Shown: piece after piece, positions 1 through 64,000 of the stretch
Layout of the letters: every line of letters starts with the position of its first letter
How positions within the stretch are numbered: the first letter of the stretch is position 1
Source of the DNA: Flavobacterium bizetiae
GTDB lineage: Bacteria > Bacteroidota > Bacteroidia > Flavobacteriales > Flavobacteriaceae
Direction of reading: 5' to 3'
Assembly: GCF_902804475.1 (NCBI RefSeq)
Contig: NZ_CADCSU010000097.1
Span: forward strand, 1-64,000
DNA: 64,000 bases
The notes under the pieces: generated by a model
The model's input: only the letters and a program-made list of their open reading frames with translations
Told to the model about the DNA's origin: nothing
Database searches by the model: none
Position numbers and translations under genes: made by a program

Positions 1-12
1 AACTTATAAAAG

Positions 13-47
13 AAAAACACCTGCAATAAAAAATATTACAGGTGTTT
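13..47 (-). terminator. Intrinsic terminator downstream of the BtuG-like gene
   Basis: A 9-bp perfect stem (15-23 with 39-47, ACACCTG/CAGGTGT core) is followed on the minus strand by a short T run. It lies about 85 bp beyond the stop of the preceding minus-strand gene and probably ends the btuB-btuG transcript. Confidence 0.7.
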
Positions 48-133
48 AATTAAATATAATTTGTTTAATAATCTGTATCGATTATTTAGGACTACTCAAT
101 ATTCCAAAAACAAATTCTAAAATAAATTAATAA

Positions 134-1204
134 TTAATTATTAAAGTAAAATCCGTTTGGATTAACGCCTACGCTAAATTCATTAGTAAGTTTTCCTGTT
201 AGAGAATAGATATAAATATCTCCGTTATCTACATTATTTACTTTGTCTGCAACATATATTTTGCTGTTTTTTACTGCCAGTCCGTAAAGTGAGGTAACCT
301 CAGTAGCCTTGAAAATTGGAGCGGTTGGTAAAGTTGTAGCGCTTGTAGCAAGAGAATAAATATTACTGTCGATAGTGTAATATAATTTATCGTTTTCAAT
401 ATCTAAATATCCCGGATGTGTTATACCGTCAAAACTAAGAGTTGAAGTAATAGTATTCGTGCTTAGACTGACTTTTACCAATTTACCAGCTGTTTGTTTC
501 TCAGCATAGTAAGGATATCCTTCGCATAAAATATACAAGCTTCCATTGTCTTTTACCAATCCTGCAGGCATGTCACCTACCTCAAAGTTAGTTACTACCG
601 AGTTAGTTGCAGCATTAATTACAGTTAATGAATTTCCGAAGTTGTAACCTCCTTTGTGAGTAACATAAAGTTTACCACCGTTTTCAATTATTTTTTCAGG
701 TCCTTCAACTACAGAAATTTTAGATGTAATTGTGTTTGTAGTAAGATCAAGAATCCCTACATAATCATCTTTTGAATCATTTCCGTCTCCCCAGTTTGTA
801 ACATATCCTTTTCCGTTTGCAAAAGCAATATATCTTGGGGTTTTGATGTCTGTAGTAACAGTCGCAACGCTTTTGAAAGTGTATCTGTTTACTACTTCAA
901 TTTTATTCGTATTATTTACAATCAAATAAGCGAAGTTTCCGTTAAAACCAATGCATTGGATAATGTCGTTTTTTGTTTTTTCAGGATTCAATAAAGAAAA
1001 AATATTGTTTTCAATTTTTAAATCATCTGATAAATAAGATACATTTCCATTCGATTTCAAAAATTGACCTTCATTTGCAATAAATAATCCCCCTTCGTAA
1101 TTGCCACGTGGTTCCGGTGTTGTATCATCATTATCGCTGCTACATGACACAAAAAATGCCGAGCTTAATATGACAGTTAAAAATAGTTTGTTAAATCTTT
1201 TCAT
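134..1204 (-). CDS. Surface lipoprotein with YncE/DUF5074-type beta-propeller, BtuG-like
   Basis: This 356-residue protein has a lipoprotein signal with a Cys at about residue 21 followed by SSDNDD. Such an acidic stretch after the Cys fits the surface-export signal of Bacteroidetes lipoproteins. The rest is a series of blade-like repeats with recurring segments such as GYVTNWGDG, KLYVTHKGG and SLYILCEG, as in seven-bladed YncE-like propellers. It lies 5 bp downstream of a riboswitch-controlled TonB receptor. In Bacteroides, BtuG is a propeller lipoprotein that captures corrinoids at the cell surface for BtuB, and size, fold and context all fit that role here. The corrinoid ligand is inferred; it could be a DUF5074 protein with another substrate. 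Confidence 0.75.
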   Translation of the reverse strand: MKRFNKLFLTVILSSAFFVSCSSDNDDTTPEPRGNYEGGLFIANEGQFLKSNGNVSYLSDDLKIENNIFSLLNPEKTKNDIIQCIGFNGNFAYLIVNNTNKIEVVNRYTFKSVATVTTDIKTPRYIAFANGKGYVTNWGDGNDSKDDYVGILDLTTNTITSKISVVEGPEKIIENGGKLYVTHKGGYNFGNSLTVINAATNSVVTNFEVGDMPAGLVKDNGSLYILCEGYPYYAEKQTAGKLVKVSLSTNTITSTLSFDGITHPGYLDIENDKLYYTIDSNIYSLATSATTLPTAPIFKATEVTSLYGLAVKNSKIYVADKVNNVDNGDIYIYSLTGKLTNEFSVGVNPNGFYFNN

Positions 1205-1209
1205 TGTAT

Positions 1210-3072
1210 TTAAAAATTAAGGTTTATGTATATTGTAAAATTTCTTCCCGGCATTTGTCTGTTAGAAACGGGTTGGTAATTTTCATTCCAGATATTTAAA
1301 ACTTGAACACCAAGTTTGTAACTGTTCTTTTTTCCAAAATCGTAATCAACACCAACGTTACCAATATTATAATCTTTTACTTTGGTTGCAGGATTATTAA
1401 AAGGTGTTGTATAAGCATCTCCGTTGTATAAATATTGAAAATAAGAAGATACTTTTCTCCAATTATAAGAAACCGATCCTGTTAGTTTATGGTAAGGAAC
1501 ATAAATCAATTGCTTATAAACAGATTCTCCTTTTATCATTTGTTTACTTTCAGAAACCGTGTAAGCATAAGTTCCGTTTACCGTAAAATTATTGTTGCCT
1601 ATTTTTGGTTTCCATTCTAAAAGTATTTCGGCACCATACGCTCTTACTTTATCTGTGTTTTCAGGCGCCCAGGCACCACCGCTTCCTTCAGTAGGAACCC
1701 AGCGTAATAAGTCTTTGATCGAATTATAATAAGTTGTCAGAGAGACAGAGAAATTCTTTGTAAAAAACTCATTACCAATTTCTGCCTGATAAGAAGTTTC
1801 AGGTCTTAGATCAGGATTACCACTTCCTTCCCAAAACAAATCATTGTATGTAGGCATTCTGAAATTTTTTGAAGCATTAAATTTCAAACGATAAAAATCA
1901 GTGAATTGATAACGTGTTCCAAAAGAAAACAGGAATGGATTTCCAAAATTATCCGTTACTTCCTGACGTATACTGGCATTATAATCCCATTTATCGGTAA
2001 CCAAATGACTTAACAGTAAACTAGCCGAACCAACTTCTCTTTTGGCCTGATCGATGCTCGAACCATATCCTTTATTACGATTGTAATCGACAATACCATT
2101 CAGTTTGATTTTATCATTTACATCAAAAGCCAAATCATATTTTATGATAGAAGTTTCAACTTTTCCGTACGTAAATAGTTCAGAATCTATATTAGCAAAA
2201 TACTTATACGATTCTCCAATATAGGCTAATTTCAATTTTGATGTAAAACGATTCAATACACTTTCCCATTCTAATAAATTTCGGGTATTAAAATCGTTGT
2301 ATTTTGTTTTGGTTTCTGTGGGTACAATTAAAGAAAAATGACGTTCTGCATCATAAAACTGACTGTATGCTTTTATGGTGTTTTTAGCATCTATTTTATA
2401 TCCAAAAGTGGTATTCATGCTGGTGTTATAATATTCACCATTTATGTTTCTCTCATCTTTTGTGCCGGGATATTTAAAATCATTATCAGAGCTATTTCTG
2501 GAGATGTTGACTTGTAAACTATATTTTTCAGAAGAGGCATTAATGCGATAGTTGGCACTCAAAGCATTGTAACTTCCTAAGCTAAAAAATACCTGATTAG
2601 AGAATTCATTTTTAAATCTCAAATCATTATTTAGGTGAATGCTTCCGCCGATGGCACTGCTTCCGTATAAAACACTTCCTCCACCGGCTTTCACAGAGAT
2701 AGAATTAAAATCTCTTGTTCCGATGGTGTTGAAATCAGTTTGACCTAAAAATTGTGAATTAATGTTGATGCCATTCCAGATAACTGCTGTTTGTGCTGCA
2801 GTAGTTCCTCTAAAAGAAGGTCCGGATGTCATACCAAGACCATTTTCTTTAAAATAAATGACAGTATTGAAATTTAAAAGAGATGTTAAAGAAGAGGCGT
2901 TTTTATTGATAACGGAATCATTTAATACCTGAACCGATTGTGAGGCAGAGTATTTTTTAAGATTCGCATCAGAAACGATGACTTCTTTTAACTTATTAAT
3001 AGAATCATTCTGCGCCACAACAATCTGGCACAATAGCAATAAACAAAACGCGAAAAGCTTTTTTAAAGTCAT
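1210..3072 (-). CDS. btuB: TonB-dependent outer-membrane receptor, cobalamin (BtuB-like)
   Basis: This 620-residue TonB-dependent receptor has a signal peptide (MTLKKLFAFCLLLLCQIVVAQ), a plug domain near residues 28-150 (EVIVSDANL, then an SFRGT segment) and a 22-strand-type barrel ending in NFTIYINLNF with a terminal Phe. The reading frame continues upstream to 3198, but that part overlaps a cobalamin riboswitch, so I take the ATG at 3072, which directly precedes the signal peptide. A B12 riboswitch upstream, cobC/cobS beyond it and a BtuG-like lipoprotein downstream point to corrinoid import. Expression should be repressed when cobalamin is abundant. Substrate identity is inferred from the riboswitch and neighbours. 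Confidence 0.88.
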   Translation of the reverse strand: MTLKKLFAFCLLLLCQIVVAQNDSINKLKEVIVSDANLKKYSASQSVQVLNDSVINKNASSLTSLLNFNTVIYFKENGLGMTSGPSFRGTTAAQTAVIWNGININSQFLGQTDFNTIGTRDFNSISVKAGGGSVLYGSSAIGGSIHLNNDLRFKNEFSNQVFFSLGSYNALSANYRINASSEKYSLQVNISRNSSDNDFKYPGTKDERNINGEYYNTSMNTTFGYKIDAKNTIKAYSQFYDAERHFSLIVPTETKTKYNDFNTRNLLEWESVLNRFTSKLKLAYIGESYKYFANIDSELFTYGKVETSIIKYDLAFDVNDKIKLNGIVDYNRNKGYGSSIDQAKREVGSASLLLSHLVTDKWDYNASIRQEVTDNFGNPFLFSFGTRYQFTDFYRLKFNASKNFRMPTYNDLFWEGSGNPDLRPETSYQAEIGNEFFTKNFSVSLTTYYNSIKDLLRWVPTEGSGGAWAPENTDKVRAYGAEILLEWKPKIGNNNFTVNGTYAYTVSESKQMIKGESVYKQLIYVPYHKLTGSVSYNWRKVSSYFQYLYNGDAYTTPFNNPATKVKDYNIGNVGVDYDFGKKNSYKLGVQVLNIWNENYQPVSNRQMPGRNFTIYINLNF

Positions 3073-3105
3073 AATTTCTGCACTCTTTTTCCCGAGAGTT
3101 CGATA

Positions 3106-3297
3106 TTGGTTACAAAGGCAGGTCTCCTGGCTTGCGTTTTGCTGTTTACCTTCCCATTCGCCGGGGCGAGCAGTGGTATTGGAGATAACAACAAACATTC
3201 TTTTCAGAACTAAGCTTACAGTTGCGGGTACAGCTCAAGATTTTCTACTGATAACTTGATTCCCTTTTAATGTGTTTCGAAATAACACAACCTTAAT
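3106..3297 (-). promoter_or_regulatory. Cobalamin (AdoCbl) riboswitch upstream of btuB
   Basis: Read on the minus strand, this leader carries the hallmark B12 riboswitch segments in order. There is a GGGAA-containing start, the CCCGCAACTGTAAG core (complement of 3215-3228), CCACTG...ATGGGAAGG (about 3149-3175) and the B12 box AAGCCAGGAGACCTGCC (complement of 3117-3133). The possible expression platform is a small hairpin (ACTCT/AGAGT) just before the btuB start, which suggests control of translation initiation. Confidence 0.93.
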
Positions 3298-3303
3298 TGT
3301 TTG

Positions 3304-3311
3304 CAAAGATA
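3304..3311 (-). promoter_or_regulatory. Probable -7 promoter box for the btuB leader
   Basis: On the minus strand the sequence reads TATCTTTG, a match to the Bacteroidetes -7 consensus TAnnTTTG. It would start transcription close to the 5' end of the riboswitch. No convincing -33 TTG was seen. Confidence 0.5.
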
Positions 3312-3377
3312 AAGTTAAAAATGTCGATTTTTCTAATTTGTTTGATTATAAAGAAGATATTCTCAACAAAAGGCCAT

Positions 3378-3911
3378 TTAAAGTACTATTTTTATTACCT
3401 CGCCAAAATCTACATTATTATTAAAAGCATCTTTTAAGGGTAAAGAAGTATGGTGACATAAAATGCTGCGAATCGCTCCGGCATGGGCTACAATAATTAT
3501 TGGCGTAGTTGTTTCTTTTGAAAGTTGAGAAAAAAAGTCACCCACACGTTCGTGCAACGCAATAAAAGATTCACCGTTTGAAACACTAATGTTTACAAAA
3601 TCTTCCATCCAGGGATTGAGTTCTTCTGGCGGGATTTCGTTCCAGTTTTTCATTTCCCAATCGCCAAAATTCATTTCCATTAAGCGATCTTCTTTTTCAA
3701 ATGAAATTGTCTTAATAGTTTGCTGAATGTATTCGGCTAAAATAACGCAACGTTTTAAAGGGCTTGAAAAAATGATCGCTTCAGAAGGTAATTGCGAAAC
3801 GATATTTTCAAAAACCGAATCAAAAGGTTCTGCCAGACCCACATCAGATTGTCCGTAACAAACCCCTTTTTCGCAAATTGTTTCGGTATGACGAACTAAA
3901 TAAATTTCCAT
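3378..3911 (-). CDS. cobC: Alpha-ribazole phosphatase / histidine phosphatase family
   Basis: This 177-residue protein of the histidine phosphatase superfamily has the catalytic motif LVRHTET at residues 5-11, where the middle Gly of the usual RHGE is Thr, and a second catalytic His in VAHAGAIR. CobC removes phosphate from alpha-ribazole phosphate or from adenosylcobalamin 5'-phosphate in the last steps of B12 nucleotide-loop assembly. The start codon lies inside the end of cobS (16-bp overlap), so the two are translationally coupled. The location inside a cob operon favours CobC over a phosphoglycerate mutase role. Confidence 0.88.
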   Translation of the reverse strand: MEIYLVRHTETICEKGVCYGQSDVGLAEPFDSVFENIVSQLPSEAIIFSSPLKRCVILAEYIQQTIKTISFEKEDRLMEMNFGDWEMKNWNEIPPEELNPWMEDFVNISVSNGESFIALHERVGDFFSQLSKETTTPIIIVAHAGAIRSILCHHTSLPLKDAFNNNVDFGEVIKIVL

Positions 3912-4693
3912 ATAAAAAGAATACTTAAATAATAAACAACTTCACAAACTTGTTGTGTCGCACCAAGGCAATCTCCTGTGTAGCCATCAATCCATTTCTG
4001 AAAATAACGAGCTAAAAAATAACGCATGATAAAAACCGGAACCAAAGTCAAAAGAAATTGATAATGGAAATACGAGAAAACTAATAACGGAACTAACCCG
4101 AAGAAAAATGAACCTGAAATTTCTTTCCAGGTGTGATTCTTAGCAATGGGTTTGCTTTTGCTCGACGCATCATCCCGGGAATATTCATGCGTAAAAATAA
4201 TAGAGATTGCCGCCAAACGGCTTAAAGCATGAGCCGAAATAAATAAAAGGTAAACCTGAATAGGCGCCATAGCATTATCTCCTTTAAAAAGCGCAAGAGA
4301 TTCTGAAAGTAATTTAAATTTTAGTAAAAAAAGTAAAACCAAACCAATTGCTCCGTAAGCGCCAATAGCGCTATCCTTCATAATTATCAGGATTTTCTCT
4401 TTGGTCCATCCTCCGCCAAAACCATCGCAAACATCAGCAAAGCCATCTTCGTGAAAAGCTCCCGTAGTAAGTACAGAAATAATCAGCGCAAAAATCACCG
4501 CAGTTTCTGTTGAAAGAAAAAGAGAAAAAAGATAAAAAGCCAAAAATGATATACTGCCAACAATCCATCCAATTAAAGGGAAATATCGAGTGGCTTTGTT
4601 TAAATAATCAGAATGGTGATCAATGTTTTTAGGACACGGAATTCGGGTGTAAAACATTAGAGAGGTAAAGAAAATATGTAGTTCTTTTTTCAT
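3896..4693 (-). CDS. cobS: Adenosylcobinamide-GDP ribazoletransferase (cobalamin synthase)
   Basis: This 265-residue polytopic inner-membrane protein has the family signature EDGFADVCDGFGGGW near residues 81-95 and a KDSAIGAYGAIG segment, followed by several hydrophobic helices. CobS joins adenosylcobinamide-GDP to alpha-ribazole to make adenosylcobalamin. It overlaps cobC downstream. Upstream the operon continuity with bluB-cobT is broken by a Y1 transposase gene and palindromic repeats, so its transcription from cobU may be affected. Confidence 0.93.
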   Translation of the reverse strand: MKKELHIFFTSLMFYTRIPCPKNIDHHSDYLNKATRYFPLIGWIVGSISFLAFYLFSLFLSTETAVIFALIISVLTTGAFHEDGFADVCDGFGGGWTKEKILIIMKDSAIGAYGAIGLVLLFLLKFKLLSESLALFKGDNAMAPIQVYLLFISAHALSRLAAISIIFTHEYSRDDASSKSKPIAKNHTWKEISGSFFFGLVPLLVFSYFHYQFLLTLVPVFIMRYFLARYFQKWIDGYTGDCLGATQQVCEVVYYLSILFIWKFI

Positions 4694-4710
4694 TTAAATG
4701 ATGTAGAATT

Positions 4711-4884
4711 ATTTGGCTAAAGCCATTTTTGATTGCCAATTTATGTTCCAACATCTAAAGATGTTGTCTATTCAATTTAGATTGTGCAAAAAACTTTATG
4801 TATTAATAATAATGTATTTTTTTGTATAGCCCCCAGATTTATATGGGGTATAAAATTTATAATCAGAAGAGGCTTTAGCCAAAT
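4711..4884. repeat. Palindromic repeat region bordering the Y1 transposase gene
   Basis: The region is bounded by a 14-bp inverted repeat, ATTTGGCTAAAGCC at 4711-4724 and its complement at 4871-4884. Inside lies a perfect hairpin (4749-4766, CAACATCT/AGATGTTG) and a looser CCCC...GGGG hairpin near 4831-4847. Its position directly 3' of a RAYT-like gene, with self-complementary GGCTAAAGCC cores, fits REP-type repeats mobilised by such transposases. That relationship is inferred from layout. Confidence 0.65.
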
Positions 4885-4885
4885 T

Positions 4886-5326
4886 CTATTTATTCATTAC
4901 CTTTTGAAATCCAAATTTGCTGATAATCTCATCATATTCTTCTTTAAAAGTTTTTTTCTTATGATGTATTTCTTGATTTTTAATATAATCTCTGACTTTA
5001 TCTATTAAAGATTCTGAAACTGAAACTGCAAAATACTCATCTTGCCATTCAAATTTTTCTTTTGTTAATTTATTTTTATTGATCCAAAATGAAGATTCGC
5101 CTTTTAATAATTGTATTATTTTTTTAATATTTTGATCAACACCTAAAGAAATTATGCAATGACAATGATCTGAATATCCATTTATAAAATCAACATAAAT
5201 TCCTTTTTCTTTTGCATTCTCTCTAATATGATTCCAAACTTTTTGTCTTAATTCGACTGAATTTAAAAATGGAAATCTGTTTTTTGTACTCCAAACAAAA
5301 TGGATGTATACTTTTATCAATGGCAT
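4886..5326 (-). CDS. Y1 (IS200/IS605-like) transposase, RAYT-type
   Basis: This 146-residue single-domain Y1 transposase has the HUH motif as HCHCI at about residues 54-58 and the catalytic-helix segment DYIKNQEIHHKKK, with the nucleophilic Tyr about residue 114. No TnpB partner is present. Domesticated REP-associated tyrosine transposases act on short palindromic repeats rather than on a full IS, and the palindromes immediately 3' of this gene fit that model. It sits between bluB-cobT and cobS in the same orientation. It appears intact; whether it is active cannot be judged. Confidence 0.85.
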   Translation of the reverse strand: MPLIKVYIHFVWSTKNRFPFLNSVELRQKVWNHIRENAKEKGIYVDFINGYSDHCHCIISLGVDQNIKKIIQLLKGESSFWINKNKLTKEKFEWQDEYFAVSVSESLIDKVRDYIKNQEIHHKKKTFKEEYDEIISKFGFQKVMNK

Positions 5327-5370
5327 AATTATAGTGTTTTTTCTTACTTAACGAAAAAACACAACTTAAA

Positions 5371-7050
5371 TTACTTCCTACTAACCCCCGCACTTTCAAA
5401 ACTTGCCATATCATTCAAAAAAGCTTCTGCCGATTTTAAAATAGGAAAAGCAATCGCGCAACCTGTTCCTTCGCCCAGGCGTAAATCAAGATTTAAAATA
5501 GGTTTTGCGCCTAAATAATTCAATAATTTATCGTGCGCTTTTTCGGCAGAACAATGACAGAAAAGAGCATTGTCTTTAATATCAGGATTAATTTTCGAAG
5601 CAATCAAAAAAGCGACGCTGCAAATAAAACCGTCAACTAGAATCAGCATTTTGTTATCGTAAGCTGCTAACATTCCGCTCGCGATTTGTATAATTTCGAA
5701 ACCCCCAAAATAGGCGAGTTGCTGTTTTAATTCGGCTTGACCGGAATAATTTTCAATTGCCTTTTTTAGAATATCCTGTTTCTGAGATAGTTTTTCATTT
5801 TCAACTCCGGTTCCTTTTCCAACACAATCTTCAATAGGTAAACCCGTTAAAAGACTCATTAAAACCGAAGCCGTAGAAGTATTTCCAATTCCCATTTCGC
5901 CAAAACCAATGCAATTAGAACCTGTTTGAGCAACTTCATCAACAATCGATTTGCCTTTTTCAAAACACAATTGCAATTCAGTTTCGCTCATCGCAGGAAT
6001 ATGCAAAAATGATTGCGTTCCTTTTGCGATTTTGGCATTAATTAAATTAGCATTCGTTGGGAAATCATAATTAACTCCCGCATCAACAATCGATAATTTA
6101 ATCTCGTTCTGATTGCAAAAAACGTTTATCGCCGCACCACCTTCCAGAAAATTACCCACCATTTGTCGCGTAACATCTTGCGGATAAGCGCTCACACCAT
6201 GATTTGCAATTCCGTGATCTGCGGCAAAAACTATTATACTGGGATTTATTATTTTAGGATTCAGCGTTTCAAAAATCGTCGCCATCTGATAAGCCAGCGT
6301 TTCTAAAGTGCCTAAAGAACCAATAGGTTTTGTTTTAGAATCTATTTTTTCTTGCAAAAGTCTCCTAAAATCAGGTTTAGATTCAGATGACTTTTCGATT
6401 TTCAAGTCAAAATCTAAAACAACATCTTCAGTAACATTTTTAATTTCGGTACAAATCGGAGCTTCAGATTTCTGTTTCCAATGCAACTGTTGCAACATTG
6501 GTTGATTATCATAATTCGTTGCCGGTTTTCCTATACAGAAATAACCCAACGGTTCAATATTGTCAGGTAAATCAAGAATCTTTTTGAATTGGTGATAATT
6601 CAAAATTGAAACCCAACCCATTCCATAACCTTGTTCTGTTAGCGAAAGCCAAATATTCTGTGCTGCACAAACTGAGCTAAATTTTACCGCTTCGTTACTA
6701 CCCACAGTCCCAATCGTAAACTGATTAAGGACAGATCTGTCATAAGCAATAATAAGCCCGATTGGCGCTTCTTCAATCGCTTCAAGTTTCAAAGATTTGT
6801 AATGTTCTTTTTGTTCCGGATTATCAGTAAGTTCCTCAGCTTTTTTATTATAATCTAAAAAGAGATTCTTTACCGCCGTTTTAACTTTATTAGATTTAAT
6901 GATAAAATATCTCGTAGCATCAGTCAACCCAACCGATGGCGCCCAATGTCCGGCCTGCAAAGCTTTTTCGATCACTTCATCCGGAACTTCATCAGCAGTA
7001 AAATGTCGGGTGTCTCGTCGTGATTTTAAAATATCATCTAAATAACTCAT
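5371..7050 (-). CDS. cobT: Fusion of BluB-like nitroreductase and CobT phosphoribosyltransferase
   Basis: This 559-residue two-domain protein has residues about 1-205 as a flavin nitroreductase-fold domain with SRRDTRHF and GHWAPSVG segments, as in BluB. BluB makes 5,6-dimethylbenzimidazole from reduced FMN and O2. Residues about 220-559 are CobT, which activates the base to alpha-ribazole phosphate using nicotinate mononucleotide; the GEMGIGNTSTAS and LGEGTG (about 525-530) signatures are clear. The fusion places synthesis and activation of the lower ligand in one chain. The BluB part has TDAT where free-standing BluB proteins usually read SQPW, so its chemistry is less certain than that of CobT. 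Confidence 0.9.
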   Translation of the reverse strand: MSYLDDILKSRRDTRHFTADEVPDEVIEKALQAGHWAPSVGLTDATRYFIIKSNKVKTAVKNLFLDYNKKAEELTDNPEQKEHYKSLKLEAIEEAPIGLIIAYDRSVLNQFTIGTVGSNEAVKFSSVCAAQNIWLSLTEQGYGMGWVSILNYHQFKKILDLPDNIEPLGYFCIGKPATNYDNQPMLQQLHWKQKSEAPICTEIKNVTEDVVLDFDLKIEKSSESKPDFRRLLQEKIDSKTKPIGSLGTLETLAYQMATIFETLNPKIINPSIIVFAADHGIANHGVSAYPQDVTRQMVGNFLEGGAAINVFCNQNEIKLSIVDAGVNYDFPTNANLINAKIAKGTQSFLHIPAMSETELQLCFEKGKSIVDEVAQTGSNCIGFGEMGIGNTSTASVLMSLLTGLPIEDCVGKGTGVENEKLSQKQDILKKAIENYSGQAELKQQLAYFGGFEIIQIASGMLAAYDNKMLILVDGFICSVAFLIASKINPDIKDNALFCHCSAEKAHDKLLNYLGAKPILNLDLRLGEGTGCAIAFPILKSAEAFLNDMASFESAGVSRK

Positions 7051-7072
7051 TGTTTAATTCCAATTTGGTTGA

Positions 7073-7199
7073 AAATTCCAAACTTTTAAATTCCAAATTC
7101 CAATTTGACAGAAATCTCATTAAAGAATTTAAAAAATTTAAAGATTTAAGTAAAGATAAGCTATCACGTTCGAATTTGGAATTTAAAAGTTTGGAATTT
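7073..7199. repeat. 27-bp perfect inverted repeat of the AATTCCAAA family
   Basis: Positions 7073-7099 are the exact reverse complement of 7173-7199, with the core AATTCCAAACTTTTAAATTC. Further degenerate copies of AATTCCAAA follow up to 7240. It fills the spacer between cobU and bluB-cobT and could form a long hairpin in the transcript. Confidence 0.8.
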
Positions 7200-7242
7200 C
7201 CTCTCCAGTTTTGGAATTTGGAGTTTATATTTTGGAATTTAA

Positions 7243-7749
7243 TTATTTAATTTTAACTGGAATTCCAGAAACCATCAATACCACTTCATCAGCATTAGAT
7301 GCCAAAAACTGATTCATCCAGCCTTGCAATTCGGTAAATTTTCTGCCAATGTGAGTTTCGGCATGAACGCCCATTCCAATTTCGTTGGTTACAATAATTA
7401 AGGTAGCATTTTCCTGATTCGCGATCGAAAGAAATTCTTTTTTAGCTTCTTCCAGACTTAAATTCACATCATATTGATGGTCAGTAAAAAAGTTGGTTAA
7501 CCAAAGCGTCACACAATCGATCAACGCTACTTTTCCGGTAAAATCAATTTTACTTAAATATTTTTCCTCTTCAGTATTCGTCCATCGTTCATCACGTTCT
7601 TGCTGATGACGATCGATTCTGTTCTGGAAATCAGCATCCCATTTTCTCGCCGTTGCCACATAAATAGGCGAATTTGAAAGTTGCAACGCCAAGTTTTGAG
7701 CATAACTGCTTTTTCCTGATCGCTCGCCGCCGGTAATTAAGTAAATCAT
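7243..7749 (-). CDS. cobU: Adenosylcobinamide kinase / adenosylcobinamide-phosphate guanylyltransferase
   Basis: This 168-residue protein has an N-terminal P-loop GGERSGKS at residues 7-14, followed by the YVATARKWD and RHQQERDERW segments typical of CobU/CobP. It phosphorylates adenosylcobinamide and transfers GMP to give adenosylcobinamide-GDP, the substrate of the CobS encoded downstream. Length matches the family. It is the first cob gene of the minus-strand set; no riboswitch is visible before it, so it is probably not controlled like btuB. Confidence 0.94.
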   Translation of the reverse strand: MIYLITGGERSGKSSYAQNLALQLSNSPIYVATARKWDADFQNRIDRHQQERDERWTNTEEEKYLSKIDFTGKVALIDCVTLWLTNFFTDHQYDVNLSLEEAKKEFLSIANQENATLIIVTNEIGMGVHAETHIGRKFTELQGWMNQFLASNADEVVLMVSGIPVKIK

Positions 7750-7788
7750 TTTAATTGTGAATTGTTAGTTGTGAAATGTAAATTGTTA

Positions 7789-7875
7789 GGACGTTCCCTA
7801 CGGTCGGGCTATCCACTATATCTTTTATTTTTTAAAGAAAAAAATAAAAGGATATCGCTACTATCCCTAACGCAA
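7789..7875 (-). repeat. GCGTTAGGGAT...AACGCC dispersed repeat, copy A
   Basis: On the minus strand this copy starts TTGCGTTAGGGAT and ends GGATAGCCCGACCGTAGGGA plus AACGTCC. The interior is a long AT-rich hairpin (TTTTATTTTTT/AAAAAATAAAA type). Two more copies with the same ends occur at 30981-31063 and 54041-54131. Confidence 0.8.
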
Positions 7876-7936
7876 AAGACCAATCGTAGAAAAACAGTTA
7901 TAAATTTATCACTAATAATTCATAACTCATAACAAT

Positions 7937-8299
7937 TTAATAAGGGCAATGTCTGCAGTCATTTCCGCAGCAAGAACCTCTTTTTAAGTGAAACCAGGTT
8001 TTAAAAACATAATTTCCATTTTCGATATAATAATCAATTCCTTCAATTAGTTTTTCTTGTTTGGGTAAAGTTATGGCTTTGTTTTTAAGCGCTTTTTGAG
8101 GCGTAATCGTTTCTACATAAGCATCAATTTTGTCTTCGCAAGCTTCTTTAAAGCAAACCGGACAAAGGCAATCGCCACCATCAGAAAGGTTAAAAATAGG
8201 AGGGAAATCATTGCACCAACATTTGCTTTCTGCTGAAATATCTCCACAAGTAAAAGAAGATTCACAGCTGGAACAAACTTTTGTTTTTATGCTATTCAT
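7937..8299 (-). CDS. Cysteine-rich CWC protein with DUF5522-like C-terminus
   Basis: This 120-residue soluble protein has two Cys-rich parts. The N-terminus (CSSCESSFTCG...CWC...CLCPVCF) matches the CWC type, and the C-terminus ends GSCCGNDCRHCPY, the DUF5522 signature. The Cys spacing suggests metal binding, probably zinc or an Fe-S cluster. Function is unknown. It lies between cobU and the divergent btuF gene, separated from cobU by copy A of a dispersed repeat, so a link to B12 metabolism is only positional. Confidence 0.85.
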   Translation of the reverse strand: MNSIKTKVCSSCESSFTCGDISAESKCWCNDFPPIFNLSDGGDCLCPVCFKEACEDKIDAYVETITPQKALKNKAITLPKQEKLIEGIDYYIENGNYVFKTWFHLKRGSCCGNDCRHCPY

Positions 8300-8365
8300 A
8301 GGTTAAATGTAGTATTTATTGCTTTTTGTAAGAATAAAGATAAATAAAAAAAATAGAAATTGCCT

Positions 8366-8373
8366 TACCTTTG
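8366..8373 (+). promoter_or_regulatory. Possible -7 promoter box for btuFCD
   Basis: TACCTTTG matches TAnnTTTG about 100 bp before the btuF start in the divergent intergenic region. No clear -33 box and no riboswitch signature was seen between this site and the gene. Confidence 0.4.
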
Positions 8374-8470
8374 TCACTATCAAAATGCAAATTACGAAAT
8401 GGTCATGATTTAAGTTAAACGTCAAAATCCAGAAATCAAAAACTATTCCTTAAAATAAGATAACCTATTT

Positions 8471-9613
8471 ATGAAAAAATTATTCCCTAAATTAATTTTT
8501 ATTTTACCTCTTTTTCTTCTTGTTGGATGTAAAAAAAATGAGACTGAAACCGTTGCAAAAGATACTAATGCAAAAAATAGTATCGAATATGCATCCGGGC
8601 TTTCTATTGTTAAACACGAAGGATATTCAATAGTAACCGTAACAGAACCATGGCCAAATGCCAATGCAAAATTTACTTATGTCCTAAAAGAAAAAGAAGC
8701 TAAAGTTCCGGACAGTTTACAAAAATACACCACCATAAAAGTACCTTTAGAATCTGTTGTGGTAACTTCAACAACCAATATTCCGTTTCTTGAAATGTTA
8801 GAAATAGAAGATAAATTGGTTGGTTTTCCTCATACTGATTACGTTTCATCAGAAAAAACAAGAGCTTTAATCGACAAAGGCTCCGTTAAAAATGTAGGTG
8901 AAAACGAAAAATTAAATATCGAGCAATTAATCGAATTATCTCCGGATCTGATTGTAACTTTTGGTGTAGACAACAACAATCCAACATTGGATAATTTAAA
9001 GAAAAGCGGACTAAACGTACTGATCCAAGCCGATTGGATGGAGCAATCTCCACTAGGAAAAGCAGAATGGATCAAACTTTACGGAGCTTTATTTGGTAAA
9101 GAAGACAAAGCCAAAGAATTGTTTGATAAAATTGTATTAAGCTACGATCAGGCCAAAAAATTAGTGGCAGATAAACCTGCGACTTCAACTGTTTTATATG
9201 GCTCTATGTATGAAGATGTTTGGTATGTAGCCAAAGGAAATAGTTGGGTTGCCCAGTTTATGAAAGATGCTCAGGCCAATTATTTATGGTCAGACTTAAA
9301 AGGAACCGGAAGCGAAGGTTTGTCTTTTGAAAAAGTATTGGTAAAAGCCAAAACGGCCAATTTCTGGATTGCTTCAGGATCATTCAAAACGTTAGAAGAA
9401 TTTGGAAAAACGAATCCGCATTACAGTCAATTTGATGCTTTTAAAAATAAAACCGTTTATACTTTCGAAGGTAAAGTAGGAGCAACTGGTGGAACTGTTT
9501 ATTATGAATTAGCACCAAGTCGCCCGGATTTAGTACTAAAAGATTATATCAAGATTTTTCATCCTGACTTATTGCCAAGCTATGAATTTACTTTTGCATC
9601 AAAATTAAATTAA
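8471..9613 (+). CDS. btuF: Periplasmic corrinoid/siderophore-type ABC substrate-binding lipoprotein
   Basis: This 380-residue protein has a lipoprotein signal (FLLVGCKK, Cys about residue 20) and a class III periplasmic binding domain from about residue 95 to 370. Recognisable segments are NIPFLEMLE, NIEQLIELSPDLIV and WYVAKGNSWVAQF. It is the first gene of an importer with FecCD-type permease and ATPase genes. The adjoining B12 genes favour cobalamin as the substrate (BtuF), although heme or siderophores use the same family. It is longer than E. coli BtuF because of an N-terminal extension. Confidence 0.8.
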   Translation: MKKLFPKLIFILPLFLLVGCKKNETETVAKDTNAKNSIEYASGLSIVKHEGYSIVTVTEPWPNANAKFTYVLKEKEAKVPDSLQKYTTIKVPLESVVVTSTTNIPFLEMLEIEDKLVGFPHTDYVSSEKTRALIDKGSVKNVGENEKLNIEQLIELSPDLIVTFGVDNNNPTLDNLKKSGLNVLIQADWMEQSPLGKAEWIKLYGALFGKEDKAKELFDKIVLSYDQAKKLVADKPATSTVLYGSMYEDVWYVAKGNSWVAQFMKDAQANYLWSDLKGTGSEGLSFEKVLVKAKTANFWIASGSFKTLEEFGKTNPHYSQFDAFKNKTVYTFEGKVGATGGTVYYELAPSRPDLVLKDYIKIFHPDLLPSYEFTFASKLN

Positions 9614-9618
9614 GCGTA

Positions 9619-10647
9619 TTGATCAATAAAAAGCGAAATATAATCCTGTTTTCGGTACTTGCCCTGGCACTTTTATTTATGTTTTTTCTGGACATTAGTT
9701 TGGGGTCAATCACCATTCCGTTCAAAGAAGTATATACGAGTTTAACGGGCGGTCATGCCAGCAAATCGACCTGGGAATATATCATCATCAACTATCGTTT
9801 GCCAAAGGCGATTACAGCAATGTTAGTAGGCGTGGGATTATCCATAAGCGGACTATTAATGCAAACCTTATTTCGAAATCCGTTGGCGGGACCAGATGTT
9901 TTAGGATTAAGTTCCGGAGCAATTTTGGCCGTAGCCATTGTAATTTTAGGAGCGGGCTTTTTGCCGACATTTCTAAACGTAATTTTATTATCGCCATACG
10001 GAATTGTATTTGCTTCAACATTAGGAAGTGTTTTGGTTTTAATGCTGGTTTTGTTAGTAGCACAACGCTTGCGAAATACGATGGCAATTTTAATTGTGGG
10101 ACTTATGTTTGGTAGTTTTACCAGCGCGATTGTTGGGGTTTTAACTTATTTTAGTTCGGCAGAACAATTGCAAAAATTTACCTTTTGGTCATTAGGAAGC
10201 TTAGGAAATCTCTCCTGGACATCTATTTCGATTTTGGCAGTTTGTGTTAGTTTTGGTTTGCTTTTAAGTGCTAGTAGCATCAAACCTTTAAATGCATTGC
10301 TTTTAGGCGAAAACTATGCTAAAAGCATGGGATTGAATTATAAAAAAGCAAGATTGGTTATCATATTTGCTACTAGTATTTTAGCCGGCAGCGTTACTGC
10401 TTTTGCCGGTCCAATTGCTTTTATTGGTTTAGCTGTTCCGCATATTGCAAAACTAACATTTCAAACCAGCAATCACGCGGTTTTATATTGGAGTACTTTT
10501 TTTTACGGAGGTATTATTATGCTTTTTTGTGATATTGCCTCGCAATTACCGGGATTAGATACCACATTGCCAATTAATGCCATAACATCAATAATTGGGG
10601 CGCCAGTTGTTGTATATTTATTAATGCGAAAAAGAAATTTTCAGTAA
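9619..10647 (+). CDS. btuC: FecCD/BtuC-family ABC transporter permease
   Basis: This 342-residue polytopic protein of the BtuC/FecCD family has about ten hydrophobic helices, the RLPKAITAMLVG and GLLMQTLFRNPLAGPDVLG signatures, and a GPIAFIGLAVPHI segment that contacts the ATPase. The start is TTG at 9619, five bases after the btuF stop; later ATGs would delete the first helix. It should form the inner-membrane channel for the corrinoid bound by btuF. The gene is followed by a GxxExxY insert instead of directly by the ATPase gene. Confidence 0.87.
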   Translation: MINKKRNIILFSVLALALLFMFFLDISLGSITIPFKEVYTSLTGGHASKSTWEYIIINYRLPKAITAMLVGVGLSISGLLMQTLFRNPLAGPDVLGLSSGAILAVAIVILGAGFLPTFLNVILLSPYGIVFASTLGSVLVLMLVLLVAQRLRNTMAILIVGLMFGSFTSAIVGVLTYFSSAEQLQKFTFWSLGSLGNLSWTSISILAVCVSFGLLLSASSIKPLNALLLGENYAKSMGLNYKKARLVIIFATSILAGSVTAFAGPIAFIGLAVPHIAKLTFQTSNHAVLYWSTFFYGGIIMLFCDIASQLPGLDTTLPINAITSIIGAPVVVYLLMRKRNFQ

Positions 10648-10672
10648 AATATTAAGAAAATTATTACTTTTA

Positions 10673-10696
10673 TTTTTTAAACACATAGAAACATAG
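10673..10696 (+). repeat. Left arm of 24-bp inverted repeat around the GxxExxY gene
   Basis: Six T residues and then AAACACATAGAAACATAG; positions 10673-10696 are the exact reverse complement of 11199-11222. This arm lies 25 bp after the btuC stop. Confidence 0.9.
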
Positions 10697-10720
10697 TTTT
10701 TATTTCAATTAAAAAAATTA

Positions 10721-11134
10721 ATGATTACGCAAAAGTATTTAGACGAATTAACTTATGAAGTTATTGGAGCTTCTATAGAAGTACATAAAATAATTGGAAA
10801 AGGATTGCTTGAAAATGTATATCACCAATGCCTGAAAGAAGAACTTTCACAAAGAAAATTAAATTTTTTCACAGAGATGAAAGTGCCGATAACATATAAA
10901 GGACAAGAATTGATTACAGATTTTAGATGTGATTTATTTGTTGAAAATTGTCTGGTTGTTGAATTAAAAACCGTTTCTGAAATAAATCCGGTTCATAAAG
11001 CACAGCTCTTAACTTATATGAAGCTTTTAAAAGCTCCAAAAGGAATTATAATTAATTTTAATTGTTTTAATATATTTAAAGAAGGTCAAAAAACATTTGT
11101 AAATGAATATTTCAACTTATTCCCAAAGTTTTAA
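10721..11134 (+). CDS. GxxExxY protein (PD-(D/E)XK nuclease-like)
   Basis: This 137-residue protein carries the name-giving motif GLLENVY at residues 28-34. A PD-(D/E)XK-like core has Asp71 in FRCDLFV and ELK at 81-83. Proteins of this family (PF13366) are widespread in Bacteroidetes and of unknown role, and the fold predicts a nuclease. The gene splits the btuC-btuD pair and is enclosed by a perfect 24-bp inverted repeat, so it probably arrived as a cassette. The surrounding transporter genes remain intact and co-oriented, so it may be read through as part of their transcript. Confidence 0.88.
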   Translation: MITQKYLDELTYEVIGASIEVHKIIGKGLLENVYHQCLKEELSQRKLNFFTEMKVPITYKGQELITDFRCDLFVENCLVVELKTVSEINPVHKAQLLTYMKLLKAPKGIIINFNCFNIFKEGQKTFVNEYFNLFPKF

Positions 11135-11198
11135 ATAATTTGAACTATGTGTAATTTACGAGTAAATTTAAAATATAACTCTTACGAAAAAGAAAATC

Positions 11199-11222
11199 CT
11201 ATGTTTCTATGTGTTTAAAAAA
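11199..11222 (+). repeat. Right arm of 24-bp inverted repeat around the GxxExxY gene
   Basis: CTATGTTTCTATGTGTTT plus six A residues, an exact reverse complement of the arm at 10673-10696. It ends 9 bp before the btuD ATG, so the inserted unit now supplies most of the btuD upstream sequence. Confidence 0.9.
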
Positions 11223-11231
11223 CAAACCACA

Positions 11232-12008
11232 ATGAGCACCATCCTAAAAACTTCAAATTTAAGCATTGGCTATAAGTCCAAGAAAGAAACTGTGACTATT
11301 GCCGAGAATCTTAATTTGAACTTATCTGCAGGGAAACTCATTTCATTAATAGGAGCAAACGGAATTGGGAAATCGACTTTATTGCGAACCATTACAGGAA
11401 TTCAGGAACCATTATCAGGAAATGTTTTTCTGAATGAAAAAAGCATCAACACCTACAATCCTTTAGATTTAGCACAAAATCTAAGTTTGGTCTTAACCGA
11501 AAAACTACCACCAAGTAATCTTTCCGTTTTTGAGTTAGTGGCACTAGGCCGCCAGCCTTACACCAACTGGATAGGCACTTTGACCCAAACCGACATCGAG
11601 AAAGTTCAGGAAGCACTACAGCTGACTCAAATCGAACATTTAGCACAGAAAAAACATTTCGAAATTAGCGACGGACAATTGCAAAAAGTATTAATCGCCA
11701 GAGCTTTGGCACAAGATACCCCGCTTATTATTTTGGATGAACCCACAACCCATCTCGATTTACTGCACAAAGTTTCACTGTTTAAATTACTGAAAAAACT
11801 CACACAAGAAACTCAAAAGTGTATTTTATTCTCGACACATGATATCGATTTGGCGATTCAGTTAAGCGACGAAATGATCATCATGACACCGGAAGTAATT
11901 GTTCAGGATGAACCTTGTCATCTTATCTCAAACGGAAGTTTTGCAAATTTGTTCAAAGACGAACACATCGCTTTTGATGCGGAGAAAGGCAAGTTTATAA
12001 TAACTTAA
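11232..12008 (+). CDS. btuD: ABC transporter ATPase of the corrinoid/siderophore importer
   Basis: This 258-residue ATPase of the FecE/BtuD class has Walker A GANGIGKST at residues 41-49, a signature motif ISDGQLQKVLIARAL (SDGQ in place of the usual SGGQ) and Walker B LIILDEPTTHLD. I chose the ATG at 11232; an upstream GTG at 11211 lies within the inverted repeat arm and adds only seven residues. It should power the btuF/btuC importer. The last 4 bp overlap the converging gene on the other strand. Confidence 0.88.
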   Translation: MSTILKTSNLSIGYKSKKETVTIAENLNLNLSAGKLISLIGANGIGKSTLLRTITGIQEPLSGNVFLNEKSINTYNPLDLAQNLSLVLTEKLPPSNLSVFELVALGRQPYTNWIGTLTQTDIEKVQEALQLTQIEHLAQKKHFEISDGQLQKVLIARALAQDTPLIILDEPTTHLDLLHKVSLFKLLKKLTQETQKCILFSTHDIDLAIQLSDEMIIMTPEVIVQDEPCHLISNGSFANLFKDEHIAFDAEKGKFIIT

Positions 12009-12811
12009 TTGTTGTTCTCAAAGCGTACTCTGTAAACCTGAAGTAATTTTTCTAATTCTTCAAATTTTACAGTTAATTCACCAATGTTAATCATCTCATT
12101 ATTAAATGCGAGATAATTTGTAGAGCTTTTTCCGCTGTTTTGTGTAAACACTCTATCGTCATAAATTTTATCCCAGGAAACCATTTTCTTATTTTTTAAT
12201 TTTATTCCCTTAGCATTAATTGTGATTTGAGGATCGCTGTCTCTTAATTTTTTAGTTTGATCATAGCCAAGATATAAACCAACCACAACCAGAATGGACA
12301 TGAAATAATCGTTATCTAAAAGAAAATATATTCCAAGAGAGATCATGCCTACACTAATAATTAATAAAAATACTAACGTAGTTTTCGAATAATAAATTAA
12401 AGTTTCTTTGGGGATATTGATGTCATCTTCATAAACATCTTTTTCAAGGAATTTTTTTTCCAGTGATTTCAGTTTTGTTTTTTGCTCAAGACTTTTAAAT
12501 TCTGTTTTTTCGAACCAACTGTCACTGTTCCAGATTAATTTTTGCTCAATTGCTTTTCGTTTTAATTCACGAACATTTCGGACATTTTCAAATGCCCAGA
12601 CTTTCCATCTATTTACAAAATAACTCCAGGTAAGCCAGCCGAATAAAAAACCAGAAAAAAAACCGATTAGAATAATCCAAGTGGAAACTATTTCATAAAC
12701 ACTCAAAACAATACTAGCAACGATGAATGTAAAAGTGACAAACATGGGTAGATAAACCAGTTGCCCTTTTCCTTTAGCTAATGCTTCATTGACTGTAACT
12801 TCTCTCTCCAT
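12005..12811 (-). CDS. Membrane protein of unknown function
   Basis: This 268-residue protein has two N-terminal transmembrane helices (about residues 20-65), a charged cytoplasmic stretch rich in Lys and Glu (about 75-150), two further helices (about 148-185) and a C-terminal soluble domain. The tail INAKGIKLKNKKMVSWDKI resembles YcxB-like domains that place a Trp-containing strand after a membrane anchor. I do not recognise a specific function. It ends against btuD with a 4-bp overlap and follows trmL by one base, so it may be transcribed with trmL. Confidence 0.75.
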   Translation of the reverse strand: MEREVTVNEALAKGKGQLVYLPMFVTFTFIVASIVLSVYEIVSTWIILIGFFSGFLFGWLTWSYFVNRWKVWAFENVRNVRELKRKAIEQKLIWNSDSWFEKTEFKSLEQKTKLKSLEKKFLEKDVYEDDINIPKETLIYYSKTTLVFLLIISVGMISLGIYFLLDNDYFMSILVVVGLYLGYDQTKKLRDSDPQITINAKGIKLKNKKMVSWDKIYDDRVFTQNSGKSSTNYLAFNNEMINIGELTVKFEELEKLLQVYRVRFENNN

Positions 12812-12812
12812 T

Positions 12813-13268
12813 TTAACTCTTCAACCCAATTTGTCTTTTAGCCTCACCAACCACAAAAGCTACAGAATTTGCGATATTAAAACTTCTGATTAATTTCGAC
12901 ATTGGAATCGTTAAATGATTTTCAAAACGAGCTAAAATTGCTGCGCTTAATCCAACACTTTCTTTCCCAAAAACCAACCAGTCTCCATCCTGAAAATCAG
13001 TTTCAAGATATGATTTTTCAGCATGAGAACTCATCAGGAAAACACGTGATTGATCCGGAATCCTTGCGATCCATTCTTCTATATTTTGATATTCAGTAAC
13101 ATCAAGATGTACCCAATAATCCAATCCCGAACGTTTCAGGTTTTTATCATTAATCACAAATCCAAACGGATGAATTAAGTGCAATCTACTTTCAGTACCT
13201 ACACACAATCTTCCAATATTTCCAGTGTTATTTGGTATTTCAGGTTCTACAAGAACAACGTTTAGCAT
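12813..13268 (-). CDS. trmL: tRNA (cytidine/uridine-34-2'-O)-methyltransferase
   Basis: This 151-residue SPOUT methyltransferase has the motifs VEPEIPNNTGNIGRLC (residues 7-22), LVFGKESVGL and FNIANSVAFVVGEA, which build the deep trefoil knot that binds S-adenosylmethionine. TrmL methylates the ribose of the wobble base in certain tRNA-Leu species. Length and motifs match the family over the full protein. Confidence 0.94.
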   Translation of the reverse strand: MLNVVLVEPEIPNNTGNIGRLCVGTESRLHLIHPFGFVINDKNLKRSGLDYWVHLDVTEYQNIEEWIARIPDQSRVFLMSSHAEKSYLETDFQDGDWLVFGKESVGLSAAILARFENHLTIPMSKLIRSFNIANSVAFVVGEAKRQIGLKS

Positions 13269-13348
13269 TTTTTTGAGTTATGAATTATGAGTTATAAATT
13301 ATTGAGTTTCCAAAAATTATTTAATTTTCTAATTGCCAAATTATCTAA

Positions 13349-13909
13349 TTAAAAATGATCAACCTCTCGAACTTCTCCCGCTTTTAAGTCTTGCAAATAT
13401 ACATTTCCTATACGAACGCGAACCAATCTTAAAGTAGGAAAACCAACTGCGGCAGTCATTTTTCGAACCTGACGAAACTTTCCTTCATTTACTGTTATCG
13501 ATGCCCATGAAGTTGGCCCATGACGTTCGTCGCGTATTTTTTTTGCCCTTGGCCCAAAATCTGGAATTTCAGTCACGATAAAAGCAGAGCAGGGTTTGGT
13601 TTTGTATTTACCTCCATCAAAACCAATTTCGACACCATTTTGCAATTGTTCAATCGCTTCAGGAGTAATTACGCCATCAACCTGAACATAATATTCTTTG
13701 TCAACTTTTTTGCTTCTTATTTGCTCGCTCACTTTTCCGTCGGTTGTGAGTAAAAGTAGTCCTTCAGAATCTTCGTCAAGTCTGCCAATCGCCATTGTTC
13801 CTTCCGGAAAATCGTGTAATTCTCCTAAAAGCTTTTTCTTTCTTTTCAATTCATAAATAAATTGACTCAGATAGCCGTAAGGTTTAAAAAGAATAAAATG
13901 TTGATGCAT
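13349..13909 (-). CDS. rluE: RluE-like rRNA pseudouridine synthase
   Basis: This 186-residue RsuA/RluE-class synthase has the catalytic motif GRLDEDSEGLLLLT (Asp in RLDxxSEG) at about residues 42-55 and the KxYxVxV and EGKFRQVRKM segments. It lacks an N-terminal S4 domain, as RluE does. RluE makes pseudouridine in 23S rRNA helix 80. The closely related RluB/RluF subfamilies are longer. Confidence 0.9.
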   Translation of the reverse strand: MHQHFILFKPYGYLSQFIYELKRKKKLLGELHDFPEGTMAIGRLDEDSEGLLLLTTDGKVSEQIRSKKVDKEYYVQVDGVITPEAIEQLQNGVEIGFDGGKYKTKPCSAFIVTEIPDFGPRAKKIRDERHGPTSWASITVNEGKFRQVRKMTAAVGFPTLRLVRVRIGNVYLQDLKAGEVREVDHF

Positions 13910-13968
13910 GCCGTATTTTTTGAATGCAAAGATAGTTTTGTTTCAGAAGTAATTCCAACTTATTATGA

Positions 13969-14169
13969 TCATTCGTTTTTCATTTTCTTCAACCATAAAT
14001 ACACGAACCAAATTACCGTTACCACAAAAATCACCAATAAAGGCACGTAATAATACTGAATGAAATTATGAAAGTAACTTCCAATGAAAAGATAAGCTGA
14101 AGCGATGCAGAGCTTTATTATAATAAACTCAGCATTAGTCCAGGTGGTTTTGATTTTGAAAAAGTTCAT
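13969..14169 (-). CDS. Small two-helix membrane protein, unknown
   Basis: This 66-residue protein starts MNFFKIKTTWTN and has two hydrophobic helices (about residues 14-28 and 40-59) and a basic end (LWLKKMKNE). The frame is open further upstream to 14289, but the extra 40 residues lack a plausible start context, so I favour the ATG at 14169. Short two-helix proteins of this kind are common in flavobacteria. No function can be assigned. Confidence 0.6.
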   Translation of the reverse strand: MNFFKIKTTWTNAEFIIIKLCIASAYLFIGSYFHNFIQYYYVPLLVIFVVTVIWFVYLWLKKMKNE

Positions 14170-14357
14170 AATATGAGTTTTTTGAATTTTAGAATCTAAT
14201 TTACGATAATATTGGGTTAACGTTTTGAAAATGATATTGTTATTTGTTTTTAGTTTGATTTCTAGAATTATTAAAGAAACCAAAAGCAATGTTAAAGAGC
14301 TTACTTTTCCGCTATAGAATTCGTAATATTATAAGACTAACACTAAAATACAAAATT

Positions 14358-14729
14358 ATGGAAACTAATAATTTAGGATCGAAAAAGATAAATGGAGTAC
14401 AAAAAAATATAGATGAATCTAAAGGGAAAAACATTTCGCATGATGGAAAATCAGATGATCCGAATTTAAAAAAAGAGGTCGTTACAGATACTGAAGGAAA
14501 CAAAAAAGTCGTGGAAAGAGCCCGAAATGAAAATGAAGATATCAAAGAAGTAAAAGATGATGGGAAATCTAAAGGCGCAAATGCCAATAGGGGAGTTGCA
14601 TCAGATGAAGAAGCTAAAAAAACGGTAGAGAATAAAGACCGAAATTCTGATATCACGCCCAATCGTTATCCTAATTCTGATCCGGAAAGTCATGAAGATC
14701 GCGGAAATATGAAATTAGACGAAGAGTAG
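14358..14729 (+). CDS. Highly hydrophilic, probably disordered protein
   Basis: This 123-residue protein is almost entirely charged or polar (Lys, Glu, Asp, Asn, Ser) with no hydrophobic core, signal peptide or Cys. The composition resembles hydrophilins made during stationary phase or osmotic stress, but no family motif was recognised. The upstream part of the open frame (14289-14357) looks non-coding; the ATG at 14358 starts METNNLGSKK. A similar acidic protein lies at 52554-52874. Confidence 0.7.
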   Translation: METNNLGSKKINGVQKNIDESKGKNISHDGKSDDPNLKKEVVTDTEGNKKVVERARNENEDIKEVKDDGKSKGANANRGVASDEEAKKTVENKDRNSDITPNRYPNSDPESHEDRGNMKLDEE

Positions 14730-14890
14730 ATTCTATCTTTAAATACTAAAAAAATCCCTGATTTTAAGGCTTTTTATCTAAAATAACATTTGATTGGCAA
14801 ACGGCGTTAATGTTATTCTAAACTTGCTTGTGAGGTTTGTCGTCCCTGTAGTTCTTCGTAAATTGTAGTATAATTTAAAATATATTAAAA

Positions 14891-15643
14891 ATGGCACTTT
14901 TAGAAAACAAAGTAGCTTTTGTATCCGGTGGAGGTTCAGGAATTGGACGTGCAGTGGCAGAAGCTTACGCTCGAGAAGGAGCAAAAGTAGTACTTTCAGA
15001 TATTAACGTAGAACACGGAGAAGCAACCGTAAAATTTATAAAGGATAAAGGTGGAGAAGCTTTTTTTGTAAAAGGAGATTCATCAAACGCAAGCGACAAT
15101 AAACGTATGATTGAAGTAACCGTCTCAAAATACGGCCGACTTGACATTTCATGCAATAACGCAGGAATGGGAGGTCCGGCAAAACCAACAGGAGAATACG
15201 AACCCGAAGCCTGGGATAAAGTAATTGCGCTGAATTTAAGCGGTGTTTTTTATGCCTGCCGATATGAGTTAGACCAAATGGAAAAAAATGGCGGAGGAAG
15301 TATTGTAAATATCGCATCGATACACGGTCAGGTTGCAGCGCCACTTAGTCCTGCTTATACTGCATCAAAACATGGAGTAGTAGGATTAACTAAAAACATT
15401 GCGGCTGAATATGCCTTAAAAAATATTCGCTGTAATGCTGTCGGACCAGGTTACATCGAAACGGCTTTACTAAAAGATAATTTAAATAAAGATGCTATGA
15501 ATGCCGTTGCGGCAAAAGCACCTATGAATCGTTTAGGAACTGCTGAAGAGATTGCAGAATTAGTAGTATTTCTAAGTTCTGAAAAATCTTCTTTCACAAC
15601 CGGAAGTTACATCATTGCCGATGGTGGATATACAGCGATCTAA
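14891..15643 (+). CDS. Short-chain dehydrogenase/reductase (FabG/glucose dehydrogenase-like)
   Basis: This 250-residue classical SDR has the cofactor loop GGGSGIGRA (residues 14-22), NNAG at about 89-92, and a catalytic Ser with YTASK near 155-159. An Asp after the second strand (LSDI) suggests NAD(H) preference. It resembles broad-specificity FabG-like and glucose 1-dehydrogenase-like enzymes, so the substrate cannot be given. It is followed by a strong terminator, so it is probably transcribed alone. Confidence 0.88.
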   Translation: MALLENKVAFVSGGGSGIGRAVAEAYAREGAKVVLSDINVEHGEATVKFIKDKGGEAFFVKGDSSNASDNKRMIEVTVSKYGRLDISCNNAGMGGPAKPTGEYEPEAWDKVIALNLSGVFYACRYELDQMEKNGGGSIVNIASIHGQVAAPLSPAYTASKHGVVGLTKNIAAEYALKNIRCNAVGPGYIETALLKDNLNKDAMNAVAAKAPMNRLGTAEEIAELVVFLSSEKSSFTTGSYIIADGGYTAI

Positions 15644-15668
15644 AAATTGATTTCTTTTTATTATGATA

Positions 15669-15703
15669 AAAGGCATCCGTAAAAACTACGGATGCCTTTT
15701 TTT
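15669..15703 (+). terminator. Intrinsic terminator after the SDR gene
   Basis: A perfect 12-bp stem, AAAGGCATCCGT with ACGGATGCCTTT, and an 8-base loop are followed by a run of T. It may also end transcription from the converging gene at 15709-16230. Confidence 0.9.
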
Positions 15704-15708
15704 ATGTT

Positions 15709-16230
15709 TTAAAATAAAGCTTTAAATGTATTTAAATTTGGGTTAGGCGTTATTTCATAGAAATAATCCAGCTGCCATTTTTGAGTTTTCTGAGCTTGTT
15801 TACTTGTTGTTTCATCCCAAGGAGGATAAACCCTTGTCGCTCTTTTTCCTTCTTTAGTGGTTGTAGAAAAGATTCTTTTTTCAAGTAAAATACTTTTCGG
15901 GAAAATAAATTGTCCCAGTAAATCATCTTTTCGAACACTAACAATTACAAAATCAATAGCATCCAAAAAATCAAAAGGTGCTGTAATTCCGGTTGTATTG
16001 CGTTTCCATAAAGTTACAAACTGTCCGGTTTTTGTGGGTGTTATTTTCGCTTTTCTGTAGCAAATAGACTTTCCGTTCAAATAAAAACGATAAGCTTCAT
16101 AATCGGCACTTTCAGATTCTGGCTCAAGTAGAGTAATTTCAAAATTACAACAATCATAAACTGTTTCTTTGGCAATGATTAAATCTTCAGATAGTGACTT
16201 TTGATCGTTCCAATTGTTTTTGATTGTCAT
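15709..16230 (-). CDS. MepB-like protein
   Basis: This 173-residue soluble protein contains YRKAKITPTKTGQFVTLWKR and a PFD segment followed by a basic, aromatic C-terminal half (VYPPWDE). It resembles the MepB family, named from the mepRAB locus of Staphylococcus but of unknown biochemical role. No signal peptide or membrane segment. It stands alone between a terminator and the sigma/anti-sigma locus. Confidence 0.75.
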   Translation of the reverse strand: MTIKNNWNDQKSLSEDLIIAKETVYDCCNFEITLLEPESESADYEAYRFYLNGKSICYRKAKITPTKTGQFVTLWKRNTTGITAPFDFLDAIDFVIVSVRKDDLLGQFIFPKSILLEKRIFSTTTKEGKRATRVYPPWDETTSKQAQKTQKWQLDYFYEITPNPNLNTFKALF

Positions 16231-16283
16231 TTTAGGGAAATTTCTATTAGGTTATTTTGGGTAAAATTACCATAATAAGAACT

Positions 16284-18161
16284 TTAAAAAGAAACATTCA
16301 AACCAAAATTCAATCCCCATTGAAACTGATTAAACGACTGATTGCTTAAAGGATTGATATAATAATTCATAGCCGGTTCAACAAAAACATTTGTTTTTTT
16401 GTAAACACGATATTGCAAAGTACTACTCAATGTAGAACCATAAACATAATCATTTGCATTTACGTTCTGGCCAATCGAATTACCATCTAATGCTACATTA
16501 TTAGAAATCAGTTTCCCTACAAAACCACCGGTATTTAAATTAATACTGGCTCTCTTCATGCTAAAAATAGCATATGAAACCTCTAATGGCATTTCAATAT
16601 ATCGCAAGTTTTGATCGAGATTACCATTTTTAAGATTGTTATTTTCGATATTATTTTGCTTGAATGCATCGCTGGTTGAATTAGGAACAAACACATAATT
16701 ATCATTGGCTGTAATAGGAGCTGATAAAGCCGCAGAAGCACTTTGATTAAAATAGTCGCTTGAACTAAAAAACGCATTGTTTTTTGCACTTATGTACGAA
16801 ACATTTGCAACGCTTTGCCCTAATTCGTTAATTTTTAAACCAGAAGCAACTGCCCATTTCTTGTTGATTTTGTATTTGGTTTTTACTCCATAACTATTAC
16901 TTTGTCTGGAATCATTTGTATTGCCCAGCGTTTTTTCGTTTTTATAATTTTCAGAACTGGCAACTCCGGCAAAAACTTCAACTGCCCATTTTTCATCGTT
17001 GGCAGCAAGTCTATTTTTGCTTTCTTTTTCTTTTTTGTCTTCCGGTAGTATACCTTTTTCTAAATTTTGAAGTTCTGCCAGTTGTGCAGAATCTTTTTTG
17101 CTTAAAACATCATTAAATTTCGAATTGCTTTTTTGATTATTTGCCAATTGTTTTTCTGATGATAAAGCTGCATTGTTTTGTTTTGCCTGACTTTCGTATA
17201 ATGCTTTTTGATTGCCATTTACATTTGATAATGTAGGATTCAGAGCAATAGCATTATTGTTTTTTGAAGTCGATTGATGGTCAAAAATTGATTTCGATAC
17301 TTGATTTTTTGAACTTGGATTAAACGGATTGACTTTACCCGCTGAAAACGTTTTTTCGGCTAAGATCTGATCGCTGGCTTTTTTGTCTGCATTAGCCATC
17401 TGACTTTTAGCAACTGAATTAAATCCGTTTGTTTTAGCCGGAGCCAAAGCTTTTTCAGCCAACGCTTTGTTCGAAAATTTCTTATCGCTTAAAGGTTGAA
17501 CTTTAGTATTTGGATTTGCTGCTTTACCTGAAATATTAGTTTTTTCGGTTGATGTTTGATTCGAAACGTTTTTATCCGCATTTGCCATTTGATGTTTTGA
17601 ATCAGAGTTAAATCCGTTTTTAGGATCCGTAACAAATGTTTTTTCGGCTACAGCCTGATTGTTGTTTGGTTTTTCAGTATTTGTTTTTGAATTTAAACCA
17701 TCAGTATTATTAGTGTTTTTTGAGTCTGTATGAGCAATTGCCGTTTTTTGATTTTGATTTTTTTGAGAATGTTGAGGTTGATTAGCCTTGTCTTTTAGAG
17801 ATGTATTGTCATTAACAACATCAGATTCTTTCTCCGTAATAATTTTTTCTGATTTGTTTTTCTCATTTAGGATTGTGCTGTCTGTTCCGGAATTATTTTT
17901 TTGTTCGTCAAGAACTACACTATTATTTTGCTGAGAATCAGTTTTTATGGTTTTAATTCCTGAATTCGATGTAAAATGTAAAACAGAAGGGAGCAGTAAG
18001 CCTAATAATAAGCATGCCGCAGCCGACCACCAAAGAATAACCCTTTTCTTCTTTTTAGGTTTGTCTAATTTCTTCTCAATTTCGCCCCATAATTCAAGAG
18101 GTGGAACACTTGAAAAGTCCTCCATTGATGAAAAAATATCTTCTATATTTTGCTTTTTCAT
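16284..18161 (-). CDS. Anti-sigma-like protein fused to an outer-membrane beta-barrel domain
   Basis: This 625-residue protein has an unusual layout. Residues 1-40 are a short cytoplasmic segment (IEDIFSSMEDF...LWGEIEKKLDKPKKKKR). Residues 41-62 form one transmembrane helix. About residues 65-390 are a long Asn/Lys/Ser/Gln-rich linker with internal repeats (FNSxxKxQMANADK twice, xxAEKT several times). About 395-625 form a PorT-like beta-barrel ending LNFGLNVSF. It overlaps an ECF sigma gene by 4 bp, which fits an anti-sigma factor. The chain could link the inner membrane to the outer membrane. This reading is inferred from the sequence. Confidence 0.8.
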   Translation of the reverse strand: MKKQNIEDIFSSMEDFSSVPPLELWGEIEKKLDKPKKKKRVILWWSAAACLLLGLLLPSVLHFTSNSGIKTIKTDSQQNNSVVLDEQKNNSGTDSTILNEKNKSEKIITEKESDVVNDNTSLKDKANQPQHSQKNQNQKTAIAHTDSKNTNNTDGLNSKTNTEKPNNNQAVAEKTFVTDPKNGFNSDSKHQMANADKNVSNQTSTEKTNISGKAANPNTKVQPLSDKKFSNKALAEKALAPAKTNGFNSVAKSQMANADKKASDQILAEKTFSAGKVNPFNPSSKNQVSKSIFDHQSTSKNNNAIALNPTLSNVNGNQKALYESQAKQNNAALSSEKQLANNQKSNSKFNDVLSKKDSAQLAELQNLEKGILPEDKKEKESKNRLAANDEKWAVEVFAGVASSENYKNEKTLGNTNDSRQSNSYGVKTKYKINKKWAVASGLKINELGQSVANVSYISAKNNAFFSSSDYFNQSASAALSAPITANDNYVFVPNSTSDAFKQNNIENNNLKNGNLDQNLRYIEMPLEVSYAIFSMKRASINLNTGGFVGKLISNNVALDGNSIGQNVNANDYVYGSTLSSTLQYRVYKKTNVFVEPAMNYYINPLSNQSFNQFQWGLNFGLNVSF

Positions 18162-18709
18162 GCTATTTTAAAATTTTTTATGCTCAGTATTTTTTTTTGC
18201 AAAATGTGCTTGGCCCTATTTAAATTTGATTTTGAAGTTCCTTCTGAAATGTTTAATAATTCTGCAATTTCCCGATGTTTCATTTTTTCAAAAACATACA
18301 AGTTAAAAACCGTCCGGTATTGATCTGGTAAATCGCGAATATATTCTAGTAGTTTTTCCTGTTCAATGGGGAGAGTTTCTAATTCTTCCTCTTCGACAAA
18401 ATCAGTATCAGGATCAAAAACATCCAAAAAGAAACTTTCCTTTTTCTTTTTATTTAAAGTTTCGATTAGTTTGTTAATGAAGATACGTTTAAGCCATCCT
18501 TCAAAACTTCCTTCAAATTTATATTGACTTATTTTTTGAAAGACAATTACAAAAGCTTCCTGAAAAACATCTTTTGCATCATCTTCATTCTTCATGTACT
18601 TTAGGCAAATACCATATAAAACAGGAGAGAACAACTGATAAATTTTCAGTTGTCCCTCTCTGTCATTTTTTATGCACAGTAGAATGTATTTTTCTAAATC
18701 GTCTTTCAA
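18158..18709 (-). CDS. RNA polymerase sigma factor, ECF subfamily
   Basis: This 183-residue sigma-70-like factor has region 2 (GICLKYMKNEDDAKDVFQEAF) and region 4 (LPDQYRTVFNLYVFEKMKHREIAELL) clearly present and region 3 absent, which defines the ECF class. Its stop overlaps the start of the anti-sigma/barrel gene, so the two are translationally coupled and probably form a signalling pair. The target regulon is not evident from the window. Confidence 0.93.
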   Translation of the reverse strand: MKDDLEKYILLCIKNDREGQLKIYQLFSPVLYGICLKYMKNEDDAKDVFQEAFVIVFQKISQYKFEGSFEGWLKRIFINKLIETLNKKKKESFFLDVFDPDTDFVEEEELETLPIEQEKLLEYIRDLPDQYRTVFNLYVFEKMKHREIAELLNISEGTSKSNLNRAKHILQKKILSIKNFKIA

Positions 18710-18760
18710 AAAAGTGGTATTGTTTGGTTTTGCAAAAATAGTTTTTATAAGCTTATAAAA

Positions 18761-19162
18761 CTACCTTTTAAAAATAGTACGGGTCGCATCCTGGTTATTG
18801 CTCACAATCGTTAGATTTTGATTGTCAAGACTTTCGATGATATAAGTCTTGCCTTCAAAAGTAATCAGGTCATTTTCTGACTGGTCGAAAAAGCTGTTGC
18901 CTTTTTCTATTTGATAAGCACTATTTCTAATTTCTACATTGTTTTTGTAAGTAATCACTCTTCCGTCATGAGTAAAAACGACCTTCTTTGTAAATCCGAT
19001 AGTTTTAGGAGTCGCCGTGTATGGGTTACTGCCACCGCCAATCGATTTTTGCCAGACCCACGTATTCACGATAGATCCTGAATTCAGGGTTGTTGATTCT
19101 ACTGAATAAACAGTCGAAAAAAGACAACACACAACAATCAATAATAAAAATTGTTTTTTCAT
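18761..19162 (-). CDS. Small secreted protein, lipocalin-like
   Basis: This 133-residue protein has a signal peptide (MKKQFLLLIVVCCLFSTVYS). The mature part is short beta-strand-like segments with an NTWVWQKSIGGG start, resembling the lipocalin-like small proteins of flavobacteria. It lies 6 bp downstream of a lipoprotein gene and is probably in its operon. The function is unknown. Confidence 0.7.
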   Translation of the reverse strand: MKKQFLLLIVVCCLFSTVYSVESTTLNSGSIVNTWVWQKSIGGGSNPYTATPKTIGFTKKVVFTHDGRVITYKNNVEIRNSAYQIEKGNSFFDQSENDLITFEGKTYIIESLDNQNLTIVSNNQDATRTIFKR

Positions 19163-19168
19163 GATTAA

Positions 19169-20053
19169 TTATTTTTGAGCTGCAACTTTATCCTGAATTG
19201 CTTTTTTGAAAAGTTTTATCTCAGAACTCTGATCGCTAGTATCGTTGTTATCAATAAAAATTTTAGTTACAATTCCCGCCTGACGAAGTTCAAAATAAGT
19301 ACCTCCCTGGTTAGCAGCATCTGGTGTACCGTAAGTTTTTGTTTGTCCTTTTAAATTTAAAATTTCTGTAGGTACGCTTTTTAAGAACAGTGTATAATCT
19401 CCTTTTTTGCTTGCTACAGTATATTTGTATTGGTTAAAATCAAAACCATTTGCAGCAACATTTTGGAATTTTAAGATATTGTAATCATTCAATTGATAGA
19501 ATTTTCTGCAATCTGTTCCACCTGTACATTGATTAAAGTAAGTTCCTACTACAATGTTATCAGGATTCTCATTTGTTTTATTAAAAAGAATTGGTTTTGA
19601 GGTTCTTGGAATTAAGATAAAATCGCTAGGATAGTTTACCGTCGAAGTAATAGGCTCTCCTGGTTGAGGTGCTTTTTCATAATACGTAACCAGAATTTCA
19701 CATTGATTTTCTACCATACCGGTTATTTTTATGCCATAACCTGTTGTGTTTTTAAGACCAGAGAAAAGACCCACTAAATAGTTTTTAGTAAAATCGACAG
19801 TTAGATCGCCTGCGTTTGGACAAGCACTCACCCCATCACGTTTAGTAAAGAAACTTTGTAATTTTTCATCTGTATTAACTAATATATAAGTTGGAACAGT
19901 TGGATAAGTTTTTACATTGTATGCGCATAAAAGAGGAGTTCCTGTAAATGCTGATTCTACTGTTGGTCCGCAATCTGTTTTTATATCGTCATTATTAAGC
20001 GAACACGCACTGAATCCAAAAGCTATCAATAAGCTTAACATTAATTTTTTCAT
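19169..20053 (-). CDS. Lipoprotein with PrcB-like domain
   Basis: This 294-residue lipoprotein has a signal ending FGFSACS (Cys about residue 17). Its central part (NYLVGLFSGLKNTTGYGIKI, then EILVTYYEKAPQPGE) matches the PrcB C-terminal type domain, named from a protease complex of Treponema. The C-terminal 100 residues contain two Cys (CTGGTDC) and strand-like segments. It is likely in the periplasm or on the surface. Together with the lipocalin-like gene it forms a two-gene unit. Confidence 0.75.
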   Translation of the reverse strand: MKKLMLSLLIAFGFSACSLNNDDIKTDCGPTVESAFTGTPLLCAYNVKTYPTVPTYILVNTDEKLQSFFTKRDGVSACPNAGDLTVDFTKNYLVGLFSGLKNTTGYGIKITGMVENQCEILVTYYEKAPQPGEPITSTVNYPSDFILIPRTSKPILFNKTNENPDNIVVGTYFNQCTGGTDCRKFYQLNDYNILKFQNVAANGFDFNQYKYTVASKKGDYTLFLKSVPTEILNLKGQTKTYGTPDAANQGGTYFELRQAGIVTKIFIDNNDTSDQSSEIKLFKKAIQDKVAAQK

Positions 20054-20257
20054 GAATAAAATTTTAATAGGTTATATATACTGTAGATGTGCATATTTTG
20101 AAATGGTTGCGTTAAAAAAAAAGTTTTTTTTAGATAAGAATAATTTTCAGAATGTTTTTTAAATTCTGACTGAGTATTAAAATGTGAAATTTCGATTTTA
20201 AAAATTAAGCACTTCGTATTATTGATTACTTTTACTTTTTAAAAAATAAATTCAATT

Positions 20258-21631
20258 ATGTTCGACTTTCTTCCCTATTTAGTGGCTTTTGTTGTGGCTT
20301 TATTTCTGGGCGTTTTTTTGGGTAAGCTGCTTTTTTCGGCTAAATTTCAGTCAGAAAAAGTCAGTCTCGAAGAGCGATTAAGTGCCACTGTAAATCAATT
20401 GCAATTGCAAAAAGAACAATATGAAAGGGAAAGAAATAATTTTGAAAAACAAGTTCATTTTGCTTCTGCCGAAAAAGAAAACATTCGTACAGAAAAAGAC
20501 AGTTTAGCGATTCAGCTTTCTAAAAAAGAAGTTGATTTCGAAAATTTATGGGAACGTCATAAAGAACAAAAAAACGAAATAACCGAATTACAGGAAAAAT
20601 TCACCAAAGAGTTTGAAAATCTGGCCAATAAAATCCTTGAAGAAAAATCGGCAAAGTTTACCGAACAAAATAGCGAAAACATGAAAAATATCCTGTTGCC
20701 TTTGCAGGATAAAATTCAGATATTCGAGAAGAAAGTCGATCAAACGCACAAAGAAAGTATCGACTATCATGCAGCACTTCGTCAGCAAATTATAGGATTA
20801 AGCGAGATGAACGCTCAAATGAGCAAAGAAACCTTAAACCTGACAAAAGCGTTAAAAGGTGATAGTAAAATGCAGGGAAATTGGGGCGAACTGGTTCTGG
20901 AACGCGTTTTAGAAAAATCAGGCTTAGAAAAAGGACGAGAATACGAAGTTCAGCAAAGCTTTACCAATAACGAAGGCAATCGTGTTTTTCCTGACGTTGT
21001 GATCAATTTGCCGGATGGTAAAAAAATGATTGTTGATTCTAAAGTTTCTCTGGTTGCTTACGAAAGATGGATTAACGAAGAATCTGAAATTCTTAAAATA
21101 GAATATTTAAAAGAACACGTAAATTCTATAAAAAGACATGTAGAACAATTGGGCAATAAAAACTATCATGATTTATACCAAATCGAAAGTCCTGATTTTG
21201 TATTACTTTTTATTCCGATAGAACCCGCCTTTGCCATTGCTTTAAACGAAGATTCAGCGCTTTATAACAAAGCATTTGACCGTAATATTGTAATTGTAAC
21301 TCCTAGTACTTTGCTGGCGACTTTAAGAACGATTGATAGTATGTGGGCGAACCAGAAACAACAGGAAAATGCTTTCGAAATTGCCAGACAAGCCGGAGCA
21401 TTATACGATAAGTTTGAAGGTTTTGTTAGCGATCTTGTTAGAATTGGAAACAAAATAAAAGACACTAAAACCGAATATGAAAACGCTATGAGCAAACTCG
21501 TTGATGGTAGAGGAAATTTAATTTCAAGTGTCGAAAAATTGAAGAAAATGGGAGCAAAGGCTAAAAAGTCACTTCCTGAAAATATAGTTGCAAGAGCCGC
21601 AAATGAAGATGAAAATTCTTTATTGAACTAA
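20258..21631 (+). CDS. rmuC: RmuC family DNA recombination protein
   Basis: This 457-residue protein has an N-terminal membrane helix (about residues 5-28), a long coiled coil (about 30-160) and the RmuC domain (about 190-420) with QGNWGELVLERVLEKSGL, FPDVVINLPDGK and SKVSLVAYERW. RmuC limits inversions at short repeats and has a predicted nuclease-like core. It is of interest in a genome segment with many inverted repeats, though no direct link is shown. Full length for the family. Confidence 0.93.
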   Translation: MFDFLPYLVAFVVALFLGVFLGKLLFSAKFQSEKVSLEERLSATVNQLQLQKEQYERERNNFEKQVHFASAEKENIRTEKDSLAIQLSKKEVDFENLWERHKEQKNEITELQEKFTKEFENLANKILEEKSAKFTEQNSENMKNILLPLQDKIQIFEKKVDQTHKESIDYHAALRQQIIGLSEMNAQMSKETLNLTKALKGDSKMQGNWGELVLERVLEKSGLEKGREYEVQQSFTNNEGNRVFPDVVINLPDGKKMIVDSKVSLVAYERWINEESEILKIEYLKEHVNSIKRHVEQLGNKNYHDLYQIESPDFVLLFIPIEPAFAIALNEDSALYNKAFDRNIVIVTPSTLLATLRTIDSMWANQKQQENAFEIARQAGALYDKFEGFVSDLVRIGNKIKDTKTEYENAMSKLVDGRGNLISSVEKLKKMGAKAKKSLPENIVARAANEDENSLLN

Positions 21632-21677
21632 AATTGATCCCAAACAAAACAAATTATATACCCTATAAAACTTAAAC

Positions 21678-22226
21678 ATGATAACAGATTTTAAACCGGT
21701 TTCCTCATCAAAAATTAGTATTTCAGAGCTAATGCTTCCATCGCATACTAACTTTAGCGGTAAAATTCACGGAGGTTATATTTTGCAATTACTGGATCAG
21801 ATTGCGTTTGCTTCTGCTTCAAAATTTTCAGGAAATTACTGTGTAACAGCTTCTGTTGATACGGTGAATTTTCTAAAACCAATCGAGGTTGGTGAATTGG
21901 TAACGATGAAAGCTTCTGTAAATTATGTGGGCCGAAGCTCAATGGTTGTGGGTATTCGTGTTGAAGCCGAAAATATTCAGAGCGGAGCAATTAAACATTG
22001 TAATTCCTCTTATTTTACTATGGTGGCTAAAGATAAAGACGGAAAAAGTGTTCCTGTACCGGGATTGATTTTATCTAACCTTGATGAAGTTCGTCGTTTT
22101 AGAAAAGCAATTAAACACATTGAACTTAGAAAAGAGGTCGAAGAACACGAAAAAGTAACCAATGTAAGTTCTATTGAAGATTTAGCAGGTTTAGCTAAAT
22201 ACAACGTATTATTAGAAATTAGCTAG
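21678..22226 (+). CDS. Acyl-CoA thioesterase (hotdog fold, YciA/BACH-like)
   Basis: This 182-residue single hotdog domain has the family motif HGGYILQLLDQIAFASASKFSG with the catalytic Asp in LLDQ (about residue 41). The segments VDTVNFLKPIEVGELV and YVGRSSMVV also match. It should hydrolyse acyl-CoA thioesters in the cytoplasm; chain-length preference is not predictable. It lies 46 bp after rmuC and 29 bp before a VOC gene, in the same direction. Confidence 0.9.
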   Translation: MITDFKPVSSSKISISELMLPSHTNFSGKIHGGYILQLLDQIAFASASKFSGNYCVTASVDTVNFLKPIEVGELVTMKASVNYVGRSSMVVGIRVEAENIQSGAIKHCNSSYFTMVAKDKDGKSVPVPGLILSNLDEVRRFRKAIKHIELRKEVEEHEKVTNVSSIEDLAGLAKYNVLLEIS

Positions 22227-22255
22227 AATAATTCTCTCACTTAAAAGTAATAAAT

Positions 22256-22651
22256 ATGGTAAAGTTTGGATATACAATATTATATGTAGAAGATGTAGAA
22301 AAGTCAGTTGCGTTTTATGAAAATGTATTTGGCTTTTCAAGAAAATTTGTAACTCCTGAAAATGATTACGGAGAATTAAGTACCGGCGAAACTACAATTT
22401 CATTTGCTTCGAAAAAATTAGCTGCCCAAAATCTACCAGATGGGTTTATAGAAAGTACTTTAGAAGATAAGCCTTTTGCAATCGAATTAGGATTTATTAC
22501 AGATAATGTTGGCGAGCTGGTACAAAAAGCAACTTCTTTTGGCGCCGTTTTAATAAAAGAACCAACACAAAAACCATGGGGTCAAATAGTAGCCTATGTT
22601 AGGGATGTTGACGGTTTTTTAATTGAGATTTGTACCGAAGTACAAGGGTAA
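22256..22651 (+). CDS. VOC (glyoxalase/bleomycin-resistance fold) family protein
   Basis: This 131-residue protein has two beta-alpha-beta-beta-beta halves typical of the VOC superfamily. It starts YTILYVEDVEKSVAFYENVFGF and ends YVRDVDGFLIEICTE, where the Glu is a typical metal ligand. The first metal ligand position is Tyr where glyoxalase I usually has His, so it may not be a metal enzyme. The substrate is unknown. Confidence 0.88.
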   Translation: MVKFGYTILYVEDVEKSVAFYENVFGFSRKFVTPENDYGELSTGETTISFASKKLAAQNLPDGFIESTLEDKPFAIELGFITDNVGELVQKATSFGAVLIKEPTQKPWGQIVAYVRDVDGFLIEICTEVQG

Positions 22652-22667
22652 ATAATTTGTGCAGATA

Positions 22668-22831
22668 TAGTCCCTACGGGACAAAAAAGGTGGTTCTATC
22701 TTCTTCTTTACCAACATGCAATCTCTACGAGATAATTTTATAAAAATAAAATGTACGTATTTAATGTATCTCGGAGAGATTACATGTTGGTAGAAATTAT
22801 GACCCCAAATATAAATGTCCCGTAGGGACAA
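22668..22831. repeat. Nested imperfect inverted-repeat element (GTCCCTACGGGAC ends)
   Basis: This stretch lies within the 420-bp gene-free interval 22652-23071. Both ends carry near-identical palindromes, GTCCCTACGGGAC at 22670-22682 and GTCCCGTAGGGAC at 22817-22829. Inside them 22710-22733 pairs imperfectly with 22768-22791 (ACCAACATG/CATGTTGGT and ATCTC...GAGAT). The whole can fold into one long hairpin of about 160 nt, as a MITE or REP-pair element would. I see nothing recognisable in 22832-23071. Confidence 0.75.
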
Positions 22832-23071
22832 CATCTCTTATTTTACAACTCACATTTTACCTTTTAAAACAAAGAAAACATTTCACAAATATTTGGCAAA
22901 AATCGGCAACCTTGTCGGTTAAAATTTCGTAACTTTAAGTATAAACATTTGGTTATCACTTTTTAACGGAGTACTGCCATTCAATTTTTTAAAACTTATA
23001 TTAAGTCCAGTTTTTTTCTCTTCTTAAAATAAAAAAAATCGAATGACATAATTGTTTAATTATTGACGATT

Positions 23072-23641
23072 ATGAAAAAAACTACTTTTTTTATTTTGCT
23101 ATTTACAGCCTATTCTGTTATTGCACAGGATAAATTTTCCACCAACACAGGAACTATTAATTTTGAAGCTTCTGTACCTTTCTTCGAAGAAATAAAAGCT
23201 GTAAACAGACAGGTTGCCATTATTCTGGAACCTAAAACAAGTACATTTATTTGTACTGTGATTGTGAAAGATTTTCGTTTTAAGCTAGACATGATGCAAC
23301 AGCATTTTAACGAAAACTACATGCAAAGCCGCCGTTATCCTAAAGCTGTCTTTAAAGGAAAAATTGAAAAATTTGATTTAAAGAATGTAGATGAAATTGA
23401 AAAACAATATCAAATAAAGGGAAAATTGGTTTTGCGGGGAAAATCGAAGGATGTAATCGTAAGTGCTTTAATTAAGAGAGTAGGAGACGGAATTCAGATT
23501 GTATCTGATTTTCCTATTGCTGTTTCTGATTTTAACATACAAATTCCGGAAGAAATAGCTGCGAAAATTTCTAAAACGGCCAATACCGAATTAATAGGAG
23601 TTGTGAAAACAAACGAGCAAATGTATCTTACTTTAAAATAA
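23072..23641 (+). CDS. YceI family periplasmic protein
   Basis: This 189-residue protein has a signal peptide (MKKTTFFILLFTAYSVIAQ) and a lipocalin-like YceI fold. It contains NTGTINFEASVPF, LDMMQQHFNENYM and YPKAVFKGKI, the last matching the YceI core. YceI proteins bind isoprenoid or quinone-like lipids in the periplasm. The frame opens nine bases earlier at a TTG, but the ATG at 23072 begins directly at the signal peptide. Confidence 0.9.
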   Translation: MKKTTFFILLFTAYSVIAQDKFSTNTGTINFEASVPFFEEIKAVNRQVAIILEPKTSTFICTVIVKDFRFKLDMMQQHFNENYMQSRRYPKAVFKGKIEKFDLKNVDEIEKQYQIKGKLVLRGKSKDVIVSALIKRVGDGIQIVSDFPIAVSDFNIQIPEEIAAKISKTANTELIGVVKTNEQMYLTLK

Positions 23642-23644
23642 AAT

Positions 23645-24556
23645 TTAATTCAGACAACTTATAAGAGCGCTTTCTAAATCAGTAAATTGAAAATCAAATC
23701 CCATCTTTTGTATTTTTTCAGATGAAACTCTCTGGCCTTCTAAAACGGCTACGCTCATTTCGCCTAAAACTATTTTAAGGACAAATGCAGGCGCTTTAGG
23801 AAGCCAGATTTTGTATCCGAATAATTGAGCCAGAATTCTGGATAAACTGGCGTTTGTAGTATTGTCTGTCACGCAGGAATTATAAGGCCCCGACATTTTC
23901 TCGTCTACAATGGCTTTTAAATAAATATTACATAAATCCTCGATATGAATCCACGGAACATATTGTTTTCCTGTGCCTAAAATAGAGCCAAAACCAGCTT
24001 TAAAACTCGGAACAACTTTTTTCAGGAAACCTTCGTCTTTACCCAAAACAATTCCGGTTCTCACTTTTACGGTTCGAATACCTAGCGTGTTGATTTGATC
24101 GACCGCTTTTTCCCATTCCTGGCAAGTAATGCCCAAAAAGTCATTGGCAGGCGTCGTATTTTCGGTACATATATTTTGGTTGGTATAGGCGCCATAAATA
24201 CCCACGGCCGATGCTGAGATAAAAGCATCCAGCTTTTTATTGGTTTTCTTGAGCACCGAAAAAATAAGATCAATAGGTTGTGTGCGGCTTTCGAGAATTT
24301 CTTTTTTACGTTTTTTTGTCCATCGTTTTTCTACAATTCCTTCGCCGGACAGATGAATAATGTAATCTGCTTTCAATATTGCTTCCTCATCAATATAATT
24401 ACGGGTAAGATCCCATTTGTAGTAGGTGATCGAAGAAGTGTTTTTTCTATCAGAACGGCTTAAAATCGATACCTCAAAACCATTAGAAATAAGCAAATCG
24501 GTTAAGTGTTTGCCTATAAAGCCCGTTCCTCCGGTTAATAAAATATTTTTTGCCAT
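23645..24556 (-). CDS. TIGR01777 family NAD-dependent epimerase-like protein
   Basis: This 303-residue extended SDR has LTGGTGFIGKHL at residues 7-18, LSGEGIVEKRWTKKRKKEI (the family-specific segment) near 70-88, and SASAVGIYG with a C-terminal DUF1731-like tail (LGEMSVAVLEGQRVSSEKI). The family often accompanies photolyase and carotenoid genes. It lies at the edge of the photoprotection cluster, facing away from the TetR-like gene. Confidence 0.9.
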   Translation of the reverse strand: MAKNILLTGGTGFIGKHLTDLLISNGFEVSILSRSDRKNTSSITYYKWDLTRNYIDEEAILKADYIIHLSGEGIVEKRWTKKRKKEILESRTQPIDLIFSVLKKTNKKLDAFISASAVGIYGAYTNQNICTENTTPANDFLGITCQEWEKAVDQINTLGIRTVKVRTGIVLGKDEGFLKKVVPSFKAGFGSILGTGKQYVPWIHIEDLCNIYLKAIVDEKMSGPYNSCVTDNTTNASLSRILAQLFGYKIWLPKAPAFVLKIVLGEMSVAVLEGQRVSSEKIQKMGFDFQFTDLESALISCLN

Positions 24557-24653
24557 GATAGTTTATAATTTATTTAACAGCTTCTTCTGTTTAACGATAA
24601 GTAAAGATAATTAAACATTGATTACCTTTAAGGCAAATTAAAAAAATAATAAG

Positions 24654-25316
24654 ATGGAAGCTAAAAAGAAGACAATCAGTAAGGAAGACATCGTTTCAAT
24701 ATACATGGAAGAAGTTCTGGAAAAAGGACAAAAGCCAAAATCAGTTTATCATTTCGTCAAAGAAAATAATTTTACCGAAGCCGAATTTTATGCTTTTTTC
24801 GGAACCTTAGAAGGTTTGGAAAAAGAAATATTCAGATTATTTTTTGCCAACACAATCGATTTGTTAAACAAAAACTCAGAATATCTGGAATATGATATGA
24901 AAAACAAAATGCTGAGTTTTTATTTCACCTTTTTCGAAATTCTAACGGCCAACAGAAGTTATGTTTTACAATCTTTAAAATTCGACCGAAATCCGTTAAA
25001 AAACTTAGTGCAGCTTACTACACTTCGAAATAGTTTTAAAGAATACGTTTCAGAAATCCTGACCGATGATTACAGATTAGAACAGGAAAAATTGCAAAAG
25101 TTTCAGGAAAAAGGAATTCAGGAATCAGCCTGGCTGCAATTAATGCTCACTATAAAATTTTGGGTCGATGATGAATCAGCGGCTTTTGAGAAAACAGATA
25201 TTTTTATCGAAAAATCGGTTAATGCTTCATTTGAGTTAATGAATGTTGCGCCGCTCAATCACCTTATCGATTTGAGCAAATTCTTGTTCAAAGAAAAAAT
25301 ATACAGCAAACAATGA
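24654..25316 (+). CDS. TetR-like regulator
   Basis: This 220-residue, mostly helical protein has an N-terminal 50 residues (SKEDIVSIYMEEVLEKGQKP...FVKENNFTEAEFYAFFGTLE) resembling a TetR helix-turn-helix, although weakly. The remainder fits the TetR ligand domain associated with ABC1 genes. The stop overlaps the start of the ABC1-family gene by 4 bp, so the two are coupled. It may act as a partner or local regulator; the ligand is unknown. Confidence 0.8.
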   Translation: MEAKKKTISKEDIVSIYMEEVLEKGQKPKSVYHFVKENNFTEAEFYAFFGTLEGLEKEIFRLFFANTIDLLNKNSEYLEYDMKNKMLSFYFTFFEILTANRSYVLQSLKFDRNPLKNLVQLTTLRNSFKEYVSEILTDDYRLEQEKLQKFQEKGIQESAWLQLMLTIKFWVDDESAAFEKTDIFIEKSVNASFELMNVAPLNHLIDLSKFLFKEKIYSKQ

Positions 25317-26617
25317 AAACAATCGATTATATCCCAACCTCAAAAATAGAAAGAGCCAGTAAGTTGGTACAAACCGGTGCAAAAATAGGGGTAAACTATG
25401 TAAAGCATTATGCCGAAAAAATAGTAAATCCTGATTTAACACGCGATAAATTGAATGAAAACAACGCTGAGGATATTTACGACGGACTAAAAAGTCTGAA
25501 AGGCAGCGCGCTAAAAGTAGCCCAAATGCTAAGCATGGACAAAAACTTTTTGCCGCAGGCGTATGTTGAGAAATTTTCGTTATCGCAATTTTCTGTTCCG
25601 CCACTTTCAGCGCCATTGGTTTTAAAAACATTCAAGACTAATTTTGGTAAAACGCCTTATGAAATCTTCGACGAGTTCAATGCCAATTCTGTAAATGCGG
25701 CCAGTATTGGTCAGGTACATTTGGCAGTAAAAGACGGCAAAAAGTTAGCCGTTAAAATTCAGTATCCCGGAGTGGCCAATAGTATTTCGTCAGATTTGGC
25801 TTTGGTAAAACCCATCGCGATCAGAATGTTTAATCTTCAGGGAAAAGACTCTGATAAATATTTTAAAGAAGTCGAAGATAAACTGATCGAAGAAACCAAT
25901 TATTTACTTGAGTTGCAGCAAAGTCAGGAAGTTGTCGAAGCTTGCAGCAAAATCGAAAACATACTTTTTCCGCGTTATTATCCTGAGTTTTCTTCAGAGA
26001 AAATCATCACAATGGATTGGATGACTGGAATTCATCTTTCTGAATTCACGGCAATAAATACAGATAAAGCAGTTGGTGATCAGTTAGGTCAGGCACTTTG
26101 GGATTTTTACATGTATCAAATTCATGTTCTTAGAAAAGTTCATGCCGATCCGCATCCCGGAAACTTTTTGGTCGACGATCAAAACAATCTGATTGCACTA
26201 GATTTTGGTTGTATGAAAAAAATTCCCGAAGAGTTTTATGTGCCGTATTTTGAGTTAATCAATAAAAACGTAATCACAGATAAAGCACTTTTCAATCAGA
26301 AGTTGTTCGAATTAGAAATTCTTCGTCCGGATGATTCACCGTCAGAGATTGAATATTTTACTGAGATGTTTCATGATTTGCTATCACTTTTTACGAAACC
26401 ATTTCAAAACGAAACTTTCGATTTTGCCGATGAGACTTTCTTTGACAGCATTGCCAAATTAGGCGAACGTTTCTCCAACGATACCAACCTTAAAAAAATG
26501 AACGGAAATCGTGGTTCTAAACACTTTATTTACATGAACCGTACTTTCTTTGGTTTGTATAATTTAATGTTTGATTTGAAAGCGAAGATTGTCGTTTCGA
26601 ACTATATAAAGTATTAG
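25313..26617 (+). CDS. ABC1/AarF/COQ8-family atypical kinase
   Basis: This 434-residue UbiB-type protein-kinase-like fold carries ALKVAQMLSMD where the family has KxGQ; the Gly is replaced by Ala. It also has the Ala-rich loop NAASIGQVHLA, AVKIQYPGV with the ATP-contacting Lys, HADPHPGNFLV as catalytic loop and ALDFG. These resemble mitochondrial COQ8 (ADCK3) more than E. coli UbiB. Bacteroidetes use menaquinone, so a ubiquinone role is unlikely. It is cotranscribed with the TetR-like gene. Confidence 0.9.
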   Translation: MKTIDYIPTSKIERASKLVQTGAKIGVNYVKHYAEKIVNPDLTRDKLNENNAEDIYDGLKSLKGSALKVAQMLSMDKNFLPQAYVEKFSLSQFSVPPLSAPLVLKTFKTNFGKTPYEIFDEFNANSVNAASIGQVHLAVKDGKKLAVKIQYPGVANSISSDLALVKPIAIRMFNLQGKDSDKYFKEVEDKLIEETNYLLELQQSQEVVEACSKIENILFPRYYPEFSSEKIITMDWMTGIHLSEFTAINTDKAVGDQLGQALWDFYMYQIHVLRKVHADPHPGNFLVDDQNNLIALDFGCMKKIPEEFYVPYFELINKNVITDKALFNQKLFELEILRPDDSPSEIEYFTEMFHDLLSLFTKPFQNETFDFADETFFDSIAKLGERFSNDTNLKKMNGNRGSKHFIYMNRTFFGLYNLMFDLKAKIVVSNYIKY

Positions 26618-26663
26618 GAGTTAAAACAGCACTCCGATGATAAAAAAATTAAACATTCAATAA

Positions 26664-27347
26664 ATGAGAAATATTCTAATTATCGGAGGAAGTAAAGGCA
26701 TCGGAAGTGCTGTTTTATTGCAACAACTCGAAACCAATCGGGTATATAATATCAGTAGGAGTGCGCCGGAACTTACGCATCCTAATCTTACTCATTTTGG
26801 TTTAGATGTATTAAAGGATGAACTTCCTGACATAGTCGAAATAGATTCTTTGGTCTATTGTCCAGGCTCTATTACCCTAAAACCCATCTCGAATTTAAGT
26901 GTTGATGATTTTAGAAATGATTTCGAAATCAATGTCATTGGCGCTGTAAAAGCAATTCAGAAATATTTGGCTGTTTTAAAAAAAGGTGATGAACCTTCAA
27001 TCGTTTTATTCAGTACCGTTGCCGTAAAATTAGGAATGCCTTTTCATGCCAGTATTGCAACAGCAAAAGCGGGTGTCGAAGGTTTGACAAAATCACTCGG
27101 GGCTGAATTGGCTTCTTTAGTTCGTGTCAATGCCATTGCGCCTACTATAACCGAGACATCTCTTTCGGCTTCGATTTTACGAAACGATCGCATGAAAGAA
27201 AACATGATCGACCGCCATCCTCTAAAAAGCTATTTAAAACCTCAGGAAGTTGCTAATATGGTAGATTTTCTGATTTCTGAAAAAGCGAATTCTATTTCAG
27301 GTCAAATTTTTGAAATGGATTATGGATTGGTGACTTTTAAAATCTAG
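26664..27347 (+). CDS. SDR-like protein lacking the catalytic Tyr
   Basis: This 227-residue classical SDR fold has the cofactor loop GGSKGIGSA (residues 8-16), YCPGS in place of NNAG (65-69), and Ser117. The YxxxK motif reads IATAK (131-135), so Lys135 remains but the catalytic Tyr is Ile. The rest (GVEGLTKSLGAELASLVRV, NAIAPT) is well conserved. Related SDR-like proteins are found beside photolyase genes. It may bind NAD(P) without acting as a normal dehydrogenase. Neighbour spacing suggests one operon with the genes before and after it. Confidence 0.85.
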   Translation: MRNILIIGGSKGIGSAVLLQQLETNRVYNISRSAPELTHPNLTHFGLDVLKDELPDIVEIDSLVYCPGSITLKPISNLSVDDFRNDFEINVIGAVKAIQKYLAVLKKGDEPSIVLFSTVAVKLGMPFHASIATAKAGVEGLTKSLGAELASLVRVNAIAPTITETSLSASILRNDRMKENMIDRHPLKSYLKPQEVANMVDFLISEKANSISGQIFEMDYGLVTFKI

Positions 27348-27352
27348 ACACT

Positions 27353-28771
27353 ATGAAGATCCTCTTAACAGGTGCAACAGGTTACATTGGCAAACGTCTT
27401 TTGCCCATTTTAGTAGCGCAAGGACATCAGGTTATTTGTTGTGTAAGAGATAAAAATAGATTTTATATACCAGAAGATTTTCAGCAAAAAGTGCAGGTTA
27501 TCGAAGTTGATTTTTTAGAAAAAGAAACTTTAGAGGCAATTCCTTCAGATATTGATGCCGCTTTTTACCTTATTCATTCCATGTCCGGTTCTGATACCAA
27601 TTATGATGAACTCGAAAGTATTTCGGCGACTAATTTTATCGAAAGAATAAATGAGACAGAAGCACAGCAAATCCTCTATTTAAGCGGAATCGTAAATGAT
27701 AAATCACTTTCTAAACATTTGGCGTCCCGCAAAAATGTAGAAAGTATTTTAGCGAAATCAAAAGTAGAGCTTACCACTTTAAGGGCCGGAATCATTGTAG
27801 GATCGGGGAGTGCATCTTTCGAAATTATTCGGGATCTGGTCAATAAACTTCCGGTAATGATTACGCCTAAATGGCTCAATACAAAATGCCAGCCTATTGC
27901 GATAAACGATGTTTTAGAGTTTTTGTCAAAATCACTTTTAAATCCCGTTACTTACAATGAGAGTTTTGATATTGGCGGCCCGGACATCCTTACTTACAAA
28001 GAAATGTTATTGTCTTTCGCCGAAGCAAAAAAACTCAAACGGTACATTTTTACCATTCCGATCATGACACCAAAATTGTCGTCGTATTGGCTTTATTTTG
28101 TTACTTCGACTTCGTATAAACTGGCGTCAGCTTTAGTGAGCAGCATGAAAGTCGAAGTTATTTGTAACGATCATCGCATCAACGAACTTTTAAGTGTAAA
28201 ACCAATGACTTACAAGCAAGCACTTTCGAGGGCATTGATAAAAGTAGAAGAAGATAAAGTAGCTTCAAGTTGGAAAGATTCTTTGATTAGCGGACGTTTT
28301 ACTCGCAACATTTCAAAACATTTAAAAGTTCCAAAAAAAGATTGCTACATCGATCGCAGAAAAAAAGAAATTGAAAACCGCGAATATACTATTGATCGAA
28401 TTTGGTCTATTGGTGGTGAAACCGGTTGGTATTATGGCGATTGGCTATGGAGTTTACGTGGCTTTATCGATAAACTATTCGGCGGAGTAGGTTCTCGCCG
28501 TGGCCGAACCAATAAACATGATATACATTCCGGAGATGCGTTAGACTTTTGGCGTGTTTTGTACGCTAACAAGCAAGAAGGGAAATTAATTCTATACGCC
28601 GAAATGAAATTACCCGGTGAAGCCTGGTTAGAATTCAAGATCATTCATAATACGTTATATCAGGCAGCAACCTTTAAGCCCAAAGGTATTTTAGGAAAAT
28701 TGTACTGGTACTCCGTTTTGCCGTTTCATGGTTTTATCTTCAACGGAATGCTTAATAAATTGATTAAGTAG
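27353..28771 (+). CDS. NAD(P)-binding SDR-like protein with DUF2867 C-terminal domain
   Basis: This 472-residue protein has an N-terminal extended-SDR domain (LLTGATGYIGKRLLPIL, residues 3-19; about 1-290) and a C-terminal DUF2867-type domain from about 320 to 472. The latter contains RIWSIGGETGWYYGDWLW, GDALDFWRVLYA and MKLPGEAWLEFKI. It starts 6 bp after the SDR-like gene. The reaction is unknown; the genomic setting suggests stress or lipid-related chemistry. Confidence 0.88.
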   Translation: MKILLTGATGYIGKRLLPILVAQGHQVICCVRDKNRFYIPEDFQQKVQVIEVDFLEKETLEAIPSDIDAAFYLIHSMSGSDTNYDELESISATNFIERINETEAQQILYLSGIVNDKSLSKHLASRKNVESILAKSKVELTTLRAGIIVGSGSASFEIIRDLVNKLPVMITPKWLNTKCQPIAINDVLEFLSKSLLNPVTYNESFDIGGPDILTYKEMLLSFAEAKKLKRYIFTIPIMTPKLSSYWLYFVTSTSYKLASALVSSMKVEVICNDHRINELLSVKPMTYKQALSRALIKVEEDKVASSWKDSLISGRFTRNISKHLKVPKKDCYIDRRKKEIENREYTIDRIWSIGGETGWYYGDWLWSLRGFIDKLFGGVGSRRGRTNKHDIHSGDALDFWRVLYANKQEGKLILYAEMKLPGEAWLEFKIIHNTLYQAATFKPKGILGKLYWYSVLPFHGFIFNGMLNKLIK

Positions 28772-29091
28772 GTTTAGGACGCATATGGCACGCGGATGAC
28801 ACGGATTCGCTTCGCGAAAACACGGATTAATACGGATTTTATTATTTACTTACAAAGCGTACTCGCAATCTTGTCCTCCTGACGGAGGAAGGATCACACT
28901 CGTAACTCGACAAAGATTGAGCGGTATAAATTTTTCTTTATTAAAATAACAAACCCGACAGGTTTTTTAAACCTGCCGGGTTTACTTTTAGGAATGGAAT
29001 TTCTAGTGTGATCCTTCGTTTCTCAGGATGACAAAATTGTGGTTAAACGTTTCGAAAAACATTGGAATTTGGGATTTAAATTTTTGGAATT
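28772..29091. repeat. Composite intergenic repeat block, no gene
   Basis: This 320-bp stretch lies between converging genes. It contains three ACGGATT repeats (about 28800-28840) with a TTCGC/GCGAA hairpin. A 30-bp imperfect inverted repeat follows (28871-28900 with 29005-29034, 25 of 30 matching, inner ends AAGGATCACACT). Inside it is a terminator-like hairpin (28951-28983). AATTTGGGATTTAAA-type sequence fills 29065-29091. It looks like repeats inserted next to each other. Confidence 0.75.
28951..28983. terminator. Bidirectional terminator-like hairpin
   Basis: AAACCCGACAGGTTT pairs with AAACCTGCCGGGTTT with one mismatch. It sits between converging genes and could stop both, although the flanking T tracts are short. 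It may equally be a repeat unit. Confidence 0.55.
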
Positions 29092-30387
29092 TTATTTAAT
29101 TATTCCCGCCTTATAAGTTGCAATTGCGCGATCTCTTGCAAAAGCGTGATCGACCATTGGTTCGTTATATCCCAAATCAAATTCAGGAATCCATTTGCGG
29201 ATGTAGATTGCTTTTTCGTCGAATTTCTTTTGTTGAATTTCGGGATTAAAAACCCTGAAATAGGGCGCGGCATCACAACCTGTTCCTGCTGCCCATTGCC
29301 AGTTTCCTACGTTTGATGCTAATTCGAAATCTAGTAATTTCTCGGCAAAATAAGCTTCGCCCCATTGCCAGTTGATCAATAAATGTTTGCACAAGAAACT
29401 TGCAACAACCATACGCACACGATTGTGCATGTATCCGGTTTCGTTAAGTTGGCGCATTCCGGCGTCGACCATTGGGTAACCGGTAGTTCCGGAACACCAG
29501 CGCTTAAAATCATCTTCGTTATTACGCCATTGAATTCCGTCGTAAGCTGACTTAAAATTGTGATTGACACAATTAGGAAAGCTAAACAGGATCTGGATAA
29601 AAAACTCTCTCCAGATTAATTCGCTTAAAAAAGTTTGGTTTTTCTTATTCGCCCAATTGACTAATTTTCGAATACTCACAGTCCCAAAACGTAAATGTGG
29701 CGAAAGATAGGATGTGCCATCTAAAGCAGGAAAGTCGCGTATTTCTTTATAATTGCCAATTTGAGTTAAGTTGTGCGGAAGCACTTTTATGGTACTTCTT
29801 TCAAAACCAATTTGAGGCAATTCAGGAAACTTGAAATTGTTTTTGGCAAAATTTACAAGCACAGGTTTTGTATCATATTCCAGAGCCTGACCTGAAAGAT
29901 GGTATTTTTCGAGCCATTTGTTTTTGTATGGCGTATAAATCGTGTACGGAAGTCCATCAGCTTTTGTGATTTCTTTTTCTTCGAAGATTACATGATCTTT
30001 GAATGAAGTGACTTTGATATTATTTTGTTGTAATAAGTCGACAATGGCCATGTCGCGTTTTATGGCGTATGGTTCATAATCTTTATTAAAGAAAACGGTT
30101 TGAATGTCGAATTCTTCTGTGAGTGATTTCCAAACGTCGAAAGTTTTTCCTTTTTTGATTAGGATGGAAGAATCGATTGTATTTAATTCTTCGTTTATTT
30201 TTTGAAGTGAATCGTAGATAAAACTAACACGTGCATCATCTTTAGGAAGATTCTCTAAGATATCTTCGTCGAAAATAAATAACGGAATTACCGGAAAATC
30301 AGATTGCAGGGCATTGAATAACCCGATATTATCATCAAGACGTAAATCACGTCGAAACCAGAAAAAGGTTGCTTTTTGTTTTGTCAT
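29092..30387 (-). CDS. phr: Cryptochrome/DNA photolyase family protein
   Basis: This 431-residue protein has an N-terminal antenna domain with FFWFRRDLRLDDN and a C-terminal FAD-binding domain. The latter carries TGYPMVDAGMRQLNETGYMHNRVRMVVASFL and the NWQWAAGTGCDAAPYFRVFNP block, which are diagnostic of class I CPD photolyases and relatives. It should repair UV-induced pyrimidine dimers with blue light. I use the ATG at 30387; a GTG start 24 bp upstream lies inside an inverted repeat. It belongs to the minus-strand carotenoid operon region. Confidence 0.92.
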   Translation of the reverse strand: MTKQKATFFWFRRDLRLDDNIGLFNALQSDFPVIPLFIFDEDILENLPKDDARVSFIYDSLQKINEELNTIDSSILIKKGKTFDVWKSLTEEFDIQTVFFNKDYEPYAIKRDMAIVDLLQQNNIKVTSFKDHVIFEEKEITKADGLPYTIYTPYKNKWLEKYHLSGQALEYDTKPVLVNFAKNNFKFPELPQIGFERSTIKVLPHNLTQIGNYKEIRDFPALDGTSYLSPHLRFGTVSIRKLVNWANKKNQTFLSELIWREFFIQILFSFPNCVNHNFKSAYDGIQWRNNEDDFKRWCSGTTGYPMVDAGMRQLNETGYMHNRVRMVVASFLCKHLLINWQWGEAYFAEKLLDFELASNVGNWQWAAGTGCDAAPYFRVFNPEIQQKKFDEKAIYIRKWIPEFDLGYNEPMVDHAFARDRAIATYKAGIIK

Positions 30388-30406
30388 TATAATGGATTCT
30401 GTTTTT

Positions 30407-30466
30407 GCCACAGATTAAAAGATTTTTAAAGGATTTCTTAATCTGTTTAATCTTTTAATCTGTGGC
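30407..30466. repeat. 18-bp perfect inverted repeat, CCACAGATTAAAAGATT family
   Basis: GCCACAGATTAAAAGATT (30407-30424) is exactly complemented by 30449-30466, with a 24-base loop. It occupies the spacer between the SRPBCC gene and photolyase. A degenerate second copy lies at 52460-52516. Confidence 0.85.
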
Positions 30467-30481
30467 GAAATATTTTTATAA

Positions 30482-30946
30482 TTATGCTTTTGAATTGAAT
30501 ATTTCTTCGATTTTTTTGTGACGATATTCGAAAATGGATTTTAGTTTATTTTTGACCATTATTTTATTGGCGAGTTGTCCTAAGATACCAAAGGGTAAAG
30601 CATAATGTACCACGTCGGTCATTTTTGTACCGTTTTCTGTGGATTCAAAAAAATGTTTGTGATGCCATAGAGCATAGGGACCAAAACGTTGTTCGTCTAC
30701 AAAATATTGGTTTTCTGAAGAAACGGTTATAATCGTCATCCAGTTGATAGTAATGCCCAAAAGTGGTTTTAAAGTATAGGTAATCACTTGTCCGGGATAC
30801 ATGCGTTTGCCATCGAAATCCTGAATAACGAAACTCATATCGTCGGGTGTGATCGTTTTAAGGTTTTGCGGACTCGAGAAAAAGTCCCAACATTTTTCGA
30901 TACTCGCGTTTAAGTGTTGTACGGTTTCTAGTTTATATACTTTCAT
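30482..30946 (-). CDS. SRPBCC-family lipid-binding-like protein
   Basis: This 154-residue protein starts with VQHLNASIEKCWDFFSSPQNLKTITP, the START/SRPBCC entry, and ends with the long C-terminal helix expected for the fold. A hydrophobic ligand is likely. The family members in such clusters are often named cell-division inhibitor-like. It lies between crtZ and photolyase. No enzymatic residues can be named. Confidence 0.85.
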   Translation of the reverse strand: MKVYKLETVQHLNASIEKCWDFFSSPQNLKTITPDDMSFVIQDFDGKRMYPGQVITYTLKPLLGITINWMTIITVSSENQYFVDEQRFGPYALWHHKHFFESTENGTKMTDVVHYALPFGILGQLANKIMVKNKLKSIFEYRHKKIEEIFNSKA

Positions 30947-30980
30947 AAAATCGATTATTACAGCCGGTTCTAAGATGCGT

Positions 30981-31063
30981 TTGCGTTAGGGATTGCAGTG
31001 GAGCTCTCCCGATTTTTCATCGGGAAGCGGGAACGGAAAGCCCGACCCTTGGGTAACGCCCAA
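30981..31063 (+). repeat. GCGTTAGGGAT...AACGCC dispersed repeat, copy B
   Basis: Starts TTGCGTTAGGGAT and ends GGAAAGCCCGACCCTTGGG then TAACGCCCAAA. The interior holds a TCCCGAT/ATCGGGA hairpin that differs from copies A and C. It lies in the spacer between crtZ and the SRPBCC gene, opposite to their transcription. Confidence 0.8.
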
Positions 31064-31069
31064 ATAATG

Positions 31070-31510
31070 CTACATTTTATAATATTTAAAGGGCACGAAT
31101 AACATTCCGAAACATTCGCCGTGTTCTTTTCCTAAATGTTTGTGGTGAATTTTGTGCGCTTTTCGTAAACCAATCAGGTATTTATTTTTGGTGTTTTTGA
31201 ACCATTTAAAGCGTTGGTGAATTAAAACGTCGTGAATTAAAAAGTAACAAGCGCCGTAAGTCGTGACTCCGCAAGCGATGAAAAACAAATAATTGAATCC
31301 GCCCTGAACGCCAAAATAAAAAAGCACAATACTTGGAATGGCAAATATGACGAAGAAAATGTCGTTGCGCTCAAATGTATGTTCGTATTTGGGTTGGTGG
31401 TGATCTGCGTGAAAATACCACATAAGTCCGTGCATGATGTATTTGTGCGTAAGCCAGGTTACACATTCCATGAAGAGAAAAACGCCTAAAAAGATTAAAA
31501 AAGAAATCAT
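31070..31510 (-). CDS. crtZ: Beta-carotene hydroxylase (fatty acid hydroxylase superfamily)
   Basis: This 146-residue integral membrane di-iron protein has four His clusters: HKYIMH (about 22-27), HADHH (33-37... family HX2HH), HDVLIH (about 93-98) and HKIHHKH (about 119-125). The clusters and length fit CrtZ. It adds 3-hydroxyl groups to beta-carotene rings to make zeaxanthin. It follows crtB and crtI in order; a lycopene cyclase gene is not in this cluster, so the pathway must be completed elsewhere. Confidence 0.9.
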   Translation of the reverse strand: MISFLIFLGVFLFMECVTWLTHKYIMHGLMWYFHADHHQPKYEHTFERNDIFFVIFAIPSIVLFYFGVQGGFNYLFFIACGVTTYGACYFLIHDVLIHQRFKWFKNTKNKYLIGLRKAHKIHHKHLGKEHGECFGMLFVPFKYYKM

Positions 31511-31539
31511 TTTTTATGTTTTGAATTATTATGATAATC

Positions 31540-31625
31540 GTTTGTTCTTGAGGAATCTTACTATCGTAAGACGTAAAGTTTGATTTAGCAAATTCGGTTG
31601 CTTCGTTCCTCGCAATGACAAAACA
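31540..31625. repeat. Degenerate inverted-repeat element in the crtB-crtZ spacer
   Basis: Fragments such as GTTCTTGAGGAATCTTAC and GCTTCGTTCCTCGCAATGAC are inversely related and resemble the ends of the element at 28871-29034 (CTTCGTTTCTCAGGATGAC). The match is partial. The spacer here is 127 bp within an otherwise tight operon. Confidence 0.5.
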
Positions 31626-31637
31626 TTGCGGGTAAAT

Positions 31638-32477
31638 CTAAACCAACTTTAACTTGTAAGTTACAAAAGATTGCGCTAAAAGCCCGGCTTTGGTGTAATT
31701 TGAAACTCTGATTCTTGAACTTCCAATTTCGTAATACGGGGTGTTTTTTAGTTTTTTTAGCAGTTTTTTGTAATACACGTATGCAGTGTAAACGCCAAAT
31801 TGTGCTTCGATAGGTAATTTTACAATTCCCTGATAAGCAACTCTAAAATCTTCTTCGATCTCGTTGATGATAGTGGTTTTGGCATTTTCGTCGAAAGAAT
31901 TAAGATCTACTCCCGGAAAATAATTTCGGTTTAAAACCAAATTATCGTCTTTGAGATCTCTCAGGAAATTGACTTTCTGAAAGGCCGATCCTAATCGCAT
32001 AGCTTCGTTTTTGAGTTGCTCGTATTTGTGCTCGTTTCCTTTTACGAAAACTTTGAGACACATTAAACCCACAACATCGGCAGAACCGTAAATATAATCT
32101 TCGTATTCGGTTTGAGAGTTGTATGTAGATTTGATGAGGTCTAGTTTCATGCTTTTTAGAAATGCCTGAACAAGATCGTCTGTAATGTTGTATTGCTTTA
32201 CAGTATGCTGAAACGAATTGAGAATAGGATTTAGACTAATGCCATATTCTATCGATTTATAATATTCTTTCTCGAAATCATTGATGAGATTTTCTTTGTC
32301 GTAATCCTGAAATGAATCGACAATTTCGTCAGCAAAACGAACGAATCCGTAAATACTGTAAATCGCTTCGCGAATGCTTGGAGAAAGCATTTTTACCGCT
32401 AGCGAAAAAGAGGTGCTGTAGTTTTGGGTGACCAATTTGCTACATTTGAAAGAAACGGTGTCGAATAGTGATTTCAT
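31638..32477 (-). CDS. crtB: Phytoene synthase
   Basis: This 279-residue squalene/phytoene synthase fold has the first Asp-rich region FVRFADEIVDSF (about residues 45-56), YIYGSADVVGLMCLKVF and the second Asp region LGSAFQKVNFLRDLKDD. It condenses two geranylgeranyl diphosphates to phytoene at the inner membrane. It starts 3 bp after crtI, so the two are cotranscribed and probably coupled. Confidence 0.94.
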   Translation of the reverse strand: MKSLFDTVSFKCSKLVTQNYSTSFSLAVKMLSPSIREAIYSIYGFVRFADEIVDSFQDYDKENLINDFEKEYYKSIEYGISLNPILNSFQHTVKQYNITDDLVQAFLKSMKLDLIKSTYNSQTEYEDYIYGSADVVGLMCLKVFVKGNEHKYEQLKNEAMRLGSAFQKVNFLRDLKDDNLVLNRNYFPGVDLNSFDENAKTTIINEIEEDFRVAYQGIVKLPIEAQFGVYTAYVYYKKLLKKLKNTPYYEIGSSRIRVSNYTKAGLLAQSFVTYKLKLV

Positions 32478-32480
32478 TTT

Positions 32481-33947
32481 TTAAGATCTAAAAGATTTTT
32501 GAATTAACTCGGCTACTAGTTTTCCTGAAATTAAAGCAGGCGGAACACCTGGGCCAGGAACTGTTAATTGTCCTGTGAAATATAAATTACGCACTTTTTT
32601 ACTTTTCAGTTTTGGTCGTAAAAAAGCCGTTTGCAATAAGGTATTGGCCATTCCGTAAGCGTTTCCTTTGTAAGCGTTATAATCGGTTACAAAGTCATTT
32701 TTGCAGAATGATCTCTTAAAGATAATATTATTTTTAATCTCTTGTTTTGTAAGTTGCTCAAAACGAGTAATGATTTTTTCGAAATATTCTTCTCTAAGTG
32801 CTTCGCTGTCATTTATTCCGGGTGCTAAAGGAATGAGGAAAAATCCGCTTTCCTGACCTTCGGGCGCTGCAGTGTGATCTGTTTTTGATGGAAAGTTGGC
32901 GTAAAACAAAGGTGCGTCAGGCCACTTTGGTTCATCATAAATATCTGCTGCGTGTTGATTAAAATCGACATCAAAAAATAAAGCGTGATGCGAAATGTTC
33001 TCCATTTTTTTATTGAACCCAACAAAGAATAGGAGTGAAGAGGGCGCTAAAACACGACTCTCCCAATATTTCTCTGAATAGGCACGATGTTCTGTGTCTA
33101 GTAAAGTTTCGGTATGATGATAATCGGCTCCGCTTAAAATAATATCGGCTTGTATTGTTTTTCCGTTAATGACAATTGCAGTCGCGGTTTTGTTTTCTAC
33201 TATTATTTTTTCGATAGATGAATTAGTCTCAATCTTGACTCCAAGTTCGATAGCTAGTTTTTCGATGCCGCGAACAACGTCGAACATTCCGGTTTTGGGA
33301 TGCCAGGTTCCTAGGCCAAAATCGGCATAATTCATGAAATTATAAAACGAAGGTGTTTTGGTAGGTTTTGCGCCCAAAAACAAAACGGGAAATTCCAGAA
33401 TTTGTATTAGTCTTTCGTTTTTGAATTTCTTGCGAATATCTGTACTCACAGTACTAAAAAACTGATCGAGTTTTTTGGTCGTTTCGAGCGTAATTAATTC
33501 TAATGGAGAAACTCCGGGGCGGTACACCAAATCTTTAATGGCAATATCATAATTGCTTTTGGCTTGATTGATGAAAGTTTCGAGTTCGTGACCACTTCCT
33601 TTTTCTATAGTTTCAAAAGTGGTTTTTATTTCTTCGAGATTATCGTAGATCGAAATAAAATCATCTACTCCAAAATATACCCTGTACGCAGGATTTAGTT
33701 TTATAAGCTCGTAATAGTCGGTTGTTTTTTTATCAAAATCCTGAAAAAAACGTTCGAAAACATCTGGCATCCAATACCAGCTTGGTCCCATATCGAAGGT
33801 AAAACCATTTGCTTTAAACTGCCGCGCTCTGCCGCCAATGGTTTCGTTTTTTTCATAAATAGTTACTTTGTTTCCTTGCTGTGACAAGTAACATGAAGCG
33901 GCTAATGCAGAGAAGCCTGATCCTATTATTGCGATTGTTTTTTTCAT
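32481..33947 (-). CDS. crtI: Phytoene desaturase (CrtI type)
   Basis: This 488-residue FAD enzyme has an N-terminal dinucleotide fold IIGSGFSALAASCYL (residues 7-21), GGRARQFKANGFTFDMGPSWYW, and the C-terminal LYFTGQLTVPGPGVPPALISGK motif typical of CrtI. It converts phytoene to lycopene by stepwise desaturation. It lies 38 bp downstream of the CarH-like MerR gene, so the two are probably one transcript. Confidence 0.94.
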   Translation of the reverse strand: MKKTIAIIGSGFSALAASCYLSQQGNKVTIYEKNETIGGRARQFKANGFTFDMGPSWYWMPDVFERFFQDFDKKTTDYYELIKLNPAYRVYFGVDDFISIYDNLEEIKTTFETIEKGSGHELETFINQAKSNYDIAIKDLVYRPGVSPLELITLETTKKLDQFFSTVSTDIRKKFKNERLIQILEFPVLFLGAKPTKTPSFYNFMNYADFGLGTWHPKTGMFDVVRGIEKLAIELGVKIETNSSIEKIIVENKTATAIVINGKTIQADIILSGADYHHTETLLDTEHRAYSEKYWESRVLAPSSLLFFVGFNKKMENISHHALFFDVDFNQHAADIYDEPKWPDAPLFYANFPSKTDHTAAPEGQESGFFLIPLAPGINDSEALREEYFEKIITRFEQLTKQEIKNNIIFKRSFCKNDFVTDYNAYKGNAYGMANTLLQTAFLRPKLKSKKVRNLYFTGQLTVPGPGVPPALISGKLVAELIQKSFRS

Positions 33948-33985
33948 TTGTTTAACAAATGTACAAAAACTTTAAACAAAATGAA

Positions 33986-34885
33986 TTATAGCATGCTAAT
34001 TGTTTCTTCCATAGAATCGAAAATTCGTATTCTTTCGGGTAGCATTTTCTGGTCAATGTTTTCGACCATATTTCCCATAAGCCAAATTTCGTTGTTTTTT
34101 TGAAGTAGTTTTTGCCCCATAGATTTTACATACTGATTGATAACACTACGATCTGGCTGAACCGTCATGAAAGAGACAAAGGTAATGTTCTCGAAATGTT
34201 TGGTTAAATCCTGAAGGTTTTCGATGGGCATACTTTCGCCAAGATAGATGGTTTTATAGCCGTGCGATAAAATTTCATATTGCAGATATAATAAACCTAT
34301 CTGGTGAATTTCATTAAGCGGTAACGAAAGCACAAAGATTCTATTGGTTTTGCTTGGTCTTAATATTTGAAGGCTTTCTGTATAGATTAATATTTTTTGC
34401 TTGATCAAATGACTCATGAAATGTTCATTTGCAGGCGTTATGGTTTCGGATTGCCATAATAATCCCAGCTCTTTTAATAGAGGAAGGAAATGATCTTTGA
34501 AAACTTCTTTGAATGATTTTTCAGAAATTAACCAATCGAATGTATTGAAGAATATTTCCTGGTCAAAATTCATCATCGCCATCTTGAATGAAGTTATGGC
34601 GTAATTCTGAGAATTTTTCTTGGAAATGATTTCACGTACTAATTGCGGAATCTTTTCTTCAGGATATGTTGCAATTTTAGAAATTTTATATCCGTATTCG
34701 TGTAATAAAGTAATGTTTAAAAGCTTTTGTAAATTTTGAAGATTATAGAGCCTAATATTGGTATCAGTACGCATTGGCTCTAGGATATTGTATCTTTTCT
34801 CCCAGATACGAATGGTGTGTGCTTTTATTCCTGATAAGTTTTCGAGGTCTTTTATGCTGAAAACAGTCTTAATATTGTTTATCAT
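33986..34885 (-). CDS. MerR regulator with B12-binding domain, CarH/LitR-like
   Basis: This 299-residue protein has an N-terminal MerR helix-turn-helix (FSIKDLENLSGIKAHTIRIWEKRY, about 9-32). It then has a helical bundle with the CarH-type motif W144-x9-E154-H155 (WQSETITPANEH) and a Rossmann-like domain with E192-I-H194-Q-I-G197, matching the lower cobalamin ligand motif (D/E)xHxxG. In CarH, these residues bind adenosylcobalamin; light breaks the Co-C bond and releases DNA. The residue next to W144 is Gln, where CarH has a second His. It lies directly upstream of crtI, so light-controlled carotenoid genes are a reasonable inference. Cobalamin binding is not shown. Confidence 0.88.
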   Translation of the reverse strand: MINNIKTVFSIKDLENLSGIKAHTIRIWEKRYNILEPMRTDTNIRLYNLQNLQKLLNITLLHEYGYKISKIATYPEEKIPQLVREIISKKNSQNYAITSFKMAMMNFDQEIFFNTFDWLISEKSFKEVFKDHFLPLLKELGLLWQSETITPANEHFMSHLIKQKILIYTESLQILRPSKTNRIFVLSLPLNEIHQIGLLYLQYEILSHGYKTIYLGESMPIENLQDLTKHFENITFVSFMTVQPDRSVINQYVKSMGQKLLQKNNEIWLMGNMVENIDQKMLPERIRIFDSMEETISML

Positions 34886-34903
34886 TACTGGCTATTTGGT
34901 GAA

Positions 34904-34949
34904 CAAAAATAAAATAAAATCCGAGATTTGTCTTAAAATCTTCTTAAGA
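34904..34949 (-). promoter_or_regulatory. Tentative carH-crt promoter and dyad operator
   Basis: Read on the minus strand, TATTTTTG (34904-34911) matches TAnnTTTG, 18 bp before the start of the MerR gene. A dyad TCTTAA-N7-TTAAGA (34931-34949) lies where the -33 box would be, as expected for an autoregulating MerR protein. No TTG was seen at -33. This is suggestive only. Confidence 0.35.
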
Positions 34950-34957
34950 TTAGAGAA

Positions 34958-35920
34958 TTACTCGAATTTGATGTTGGAGAATTTATTTAATTTGTCTAAA
35001 TGCAAAATTGTTTTAGAGCTGTCGTTACTTCGGTTGTACATGGTTTCGAATTTGGCTCCGTAAATAATTTCATTAAAAGTATACGATGTTCTGGCGGCAA
35101 CAGTATTGCTGTACATATTATCAAATGTGGTTATGAATACTAATATTTCTCCTTGTATTTTCTCGAAATCTTCTTTGGTAAAATTATATAAAGGGCTGTC
35201 TTCGGTAATAGGATGTACGAGAGTCCAGCTTAACGAAAGTGCATTTATTCGATCTAACTCGAGTTCTAAGCTGTAAAATTTATTGGTTTGTACGCCATTT
35301 TCTTCTATACTCATTCCTAATGTCATTTTTGCTGTGGCATCTGTAAAGTTGGTATTTTTAAAAGGTACAAGACGTATCATTAATCCTTTGTTTTCTCCGT
35401 AAGGGCCAATTAAGGCATTGTCTGCAAATTTTAAAAAGGCCGTTGGTTTGCTGAATCTTCCAAAGAATAAACCTGTTGCGATGGCAAAACTTAATAATCC
35501 AATTAAAGCTTCGGCAGCTGATAGTGCGCTGGTTAAAAATCCGGTTGGACTAATATGCCCGTAACCAACGGTGGTAAAGGTTTGCGCGCTGAAAAAATAG
35601 GCCTGACCAAATTGAGTTAAAACGCTTTGAGATTGTTCTATTCCATCGAGATGTTCAATACCAATGGCGTAATAAATAACGGCAAATATAAAATTGAGTA
35701 CAATGTAAAAAATAAACAAAATCGACATGAATTTCCAATTAGGCAAGTCGATCATAGTATGGTACCAACTTATGCGACGAAAGAAGTGCATACCTCTTTT
35801 CTCGATATTAGGAGTTCCGTCTTTGTTTACAAATCTTCCTCCGTAACTGTTTGCATTAACACCAAAACCGGAATTTTTATCAGTTTGTGCTTTTTGGTTT
35901 ATCTTTTTTAAGAGTGCCAT
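34958..35920 (-). CDS. Inward-rectifier-type potassium channel (KirBac-like)
   Basis: This 320-residue protein has two membrane helices (about 64-86 and 130-155) flanking a pore loop with the selectivity filter TVGYG at 117-121. The cytoplasmic C-terminal domain is rich in beta strands (GPYGENKGLMIRLV, SLELELDRINALSLSWTLVHPI), which is diagnostic of Kir channels. It likely sits in the inner membrane as a tetramer. It ends 72 bp before the MerR gene. Confidence 0.92.
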   Translation of the reverse strand: MALLKKINQKAQTDKNSGFGVNANSYGGRFVNKDGTPNIEKRGMHFFRRISWYHTMIDLPNWKFMSILFIFYIVLNFIFAVIYYAIGIEHLDGIEQSQSVLTQFGQAYFFSAQTFTTVGYGHISPTGFLTSALSAAEALIGLLSFAIATGLFFGRFSKPTAFLKFADNALIGPYGENKGLMIRLVPFKNTNFTDATAKMTLGMSIEENGVQTNKFYSLELELDRINALSLSWTLVHPITEDSPLYNFTKEDFEKIQGEILVFITTFDNMYSNTVAARTSYTFNEIIYGAKFETMYNRSNDSSKTILHLDKLNKFSNIKFE

Positions 35921-35993
35921 TAAAGTTTGGATTAGAGGACAAATGTAAGGATAACTTTGAGATGAAATTACATCGAATTTTTTGGAATAAAAA

Positions 35994-36030
35994 AAAGCAA
36001 TTTGTAAAAACGATGTTTACAAATTGCTTT
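35994..36030 (-). terminator. Intrinsic terminator after the TPR gene
   Basis: A perfect 15-bp stem (35994-36008 with 36016-36030, AAAGCAATTTGTAAA/TTTACAAATTGCTTT) is followed on the minus strand by a T run. It sits 25 bp after the stop of the TPR gene. Confidence 0.85.
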
Positions 36031-36054
36031 AATATTGAATACTTTAATGTCGCT

Positions 36055-36555
36055 TTATTTACAAAAAGTGGCTCTGTTTTTTATGGCGCTCTGGCTGCCT
36101 AATTCGATTGCTTTAGAGAAATCTTTGCAGGCATTTTTTTTGTCTCCCAATTTATTATAAGCCAAAGCTCTTAGATTGTAAGCAATATAATCTTTTGGGT
36201 TTAAGCCAAGTGATGAGGTGCAATCGTCGATAGTTTCCTTAAAGTTGTTTAACTTGTAATTTACGTTTGCTCGTCCTGTAAAAGCATCTGCATTCATGCT
36301 GTCCAGTTCTATTGTTTTGCTAAAATCAGCCTGAGCACCTTTTAGATCGTTGAGTTTTACTTTTGCAACGCCTCTGTTTTGGTAGGCTTCTACAAATTTA
36401 GAATTCATACTAATGGCTTTTGTGTAATCGGCGATTGCGCCTTTTGTGTTGCCGGCTTCGGCTTTTTTCAGTGCTTTGTCAAAATAGGCCGTTGCAGATT
36501 GTGCCCATGTAGAGCAGGTTATCATAATAAATGATAAGATTAAAAAGTGTTTCAT
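36055..36555 (-). CDS. Secreted TPR-repeat protein
   Basis: This 166-residue protein has a signal peptide (MKHFLILSFIMITCSTWAQ) and about four TPR units from residue 22 (KALKKAEAGNTKGAIADYTKAI, then AYQNRGVAKVKLNDLKGAQADFSK and ALAYNKLGDKKNACKDFSKAIELG). TPR domains bind partner proteins; the partner is unknown. It likely acts in the periplasm. Confidence 0.88.
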   Translation of the reverse strand: MKHFLILSFIMITCSTWAQSATAYFDKALKKAEAGNTKGAIADYTKAISMNSKFVEAYQNRGVAKVKLNDLKGAQADFSKTIELDSMNADAFTGRANVNYKLNNFKETIDDCTSSLGLNPKDYIAYNLRALAYNKLGDKKNACKDFSKAIELGSQSAIKNRATFCK

Positions 36556-36823
36556 AAACCAATTTGGGATTAGGTTAGTAGGTTAATTTATTCTGGAAAC
36601 GAATTTAGCAAAGTTTTGTTTTGTAAGTAAAGTTCTTTTGTGAAATTACTATTATTTTTCTGTTCTTTTTATTCTGTTATATTTTTAATAATAGTAACTC
36701 ATTCGGATTTAAGTTCTTAACTTAGCTAAAATCTTATATTTTTCGATCAATAAATTAATAGTTGAACGAATATCTTCTCGAAAATTTACTCTTCATTTAG
36801 TCATTAACATAAATTAAAATAAT

Positions 36824-38143
36824 ATGAAACAAGTCTATTCTTATTCTCAATTGTTTTTCTGTTTGATATTATGCTGGAATAATTTAAAAGCGCAGGAAAA
36901 ACCAAAGTATTTAGATGCGGAACAAAGTGATCCTGTAAAAATGGGCTGGATGGTTGGTTCTCCGCCGCAAGCTGATCGAATTGCCCGTTTTGATGATGGA
37001 AGTTTTTTTCAGTTTCCCGCTCTTAGATGGAGTGTTGCTCATATGCGCCAGCTTATGCCTACTATAAATGTTTCTCGCGGATTGGGGAATTCAGTTGCTT
37101 TAATCACAAACGATACTAAAAAAATCGATGATGTTAAGTTTGTTTCTCTTGGTGAAACGAAACCAATTACGTGGAAAGAATCTTTGCAAAAAGTTTATGC
37201 TGATGGTGTAATTGTTATGCATCACGGAAAAATTGTTTATGAGAAATATTTTGGTGCATTAACGCCTGACGGACAGCACGGCGCAATGTCGGTTACGAAG
37301 TCGTTTACCGGAACTTTAGGGATTATGTTGGTGAAAGAAGGTTTGATTGATACCACAAAATTAGTTTCTCATTACATTCCGGAGCTTAAGAATTCGGCTT
37401 TTGGAGACGCCACGGTAAGACAAGTGATGGATATGACAACCGCGTTACAGTTTAGCGAAGATTATGCCGATCCGAATGCTGAAATATGGAAATTCTCTGC
37501 AGCTGGTAATCCGTTGCCGAAGCCCAAAGATTATGATGGACCAAAAACCTATTATGAATATCTTCCTACGGTTAAAAAAAATGGAGTTCACGGAGAAGCT
37601 TTTGGTTATAAAACCGTAAACTCAGATGTTTTAGGATGGATTATAGCTAGAGTTACCGGAAAAACAATAAACGAGGTTTTGTCTGAAAAAATATGGAGAA
37701 AGTTAGGAGTAGAGCAAGATGCTTATTATTCTGTAGATGCTGTGGGAACACCTTTTGCTGGTGGTGGACTTAATCTTGGATTACGGGATATGGCTCGCTT
37801 TGGCCAGCTAATTTTGAATAATGGAAAATCAGGCACGCAACAAATTATTCCTAAAGCTGCCATTGATGATATTAGAAAAGGAGGAAGTAAAAAAGCGTTT
37901 GCCAAAGGAGGTTATCCTCTTTTAAAAGGTTGGAGTTATCGCGATATGTGGTGGATTACCAATAACGATCATGGTGCTTTTTGTGCTCGCGGAGTTCACG
38001 GACAGGTTGTTTACGTAGATCCAAAAGCAGATATGGTGATTGTGCGTTTTGCCTCTAATCCTCTTGCGAGTAATGCTGTAAATGATCCTTATTCTTTGCC
38101 GGCTTATGATGCTGTGGCAAAATATTTATTAACGATTAAATAA
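36824..38143 (+). CDS. Secreted serine hydrolase (beta-lactamase fold)
   Basis: This 439-residue protein has a signal peptide and a class C/PBP-like beta-lactamase fold with the SxxK motif SVTK at residues 156-159, followed by a GYKTVNSD segment with the second motif (YxxxN-like) and a C-terminal GVHGQVVYVDP near the third. The family includes 6-aminohexanoate-dimer hydrolase (NylB)-like esterases and amidases. There is no sign of antibiotic-resistance specificity. Substrate unknown. Confidence 0.85.
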   Translation: MKQVYSYSQLFFCLILCWNNLKAQEKPKYLDAEQSDPVKMGWMVGSPPQADRIARFDDGSFFQFPALRWSVAHMRQLMPTINVSRGLGNSVALITNDTKKIDDVKFVSLGETKPITWKESLQKVYADGVIVMHHGKIVYEKYFGALTPDGQHGAMSVTKSFTGTLGIMLVKEGLIDTTKLVSHYIPELKNSAFGDATVRQVMDMTTALQFSEDYADPNAEIWKFSAAGNPLPKPKDYDGPKTYYEYLPTVKKNGVHGEAFGYKTVNSDVLGWIIARVTGKTINEVLSEKIWRKLGVEQDAYYSVDAVGTPFAGGGLNLGLRDMARFGQLILNNGKSGTQQIIPKAAIDDIRKGGSKKAFAKGGYPLLKGWSYRDMWWITNNDHGAFCARGVHGQVVYVDPKADMVIVRFASNPLASNAVNDPYSLPAYDAVAKYLLTIK

Positions 38144-38152
38144 AGAGAATGT

Positions 38153-39118
38153 CTAATGCTCTGGAGGAATTGTTTCAGTTGAACTTTTCTTGCCTGAAAA
38201 AGGATTAGAATTTAATCTCCAGATATAACCAATTTGTAAATTTCCGGAAGCTAAACCAATATTTCCTGTATTGTTATCTGTAAAAGAAGAAAATATAAGG
38301 TTGTTGATATAAGATAAACCAAGAGACCAATTTTCTTTATTATAACCGACCGATATTCTAGGGAAGAATGTAGGGTAGACTTCTATTTTTCTTTTGCCAA
38401 AATCGTTTATTCTTTCGGTACCAAGATTAACTCCCATGGTGGCAGATCCGCTGGTAAACCATCTTTGGTTAATTGCCCAGGTGTAGGCATAGCCTCCGCT
38501 GACTCCGAATTGAAAGTTGCGTAATGAATTTTTAGATTTGTGTACGAAAGAACTATCAGAACCTATTTTAGTAAAATAAACCCCTCCGCCAAGTAAAAAA
38601 CTTCCGGCTGATTTAAGTTGTCTTTCGTTTTGATTGAAAGCCGCTTTATAAGAGAATTTTTTGTTATTAAAAACATATTGCCCGAAAGCACCATATTGCT
38701 GAATGTTTAAATCCGGATATAATTTTATGTTTTTGTCTGAATCATCAGAAGTATAAAATCCATGATATTTTTGAATGAAAAGATCGATTATGAATTTTCG
38801 TCCATAATTGTGAATCTGAAAATCGAGCGCTTTTGTTCGTCCTTTATCGTCATCTTTCATGAAGTTTAAACCATAACCATAACTCAAATTAATTATCGTA
38901 TTGTTGATTGAAACTCCAAAACCTAAACTCATAGGAGTATTGGGTGTGAAATTTTTGACTTTTCCGTCGACTTCTTTTTCCATCAAAATGAATTTTGTCG
39001 AAAGATAAGTTCGTAGAGAAAGTTTGTTTTCAAATGGTTTAATGTAGGTCGTGTCGATCTGCCCCTGGCAGAAATACGGAAAGATAAAAAAGAGAGAAAA
39101 ATAAAAATATAATTTCAT
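38153..39118 (-). CDS. Outer-membrane beta-barrel protein, DUF4421-like
   Basis: This 321-residue protein has a signal peptide (MKLYFYFSLFFIFPYFCQG) and alternating beta-strand segments over the mature chain. The stretch KGRTKALDFQIHNYGRKFI and FIQKYHGFY matches the DUF4421 pattern. It probably forms an outer-membrane barrel. The function is unknown. It converges on the serine hydrolase gene with nine bases between them. Confidence 0.75.
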   Translation of the reverse strand: MKLYFYFSLFFIFPYFCQGQIDTTYIKPFENKLSLRTYLSTKFILMEKEVDGKVKNFTPNTPMSLGFGVSINNTIINLSYGYGLNFMKDDDKGRTKALDFQIHNYGRKFIIDLFIQKYHGFYTSDDSDKNIKLYPDLNIQQYGAFGQYVFNNKKFSYKAAFNQNERQLKSAGSFLLGGGVYFTKIGSDSSFVHKSKNSLRNFQFGVSGGYAYTWAINQRWFTSGSATMGVNLGTERINDFGKRKIEVYPTFFPRISVGYNKENWSLGLSYINNLIFSSFTDNNTGNIGLASGNLQIGYIWRLNSNPFSGKKSSTETIPPEH

Positions 39119-39485
39119 TACGATGTCAAACGAAAAATAATTACTCTTAGTATTTTTAGAAAACCTATTTAAAAAGAGTTTACAGGGTTTAAAAATAAGA
39201 CGTAATTAATTGATTTTAGTTACAAAATTTATAAGTTAATGTAAGTAAAATGTGATTTAGGGTTTCTCTTTTTGTTTTAATGAAAGGGCAATTTTATGGC
39301 AAAACGGATCAGTTTCTTAACGGATATTTTATTCTAACTTCTGTTATGCAAAAATATTTTGTGTAAATTTGATTAGTATCTCTTTGTAAAACAATGTTAT
39401 AGTTAAAGATATATTCGAAAAAAAAAACAATACTTTTTCTAAAGAAGAAATTTTAATTAGTAACCCCAAATAATAATTAAAAGAA
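39119..39485. other. Gene-free AT-rich interval
   Basis: This 367-bp divergent intergenic stretch is very AT-rich. I find no open frame of credible length, no inverted repeat above about 8 bp and no clear TAnnTTTG/TTG promoter pair. It must hold the promoters of both flanking genes. Confidence 0.6.
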
Positions 39486-40472
39486 ATGAAAAAATATTTT
39501 GCAATTGCTTTTGGCGCGCTTTATGTGCTGTTTTTTGCAATTCCCTTTCCCATGATAATTTATTATGCTGTAAATAGCGAATTTGATGTAAATACGCTGA
39601 AAGACAAAGATCCGTGGTTAGCTTTGGCGATACTTTCAATTTCGATAATTCTCTGGTTAATTGTTTTAATTGGCTATTTCCGCAAATGGATTCTTCAAAT
39701 TTTTATTTCAAAAAGAAAGATAGAAAAACTAAAATTGGGAGGAATATCACGCGAAGCAAAAATTTTAAGAGCGGTAAAAATATCCAAGCCTACTGCCAAA
39801 TTGAATACGTATGAACTGGAACTTTCGTTTAAAAACCTCGCAGATACAGAAATCACAAATAAAACAATTGTAACCGATGCTAAACCTCATCAACGTCGTT
39901 TTGAAGTTGGAAAAAAATTAAGTTTAATACTTGATCGAGAGTCAAAAGAAGCTCCGCATTTTATTATCGCTACTACAGAAGTAGGAATAGATATAAAAAG
40001 AGTGGCGCTTATTATCTTGGGTTGGTTATTATTCGTAGCCGCAGTAATTGGTTATTATATCTATGCGTATCAAACCGAAAGTTATGGTATGGGCTGGCGT
40101 TTTATAAGTTTTGGACATCCGCTAATTGTGTGTCCGATGGTACTTTTGTTTATTAGATTTCTTCTGAAATTTATTTATAGTAAACTAGCAGGCTTAGGTG
40201 GCGATTCGTCTATGATTAAGTTTAAAGGCATAAAAACCTGGGCAAAACTGATCAAAGTAAGTCAAACAGGAACTTATATTAATGATCAGCCGGAGGTTCG
40301 TTTTGAACTCGAATACACCGATAATAAGCATCATGTTCATCGCAATAGTCTCAAAAAAGTGATCAGACTTCTGGAACTTGATATTACCAAACAAGAACAA
40401 ATAGAGATTTTTTATCTGCCGGAAAACCCCAATCAAATTGCTTTTGCCAGCGATTTAAATACTTCTGAATAA
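39486..40472 (+). CDS. Membrane protein with two related soluble domains, unknown
   Basis: This 328-residue protein has two helices (about residues 5-30, 42-62), a soluble domain (about 80-170), two more helices (about 175-198, 208-235) and a second soluble domain (about 245-320). The two soluble parts look alike (AKILRAVKISKPTAKLNTYELELSF and AKLIKVSQTGTYINDQPEVRFELEY), suggesting a duplicated helix-pair plus DUF3592-like domain. It is followed 2 bp later by a lipoprotein gene. No function assigned. Confidence 0.75.
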   Translation: MKKYFAIAFGALYVLFFAIPFPMIIYYAVNSEFDVNTLKDKDPWLALAILSISIILWLIVLIGYFRKWILQIFISKRKIEKLKLGGISREAKILRAVKISKPTAKLNTYELELSFKNLADTEITNKTIVTDAKPHQRRFEVGKKLSLILDRESKEAPHFIIATTEVGIDIKRVALIILGWLLFVAAVIGYYIYAYQTESYGMGWRFISFGHPLIVCPMVLLFIRFLLKFIYSKLAGLGGDSSMIKFKGIKTWAKLIKVSQTGTYINDQPEVRFELEYTDNKHHVHRNSLKKVIRLLELDITKQEQIEIFYLPENPNQIAFASDLNTSE

Positions 40473-40474
40473 TA

Positions 40475-41158
40475 ATGAAAAAACGAATCATCCTGCTAAT
40501 TTGCTTTTCGCTTTTTGTAAGCTGTGAGCAGATCAATAAAAGTATCAATGAGACATTAAAACCCAATGATACAATAGTTCAGAAAGAAAAAGCAGCTCCT
40601 GAAACAACCGTTAGTACTCAAAGTAATGTTGAACAAACTACAATTGAAACACATTCAGAAACCCATACGCATACTGAAGGTAAGATTCTCGATTTTTTAA
40701 CAAATACAAACGAATTAGAAAAGGCAGAACAGGCTTTGCGAAAATTGCCTCAATATGCCGGAAAAGAGATTTTTGTGTATTCGATTCTTTATTTTTATGA
40801 TTATGGAACCATCAATATTATGCTTCAGCATCCTGAAAATCCTAAATATGTTGATACATATGAATATAAAGAGGGTAAATGGTCTGAGCCTAAACCTTTG
40901 CAGTTATCCGTTAGGGATGAGGTCCAGAAACGTTTGATTCCGCTTGATAAAATTAAATTTTCGAATGTTGCTAATCTCACTGCAATTTATAATAAGAAGG
41001 CAGCAGAGATAGAAGGAGCTAAGCCGCTTACAAGTGCTTATGTTTCTATTCGGGATAATGAAATGCATTGGTATCCTACAACGATTAACGGAAGCAGAGA
41101 GAGATATTCGATACAATTTAATAGTGATGGAACCCTGAAATCATTCAAACAGGATTAA
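40475..41158 (+). CDS. Lipoprotein of unknown function
   Basis: This 227-residue lipoprotein has a signal ending LFVSCEQ (Cys about residue 16). A Thr/Glu/His-rich linker (about 35-70) leads to a folded part with FVYSILYFYDYGTINIMLQHP and a C-terminal domain ending RYSIQFNSDGTLKSFKQD. I do not recognise a family. It is cotranscribed with the membrane protein gene that precedes it by two bases, and the two may form one envelope unit. Confidence 0.75.
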   Translation: MKKRIILLICFSLFVSCEQINKSINETLKPNDTIVQKEKAAPETTVSTQSNVEQTTIETHSETHTHTEGKILDFLTNTNELEKAEQALRKLPQYAGKEIFVYSILYFYDYGTINIMLQHPENPKYVDTYEYKEGKWSEPKPLQLSVRDEVQKRLIPLDKIKFSNVANLTAIYNKKAAEIEGAKPLTSAYVSIRDNEMHWYPTTINGSRERYSIQFNSDGTLKSFKQD

Positions 41159-41191
41159 TGTTGTAAGCTGAGGTTTTTTATGAGATTTCAA

Positions 41192-41656
41192 TCAGTCTAG
41201 TTTTAATTTGAAACCTTCGTGACTGGCTTTAAAACCCAATTTTTCGTAGAATTTTAGAGCTTCAGTTCGTCTTTTGTCTGATGTTAGCTGGACTAAACTA
41301 CAGCCTTTTTCTTTTGCACGATTAATGGCGTAGGTTAAAACCTTAGTGCCAATTCCTTGTCCGCGGTAATCAGAACGAGTTCTTACAGCTTCGATTTGTG
41401 CGCGTAACGTACCTTCGAAATTAAGATACTGAATAAAAGTCAATTGAAACGTAGCGACTATATCTCCGTTAATCTCAGCAACTGTAAGTTCCTGATTGGG
41501 ATCTTCCTGAATTTTTCTAAAAGCCTGAAGGTATTTCTTAGAAAGTATAGTTGATGCATTTTCTCTTGATGCCCCGTAAATATCATCTGCAAGCATGCTT
41601 ATAATTTCAGGTAAGTCTTCGATTTTAGCAAGTCTGAAAGTAAGGTTTGTGCTCAT
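41192..41656 (-). CDS. GNAT family N-acetyltransferase
   Basis: This 154-residue GNAT fold has the acetyl-CoA loop RSDYRGQGIGTKVLTYAI (about 96-113, RGQGIG) and the C-terminal LTSDKRRTEALKFYEKLGF motif. It acetylates a small amine or protein N-terminus; the acceptor is unknown. Stand-alone gene. Confidence 0.9.
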   Translation of the reverse strand: MSTNLTFRLAKIEDLPEIISMLADDIYGASRENASTILSKKYLQAFRKIQEDPNQELTVAEINGDIVATFQLTFIQYLNFEGTLRAQIEAVRTRSDYRGQGIGTKVLTYAINRAKEKGCSLVQLTSDKRRTEALKFYEKLGFKASHEGFKLKLD

Positions 41657-41710
41657 TTTTTTTAACTTTTAATCTAATTTAAGTAAAGGTAAAAATAAGT
41701 TTAGCGCTAA

Positions 41711-41747
41711 AAAAAGGTAAAATACACAAAATGTATTTTACCTTTTT
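41711..41747 (-). terminator. Intrinsic terminator after the serine hydrolase gene
   Basis: A 16-bp perfect stem (41711-41726 with 41732-41747) with a 5-base loop ends in T on the minus strand. It lies 29 bp after the stop of the gene at 41776-43440. Confidence 0.85.
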
Positions 41748-41775
41748 GATGATTGCTTTTAAAATGGCTTAAGAA

Positions 41776-43440
41776 TTATTTCAAAATTGCCGGCAATAAG
41801 TAATCGTGAACTATTTTATCTGCCTGCGGATGTCCGTAAGGTTTATTAAAAGCTTTTGAGGTAATGATTACGACAAGTGGTAAGTCTTTGAAAATTATAA
41901 ACTGGTTTCCGCCATTTCCAGCACAGTAATAAGTTTCGTAATTTTTTCCCTTATAAGTAACAGTTTTATTCCAAAATAAATAACTGTAGAATTGATTGTC
42001 GCGTTCAGGAATCTGAATTTGCTTTGTTAGCGTCTTTTTTACCCAGTTTACAGGAAGTATTTGTTTACCATTCCATACACCATCGTTTTTATACAATTGC
42101 GCATATTTTGCATAATCTAATGAAGTCATTTGTAGGCTACCAGCCGTATTAGGTACTTTTTGTGGAGTATATTGCCATTGATAATTGGTAATGTTCAATG
42201 GTTTAAAAAGCTTTTCATCGGCATATTTGTCTAATCCTTTAGGTACACTCTTATCCAGAATGTCTCCTAAAACAATAGTGCCGGCTGTAAAATAATCCCA
42301 TTTGCCACCATTGGTTTTGGCAGGATCTGTAGGTAAATCCAATGTGAATTTTACCCAGTTTTCTGTAGGGTACATGTTTTCTTCATTTCCAGGGGATTCA
42401 CTATGCGCATCTGAACCTTCAAAAGAAGAACTCATCGTGAGCAGGTCTTTTATTTTTACGCTATCTTTTTTGATGTCGTAATTGGCGTATTCTTTTAAGT
42501 TGTAAAAAGAACTAAGGGTTTGATTCTCGTTTTTGATATATCCGTCATTTATAGCAATTCCCATAAGTGTCGAGGCAAAAGATTTTCCTGCCGAACGAGT
42601 GTCATGCAGGGTAGTTCTATTGGCGTCATTAAAATATTCTTCTATCAAAAGTTTGTCATCATAAATCGCTACAACACTTGTGATTTCCTTTAGATTATAA
42701 GAAGCAATTTCTTTATTCAGCAATTCGATTTTCTTTTTGTCAAACTGAAAATCAGAAACTTTCCATTCGCTGTTTGGTGCTATTGGTTGTATCTCCATTT
42801 GTTTGGCAGTTACTTCCGGCGTCTTTATTATTAATTTAACTTGCCCTTTGGCCATTAAATTTCCCACTATAGCGTCGCTACTTTTATTCGTTATGATGTA
42901 AGGTCTAACTTCAATTCTTAGATTGTGAGTTCCGTTTGTTAATGCTTTTTCGCCGCCATTAAGATTAAAACGTTCCCACATATGCAATGCCCAAAGATTT
43001 TCGGCTTTTGAGCTGGTAAGCGGAATTCTTAATGTTGTGGAGGTGTCTTTGCTGCTGCCGTATCCAAAATTGCAGCCTGGGTTAATATTATCTTTATAAA
43101 TAAATTTGTTATCAATATAAAAGGCAAACTGAAGATTGCCCATTTCTATAAGTTGTTCGGCGGATAAATCAGGAGCTAATTGATGTAAATAGTTTGTTAT
43201 CGAGTTGTCCAGAAAAATCCTGATGTTGAGGTTTGATTTGTATTCAAGTTTAAAAGATTCAAGAAAATCAGATTTTTTATATTGGTCTAACGGAATGTTG
43301 CCATTCATAAAAGTAACCTTGCCGATGTTTGATTTGTGCAGTTCTCCCGTGATTCCTTCAGTTTTAAAAAGATCAGCATTTTGGCTAAAGCCAATAAAGC
43401 ACAATAAGTTGATTGCAAATAGAAATAATGTTCGTGTCAT
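41776..43440 (-). CDS. Secreted serine hydrolase with N-terminal extension
   Basis: This 554-residue protein has a signal peptide and an N-terminal beta-rich region (about 20-230). A beta-lactamase/PBP-like domain has the SxxK motif SAGK at residues 283-286 and segments VPNTAGSLQMTSLDYAKY and YCAGNGGNQFIIF. It may be an esterase, amidase or peptidase acting in the periplasm. An AraC regulator gene lies 79 bp upstream in the same direction, so the pair may be linked. Confidence 0.85.
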   Translation of the reverse strand: MTRTLFLFAINLLCFIGFSQNADLFKTEGITGELHKSNIGKVTFMNGNIPLDQYKKSDFLESFKLEYKSNLNIRIFLDNSITNYLHQLAPDLSAEQLIEMGNLQFAFYIDNKFIYKDNINPGCNFGYGSSKDTSTTLRIPLTSSKAENLWALHMWERFNLNGGEKALTNGTHNLRIEVRPYIITNKSSDAIVGNLMAKGQVKLIIKTPEVTAKQMEIQPIAPNSEWKVSDFQFDKKKIELLNKEIASYNLKEITSVVAIYDDKLLIEEYFNDANRTTLHDTRSAGKSFASTLMGIAINDGYIKNENQTLSSFYNLKEYANYDIKKDSVKIKDLLTMSSSFEGSDAHSESPGNEENMYPTENWVKFTLDLPTDPAKTNGGKWDYFTAGTIVLGDILDKSVPKGLDKYADEKLFKPLNITNYQWQYTPQKVPNTAGSLQMTSLDYAKYAQLYKNDGVWNGKQILPVNWVKKTLTKQIQIPERDNQFYSYLFWNKTVTYKGKNYETYYCAGNGGNQFIIFKDLPLVVIITSKAFNKPYGHPQADKIVHDYLLPAILK

Positions 43441-43519
43441 TTTTTTTTGATTGATTTGATTGAGGTGTAAAATTATTCTGCCCGCAGCATTAAAAATTGT
43501 ACAAGATTAACATTTGGCA

Positions 43520-44332
43520 TTATTTCATTAAAAGTAATTTTAAATGTGCAGAAGGATTTAATCCGTTTACCTCTTTAAAGCATCTGGTAAAATGACTCTG
43601 ATCAGAAAATCCACATTCGTAAGCAATTTCAGTTAAGGATTGTTTTTGTAAAGAGAGAAGCGAAAGTGCCTTTTCTACCTTTAGTTTTCTCATGTATTCG
43701 CTTAAAGTGCAATGAAAGTATTTAGAAAAATCTCTTGAAAGATGCACCGGGTGTATTCCGGCTATTTTAGATAAATAATCCAATGAAATAGTATCTCCAA
43801 TCTGGTCGTGAAGAATTTCATCAATAATTTGCACCCATTTTGGGTTTTTATATAATAATGAATCGCGATGAGCGCTTAGTTTTGATAAGATTTCGATCAG
43901 TAATGTTTGTGTAGAAAAATCTACAGCAGAACCTTCAATTTTTGCCGCTCTGAAAACTTTATACATTAAAAACTTAATTTCCGGTTTTGCGATGTTGATG
44001 CTTCCTTGTAAATTGTCGTCTGATAGTGCTATCGTGTCAAACCAATGTTTTTCGATTTCGAGATGAAAACCTCTGGTAAATCCGTCAGGTTTTATATTAT
44101 AATGAGGTTCCTGCCAATTATGAAAAAGCAAACTTCCGGGATTACAATTGTAGACCTCTTTTTTATTTCCCTCAATAACATTTCCCTCCAGAATAAAAGT
44201 AAAATAAGCGTTTTCATGATAATGCCAATCGACTTTACTGTGCGTGTAAACCGTATCTGTTAAGGTTATTCCGTCTAGTAAAATAGTTTCATTGGTTTGC
44301 CCGTAAAATGTGCCTCTTTGCAGATGTTTCAT
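43520..44332 (-). CDS. AraC family transcriptional regulator
   Basis: This 270-residue regulator has an N-terminal cupin-like sensor domain (VDWHYHENAYFTFILEGN, about 34-51) and a C-terminal double helix-turn-helix (YLSKIAGIHPVHLSRDFSKYF and SLTEIAYECGFSDQSHFTRCFKEVNGLNPSAHLK). It probably responds to a small molecule and may control the serine hydrolase gene downstream. Confidence 0.92.
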   Translation of the reverse strand: MKHLQRGTFYGQTNETILLDGITLTDTVYTHSKVDWHYHENAYFTFILEGNVIEGNKKEVYNCNPGSLLFHNWQEPHYNIKPDGFTRGFHLEIEKHWFDTIALSDDNLQGSINIAKPEIKFLMYKVFRAAKIEGSAVDFSTQTLLIEILSKLSAHRDSLLYKNPKWVQIIDEILHDQIGDTISLDYLSKIAGIHPVHLSRDFSKYFHCTLSEYMRKLKVEKALSLLSLQKQSLTEIAYECGFSDQSHFTRCFKEVNGLNPSAHLKLLLMK

Positions 44333-44517
44333 ATTAATAGCATTATTTTTTTAATGTGCTGAGGTATTTTAGATGGTTCTAAATGTACTCTAAATTAATA
44401 CATAAAGAATTTTGCTCTTATTCTATTAGAAGAAATAAATCATAAAAAGTTACAGAATAGGTTTGATTTACTTGAGATTGTTTATTTTGGTCTCACTTAG
44501 AAATCTTAATAATAAAA

Positions 44518-45288
44518 ATGCAAACATTCTTTACAACAACCTGTCTTCTGTTTTTTACTTTTAATATAGCATTGGCGCAAACCAATCATAATGATTTAAA
44601 AGATGTTAATCTGAAGGGGAATGTAAAAACATTTGGTCAATGTTTTCTCGAAGGTCTTTTGATCTCACCTAAAGATAATAATAAAATATGTCAAATGGGA
44701 ATTGGTAATACGTATAATGAAAAAGGCTTTCTTCTTTCATTCAATTCTGTTTCTTATAATGCTAAAGTACTTGAAATAAAATATTATTATGGTACAGATG
44801 GTGTTCTTAATGCGTCTGACTATTATTATCCGGCAACAAAAATGAGCCAATCCCTTCTTGTCACTGTAAAACAGGATACCGCCAAAAATGAAGTAAGTTA
44901 TTGGTTTTATGAGGGAAGTGTCTTGCAGTCGAAAACAGTTTTCATTCGTGATGAGAAAGGGAATTTAGTTGGACATCTGAATTATGGTAAGGATGAAGAG
45001 TTGAATATGGAAAAACATTATGAATATGATGCTAATAATTATAGAATAAAAGAATCATTTTGGAGTGTTAGTCCTCCGGGATATTTAGATCAACCAATAC
45101 TTAAAAGTGTAGTTACGTATAAAAATGATGAATTTGGTAATCCTATAATGAAAATCAATTCTAGTCGTAAAGAAACGACCACTTATACTTATAAATATGA
45201 TAGTAATGGTAATTGGTTGCTGCGTACTTCTTATAATGACAAAGGAGAAATTAATCAAATAGCCGAACAATATTTCGAGTATTATTAA
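44518..45288 (+). CDS. Secreted protein with YD/RHS-like repeats
   Basis: This 256-residue protein has a signal peptide (ending NIALAQ) and several tyrosine-rich repeat segments (GNTYNEKGFLLSF, YEYDANNYRIKESF, YTYKYDSNGNWLLRTSYNDKGE) characteristic of RHS/YD-type beta strands. It is too short to be a toxin-carrying RHS protein. Such small copies are widespread in Bacteroidetes and of unknown role. Confidence 0.75.
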   Translation: MQTFFTTTCLLFFTFNIALAQTNHNDLKDVNLKGNVKTFGQCFLEGLLISPKDNNKICQMGIGNTYNEKGFLLSFNSVSYNAKVLEIKYYYGTDGVLNASDYYYPATKMSQSLLVTVKQDTAKNEVSYWFYEGSVLQSKTVFIRDEKGNLVGHLNYGKDEELNMEKHYEYDANNYRIKESFWSVSPPGYLDQPILKSVVTYKNDEFGNPIMKINSSRKETTTYTYKYDSNGNWLLRTSYNDKGEINQIAEQYFEYY

Positions 45289-45365
45289 TAAATATGATAA
45301 GAGGTTTATTTTAATTGAAAAAGAAATATTTCAGAAAGTCTGTCACTTCTGGAAGGATCCTAAAA

Positions 45366-45403
45366 TAAAAAAAGGTCAAGTAAATGAATACTTGACCTTT
45401 TTT
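45366..45403 (-). terminator. Terminator after tRNA-Lys copy 1
   Basis: AAAGGTCAAGTA (45371-45382) pairs with TACTTGACCTTT (45389-45400) and is followed on the minus strand by T residues. A related sequence occurs beside tRNA-Lys copy 2 at 46611-46640. Confidence 0.85.
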
Positions 45404-45404
45404 G

Positions 45405-45477
45405 TGACCCGACTGGGGCTCGAACCCAGGACCCCATCATTAAAAGTGATGTGCTCTACCAACTGAGCTATCGAGTC
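45405..45477 (-). tRNA. tRNA-Lys (TTT), copy 1
   Basis: This 73-nt cloverleaf has acceptor GACTCGA/TCGGGTC, D-arm GCTCAGTTGGTAGAGC, anticodon loop CTTTTAA (anticodon TTT) and T-arm loop TTCGAGC. CCA is not encoded. The same sequence occurs at 46643-46715 and 46756-46828. Confidence 0.97.
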
Positions 45478-45501
45478 ATAATGTTTTCTTGAACGCGGGT
45501 G

Positions 45502-45509
45502 CAAATATA
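45502..45509 (-). promoter_or_regulatory. Promoter box of tRNA-Lys copy 1
   Basis: TATATTTG on the minus strand matches TAnnTTTG, 24 bp before the tRNA 5' end. The surrounding TAACTCCTTATATTTGCACC is shared with the promoter at 46853-46884. Confidence 0.75.
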
Positions 45510-45716
45510 AGGAGTTATTTTAGATATATCACTACCTTTTTTAAAGTTAATTTAATGTAAAAGTATTGTTTTGGATTAACGAATTGAAATAGAGGGGAAA
45601 ACACAAATGTTAAAATGTGTTTTTTATGTGTTTTTATTTTTTTGTGATGGGATGATGTGGGATTTGGGAGTGTTTAAAGTTTCTGGAAGAGCATTGTCAA
45701 TCCGATTTAAGACTTT

Positions 45717-46358
45717 TTATATTTTTAAAATGTCGCTAATTACTTTGATAAATCCATATTCTTCAAAACTATTCCAAAGAATGGGAACAGTTAGATTATA
45801 TTCTTTTCCTTTTGCCCATATAAGTCTGTATCCATTATCCTCCATGTAAATGCATCCGTAATCAGCTTCTATAGATCTGCATAATTCTTTAAAATATTTG
45901 TCAATTGAAGGTGACTTAGCAAAAAGTCTGCTCATATCGCTTGTAACTGCCCAGAATTGAAGTTCTATGTAATTCTCCATTTTTGAAGAGTAATCTTTAA
46001 TGTGAATTTCAATATTGCCTATCCACCATTTATTATTCATACACTTATAATAGTCAATAAAGTCAGATTCATCTGCAAAGTCTGGTTGATAATATTGAGT
46101 TAAATCATATAAATAATATTCAATTATGCTATTGTCTTCGTCCACTACAATACATGTGTCTATTCTTTGATTTATTCCAAAGTTATCAAGTAAAGTAGCT
46201 GATGTTTGTCCATTAGCATATTTGTCGATTTTATATAATTGGTCATTAGCTATTTCAAATGACACTCTTTCTTTTTGTGAATGTTCATAAACAAATTTTA
46301 GAGCCTTCTTAAGTTTTTCTTTCTTGATGTATATTCGGTAGTCGTAATCTAATCCCAT
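45717..46358 (-). CDS. Protein of unknown function inside the tRNA array
   Basis: This 213-residue soluble protein has no signal or membrane helix. It starts MGLDYDYRIYIKKEKLKKAL and contains NGYRLIWAKGKEYNL near its end, with many Tyr, Asp and Trp. I recognise no family; it vaguely resembles immunity-type or small cytosolic proteins. It is enclosed between tRNA-Lys copy 1 and tRNA-Leu, with AT-rich flanks, and may be an insertion that accompanied the tRNA duplication. Confidence 0.7.
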   Translation of the reverse strand: MGLDYDYRIYIKKEKLKKALKFVYEHSQKERVSFEIANDQLYKIDKYANGQTSATLLDNFGINQRIDTCIVVDEDNSIIEYYLYDLTQYYQPDFADESDFIDYYKCMNNKWWIGNIEIHIKDYSSKMENYIELQFWAVTSDMSRLFAKSPSIDKYFKELCRSIEADYGCIYMEDNGYRLIWAKGKEYNLTVPILWNSFEEYGFIKVISDILKI

Positions 46359-46469
46359 TTTTTTGTGATTCGTTTAAATTCAAATATATTGTTTTTAACT
46401 TAAAAAGGATTAATAGAGGTTTTATTAAGTGTGAAATATTTAAATGATATGTTAGTTGGAAGGCTAAAA

Positions 46470-46510
46470 ATAAAAAAAGCCTGAGAATCTAAATTCTCAG
46501 GCTTTTTCTT
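46470..46510 (-). terminator. Terminator after tRNA-Leu
   Basis: AAAGCCTGAGAAT (46476-46488) pairs with ATTCTCAGGCTTT (46493-46505), a 13-bp stem with T residues on the minus strand, immediately after the tRNA-Leu gene. Confidence 0.9.
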
Positions 46511-46517
46511 TTTTAAG

Positions 46518-46600
46518 TGACCACGGTGGGATTTGAACCCACACGCCCTTACGAGCACCACCCCCTCAAGATGGCAAGTCTACCGTTTCTCCACGTGGCC
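46518..46600 (-). tRNA. tRNA-Leu (GAG)
   Basis: This 83-nt class II tRNA has acceptor GGCCACG/CGTGGTC and an anticodon arm CCATC-TTGAGGG-GGTGG giving anticodon GAG. A long variable arm follows, then a T-arm GTGGGTTCAAATCCCAC. It sits 42 bp downstream of tRNA-Lys copy 2 on the same strand. Confidence 0.95.
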
Positions 46601-46610
46601 TTAAATAAAA

Positions 46611-46640
46611 AAAGGTCAAGTAAATGAATACTCGACCTTT
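46611..46640. repeat. Terminator-like duplicate between tRNA-Lys and tRNA-Leu
   Basis: AAAGGTCAAGTAAATGAATA followed by CTCGACCTTT copies the terminator at 45371-45400 with one change. Inside a tRNA array that must be read through, it is best seen as a remnant of duplication. Confidence 0.7.
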
Positions 46641-46642
46641 TG

Positions 46643-46715
46643 TGACCCGACTGGGGCTCGAACCCAGGACCCCATCATTAAAAGTGATGTGCTCTACCAA
46701 CTGAGCTATCGAGTC
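46643..46715 (-). tRNA. tRNA-Lys (TTT), copy 2
   Basis: This copy is identical over 73 nt to copies 1 and 3, anticodon TTT. It lies between copy 3 and tRNA-Leu in one minus-strand transcription unit. Confidence 0.97.
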
Positions 46716-46755
46716 ATGCTATCAAGAAAAGTATTTTGTTTAATCACAAATTTTG

Positions 46756-46828
46756 TGACCCGACTGGGGCTCGAACCCAGGACCCCATCATTAAAAGTGA
46801 TGTGCTCTACCAACTGAGCTATCGAGTC
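46756..46828 (-). tRNA. tRNA-Lys (TTT), copy 3
   Basis: Promoter-proximal copy, identical to the others over 73 nt. A 40-bp spacer separates it from copy 2. Confidence 0.97.
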
Positions 46829-46852
46829 ATATTCTTTCCTTGAATGCGGGTG

Positions 46853-46884
46853 CAAATATAAGGAGTTATTTTTGATATTTGCAA
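46853..46884 (-). promoter_or_regulatory. Promoter of the tRNA-Lys/Lys/Leu unit
   Basis: On the minus strand TTG (46882-46884), a 21-bp spacer and TATATTTG (46853-46860) match the Bacteroidetes -33/-7 pattern, 24 bp before the copy 3 tRNA. Confidence 0.75.
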
Positions 46885-46955
46885 GCTTATTTATTATAAA
46901 TTTGTCTTTTTTTAATCAAAATTTACAACACCTTAATTTTTAGGTTCTTATTAAA

Positions 46956-47474
46956 ATGAAAAAGATTATATTATTAGGATATATGGGTTGCGGAAAGTCA
47001 ACAATTGCCCAAAACTTGTCAAAAATTACAAATATTCCATTTTTAGATTTAGATAAATGCATTGAAAATAAAGCAAATTTATCTATAAATGAGATTTTCG
47101 AGCAGTTTGGAGAGATCCATTTTAGAAAATTAGAACACGAAATGTTTGTAGAATTACTTCAGTCTTCAGAAAATAGTATCATAGGTTTAGGTGGAGGGAC
47201 ACCTTGTTATGCCAATAATCATGAATTATTAAAAAGAGACGATGTTACTTCGATTTATTTAAAGGCATCAATAGATACTTTATATAATAGATTAATTCAT
47301 AACAAAAGCAAACGCCCGTTAATCGCTAATATGAATGAAGAGGAGATGAGAGAATTTATCGCAAAGCATTTGTTCGACAGAAGCTATTATTACAACCATG
47401 CGCAACATAAAGTTTCGGTTGATGATAAAGCTGTCGAAGAAACAGTTCAGGATATTCTTGAAATTTTAGCTTAA
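46956..47474 (+). CDS. aroK: Shikimate kinase
   Basis: This 172-residue protein has P-loop GYMGCGKST (residues 8-16), FLDLDKCIE with the Mg/shikimate Asp, FRKLEHE with a substrate Arg, GLGGGTPC and KRPLI in the lid. It phosphorylates shikimate for aromatic amino acid synthesis. Its 3' end overlaps the converging phosphoribosyltransferase gene by 9 bp. Confidence 0.95.
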   Translation: MKKIILLGYMGCGKSTIAQNLSKITNIPFLDLDKCIENKANLSINEIFEQFGEIHFRKLEHEMFVELLQSSENSIIGLGGGTPCYANNHELLKRDDVTSIYLKASIDTLYNRLIHNKSKRPLIANMNEEEMREFIAKHLFDRSYYYNHAQHKVSVDDKAVEETVQDILEILA

Positions 47475-47966
47475 AAAAGCATAATCGTCGCCATTGTCAT
47501 CAAAAACAACCTGAACATGCTCTAGTAAAGATGTCGATAAGGAAATTCCTTTAAAATCGGCCTTTACAGGGTATTTTTTATGATTTCGGTCTACAAGCAC
47601 TGCTGTTTTGAATTTCTTTAACGGAACGTCTAAGAAATGACGAACAGCATAGATTAATGTAGTGCCCGAGTTCAGGACGTCGTCTACAAGTACCAATCCT
47701 TTGTTTGCGTATTCTTCTTTCGTTAAAGAAGTTTGGATAGGCAATTGCGGATTTTGTTTGTCGACTTTAACCTCGCAAAGAGAAACCTTAAGTGTCGAAA
47801 TCGTGCTTAAGGCCAAAGCAATTTTTTGAGCAAAAATAGATCCGTTAGAAGCGATTCCTGCAATCACAACTTCTTCCTCGTCAACAAAAGTTTCGTATAT
47901 CTGATAAGCGATACGTTTTATTTTATGTTCGATTTCCTGATTGGTTAAGATGATGTTTTTGCTCAT
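47466..47966 (-). CDS. Phosphoribosyltransferase (PyrR/HPRT-like)
   Basis: This 166-residue type I phosphoribosyltransferase has the PRPP motif LVLVDDVLNSGTTL (about 93-106) and an N-terminal YQIYETFVDEEEVVIAGIASNG segment. In related genomes such proteins are annotated as PyrR- or hypoxanthine phosphoribosyltransferase-like. The base specificity is not evident, and the Bacillus PyrR RNA-binding role cannot be assumed. The gene converges on aroK. Confidence 0.85.
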   Translation of the reverse strand: MSKNIILTNQEIEHKIKRIAYQIYETFVDEEEVVIAGIASNGSIFAQKIALALSTISTLKVSLCEVKVDKQNPQLPIQTSLTKEEYANKGLVLVDDVLNSGTTLIYAVRHFLDVPLKKFKTAVLVDRNHKKYPVKADFKGISLSTSLLEHVQVVFDDNGDDYAFLS

Positions 47967-48007
47967 GATTTATTTTTTTGCTAATATAACTAAATAAAAG
48001 TCCAATA

Positions 48008-48176
48008 TAAAAAATCCAAATTCCAAATTTGAAAAGGAAATGTCAATAGTGAAAAATCTAAATTTCAAATTATAAACTCCAATGTTAGATTTTAATTCTC
48101 TGAAATTTAAAAAGATGTTGAGGTTTTATTATTTGTTGATTTTAGAATTTGGAATTTGGGTTTTGAGAATTGAAAT
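48008..48176. repeat. AATTCCAAA-type degenerate inverted repeats
   Basis: The spacer between two minus-strand genes is filled with sequences such as AAATCCAAATTCCAAATTTG (about 48007) and GAATTTGGAATTTGGGTTTT (about 48149), which are imperfect reverse complements. They belong to the same repeat type as 7073-7199. Confidence 0.6.
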
Positions 48177-48566
48177 TTATTCCGTTTCTTCTTCCTCAAT
48201 AATATCATTTCCGTATTCGTCGATATCTCTTCTGTCTTTTTTTGTTGGTCTTCCGGTTCCGGTTTTTCTGTAATGCTCTTTAGATAGTTTTAATAGCTCT
48301 AAATGCGCATAAGCTTCGGCCGGCGTTTCATTTTTTCGGTATATATCTACCAATTTTGCACCAACACGGCTTTCAGGGATGTCAAGAACCGTTATAATTT
48401 GTGTAATCTGATCTTTTCTAAAAGTGATTTTATCAGTTGGAAAGACTTCTTTCGAAGGTTTGGCAACCTGCCCATTTACTGTAATATGGTTTTTTTTGCA
48501 AGCTTCAGTAACCATATTTCTGGTTTTGTAATAACGTACGCACCATAAGTATTTATCTATTCGCAT
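48177..48566 (-). CDS. S4-domain RNA-binding protein (Hsp15-like)
   Basis: This 129-residue protein starts MRIDKYLWCVRYYKTRN, with the S4 RNA-binding motif (residues 1-60) and a basic, Glu-rich tail. Hsp15 binds stalled 50S subunits. The start at 48566 is preferred because the open frame upstream (to 48611) encodes nothing typical of S4 proteins. Confidence 0.9.
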   Translation of the reverse strand: MRIDKYLWCVRYYKTRNMVTEACKKNHITVNGQVAKPSKEVFPTDKITFRKDQITQIITVLDIPESRVGAKLVDIYRKNETPAEAYAHLELLKLSKEHYRKTGTGRPTKKDRRDIDEYGNDIIEEEETE

Positions 48567-48645
48567 AATTTTTCTAAATTCAAAGTTAAATTCTTTACAA
48601 AAATAAATCAATATTGTATCTTGCGCACCTAAAAAATTAACAATA

Positions 48646-49812
48646 ATGAATAAATTTAAATATTATTTTATTTTATTACTTGCAGGTATAGCTATTGTGT
48701 CTTGTAATAAAAGTGATGATGACGATGCTGTGACTGTGCCGCTAAGGGACTATAAAGAACAATACAAAGCAGATAATGATTCTATTGTTAAGTATTTAAA
48801 GAGTAATTATATGACCGTTATACATGCTCCTGGAACTCCGCAGGATCTGGATGTCGTGATAAAAAAAATAGTTCCTGGTGATGGAAATGTTTCAATTTGG
48901 GATCAAACGGAATATCCTTTGAAGACCAGACCTGTTTATAGTAATGATGTTAATTACGAAGTTTATTTTTTAAGTTTAAGAGAAGGAACAGGAAGCAAGC
49001 CAATGAATACGGATAAAATCGTTGCTTCTTATTCAGGTAATTTATTAAACGGAACTGTGTTTGATAGCTCTTACGGAAGCGCAGGGACTTTTAACTTATT
49101 TGCATATTCGCCTGAAGGTAGTGTAATTGAGGGTTGGTCTGAGATTTTTCCTCAATTTAGAACAGGTACTTCTACAACGAATGCAGAAACTGGTGTAATT
49201 ACTTACGATAATTATGGTGCGGGAGTTATGTTTATACCTTCGGGTTTAGCCTATTATGCGTCAGGAAAAGGAACTATTCCGGCTTATACATCTATAGTAT
49301 TTAGTTTTAAGTTGTTTGATCTGCAAAGAATGGATAATGAATATACTATTTCTTCATCGACAGGCGGAATTGTTATTTTAGGAGATGGTGTTCCTGATTA
49401 TCTAGAAGACGTAAACGGTGATGGTTACGTTTATGATTTTAGAAATACAACTAAATATCCGAAACCACCGAAAGAATTGATTGATGATACTGATGGAGAT
49501 GGAGTAGCTGACTTTGTAGATTTTGATGATGATGGTGATGGTTTTACTACAAGATTTGAACTTACGAAACCAACAAATGAAATTGGTTTTGGAACATTAA
49601 ATGGACAGCCTTTTAATTATGGAGCAAGATTGTATTATCCATGGGATCCAACTGCAGATAACCCGAATACTCCAAATGTAAATGAATTTGAGCCTAGAGG
49701 AATTCCTAGAAAACCAACAGGTGTAAATGGAACTTTTACAGAAGAGGATTATACAGCTCAAGGAAGATTAAGAATTCATCTTGATAAAACATATCCAATT
49801 AAAAAGAACTAA
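48646..49812 (+). CDS. FKBP-type peptidyl-prolyl isomerase lipoprotein with Ca-binding tail
   Basis: This 388-residue lipoprotein has a signal ending GIAIVSCNK (Cys about residue 20). Around residues 115-225 lies an FKBP-type domain (DKIVASYSGNLLNGTVFDSSYG, GWSEIFPQF, SIVFSFKLFDL). After it come acidic repeats DVNGDGYVYDF and DTDGDGVADFVDFDDDGDGF, which resemble thrombospondin type 3 calcium-binding repeats. It likely folds proteins at the periplasmic face of the outer membrane. Similar FKBP lipoproteins occur with gliding genes in flavobacteria. Confidence 0.88.
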   Translation: MNKFKYYFILLLAGIAIVSCNKSDDDDAVTVPLRDYKEQYKADNDSIVKYLKSNYMTVIHAPGTPQDLDVVIKKIVPGDGNVSIWDQTEYPLKTRPVYSNDVNYEVYFLSLREGTGSKPMNTDKIVASYSGNLLNGTVFDSSYGSAGTFNLFAYSPEGSVIEGWSEIFPQFRTGTSTTNAETGVITYDNYGAGVMFIPSGLAYYASGKGTIPAYTSIVFSFKLFDLQRMDNEYTISSSTGGIVILGDGVPDYLEDVNGDGYVYDFRNTTKYPKPPKELIDDTDGDGVADFVDFDDDGDGFTTRFELTKPTNEIGFGTLNGQPFNYGARLYYPWDPTADNPNTPNVNEFEPRGIPRKPTGVNGTFTEEDYTAQGRLRIHLDKTYPIKKN

Positions 49813-49833
49813 CTTTTTGATTTAATAATAATT

Positions 49834-49864
49834 AAAACCCCGAAAGTAATTTCGGGGTTTTTTT
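49834..49864 (+). terminator. Intrinsic terminator after the FKBP gene
   Basis: AAACCCCGAAA pairs with TTTCGGGGTTT followed by T residues. A nearly identical hairpin ends the transketolase unit at 50273-50302. Confidence 0.9.
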
Positions 49865-50272
49865 GTGGTCGGAAAAAGCTCATGTGTTAAATCTGTGTAA
49901 ATTTTAGAAATTAATTTATCGGTTTACGCTTTCCCGTAATGAATATCTAAATCAAAATGGTAGGTTTGTAGGAATAATGATCGAATCTTGAAAAAAAAGC
50001 AACAAGAGTTTAGTAGGACTTTTGTTGAAATTAAGGATCAGTCAAGGAGGCTGCTAATAGAAAGAAGCTATAAATCTAAGTAGATTGAGTAGTGGTTTTT
50101 ATTTAACTTATAAGGATGTGCTTGGGGGGTATCATCCATTATTCGTTCAGCCTCTGAAGTTATAGAGGTTCAGATTTATCTGGTGTCGAATTTGGTTCAT
50201 TCAGGTTCGAATCCGATAGCTGTTTTTCTTCTGATCTTTATATTGTACTGATGTTTCTTGTTGGTACAAACT
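49865..50272. other. Gene-free interval between two near-identical terminators
   Basis: Together with the terminators this makes a 514-bp stretch (49813-50326) without a convincing gene. It holds a CCTCT/AGAGG hairpin near 50152-50170 and, around 50199-50222, CAGGTTCGAATCCGATAG, which looks like the T-arm of a tRNA but lacks matching acceptor or anticodon arms. A decayed tRNA is possible. I see no ORF. Confidence 0.55.
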
Positions 50273-50302
50273 AAAAACCCCGAAAGTGATTTCGGGGTTT
50301 TT
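50273..50302 (-). terminator. Intrinsic terminator after the transketolase genes
   Basis: AAAACCCCGAAA pairs with TTTCGGGGTTTT, 25 bp beyond the stop of the minus-strand transketolase C-terminal subunit gene. Confidence 0.9.
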
Positions 50303-50326
50303 GATATAAAGTAAGAAAATTAAATG

Positions 50327-51280
50327 TTATTTTCTTTTGATAACTCTTTCTACAGCTTCAACAATCGCCTGATTGTTTAATTTGTATTTTTCCATTAATT
50401 GCTCTGGAGTTCCAGATTCACCAAAACTATCGTTTACAGCTACAAATTCTTGCGGAGTTGGGTTGTTTAGGGCTAATACTCCAGAAACACTTTCTCCAAG
50501 ACCTCCAAGGTAGTTGTGCTCTTCGGCAGTAACTATACATCTCGTTTTAGCAACCGATTTAAGAATCGCTTCTTCGTCAAGAGGTTTAATTGTGTGAATG
50601 TTGATTACTTCAGCAGAAATTCCTTTTGCTTCTAATGCTTCAGCAGCAATAAGAGCTTCCCAAACTAAGTGTCCTGTTGCTACGATTGTAACATCAGTTC
50701 CTTCGTTTAATAAAATTGCTTTTCCAATTACGAATGGTTCGTCAGCAGGAGTAAAGTTAGGTACAACCGGACGACCGAAACGTAAATAAGCAGGACCATG
50801 ATGATCAGCTAATGCAAGAGTTGCAGCTTTAGTTTGGTTGTAATCACAAGTGTTGATTACAGTCATTCCAGGCAACATTTTCATTAATCCGATATCCTCT
50901 AATATTTGGTGTGTTGCACCATCTTCACCAAGTGTTAAACCAGCGTGAGAAGCACAAATTTTTACATTTTTATCAGAGTAAGCAACAGATTGACGAATTT
51001 GATCGTAAACTCTTCCTGTAGAGAAGTTAGCGAAAGTTCCTGTAAAAGGAATTTTTCCTCCAATAGTTAAACCTGCAGCAATACCAATCATATTTGCTTC
51101 AGCAATTCCGATTTGGAAAAAACGCTCCGGGTGATTTTTCTTGAAATCATCAAATTTTAATGAACCAATTAAATCCGCACAAAGTGCTACAACATTTTCG
51201 TTTTTTTGACCTAATTCAGTCATTCCTGCTCCAAAACCAGAACGGGTATCTTTACTTCCTGTATTTTCGTATTTTTTCAT
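50327..51280 (-). CDS. Transketolase, C-terminal subunit
   Basis: This 317-residue protein has the pyrimidine-binding and C-terminal domains of transketolase: GIAEANMIGIAAGLTIGGKIPF with the catalytic Glu (about 58), SHAGLTLGEDGATHQ and HNYLGGLGESV. It must pair with the N-terminal subunit encoded just upstream. Together they interconvert pentose phosphates. The split arrangement is common in Bacteroidetes and archaea and is not a frameshift. Confidence 0.93.
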   Translation of the reverse strand: MKKYENTGSKDTRSGFGAGMTELGQKNENVVALCADLIGSLKFDDFKKNHPERFFQIGIAEANMIGIAAGLTIGGKIPFTGTFANFSTGRVYDQIRQSVAYSDKNVKICASHAGLTLGEDGATHQILEDIGLMKMLPGMTVINTCDYNQTKAATLALADHHGPAYLRFGRPVVPNFTPADEPFVIGKAILLNEGTDVTIVATGHLVWEALIAAEALEAKGISAEVINIHTIKPLDEEAILKSVAKTRCIVTAEEHNYLGGLGESVSGVLALNNPTPQEFVAVNDSFGESGTPEQLMEKYKLNNQAIVEAVERVIKRK

Positions 51281-51356
51281 TTTGTTTTTTTTGCTATACG
51301 CAATAGGCTGTAGGCAATAGGCGTAAGGCTTACTGCTTAAGGCTTAAAGCTAATTT

Positions 51357-52205
51357 TTAATAGTCTGCTAAAGTTGAGGTGTTTTGAGCTAAAGCGTTTG
51401 CCAACTGATCGTTGCTTGGTGCTTTACCGTGCCATGCATGTGTATGCATCATAAAGTCAACTCCGTTACCCATTTCAGTATGTAATAAGATACAAACTGG
51501 TTTTCCTTTTCCTGTTCTTGATTTAGCATCATTTAAACCTGCAAGTATAGCATCGATATTGTTTCCTTCTTTAATTTCAAGAACGTCCCAGTCAAAAGCT
51601 TCAAATTTAGCACGAATACTTCCCATTGGTAAAACTTCGTCAGTAGTACCATCGATTTGTTTTCCGTTAAGGTCAATAGTCGAGATAATGTTATCTACTT
51701 TTTTAGCAGAAGCATACATGATCGCTTCCCAGTTTTGACCTTCTTGTAATTCACCATCTCCGTGTAAACTGTAAATGATGTGATTATCACCATTTAATTT
51801 TTTTGCCTGAGCAGCACCAAGAGCTACAGATAAACCTTGTCCTAATGAACCAGAAGCAATACGAACTCCAGGTAATCCTTCGTGAGTTGTTGGATGTCCT
51901 TGTAAACGGGAGTTTAATAGTCTGAAAGTTGCAAGTTCTGAAACAGGGAAATAACCACTACGTGCTAATACGCTATAAAATACAGGAGAAATATGCCCGT
52001 TTGAAAGGAAGAAAAGATCTTCTCCAATTCCGTCCATATCAAAACCTTCTTTACGCTCCATAATATTTTGGTATAAAGTAACCAAAAATTCAGTACAACC
52101 TAGTGAACCACCTGGGTGGCCTGAGTTGACAGCATGTACCATTCGAAGGATATCTCTTCTTACTTGGATAGTTAAATCGCTTAATTGTTGTGTGTTAGGC
52201 TTCAT
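51357..52205 (-). CDS. Transketolase, N-terminal subunit
   Basis: This 282-residue thiamine diphosphate-binding domain has GHPGGSLG, HPTTHEGLPGVRIASGSLGQGL and GDGELQEGQNWEA, the last being the ThDP/Mg motif GDGxxxEGxxxEA. It precedes the C-terminal subunit by 76 bp, a spacer that is unusually filled with CAATAGGC repeats. Confidence 0.93.
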   Translation of the reverse strand: MKPNTQQLSDLTIQVRRDILRMVHAVNSGHPGGSLGCTEFLVTLYQNIMERKEGFDMDGIGEDLFFLSNGHISPVFYSVLARSGYFPVSELATFRLLNSRLQGHPTTHEGLPGVRIASGSLGQGLSVALGAAQAKKLNGDNHIIYSLHGDGELQEGQNWEAIMYASAKKVDNIISTIDLNGKQIDGTTDEVLPMGSIRAKFEAFDWDVLEIKEGNNIDAILAGLNDAKSRTGKGKPVCILLHTEMGNGVDFMMHTHAWHGKAPSNDQLANALAQNTSTLADY

Positions 52206-52553
52206 TTTATTTGTAAAAGTTAAACTGATGCAAAAGTAATCGTTATTTTGCGGGCTGACAAATGATTTTTAGCTTTAGTTTGGTGTAATTGTTAAATTTT
52301 GAAGCTTTTTTTTACTGAATTTGAAAAAAAAGGAATCTTGTTTAGTGAAACAGGTTTTCGACTATAGATAACAATCCCGATAAAATGATTGAATTGATTT
52401 GAAGAATCTTTGAAAATGGATTTTATTGATGATAAAAAGAGGGGTTAGTCTAAAAAAATGCCACAGATTAAAAGATTGAGTGATTTAAAATCATTACAAG
52501 TCTTATAATCTATGGCAAAAAATCAATTTATAAAAAAAGGGGGTAAAAAGGGT
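52206..52553. repeat. Gene-free interval with degenerate CCACAGATT element
   Basis: This 348-bp stretch shows only one structure: GCCACAGATTAAAAGATT (52460-52477) and its degenerate complement (52498-52516). This is the same family as the perfect 18-bp repeat at 30407-30466. The rest is plain AT-rich sequence. Confidence 0.6.
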
Positions 52554-52874
52554 TTATTCAGTATCGCCTTCGCTATAAAAATTGTTTTCTTCGTCTTCAG
52601 AACCAATTTCTTCCTGTTCGTCGTCAAGTTCTGAACCTGGAATGTCTAAATCGTTTCCGAGTTTATCGCTATTTTGTTTCCATTCGTTATTGTTGTTGTC
52701 TGGATTTATAGTTCTTTCGCCGGAAATTCCTTCCGGATCTATGTCTTCTAGTTTTTCTTCCTGATTGTAAATGTCTTCGTTGGAAGGATAATCTAAGTTC
52801 TCCAGATTTTTCTCGATTTGATCATCTTTAATTTGATCTAAATCTACAGGATTTTTTTCTTCTGAATTTATCAT
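52554..52874 (-). CDS. Acidic, probably disordered protein
   Basis: This 106-residue, highly acidic (Glu/Asp-rich) protein has DYPSNEDIYNQEEKLEDIDPEG in the middle and no Cys or hydrophobic segment. It resembles small acidic proteins of flavobacteria that have no known role. The coding orientation is supported by the conserved NEDIYN-type motif and the normal start; but composition alone would make it a weak call. Confidence 0.65.
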   Translation of the reverse strand: MINSEEKNPVDLDQIKDDQIEKNLENLDYPSNEDIYNQEEKLEDIDPEGISGERTINPDNNNNEWKQNSDKLGNDLDIPGSELDDEQEEIGSEDEENNFYSEGDTE

Positions 52875-53077
52875 GATCTCTGATTTTAAGTGTTTTATAA
52901 AGTTACGAAATCAATTGTTTCAAAATGTTATATTTTTAGAATCAGGATATTGCAGTATTCACATCAATTTTAAATACAAAATCTCTAATCTCAAATTCCA
53001 AATTCCAAATTGGAATTAAAGGAGATTGATTTTGTATCTCGATAATTATCTCATTTTCTAATGGACAAATTATTTAA

Positions 53078-53938
53078 TTATTTAAACCTCTGAATATCTC
53101 GCCAGGTAATCATTTGAATATTGTTTTCTTTTAGTTTTGATTGGCATTCTTCGCTGGTGAAAAAGTCAAAATCGATTTGGCGCCAGGCTGAACCAAAATT
53201 AGGATGATTGATCGTGATGCCTTGCATTTCGCGATCATCAAAAGCAGGATGAAGTAAAAAGACATTGAAACCTGGTTGAACATTGTCTAAAGCTTTTGCA
53301 TAAGAAGATCTTAGTTCTCCTTTTTCGAAATCAGAAAAATAGCCAATTAAAAGATTGTCGGCTAAAAGTGTGTTTTCGAAATTGTATTTTTCGTCTGATA
53401 AACTAATCGATTGTACAAAATCTTTATTGATGAAAACTGGTAAATTGTAGGTTCTATCTAATTCTTTGTAGATTTCTAAAATTTCAGGAGTTACGCCAAC
53501 GCTGCACATGTGCGAATCGAGATGGGTGGGCTGGATGCCAAATTGTAATGCTTTTTCGATTTGGGCGGTGAGTTCTTTTTTTATTTCAGATGGTTTTGCG
53601 TGTTCTTTAAAATCTTTTCTGGTTTTATAAAAATATCCGTTTTGATCTGTTAAACTTGAAACTTCGGAAATGGGAAGAACCGGACCAAATTTATAATTTT
53701 CCCATTCGCAAGTTAGGGTTAAGTGAATTCCGCAATCGTAATTGAGATTGTTTTTGGCAAAGGTTGCCATTTCATAAAACCACGGACAAGGTACCATTAT
53801 ACTATAAGAGTTTACAAATCCGTTTTGAAGGGTTTGAATGGTGGCTTGATTTTCGGAATGTGATAATCCGGCATCGTCGGCATGAATGATTAGTAGTTTT
53901 GCATTTTCAGGATATCCAAGTTTTTGAGCTAAGTTCAT
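53078..53938 (-). CDS. YdjC/ChbG-family carbohydrate deacetylase
   Basis: This 286-residue protein has the YdjC-fold motifs [17 protein letters not shown] (Asp pair, about 18-34), [10 protein letters not shown] (metal His) and THLDSHM (about 138-144). ChbG deacetylates chitooligosaccharides; other members act on other N-acetylated sugars. The nearest known partner is not seen here. Confidence 0.9.
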
Positions 53939-54040
53939 TTTATTTTGTTTGTGTTGTTGGCACGCGGGCTTCGACTCCGCTCAGCCTGACAGTAAGGTTT
54001 ATTCAAATTTAAAAATTTCTTTTGGAACTCTCACGTCTTT

Positions 54041-54131
54041 TTGCGTTAGGGATAGAAGCGGATGGCCCACAGCCTGACGAAGGAAGTGCGAGGACTTGCA
54101 GCGGATAGCGCGACCGAAGGGAACGCCCAAA
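54041..54131 (+). repeat. GCGTTAGGGAT...AACGCC dispersed repeat, copy C
   Basis: Starts TTGCGTTAGGGATAG and ends GGATAGCGCGACCGAAGGGA then ACGCCCAAAA. The interior is different from copies A and B and contains AGCGGAT twice. Confidence 0.8.
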
Positions 54132-54274
54132 ATATTTAAATTCCAATTTTTTGAAATTGCTTTGCCTGTTCGCTAGCGCTGGAGTCCAAACTCCAAACTG
54201 GTGGTTGGGATAATCATTATCTAATTTTCTAATTGACAAATTTTCTAATTAATTAAATTTCCCTGAAATTAGAC

Positions 54275-54282
54275 TATCTTTG
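54275..54282 (+). promoter_or_regulatory. Probable -7 promoter box for tgt
   Basis: TATCTTTG matches TAnnTTTG 20 bp before the tgt ATG. No clear -33 TTG was found. Confidence 0.5.
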
Positions 54283-54302
54283 CCGACTGAAAAAAGAAAC
54301 AG

Positions 54303-55433
54303 ATGAAGTTTGATTTATTGAAAAAAGATCCGCAATCTAAAGCGAGAGCGGGAAGTATTACTACAGATCATGGCGTAATCGAAACGCCTATTTTTATGCC
54401 TGTTGGGACGGTTGCATCTGTAAAAGGGGTACACCAACGTGAGCTTAAAGATGATATTAATCCGGATATTATTCTGGGAAATACCTACCATTTATATTTA
54501 CGTCCGCAGACTGAAATTCTTGAAAAAGCAGGTGGATTGCATAAATTCATGAATTGGGATCGTAATATTTTGACAGATTCTGGTGGTTATCAGGTATATT
54601 CTCTTTCGAATAACAGAAAAATTAAGGAAGAAGGAGTAAAGTTTAAATCGCATATTGATGGTTCGTATCACTTTTTTTCACCAGAAAGTGTGATGGAAAT
54701 TCAGCGTACGATTGGGGCTGATATTATCATGGCTTTTGATGAATGTACGCCTTATCCTTGTGATTACAGATATGCGCAACGCTCGATGCACATGACGCAC
54801 CGTTGGTTAGATCGTTGTATCAACCATTTGGATAAAGTGCCTTATAAATATGGGTATGAGCAAACTTTTTTCCCGATTGTTCAGGGAAGTACTTATAAAG
54901 ATTTACGTCAGCAATCAGCTGAATATATTGCAAATGCAGGACAACAGGGTAATGCTATTGGTGGATTATCAGTAGGGGAACCTGCGGAGGAAATGTATGC
55001 GATGACTGAAGTGGTTTGCGAAATTTTGCCGGAAGATAAACCTCGTTATCTAATGGGTGTTGGAACTCCGATTAATATTTTGGAAAATATTGCGTTAGGT
55101 ATTGATATGTTTGATTGTGTTATGCCAACTCGTAATGCAAGAAACGGAATGTTGTTTACAGCAAACGGAACGATCAATATTAAAAACAAAAAGTGGGAAG
55201 CTGATTTTTCGCCAATCGACGAAATGGGGCATACTTTTGTTGATACTGAATATACGAAGGCATATTTACGCCACTTATTTGCGGCTAATGAATATTTAGG
55301 TAAACAAATTGCAACGATTCATAATCTTGGTTTTTATATGTGGTTGGTTCGTGAAGCCAGAAAACATATCTTAGCAGGAGATTTTAGACCATGGAAAGAA
55401 ATGATGGTTAAAAACATGAGTCAAAGACTTTAA
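54303..55433 (+). CDS. tgt: Queuine/preQ1 tRNA-ribosyltransferase without zinc cysteines
   Basis: This 376-residue TIM-barrel enzyme exchanges guanine-34 for preQ1 in tRNAs with GUN anticodons. TDSGGYQ at 91-97 (acid/base Asp92), GGLSVGE (220-226) and GIDMFDCVMPTRNAR (266-280, nucleophile Asp271) are intact. The zinc site is absent: where CxCxxC is expected, residues 307-314 read EMGHTFVD, though a conserved His340 (TIHN) remains. Overall length and fold are otherwise normal. The enzyme may not bind zinc. Confidence 0.92.
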   Translation: MKFDLLKKDPQSKARAGSITTDHGVIETPIFMPVGTVASVKGVHQRELKDDINPDIILGNTYHLYLRPQTEILEKAGGLHKFMNWDRNILTDSGGYQVYSLSNNRKIKEEGVKFKSHIDGSYHFFSPESVMEIQRTIGADIIMAFDECTPYPCDYRYAQRSMHMTHRWLDRCINHLDKVPYKYGYEQTFFPIVQGSTYKDLRQQSAEYIANAGQQGNAIGGLSVGEPAEEMYAMTEVVCEILPEDKPRYLMGVGTPINILENIALGIDMFDCVMPTRNARNGMLFTANGTINIKNKKWEADFSPIDEMGHTFVDTEYTKAYLRHLFAANEYLGKQIATIHNLGFYMWLVREARKHILAGDFRPWKEMMVKNMSQRL

Positions 55434-55500
55434 AATATGTTGATTTGTTTAATCGTTTATTCGGTTAAACGATTAAACAAATAATCGATTAAACTTTACT

Positions 55501-56589
55501 ATGTTAACAATAATTGATAAGTATATTTTAAAAAGATATTTAGCCACTTTCTCGGTGATGATCTTATTATTTATTCCGATTGGAATTGTAATTGACGTCT
55601 CTGAAAAGGTGAATAAAATGCTTGAAAACAAGATTCCTTTTACGGCAATCGCGGTCTATTATTATAATTTTACGATTTATTTTGCGAATTCTCTGTTTCC
55701 GATATTTTTGTTTTTATCGGTAATTTGGTTTACCTCAAAATTGGCAAATAATACTGAGATTATTGCGATTTTAAGTTCGGGGATTTCGTTTACGCGTTTT
55801 TTACGACCTTATATTATTGGTGCTTCTATCGTTTCGGTTTTTGTGCTTTTAATGGGATTTTTTATTGTTCCGGCAGCCAGTGAAGGTTTTAATAATTTTA
55901 GGTATACTTACTTAAAAGGAAACGGAAAACAGCTGATGCGTGGGGAAAATACAAACGTGTACAGACAGCTTAACGACAATGATTTTATTTTTGTAAATAG
56001 CTTTAACGAAGAGTCTAAAACGGCTTTTAATTTTACGCTGGAGCATTTTGAAAAAGATCAGTTAACGTATAAAATTACTGCAAGTCGTATTAAATGGGAT
56101 CCTAAAAAGAAGGTCTATATTTTGTACGATTATACAAAAAGAACACTTGGAGAACTGAACGATAAAATAGAAAAAGTACCTGAAAAGAATGTGGCTTTTA
56201 AGTTTGAACTGGCGGATTTAACTCCGGTAGTTTATATTGCTGAGACGCTTCCGTTAGGGAAATTAATTGATTTTATCGAAAAGGAACGCAAAAGAGGTTC
56301 AGGAAATATCAATACTTATTTAGTAGTACTTTATAAAAAATACAGTGTACCGGTTTCTGCTTTTATCCTGACAATTATTGCCGTAGCGGTTTCGTCTATG
56401 AAACGTCGTGGTGGTATGGGAACCAATCTTGCTATTGGTATTGCAATCGCCTTTTCGTTTGTGTTTTTTGATAAAATATTTGGTACACTAGCCGAAAAAT
56501 CTACTTTCTCACCTTTATTTGCTGTCTGGTTCCCGAATATTGTTTTCGGAATTCTGGCGGTATACTTATTACGTAATGCGAAACGATAA
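55501..56589 (+). CDS. LptF/LptG family permease
   Basis: This 362-residue inner-membrane protein has helices near residues 15-35, 55-80, 100-122, then a periplasmic beta-jellyroll (about 125-260) and three C-terminal helices (about 290-358). This is the YjgP/YjgQ layout. With LptB it would extract LPS for the outer membrane. The second permease is not in the window. The 3' end overlaps the EamA gene. Confidence 0.92.
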   Translation: MLTIIDKYILKRYLATFSVMILLFIPIGIVIDVSEKVNKMLENKIPFTAIAVYYYNFTIYFANSLFPIFLFLSVIWFTSKLANNTEIIAILSSGISFTRFLRPYIIGASIVSVFVLLMGFFIVPAASEGFNNFRYTYLKGNGKQLMRGENTNVYRQLNDNDFIFVNSFNEESKTAFNFTLEHFEKDQLTYKITASRIKWDPKKKVYILYDYTKRTLGELNDKIEKVPEKNVAFKFELADLTPVVYIAETLPLGKLIDFIEKERKRGSGNINTYLVVLYKKYSVPVSAFILTIIAVAVSSMKRRGGMGTNLAIGIAIAFSFVFFDKIFGTLAEKSTFSPLFAVWFPNIVFGILAVYLLRNAKR

Positions 56590-57463
56590 TTTAAAAAGTT
56601 ATTTAAATCTTCATTTAATTGTTTTTATCTGGGGTTTTACGGCTGTTCTTGGTGCTTTGATTACTATAGATGCTGAAAACTTAGTATGGTTTAGAATGCT
56701 TCTTGCGGGAATTTTTCTGGCTGGTTTTATAGTTTATAAGAAACAATCTTTTGTGATTTCGGCGACATCTTTTGCGAAGTTAATTTTTGTTGGATTGCTG
56801 ATTGCAATGCATTGGATTTTCTTTTTCAGAGCGATTCATGTTTCAAATGTCTCCATAACATTATCGATATTTTCGTTAGGTGCTTTTTTTGCTTCTTTGC
56901 TGGAACCGCTTTTTTACGGAAGGAAAATTTTGTTTTACGAGGTTTTCTTTGGCTTAATTATTATTGCCGGTTTAGCATTGATTATGCAGGTAGAAGTAAA
57001 GTATCTTGAAGGAATGTATTACGCTCTTGCCTCTATCATTTTAGGGGTTTTATTTACGCTGATGAATGGTAAGCTGATTTCTGATCACGAACCTTCGGTA
57101 ATTACTTTTTATGAGTTTGGAGCGGGCGTTTTCTTTATTTCTGTTTATTTTTTGATACAAGGAAAATTCGATGCTGATTTTTTTACGATGTCATTAAATA
57201 ACTGGATTTTGCTATTGGTTTTAGCATCGGTTTGTACAGCTTATGCGTTTACGGCATCTGTAAAAGTTATGCAGAAATTATCGCCTTATACCGTAATGTT
57301 AACGACTAATTTAGAGCCCGTTTACGGAATTATTTTGGCCTATTTTATCTTGGGCGGAAAGGAAAAAATGAGTACAGAATTTTATATAGGCGCCTTGATA
57401 ATTGTGATTACAGTTATCTTAAATGGTGTTTTTAAACATTATAAAAATAAGAAAGAAGTGTAA
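56576..57463 (+). CDS. EamA/DMT-family transporter
   Basis: This 295-residue protein has ten predicted helices and two EamA repeats (first about residues 7-135, second about 145-290, with VMLTTNLEPVYGIILAYFILGGKE, typical of the family end). It may export amino acids or metabolites. The frame is open further upstream, but the ATG at 56576 starts directly before the first helix and overlaps the permease gene by 14 bp. Confidence 0.9.
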   Translation: MRNDNLKSYLNLHLIVFIWGFTAVLGALITIDAENLVWFRMLLAGIFLAGFIVYKKQSFVISATSFAKLIFVGLLIAMHWIFFFRAIHVSNVSITLSIFSLGAFFASLLEPLFYGRKILFYEVFFGLIIIAGLALIMQVEVKYLEGMYYALASIILGVLFTLMNGKLISDHEPSVITFYEFGAGVFFISVYFLIQGKFDADFFTMSLNNWILLLVLASVCTAYAFTASVKVMQKLSPYTVMLTTNLEPVYGIILAYFILGGKEKMSTEFYIGALIIVITVILNGVFKHYKNKKEV

Positions 57464-57535
57464 TAATTTCCTTATTTTTAAATTACATTTTTATATTTTA
57501 AATACGATTTAATCACATCAATGATATAATATTTT

Positions 57536-57543
57536 TATATTTG
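57536..57543 (+). promoter_or_regulatory. Probable -7 promoter box for accA
   Basis: TATATTTG matches TAnnTTTG 32 bp before the accA ATG, after a very AT-rich stretch. No clear -33 TTG was seen. Confidence 0.5.
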
Positions 57544-57575
57544 CGGTTCGATTTACAAACAAAATTCAAAAATCC

Positions 57576-58529
57576 ATGGAATATTTAGATTTTGAGCTTC
57601 CAATAAAAGAACTTGAAGAACAGTTAGAAAAGTGTGTTATAATTGGAAAAGAATCTGATGTTGATGTAACCTCTACCTGTAAGGAAATCAACAAAAAATT
57701 AGAACAAACTAAGAAAGACATATACAAAAACCTTACGGCTTGGCAACGAGTTCAGCTATCAAGGCATCCAAACAGACCTTACACTTTAGATTATATCAGA
57801 GCAATTTGCGGAGATACATTTTTAGAACTTCACGGAGACAGAAATTTTAAAGATGATAAAGCTATGGTGGGCGGACTTGGAAAAATAAACGGTCAGTCGT
57901 TTATGATTGTGGGTCAGCAAAAAGGTTTTAATACAAAAACACGTCAGTACCGTAATTTTGGTATGGCAAATCCTGAAGGTTATCGTAAAGCTTTGCGTTT
58001 GATGAAAATGGCAGAGAAATTCGGAATTCCGGTTTTAACTTTGGTAGATACTCCGGGTGCATATCCGGGACTTGAGGCTGAAGAAAGAGGACAAGGTGAA
58101 GCTATTGCTCGAAATATTTTCGAAATGGTTCGTTTGCAAGTGCCAATTATCACGATTATCGTTGGTGAAGGTGCTTCTGGAGGAGCTTTAGGAATAGGTG
58201 TTGGTGATAAAGTATATATGTTAGAAAACACATGGTACTCGGTAATTTCGCCAGAATCTTGTTCGTCTATTTTATGGAAAAGCTGGGAGTACAAAGAACG
58301 TGCTGCAGATGCTTTAAAATTGACTTCATCTGACATGAAAAAACAAAAATTAGTGGATGATGTAATACCAGAACCGTTAGGTGGAGCACATTACGATCGC
58401 GAAACTACTTTTAAAACAGTAGCGGAATACATCACCAAAGGATATAATGAATTGAAAGACTTATCAACAGCCGACTTAATTGCCCAAAGAATGGACAAAT
58501 ACAGTAATATGGGCGAGTATAAAGAGTAA
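57576..58529 (+). CDS. accA: Acetyl-CoA carboxylase carboxyltransferase subunit alpha
   Basis: This 317-residue protein has the N-terminal coiled region and the crotonase-type core: [66 protein letters not shown] and [10 protein letters not shown]. With AccD it transfers carboxyl to acetyl-CoA for fatty acid synthesis. The accD gene is not in the window. Full length. Confidence 0.96.
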
Positions 58530-58547
58530 ATTCATGTAAAACGATTG

Positions 58548-58582
58548 AAAATCCGAAGCCTTACAGTTTCGGATTTTTTTTT
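58548..58582 (+). terminator. Intrinsic terminator after accA
   Basis: AAATCCGAA pairs with TTCGGATTT, followed by a run of T, 18 bp after the accA stop. Confidence 0.85.
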
Positions 58583-58669
58583 GGTTATGAACAAATTCAT
58601 CTTATTTATAAACAATTAATAGTTATAACTCGATAGCGATCTTTTTTTAAATTTCGCTACTTTCGCCAT

Positions 58670-60214
58670 ATGGAAAATTTCAAAAATGCAAATCCTGCAA
58701 AGGTAAATAAACCCTCAGTTATTAGTTTAGAAAAAGGGAAACTTCCTCCACAAGTTCTTGATTTAGAAGAAGCTGTGTTGGGGGCGATGATGATTGATAA
58801 AAAAGGAGTTGATGATGTAATTGATATTTTGCAAGGAGATGCTTTCTACAAAGAGGCACATAAATATATTTTTGAAGCAATTGTTGAGCTTTTTACAGAA
58901 ACGCAGCCAATTGACTTGTTGACGGTTTCGACTCAGTTAAAGAAAAATGGAAAATTAGAATTAGCAGGAGGAGATTTTTATTTAATTCAGCTTACGCAAA
59001 AAATAGCCTCTTCGGCGCATATCGAATTTCACTCGCGTATCATTCTTCAAAAGTTTATTCAAAGAAGTTTGATTCGTATTTCGACTGAAATTATCGAAGC
59101 GTCTTATGATGAAACTGCCGATGTATTTGATTTGCTTGATCAGGCCGAGTCAAAACTATATGAAGTAACACAAGGAAATATTAAGCGTAGTTCTGAAACA
59201 GCTCAGAGTTTAGTACTTCAGGCAAAAAAGAAGATTGAGGAAATTGCCAAACAAGAAGGTTTAAGTGGTGTTGAAACTGGTTTTCACAATCTGGATAAAC
59301 TTACTTCAGGATGGCAACCCAGTGATTTAATTATTATCGCGGCAAGACCTGCGATGGGAAAAACCGCGTTCGTACTTTCGATGGCAAGAAATATTGCCAT
59401 TCAGTACGGACACGGAGTAGCATTGTTCTCTCTGGAGATGGCGTCGGTTCAGTTGATTACGAGGTTAATTTCGTCTGAAACCGGATTGTCATCAGAGAAA
59501 TTACGTACGGGTAAACTAGAACCTCATGAATGGGAAATGCTGAGTACCAAAGTAAAAAACTTAGAAAAAGCACCTTTGTTTATTGATGATACGCCGTCAC
59601 TTTCTATTTTCGATTTAAGAGCAAAATGCCGTCGTTTGGTTTCACAACACGGTATTAAGATTATAATCATCGATTATTTGCAGTTGATGACTGCCGGAGG
59701 AAATAGTAAAGGAGGAGGAAATCGTGAGCAGGAGATTTCGACAATTTCCCGAAACTTAAAAGCCCTGGCAAAAGAGCTAAATGTACCGGTAATTGCACTA
59801 TCTCAGTTATCGCGTGCGGTAGAAACCCGTGGATCAAGTAAACGTCCGTTGCTATCGGATCTTCGTGAATCTGGGGCGATTGAGCAGGATGCTGATATTG
59901 TTTCGTTTTTATACCGACCAGAATATTATAAAATTGAAGAATGGGATGATGATGAAGCGTCGCCAACTACAGGTCAGGCCGAAATCATGATTGCGAAACA
60001 CCGTAATGGTGGTATCGAAAACATTCGATTGAAATTTATCGGACATCTTGGTAAGTTTGATAACCTTGATGATTTCTCAGGTGGTTATGATGATTTACCA
60101 TCAAAAATGAATCATGACGATAATCCGTTTGTCACTAAGAATTTGCCATCGCCTAATGAAGCGTTTGGAAGTAACTTAAATGACGACGATGACGATAGTG
60201 ATGTTCCGTTTTAA
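58670..60214 (+). CDS. dnaB: Replicative DNA helicase
   Basis: This 514-residue DnaB has an N-terminal domain (PQVLDLEEAVLGAMMID, about 27-43) and a RecA-like ATPase with Walker A ARPAMGKTAF (about 225-234), IIIIDYLQLM (Walker B), LSQLSRAVETR (arginine-finger region) and SDLRESGAIEQDAD. A disordered acidic C-terminal tail ends DDDDDSDVPF. No intein. It unwinds DNA at the fork. Confidence 0.96.
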   Translation: MENFKNANPAKVNKPSVISLEKGKLPPQVLDLEEAVLGAMMIDKKGVDDVIDILQGDAFYKEAHKYIFEAIVELFTETQPIDLLTVSTQLKKNGKLELAGGDFYLIQLTQKIASSAHIEFHSRIILQKFIQRSLIRISTEIIEASYDETADVFDLLDQAESKLYEVTQGNIKRSSETAQSLVLQAKKKIEEIAKQEGLSGVETGFHNLDKLTSGWQPSDLIIIAARPAMGKTAFVLSMARNIAIQYGHGVALFSLEMASVQLITRLISSETGLSSEKLRTGKLEPHEWEMLSTKVKNLEKAPLFIDDTPSLSIFDLRAKCRRLVSQHGIKIIIIDYLQLMTAGGNSKGGGNREQEISTISRNLKALAKELNVPVIALSQLSRAVETRGSSKRPLLSDLRESGAIEQDADIVSFLYRPEYYKIEEWDDDEASPTTGQAEIMIAKHRNGGIENIRLKFIGHLGKFDNLDDFSGGYDDLPSKMNHDDNPFVTKNLPSPNEAFGSNLNDDDDDSDVPF

Positions 60215-60224
60215 TACTATACTT

Positions 60225-60249
60225 AAGCCTCTTTATGGGGCTTTTTTTA
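60225..60249 (+). terminator. Intrinsic terminator after dnaB
   Basis: AAGCC pairs with GGCTT across a short loop, followed by a T run, 10 bp after the dnaB stop. Confidence 0.75.
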
Positions 60250-60347
60250 TGCTTAAATGTTAACTTTTTTGATAAAATTGAGTAGTTTAGCTAAACAATT
60301 GATTCCAACAATTGTCTATTAATTAATAACCAAAAACAAAATTTATT

Positions 60348-60725
60348 ATGTCTAAAGAAGAAAATTTCGAAAAATTAGGTAGTGTAGAAGTAAGCTTGTC
60401 CGTTGCTGAAACCTGGACAGCAAACTATCGCAAAGCAAGTGCTGAACAAGATGAGTTAGGAAAGAAAACAGGTGCTTATCTTATTCCGTTAGCAACTTTA
60501 AAATCAGTATTGGCGAATCCAATCGATGCTGTTCGTGCTTATAAAGCTATTAATGCTGCCGGCGAGCAGGTTTTAGTTTTTGTGGGAACAAAACTAGATG
60601 AAAAAGGAATTTATAGAGATGTATTCTTCTCTGGAGAAGGAGCAGTTGAAAATGCAGAATCAGTTGTTTATGATGCAACTCGTCCATGTCCGCCTTATGG
60701 AGATCCGACTAGTCCGCTTGTGTAA
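60348..60725 (+). CDS. Small soluble protein of unknown function
   Basis: This 125-residue protein has no membrane segment or signal. It contains LPLATLKSVLANPIDAVRAYKAINAAGEQVLVFVG-like segments and ends TRPCPPYGDPTSPL. I recognise no family. It starts a four-gene unit: its stop overlaps the next start by one base. The conserved CPPYGDP end might be a partner-binding motif. Confidence 0.75.
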   Translation: MSKEENFEKLGSVEVSLSVAETWTANYRKASAEQDELGKKTGAYLIPLATLKSVLANPIDAVRAYKAINAAGEQVLVFVGTKLDEKGIYRDVFFSGEGAVENAESVVYDATRPCPPYGDPTSPLV

Positions 60726-61357
60726 TGGATGACTTTTTAATATATTTTGGCTACTTACTTTTAGCAGTCACTGTAGGTTTATATTCCTTTAGCTTTTTCC
60801 GAAAGGAAAAAGCTAATGTTTTTTTATTGCTTTATTTGGGATTTTCATTCGTAGTACAATTTGGGATGGAGCTTCTCTATCATCTAAAAATGAACAATTT
60901 GTTGCTAATGAATTTGTTCTTTTTGGGCCAGATGGTCTTGTTGGGATTATTTTACAGATCTTTATACAAACAGGAAATTCAGAAAAAATTTGTTTTAATA
61001 ACGTTAGGTTTAGCATTGGTAATTTTAATAGCCAGACTGGTTTATGATCCGGCTTTACAGTTTAAATTTAATTTATTTCAAATTACGGTCACTTCTTTAT
61101 TAACGGTGGTTTTTGCGTTAATTCATTTTTACAACATGATTACAGAAAAAAAGGAATATTACTATCTTACCATAGGCGTTATCGGATACATGTTTGGAGG
61201 AACGGTTTTATTTTTAATAGGTAATCTGACAATCGGTCTGAGTGATGATATTAAATATCTTAGCTGGAGATTAAATGCTTTTTTATTTATTGTATATTAC
61301 TTTTTTATTTTGTTTGAATGGATGAAGAGTTTTTCAAAAAAGAATGCTGAGATATGA
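60725..61357 (+). CDS. Seven-helix membrane protein coupled to a histidine kinase
   Basis: This 210-residue protein has seven hydrophobic helices (about 4-24, 30-52, 56-78, 85-104, 112-136, 143-166, 175-200) with little else. The last helix leads into a basic end (KSFSKKN). Its stop overlaps the kinase start by four bases, so it is translationally coupled. It may serve as the sensory or anchoring partner of the kinase. No signature of a known seven-helix family was recognised. Confidence 0.8.
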   Translation: MDDFLIYFGYLLLAVTVGLYSFSFFRKEKANVFLLLYLGFSFVVQFGMELLYHLKMNNLLLMNLFFLGQMVLLGLFYRSLYKQEIQKKFVLITLGLALVILIARLVYDPALQFKFNLFQITVTSLLTVVFALIHFYNMITEKKEYYYLTIGVIGYMFGGTVLFLIGNLTIGLSDDIKYLSWRLNAFLFIVYYFFILFEWMKSFSKKNAEI

Positions 61358-62145
61358 GTGGGAATCTTGATTATGAGAAAGAAATAGTAGCTATTATTTT
61401 GTATACTTCCTGTTTTTTAATGGTTGTTGCGGTTTGTTTAGTGGTGTTTTTTTATTTTTCAAGAAAAAAAATCATTCAAAAAGAAATAGAAAAAAGAGAA
61501 TTAGAAATTCATCTGCACAAACAACAACTTCATGCCATTATTGTAACACAAGAAGAGGAACGAAAACGAATTGCCCAGGATTTGCATGACGACATTAGTT
61601 CTAAACTTAATATTGTTTCATTGAATACTCATTTGCTTTCTGCTCCAAATTTAACCGAAGACGAGACAAAAGAGATTACAGATAATATTATTAATCTAAC
61701 GGCAAAAGCTCTGGAGAATTCCAGAAAAATTGCTCATAATTTATTGCCTCCGGTTTTTGAGAAATTTGGATTGAATGCCGGTATCGAAGAATTGTGCGAA
61801 GAATTCGAAAGTAGCAAATCTGTAAAAGTAAAATATAAAAGCGAAATTGATTTTGATGAGAAAGAGATAGATCGGCATTTGCATGTTTTTAGGATTTTGC
61901 AGGAATTAATGAATAATTCTTTAAATCACGGAAAAGCAAGTGAAATCTGGATCAATTTTAAAAATCAAAACGGAATTAATATTTGCAATTATAAAGATAA
62001 CGGAGTGGGGTTTGACAGCAAAAATGCTGAAAATCAAAAAGGATTGGGAATGAAAAATATTGATAGCAGAATTTCTTTTTTAAACGGAACTTTAGAAATT
62101 GACTCTGAGATTGGTAAAGGTATTGCAGTAATTTTCAGTTTTTAG
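61354..62145 (+). CDS. Sensor histidine kinase (NarL/HisKA_3 type)
   Basis: This 263-residue kinase has one membrane helix (about 12-36) and a short coiled linker (to about 65). The HisKA_3 H-box is QEEERKRIAQDLHDDISSKL with phospho-accepting His78. The ATP-binding domain has NNSLNHGKA (N-box), DNGVGFD (G1) and GLGMKNI (G2). The sensor part is too short to hold an input domain, which points to the preceding membrane protein as the sensor. It should act with the response regulator encoded downstream. Confidence 0.93.
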   Translation: MSGNLDYEKEIVAIILYTSCFLMVVAVCLVVFFYFSRKKIIQKEIEKRELEIHLHKQQLHAIIVTQEEERKRIAQDLHDDISSKLNIVSLNTHLLSAPNLTEDETKEITDNIINLTAKALENSRKIAHNLLPPVFEKFGLNAGIEELCEEFESSKSVKVKYKSEIDFDEKEIDRHLHVFRILQELMNNSLNHGKASEIWINFKNQNGINICNYKDNGVGFDSKNAENQKGLGMKNIDSRISFLNGTLEIDSEIGKGIAVIFSF

Positions 62146-62255
62146 GCAAAAAATGTTAAACAAACACGCTTTTTGCTTAATATGTTAGGATTCTGAGGCT
62201 GTTTTCGTTTGATATTTTGTAATTTCGACAAACCAAACGACCAAAATCAAATAAA

Positions 62256-62921
62256 ATGAGTGCCGCTATTAAAATTGCTTTAGTAGATGACGAAGTTTTA
62301 TTCCGGAAAGGAATATCTTTTTTATTGCAAAGAGAAGATAATATCGATATTATTTTTGAAGCATCAAATGGAGAAGAACTTCTGTCTAATTTAAATGACA
62401 GCCTAATCAAACCAGATATTATTATGATGGATTTGAAGATGCCTGTTCTTAATGGTGTCGAGGCCACAAAAATAATCCGAAAATTATTTCCCGAAATTAA
62501 GATAATTGCTCTAACGAGTTATGATACAAAATCATTTATTGCAAACATGATTCAGGTTGGAGCTGTTGCTTACTTAATAAAAAATACAACTCCAAAAGAT
62601 TTAATTCACACCATTAATCAAGTTTCAAAAAAAGGGTTTTATTATAGTGAGAATGTTCTAAAAACAATTCAGGAAACTATTATATCCACAAAAAATTCAA
62701 AAGGAAATTTAGAAACCAGTTTTCTTTCTCCTCGCGAAATAGAAATTCTTCAGCTCATTTGCCTTCAAAAAACGACCACAGAAATTGCGGAGCATCTTTA
62801 TTTAAGCCCAAGAACGGTTGAAGGACATCGTAATAATTTATTGCTAAAAACAGAGTCCAGAAATATTGCAGGATTAGTAGTGTATGCAATTCAAAACGAA
62901 ATTGCAGTTTTAACACTTTAA
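62256..62921 (+). CDS. Response regulator, LuxR/NarL family
   Basis: This 221-residue protein has an N-terminal receiver domain with acidic pair DDE (11-13), phospho-acceptor Asp59 (MMDLKMP), and the Thr/Lys pair (ALTSYD, YLIKNT). The C-terminal LuxR DNA-binding domain is LSPREIEILQLICLQKTTTEIAEHLYLSPRTVEGHRNNLL. It lies 110 bp downstream of the kinase gene and should be its partner. Confidence 0.95.
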   Translation: MSAAIKIALVDDEVLFRKGISFLLQREDNIDIIFEASNGEELLSNLNDSLIKPDIIMMDLKMPVLNGVEATKIIRKLFPEIKIIALTSYDTKSFIANMIQVGAVAYLIKNTTPKDLIHTINQVSKKGFYYSENVLKTIQETIISTKNSKGNLETSFLSPREIEILQLICLQKTTTEIAEHLYLSPRTVEGHRNNLLLKTESRNIAGLVVYAIQNEIAVLTL

Positions 62922-62924
62922 AAT

Positions 62925-63050
62925 TTAGCTTGTCAAAAATTGAATTGAAAGTACATAGTATAGTACGATCGTTACAACGAGAATGCACAAGGCTATTTTT
63001 TGCATTACATTTAATCCCTTTGGCTGGTTATTGCTATCATTAAACTTCAT
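62925..63050 (-). CDS. 41-residue single-helix membrane peptide
   Basis: The minus strand encodes MKFNDSNNQPKGLNVMQKIA then LCILVVTIVLYYVLSIQFLT and Ser before a stop. The layout is a polar start and a single hydrophobic helix (about residues 19-39). It is converging on the response regulator gene with three bases between stops. The codon use and helix make it credible as a small membrane protein. The function is unknown. Confidence 0.55.
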   Translation of the reverse strand: MKFNDSNNQPKGLNVMQKIALCILVVTIVLYYVLSIQFLTS

Positions 63051-63266
63051 GGTTTTTGGTTTTCATTGATTAGTTTGATGATTCGGGATAGCAAATGTAA
63101 TAATAATAAGTTTCCATGAAATAGGTGTTTCTACCTGATTTTGAGAAAAATACACTTATAATCTATTTCTGCTACATTCTTAATTAACATTTAAAAAAGT
63201 ATAAAACAGGTTTGCTTGCTGTGTTTTTAAATGCTTACTTTATATCTTTACTAAAATAATTTTCTA

Positions 63267-64000
63267 ATGAGTAAGAGTTTAGTTTATATTTTCTTATTGC
63301 TACTTTCATTATCAGCAAAAGCTTCGTTTATCTTAATTCCGATGGACGAAACCACACAACAGAATCATCTTAAAGCATACGGAATAACATATTGGTGTTT
63401 AAGTAAAGATTATAAGGCAAGTTGGTTGCTTAATTATCGTGGAGGTTCGTTTTTATTACCTGATGCTGACGAAATTCGTAAAGAATGCAAAATTCGTGGA
63501 GTAAGTTTCGAAGTGCTTTCAGATGCAGAAGAAGCTTCGATCTTAAACGACATCTCAAGTCCTTCACAAAATATGGAATCTGTTATTCTGGAAAAAGCGC
63601 CTAAAATTGCTGTTTATACTCCAAAAGGAAAACAACCTTGGGATGATGCAGTAACATTAGTGTTAACTTATGCCGAAATTCCTTTTACACCAATTTATGA
63701 TGAAGAAGTTCTAAGTGATCAGTTACTACTTTATGATTGGCTGCATCTGCATCATGAGGATTTTACAGGACAATATGGTAAATTTTATGCCGCTTATAAA
63801 AATACACCTTGGTACATTGATCAAAAAAGAGATGCCGAAGCTTTGGCAGCAAAATTAGGTTATAGTAAAGTATCGCAGGAAAAAGGCGCGGTGGCAAAAA
63901 AAATCAGGGATTTTGTTATTGGCGGCGGTTTTATGTTTGCTATGTGTTCTGCAACAGATAGTTTTGATATCGCACTTTCTGCTGATGGTGTTGATATCTG
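63267..64000 (+). CDS. Secreted protein usually annotated as asparagine synthetase B, 3' end missing
   Basis: The gene starts at the ATG at 63267 and runs off the window after 244 codons. It has a signal peptide (YIFLLLLSLSAKA), then EETTQQNHLKAYGITYWCLSK-like segments with WLLNYRGGSF, YTPKGKQPWDDAVTLVLTYA and GGGFMFAMCSATDSFDIAL, which look like a secreted glutamine-amidotransferase-like protein of Bacteroidetes. Most genomes call this asparagine synthetase B, but the export signal argues against a cytosolic enzyme. Confidence 0.8.
   Translation, partial: MSKSLVYIFLLLLSLSAKASFILIPMDETTQQNHLKAYGITYWCLSKDYKASWLLNYRGGSFLLPDADEIRKECKIRGVSFEVLSDAEEASILNDISSPSQNMESVILEKAPKIAVYTPKGKQPWDDAVTLVLTYAEIPFTPIYDEEVLSDQLLLYDWLHLHHEDFTGQYGKFYAAYKNTPWYIDQKRDAEALAAKLGYSKVSQEKGAVAKKIRDFVIGGGFMFAMCSATDSFDIALSADGVDI

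Follow-up and report, generated by a model that had tools for sequence, protein, structure and literature searches.

A candidate cobalamin-dependent light repressor with glutamine in place of the upper histidine, and a recurrent dyad at its putative target genes, in Flavobacterium bizetiae and its relatives

A MerR-type regulator gene located immediately upstream of the carotenoid genes of Flavobacterium bizetiae raises the question of whether pigment synthesis in this bacterium is switched by light via a B12 photoreceptor, and which DNA sites such a switch would use. The window analyzed here (the whole 64,000-nucleotide stretch, positions 1 to 64,000 of contig NZ_CADCSU010000097.1) contains the open reading frame 33986-34885, from which the original prediction derived a CarH/LitR-like regulator. 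This frame is real: it encodes 299 amino acids on the minus strand (no strand had been named), and the plus strand carries many stops over the same interval. The product matches Pfam MerR_1 (residues 9-74, 51.2 bits) and B12-binding_2 (residues 99-165, 32 bits), both over the Pfam cut-off; the closest orthologue in the genome contigs searched, from Flavobacterium sp. SLB02, is 99% identical, and that of F. johnsoniae (L073) is 95% identical. CarH of Thermus thermophilus (PDB 5C8D, 5C8E, 5C8F, 3WHP) is its best sequence match among solved structures (E ~4e-14), whereas CtMerR of Chloracidobacterium thermophilum (PDB 8JBS, 8JBT) matches weakly (E 0.006). An AlphaFold model built from a 28-row alignment (27 of 80 orthologue loci used) has a mean pLDDT of 74.9 and a pTM of 0.62, with residues 144-149 below 50, and a Foldseek search with this model placed full-length CarH chains at all ranks from 1 to 12 and CtMerR from rank 26, at approximately 20% sequence identity between regulator and CarH in the fold alignment. 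The domains, the sequence match and the CarH-first fold match thus bear out the CarH/LitR-like identity. We consider it fairly probable that the protein is an adenosylcobalamin (AdoCbl)-dependent light sensor of this type, acting as a dark repressor that is released by light.

The regulator belongs in the broad MerR-cobalamin family, with its MerR domain joined to a B12-binding domain, CarH fold, W-x9-EH motif and linkage to carotenoid genes. It is not CarH proper, because it scores 72.8 bits with the NCBIfam CarH equivalog NF052513 (cut-off 400 bits), has no upper histidine ligand and is not associated with a direct-repeat operator. MliR was dropped as a characterised relative, since it has no effector domain according to the part of the source consulted (PMC9478572).

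Downstream, crtI begins 38 bp after the regulator gene, and the same-strand cluster extends through photolyase, as had been predicted. On the minus strand, it comprises crtI (32481-33947, phytoene desaturase family; NCBIfam TIGR02734 and NF058655 over cut-off), crtB (31638-32477, phytoene synthase family; Pfam SQS_PSY), two genes whose products we take to be a CrtZ-like hydroxylase (31070-31510) and an SRPBCC-like protein (30482-30946), neither with a Pfam or NCBIfam family over cut-off, and a gene for a DNA photolyase/cryptochrome family protein (29092-30411; Pfam DNA_photolyase and FAD_binding_7). The linkage is general, with crtI or crtB on the strand of the regulator in 217 of 243 orthologue loci. 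The gene just upstream of merR, likewise on the minus strand, encodes an inward-rectifier potassium channel (Kir type, 34958-35920) and is found there in some (but not all) relatives. A Flavo-1 RNA (Rfam RF01705, 61.5 bits) is located elsewhere in the window at 7798-7878.

Would this protein hold the chromophore? Both expected signatures, W144-x9-E154-H155 and E192-I-H194-Q-I-G197, are present as the original prediction had it. In CarH/LitR-like regulators, the W-x9-EH motif holds the adenosyl group, and the histidine of ExHxxG is the lower ligand. Across 220 distinct aligned homologue rows (query included, near-identical rows retained), W144 and E154 are invariant (220/220), 219 rows retain H194 and 214 retain H155; W144, E154, E192 and H194 are unchanged in all 193 distinct crt-linked rows. 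With the sequence and fold matches to CarH, this conservation exceeds chance. Beyond ExHxxG, the regulator has S238-F-M240 and a single G271 where SxT/V and GG are expected. The published light-response signature comprises GxxW, EH, GxxH and GxxxP (PMC11796333, sections consulted). Three of these four elements are matched (G141-x2-W144, E154-H155 and G216-x3-P220), and N191 replaces the glycine of GxxH, differing from T. thermophilus CarH. Asparagine is the usual residue in this column (175 of 220 rows, with glycine in 32), and the break of the signature may be taken as a point against a light-released repressor.

Residue 145, which aligns with His132 of CarH, is glutamine. The original prediction was correct in placing glutamine after W144, but the residue is no oddity of one protein: it is the norm of the clade, with Gln in 181 and His in 2 (L169 and L200) of the 193 distinct crtI/crtB-linked rows, while the 26 crt-unlinked rows are mixed (Gln in 6). 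By identity to the query, Gln145 is present in 95 of 95 rows above 80%, 62 of 63 at 50-80%, 23 of 24 at 38-50% and 7 of 37 below 38%. One of the two histidine rows (L169, genome G002) is a Flavobacterium orthologue with His145 (WHSHT) inside the Gln clade, a natural Q-to-H comparison.

Gln, Arg or Tyr at the place of His132 has already been published for other light-responsive cobalamin domains (PMC11796333, sections consulted), and what follows from losing this histidine differs between reports. The H132A variant of T. thermophilus CarH is described as mostly tetrameric under light, with no bis-His state, in a source that also mentions a contrary earlier report of its disassembly in light (PMC10442372, in the part consulted). 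In the consulted sections of PMC11796333, CtMerR, which like the regulator is a MerR-cobalamin protein devoid of the upper histidine (Arg in place of Gln), converts from tetramer to monomer in light, its Glu turning toward cobalt via water; the photocobilin SasPcob, a light-responsive cobalamin domain of other domain architecture and the sole characterised protein with Gln at this place, is a monomer without biliverdin, both in the dark and in light. The persisting tetramer of H132A and the monomeric state of SasPcob may both be counted against a light-released repressor; among the published patterns, that of CtMerR probably fits the regulator best. With Gln145 at the place of the upper-ligand histidine, residue 145 cannot provide a bis-His light state of the T. 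thermophilus type. More likely, His194 and Glu154 would hold an aquo/hydroxo-cobalamin in the light, the state that has been reported for CtMerR.

The B12 locus that had been proposed as a source of the chromophore is real. It spans 134-12008 and includes a cobalamin riboswitch (3100-3310, minus strand) with a TonB receptor, CobS, a nitroreductase/CobT fusion, CobU, a binding protein, a permease, an ATPase and a histidine phosphatase; this uptake and nucleotide-loop locus would supply the chromophore. The fusion (5371-7050) is one protein of 559 amino acids, in which a nitroreductase part, presumably BluB-like, is joined to a CobT-type phosphoribosyltransferase. The locus is interrupted at 4886-5326 and 10721-11134 by what we take to be REP-associated-transposase-like and GxxExxY-like genes, respectively. 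The same genome has a gene for an AdoCbl-forming adenosyltransferase, and only two B12-binding_2 matches, namely the regulator and an 895-aa open frame that, by its size, is probably MetH.

These data bear on an alternative in which the same regulator governs the same sites without being a light switch itself, either working independently of B12, like CarA, with a light-sensing partner, or reporting B12 supply only. CarA binds DNA whether or not B12 is present (PMC9304148, in the part consulted), and this alternative would accommodate the missing His132, the changed N191 and the changed second glycine of the Rossmann motif. Moreover, two complete genomes (G157 and G213, both 99% complete) have the orthologue and dyads of the kind described below, and PF01923 was not found in them, which would speak against a strict need for self-made AdoCbl unless a PF02572 enzyme or import supplies it. 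These two are among only four exceptions: among the Flavobacteriaceae genomes, the adenosyltransferase (PF01923) is present in 146 of the 150 that have a close orthologue vs. 38 of the 49 that do not. Given this, the unchanged adenosyl-holding and lower-ligand residues (W144, E154, H194) of all crt-linked rows, and the light-linked character of the target genes, we regard the alternative as unlikely, and retain the light-released repressor as the preferred reading.

Which sites, then, would the regulator use? The original prediction contained neither a dyad nor a wider regulon; both are new. The gap between merR and crtI holds an exact 32-bp dyad, TTGTTTAA-N16-TTAAACAA (33948-33979, minus strand), which we propose as the crtI operator. 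It adjoins the crtI start codon and encloses TACATTTG, a TAnnTTTG element that we assume to be the Bacteroidetes -7 promoter element; a shuffled window is expected to contain ~0.01 dyads at spacers of 10-22. Among 104 distinct merR-crtI junctions (strings of 32-90 nt from the merR stop codon through the crtI ATG), 87 score at least 14 of the 16 half-site positions and 57 are exact. Outside this set are 4 loci with junctions above 90 nt and 22 with junctions below 32 nt; 7 of these 22 (L164, L165, L179 and L194-L197) have a dyad of 13-16 further upstream of merR, and the other 15 have the promoter copy only, which counts against a light-released repressor. The spacer is nearly fixed: when lengths of 15-17 were allowed, 66 of 71 sites had 16 bp. 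Base counts show no general occurrence of a further half-site, in direct orientation, within the spacer.

MerR proteins of the classical kind are activators that bind inside the promoter. Together with the MerR DNA-binding domain and the promoter-like element enclosed by the dyad, this would suit a light- or B12-responsive activator in place of a repressor. The positions of the dyads, adjoining the crtI start codon and overlapping the start codon of the regulator itself, are suited to blocking, and the CarH proteins that have been characterised repress in the dark (PMC9304148, in the part consulted); activation is, in our estimate, distinctly unlikely, and repression is preferred.

The site over the regulator's own start is a degenerate dyad (34875-34906, minus strand, 13 of 16 half-site positions) that spans its promoter and start codon, and is proposed to serve autoregulation. 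In its general form, TAnnTTTG is fused to a half-site, followed after 16 bp by the second half-site, which is formed by the start codon and the following codons (ATGAACAA or ATAAACAA). At this fixed place, a score of at least 12 of 16 is reached in 121 of 168 relatives above 200 bits vs. 44 of 48600 random places, and in none of 27 more distant relatives below 200 bits (121 of 195 overall).

The dyad also follows the regulator across genomes. In Flavobacterium, 130 genomes with a close orthologue have 340 sites (mean 2.6; 8 genomes with none), and 19 genomes without one have 8 sites (mean 0.42; 12 with none), compared to 21 sites in all for a reversed-pattern control over the same 149 other genomes of the genus. 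In a set of 199 Flavobacteriaceae genomes from 198 genera, the exact dyad is present in 129 of 150 genomes with a close orthologue vs. 5 of 49 without one (7 sites for the reversed control); p values for such comparisons are guides only, the genomes being related. The five genomes with a dyad and without a close orthologue may be counted against the tie; two of them, G156 and G174, encode a distant CarH-like protein, and completeness is 73-87% in the remaining three. Also speaking against the tie, an exact dyad precedes the rhodopsin gene of genome G100 (completeness 89%), yet no orthologue was found in it.

Binding of the dyad by the regulator is what we infer from this pattern, and another factor travelling with the gene might bind the dyad instead, leaving the MerR-cobalamin protein in control of its own operon only, or of something else. 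Dyads in some genomes devoid of a close orthologue would agree with such a factor, as would the form of the known operators: published CarH sites are tandem 11-bp direct repeats nnnnTnnACAn with the half-site TnnACA (PMC9304148, in the part consulted), three of them in T. thermophilus. The half-site of the dyad does contain TnnACA, but inverted and 16 bp apart, an arrangement that may also be counted against a light-released repressor. Inverted repeats have been described at the operator of Myxococcus xanthus, where the CarA/CarH pair likewise controls crt genes (PMC9304148, in the part consulted); here, no gene pair is seen, the spacer is fixed at 16 bp, and the dyad recurs before many genes. 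In favor of the regulator itself are the shared TnnACA, the fixed dyad at its own start, the co-occurrence across the family, and the scarcity of other MerR_1 matches in the genome, where a single further one was found in a 112-aa open frame (by length, presumably nearer to MliR than the regulator is). A separate dyad-binding factor thus seems to us very unlikely, and the regulator remains the preferred candidate.

A further degenerate dyad in the window (24587-24618, 14 of 16 half-site positions) is a proposed operator in the promoter region shared by a divergent pair, the epimerase (DUF1731) gene (23645-24556, minus strand), itself a proposed regulon member, and tetR. Taken alone, this site would be no more than chance; the same pair bears an exact dyad in L285 and L323. 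The tetR side is a proposed regulon operon on the plus strand (24654-28771), composed of tetR (24654-25316), an ABC1-type kinase gene (25313-26617), an SDR gene (26664-27347) and an SDR-DUF2867 gene (27353-28771), and homologues of the latter two have upstream dyads elsewhere. A dyad likewise precedes the homologue of the SRPBCC-like gene in L260, L288 and L314. The two inexact dyads of the window rest on relatives, because inexact sites show no enrichment in the own genome; indeed, a search with up to 2 mismatches for a larger regulon in this genome was rejected, with 41 sites vs. 50 in the control. A seemingly perfect inverted repeat at 55445-55480 (TTGTTTAATCG...CGATTAAACAA, 20-bp spacer) was excluded as an operator, being part of a longer intergenic inverted repeat, probably an intrinsic terminator.

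Outside the window, the two other exact N16 sites of the genome head two paralogous operons, DUF2805(TIGR03643)-DUF2452-flavin reductase (families tested on one copy). A broader view is given by 71 distinct sites from 30 genomes (these two, loci from the genus scan and non-crtI sites among the matches listed), in which crtI is under-counted, as the listed crtI-junction sites were mostly left out. Adjoining genes are fasciclin (11), DUF2805 (9), rhodopsin/blh (8), crtI (6), flavin reductase (6), SDR (5), FolE (4), FAD monooxygenase (4), photolyase (3), SRPBCC-like (3), DUF2452 (3) and tetR/epimerase (3), plus a few others. Light-linked genes (crtI, rhodopsin/blh, photolyase, folE, DUF2805 operons) are fronted by 42 of the 71 sites, with DUF2805, DUF2452, flavin reductase and SRPBCC counted as light-linked by cluster context and recall. 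Addition of fasciclin, SDR and tetR/epimerase raises this to 60 of 71, a descriptive figure, the families having been defined partly from these sites. The three sites in genomes without the orthologue (L250, L251, L271) adjoin none of these target genes.

Rhodopsin genes, found in 47 of 150 genomes of the genus and not in the own genome, provide a further group of targets. Among 30 rhodopsin loci drawn from these 47 genomes, 25 have a dyad of at least 14 within 300 bp upstream (vs. 10 of 1500 shuffles); none was found by this measure at L379 (the rhodopsin gene of G002, the genome of the His145 orthologue), L385, L386, L401 and L405. Two dyads ~44 bp apart are frequent at rhodopsin loci, and the gene on the opposite side, where read, is a divergent blh.

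At 30 loci outside the genus (L346-L375), dyads front crtI, fasciclin, SRPBCC-like, flavin reductase, SDR-DUF2867 and tetR genes, as well as several genes with no evident light link. Fasciclin genes are the commonest dyad neighbours there, often divergent from another gene, which we take to be mnmA-like. In other families of the class, an ORF of 159-183 aa lies between merR and crtI in 12 of 13 loci examined (L207-L210, L212, L214, L216, L217, L219, L220, L225 and L230), with Pfam sigma-70 domains in all three tested. A dyad directly precedes this ORF in L208 and L210 (spacer 16) and L225 (spacer 17), so that a sigma factor may mediate the switch at those loci.

Taken together, these observations suggest the following scheme. 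In the dark, the AdoCbl-bound regulator would occupy the dyad and block transcription, both at crtI, whose promoter lies inside the dyad, and, through the degenerate copy, at its own promoter and start codon. Light would break the Co-C bond, the assembly would loosen and DNA would be released, turning on the carotenoid-photolyase operon, the DUF2805-flavin reductase operons and the tetR-SDR operon and, in relatives, also rhodopsin/blh, folE and fasciclin genes.

Sunlit waters commonly harbor flavobacteria. In the open-access literature (subscription papers and preprints being outside the scope of our search), we found no described transcriptional light switch for flavobacterial carotenoid or rhodopsin genes, and no description of the dyad regulon; a Chryseobacterium with light-induced carotenoids has been reported to be without a car or lit operon (PMC7064467, in the part consulted). 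The dyad provides a testable operator and a target list, and the clade without His132 is a natural test of whether CarH-type switching needs bis-His ligation. As a tentative generalization, to which we give somewhat less than an even chance, one His132-less B12 photorepressor and one dyad operator may constitute, in most Flavobacteriaceae, a master light switch for carotenoids, photolyases and, where present, rhodopsin phototrophy, with a light state formed via Gln145/Glu154 chemistry instead of bis-His ligation; B12 supply and light would then jointly decide when these functions are turned on.
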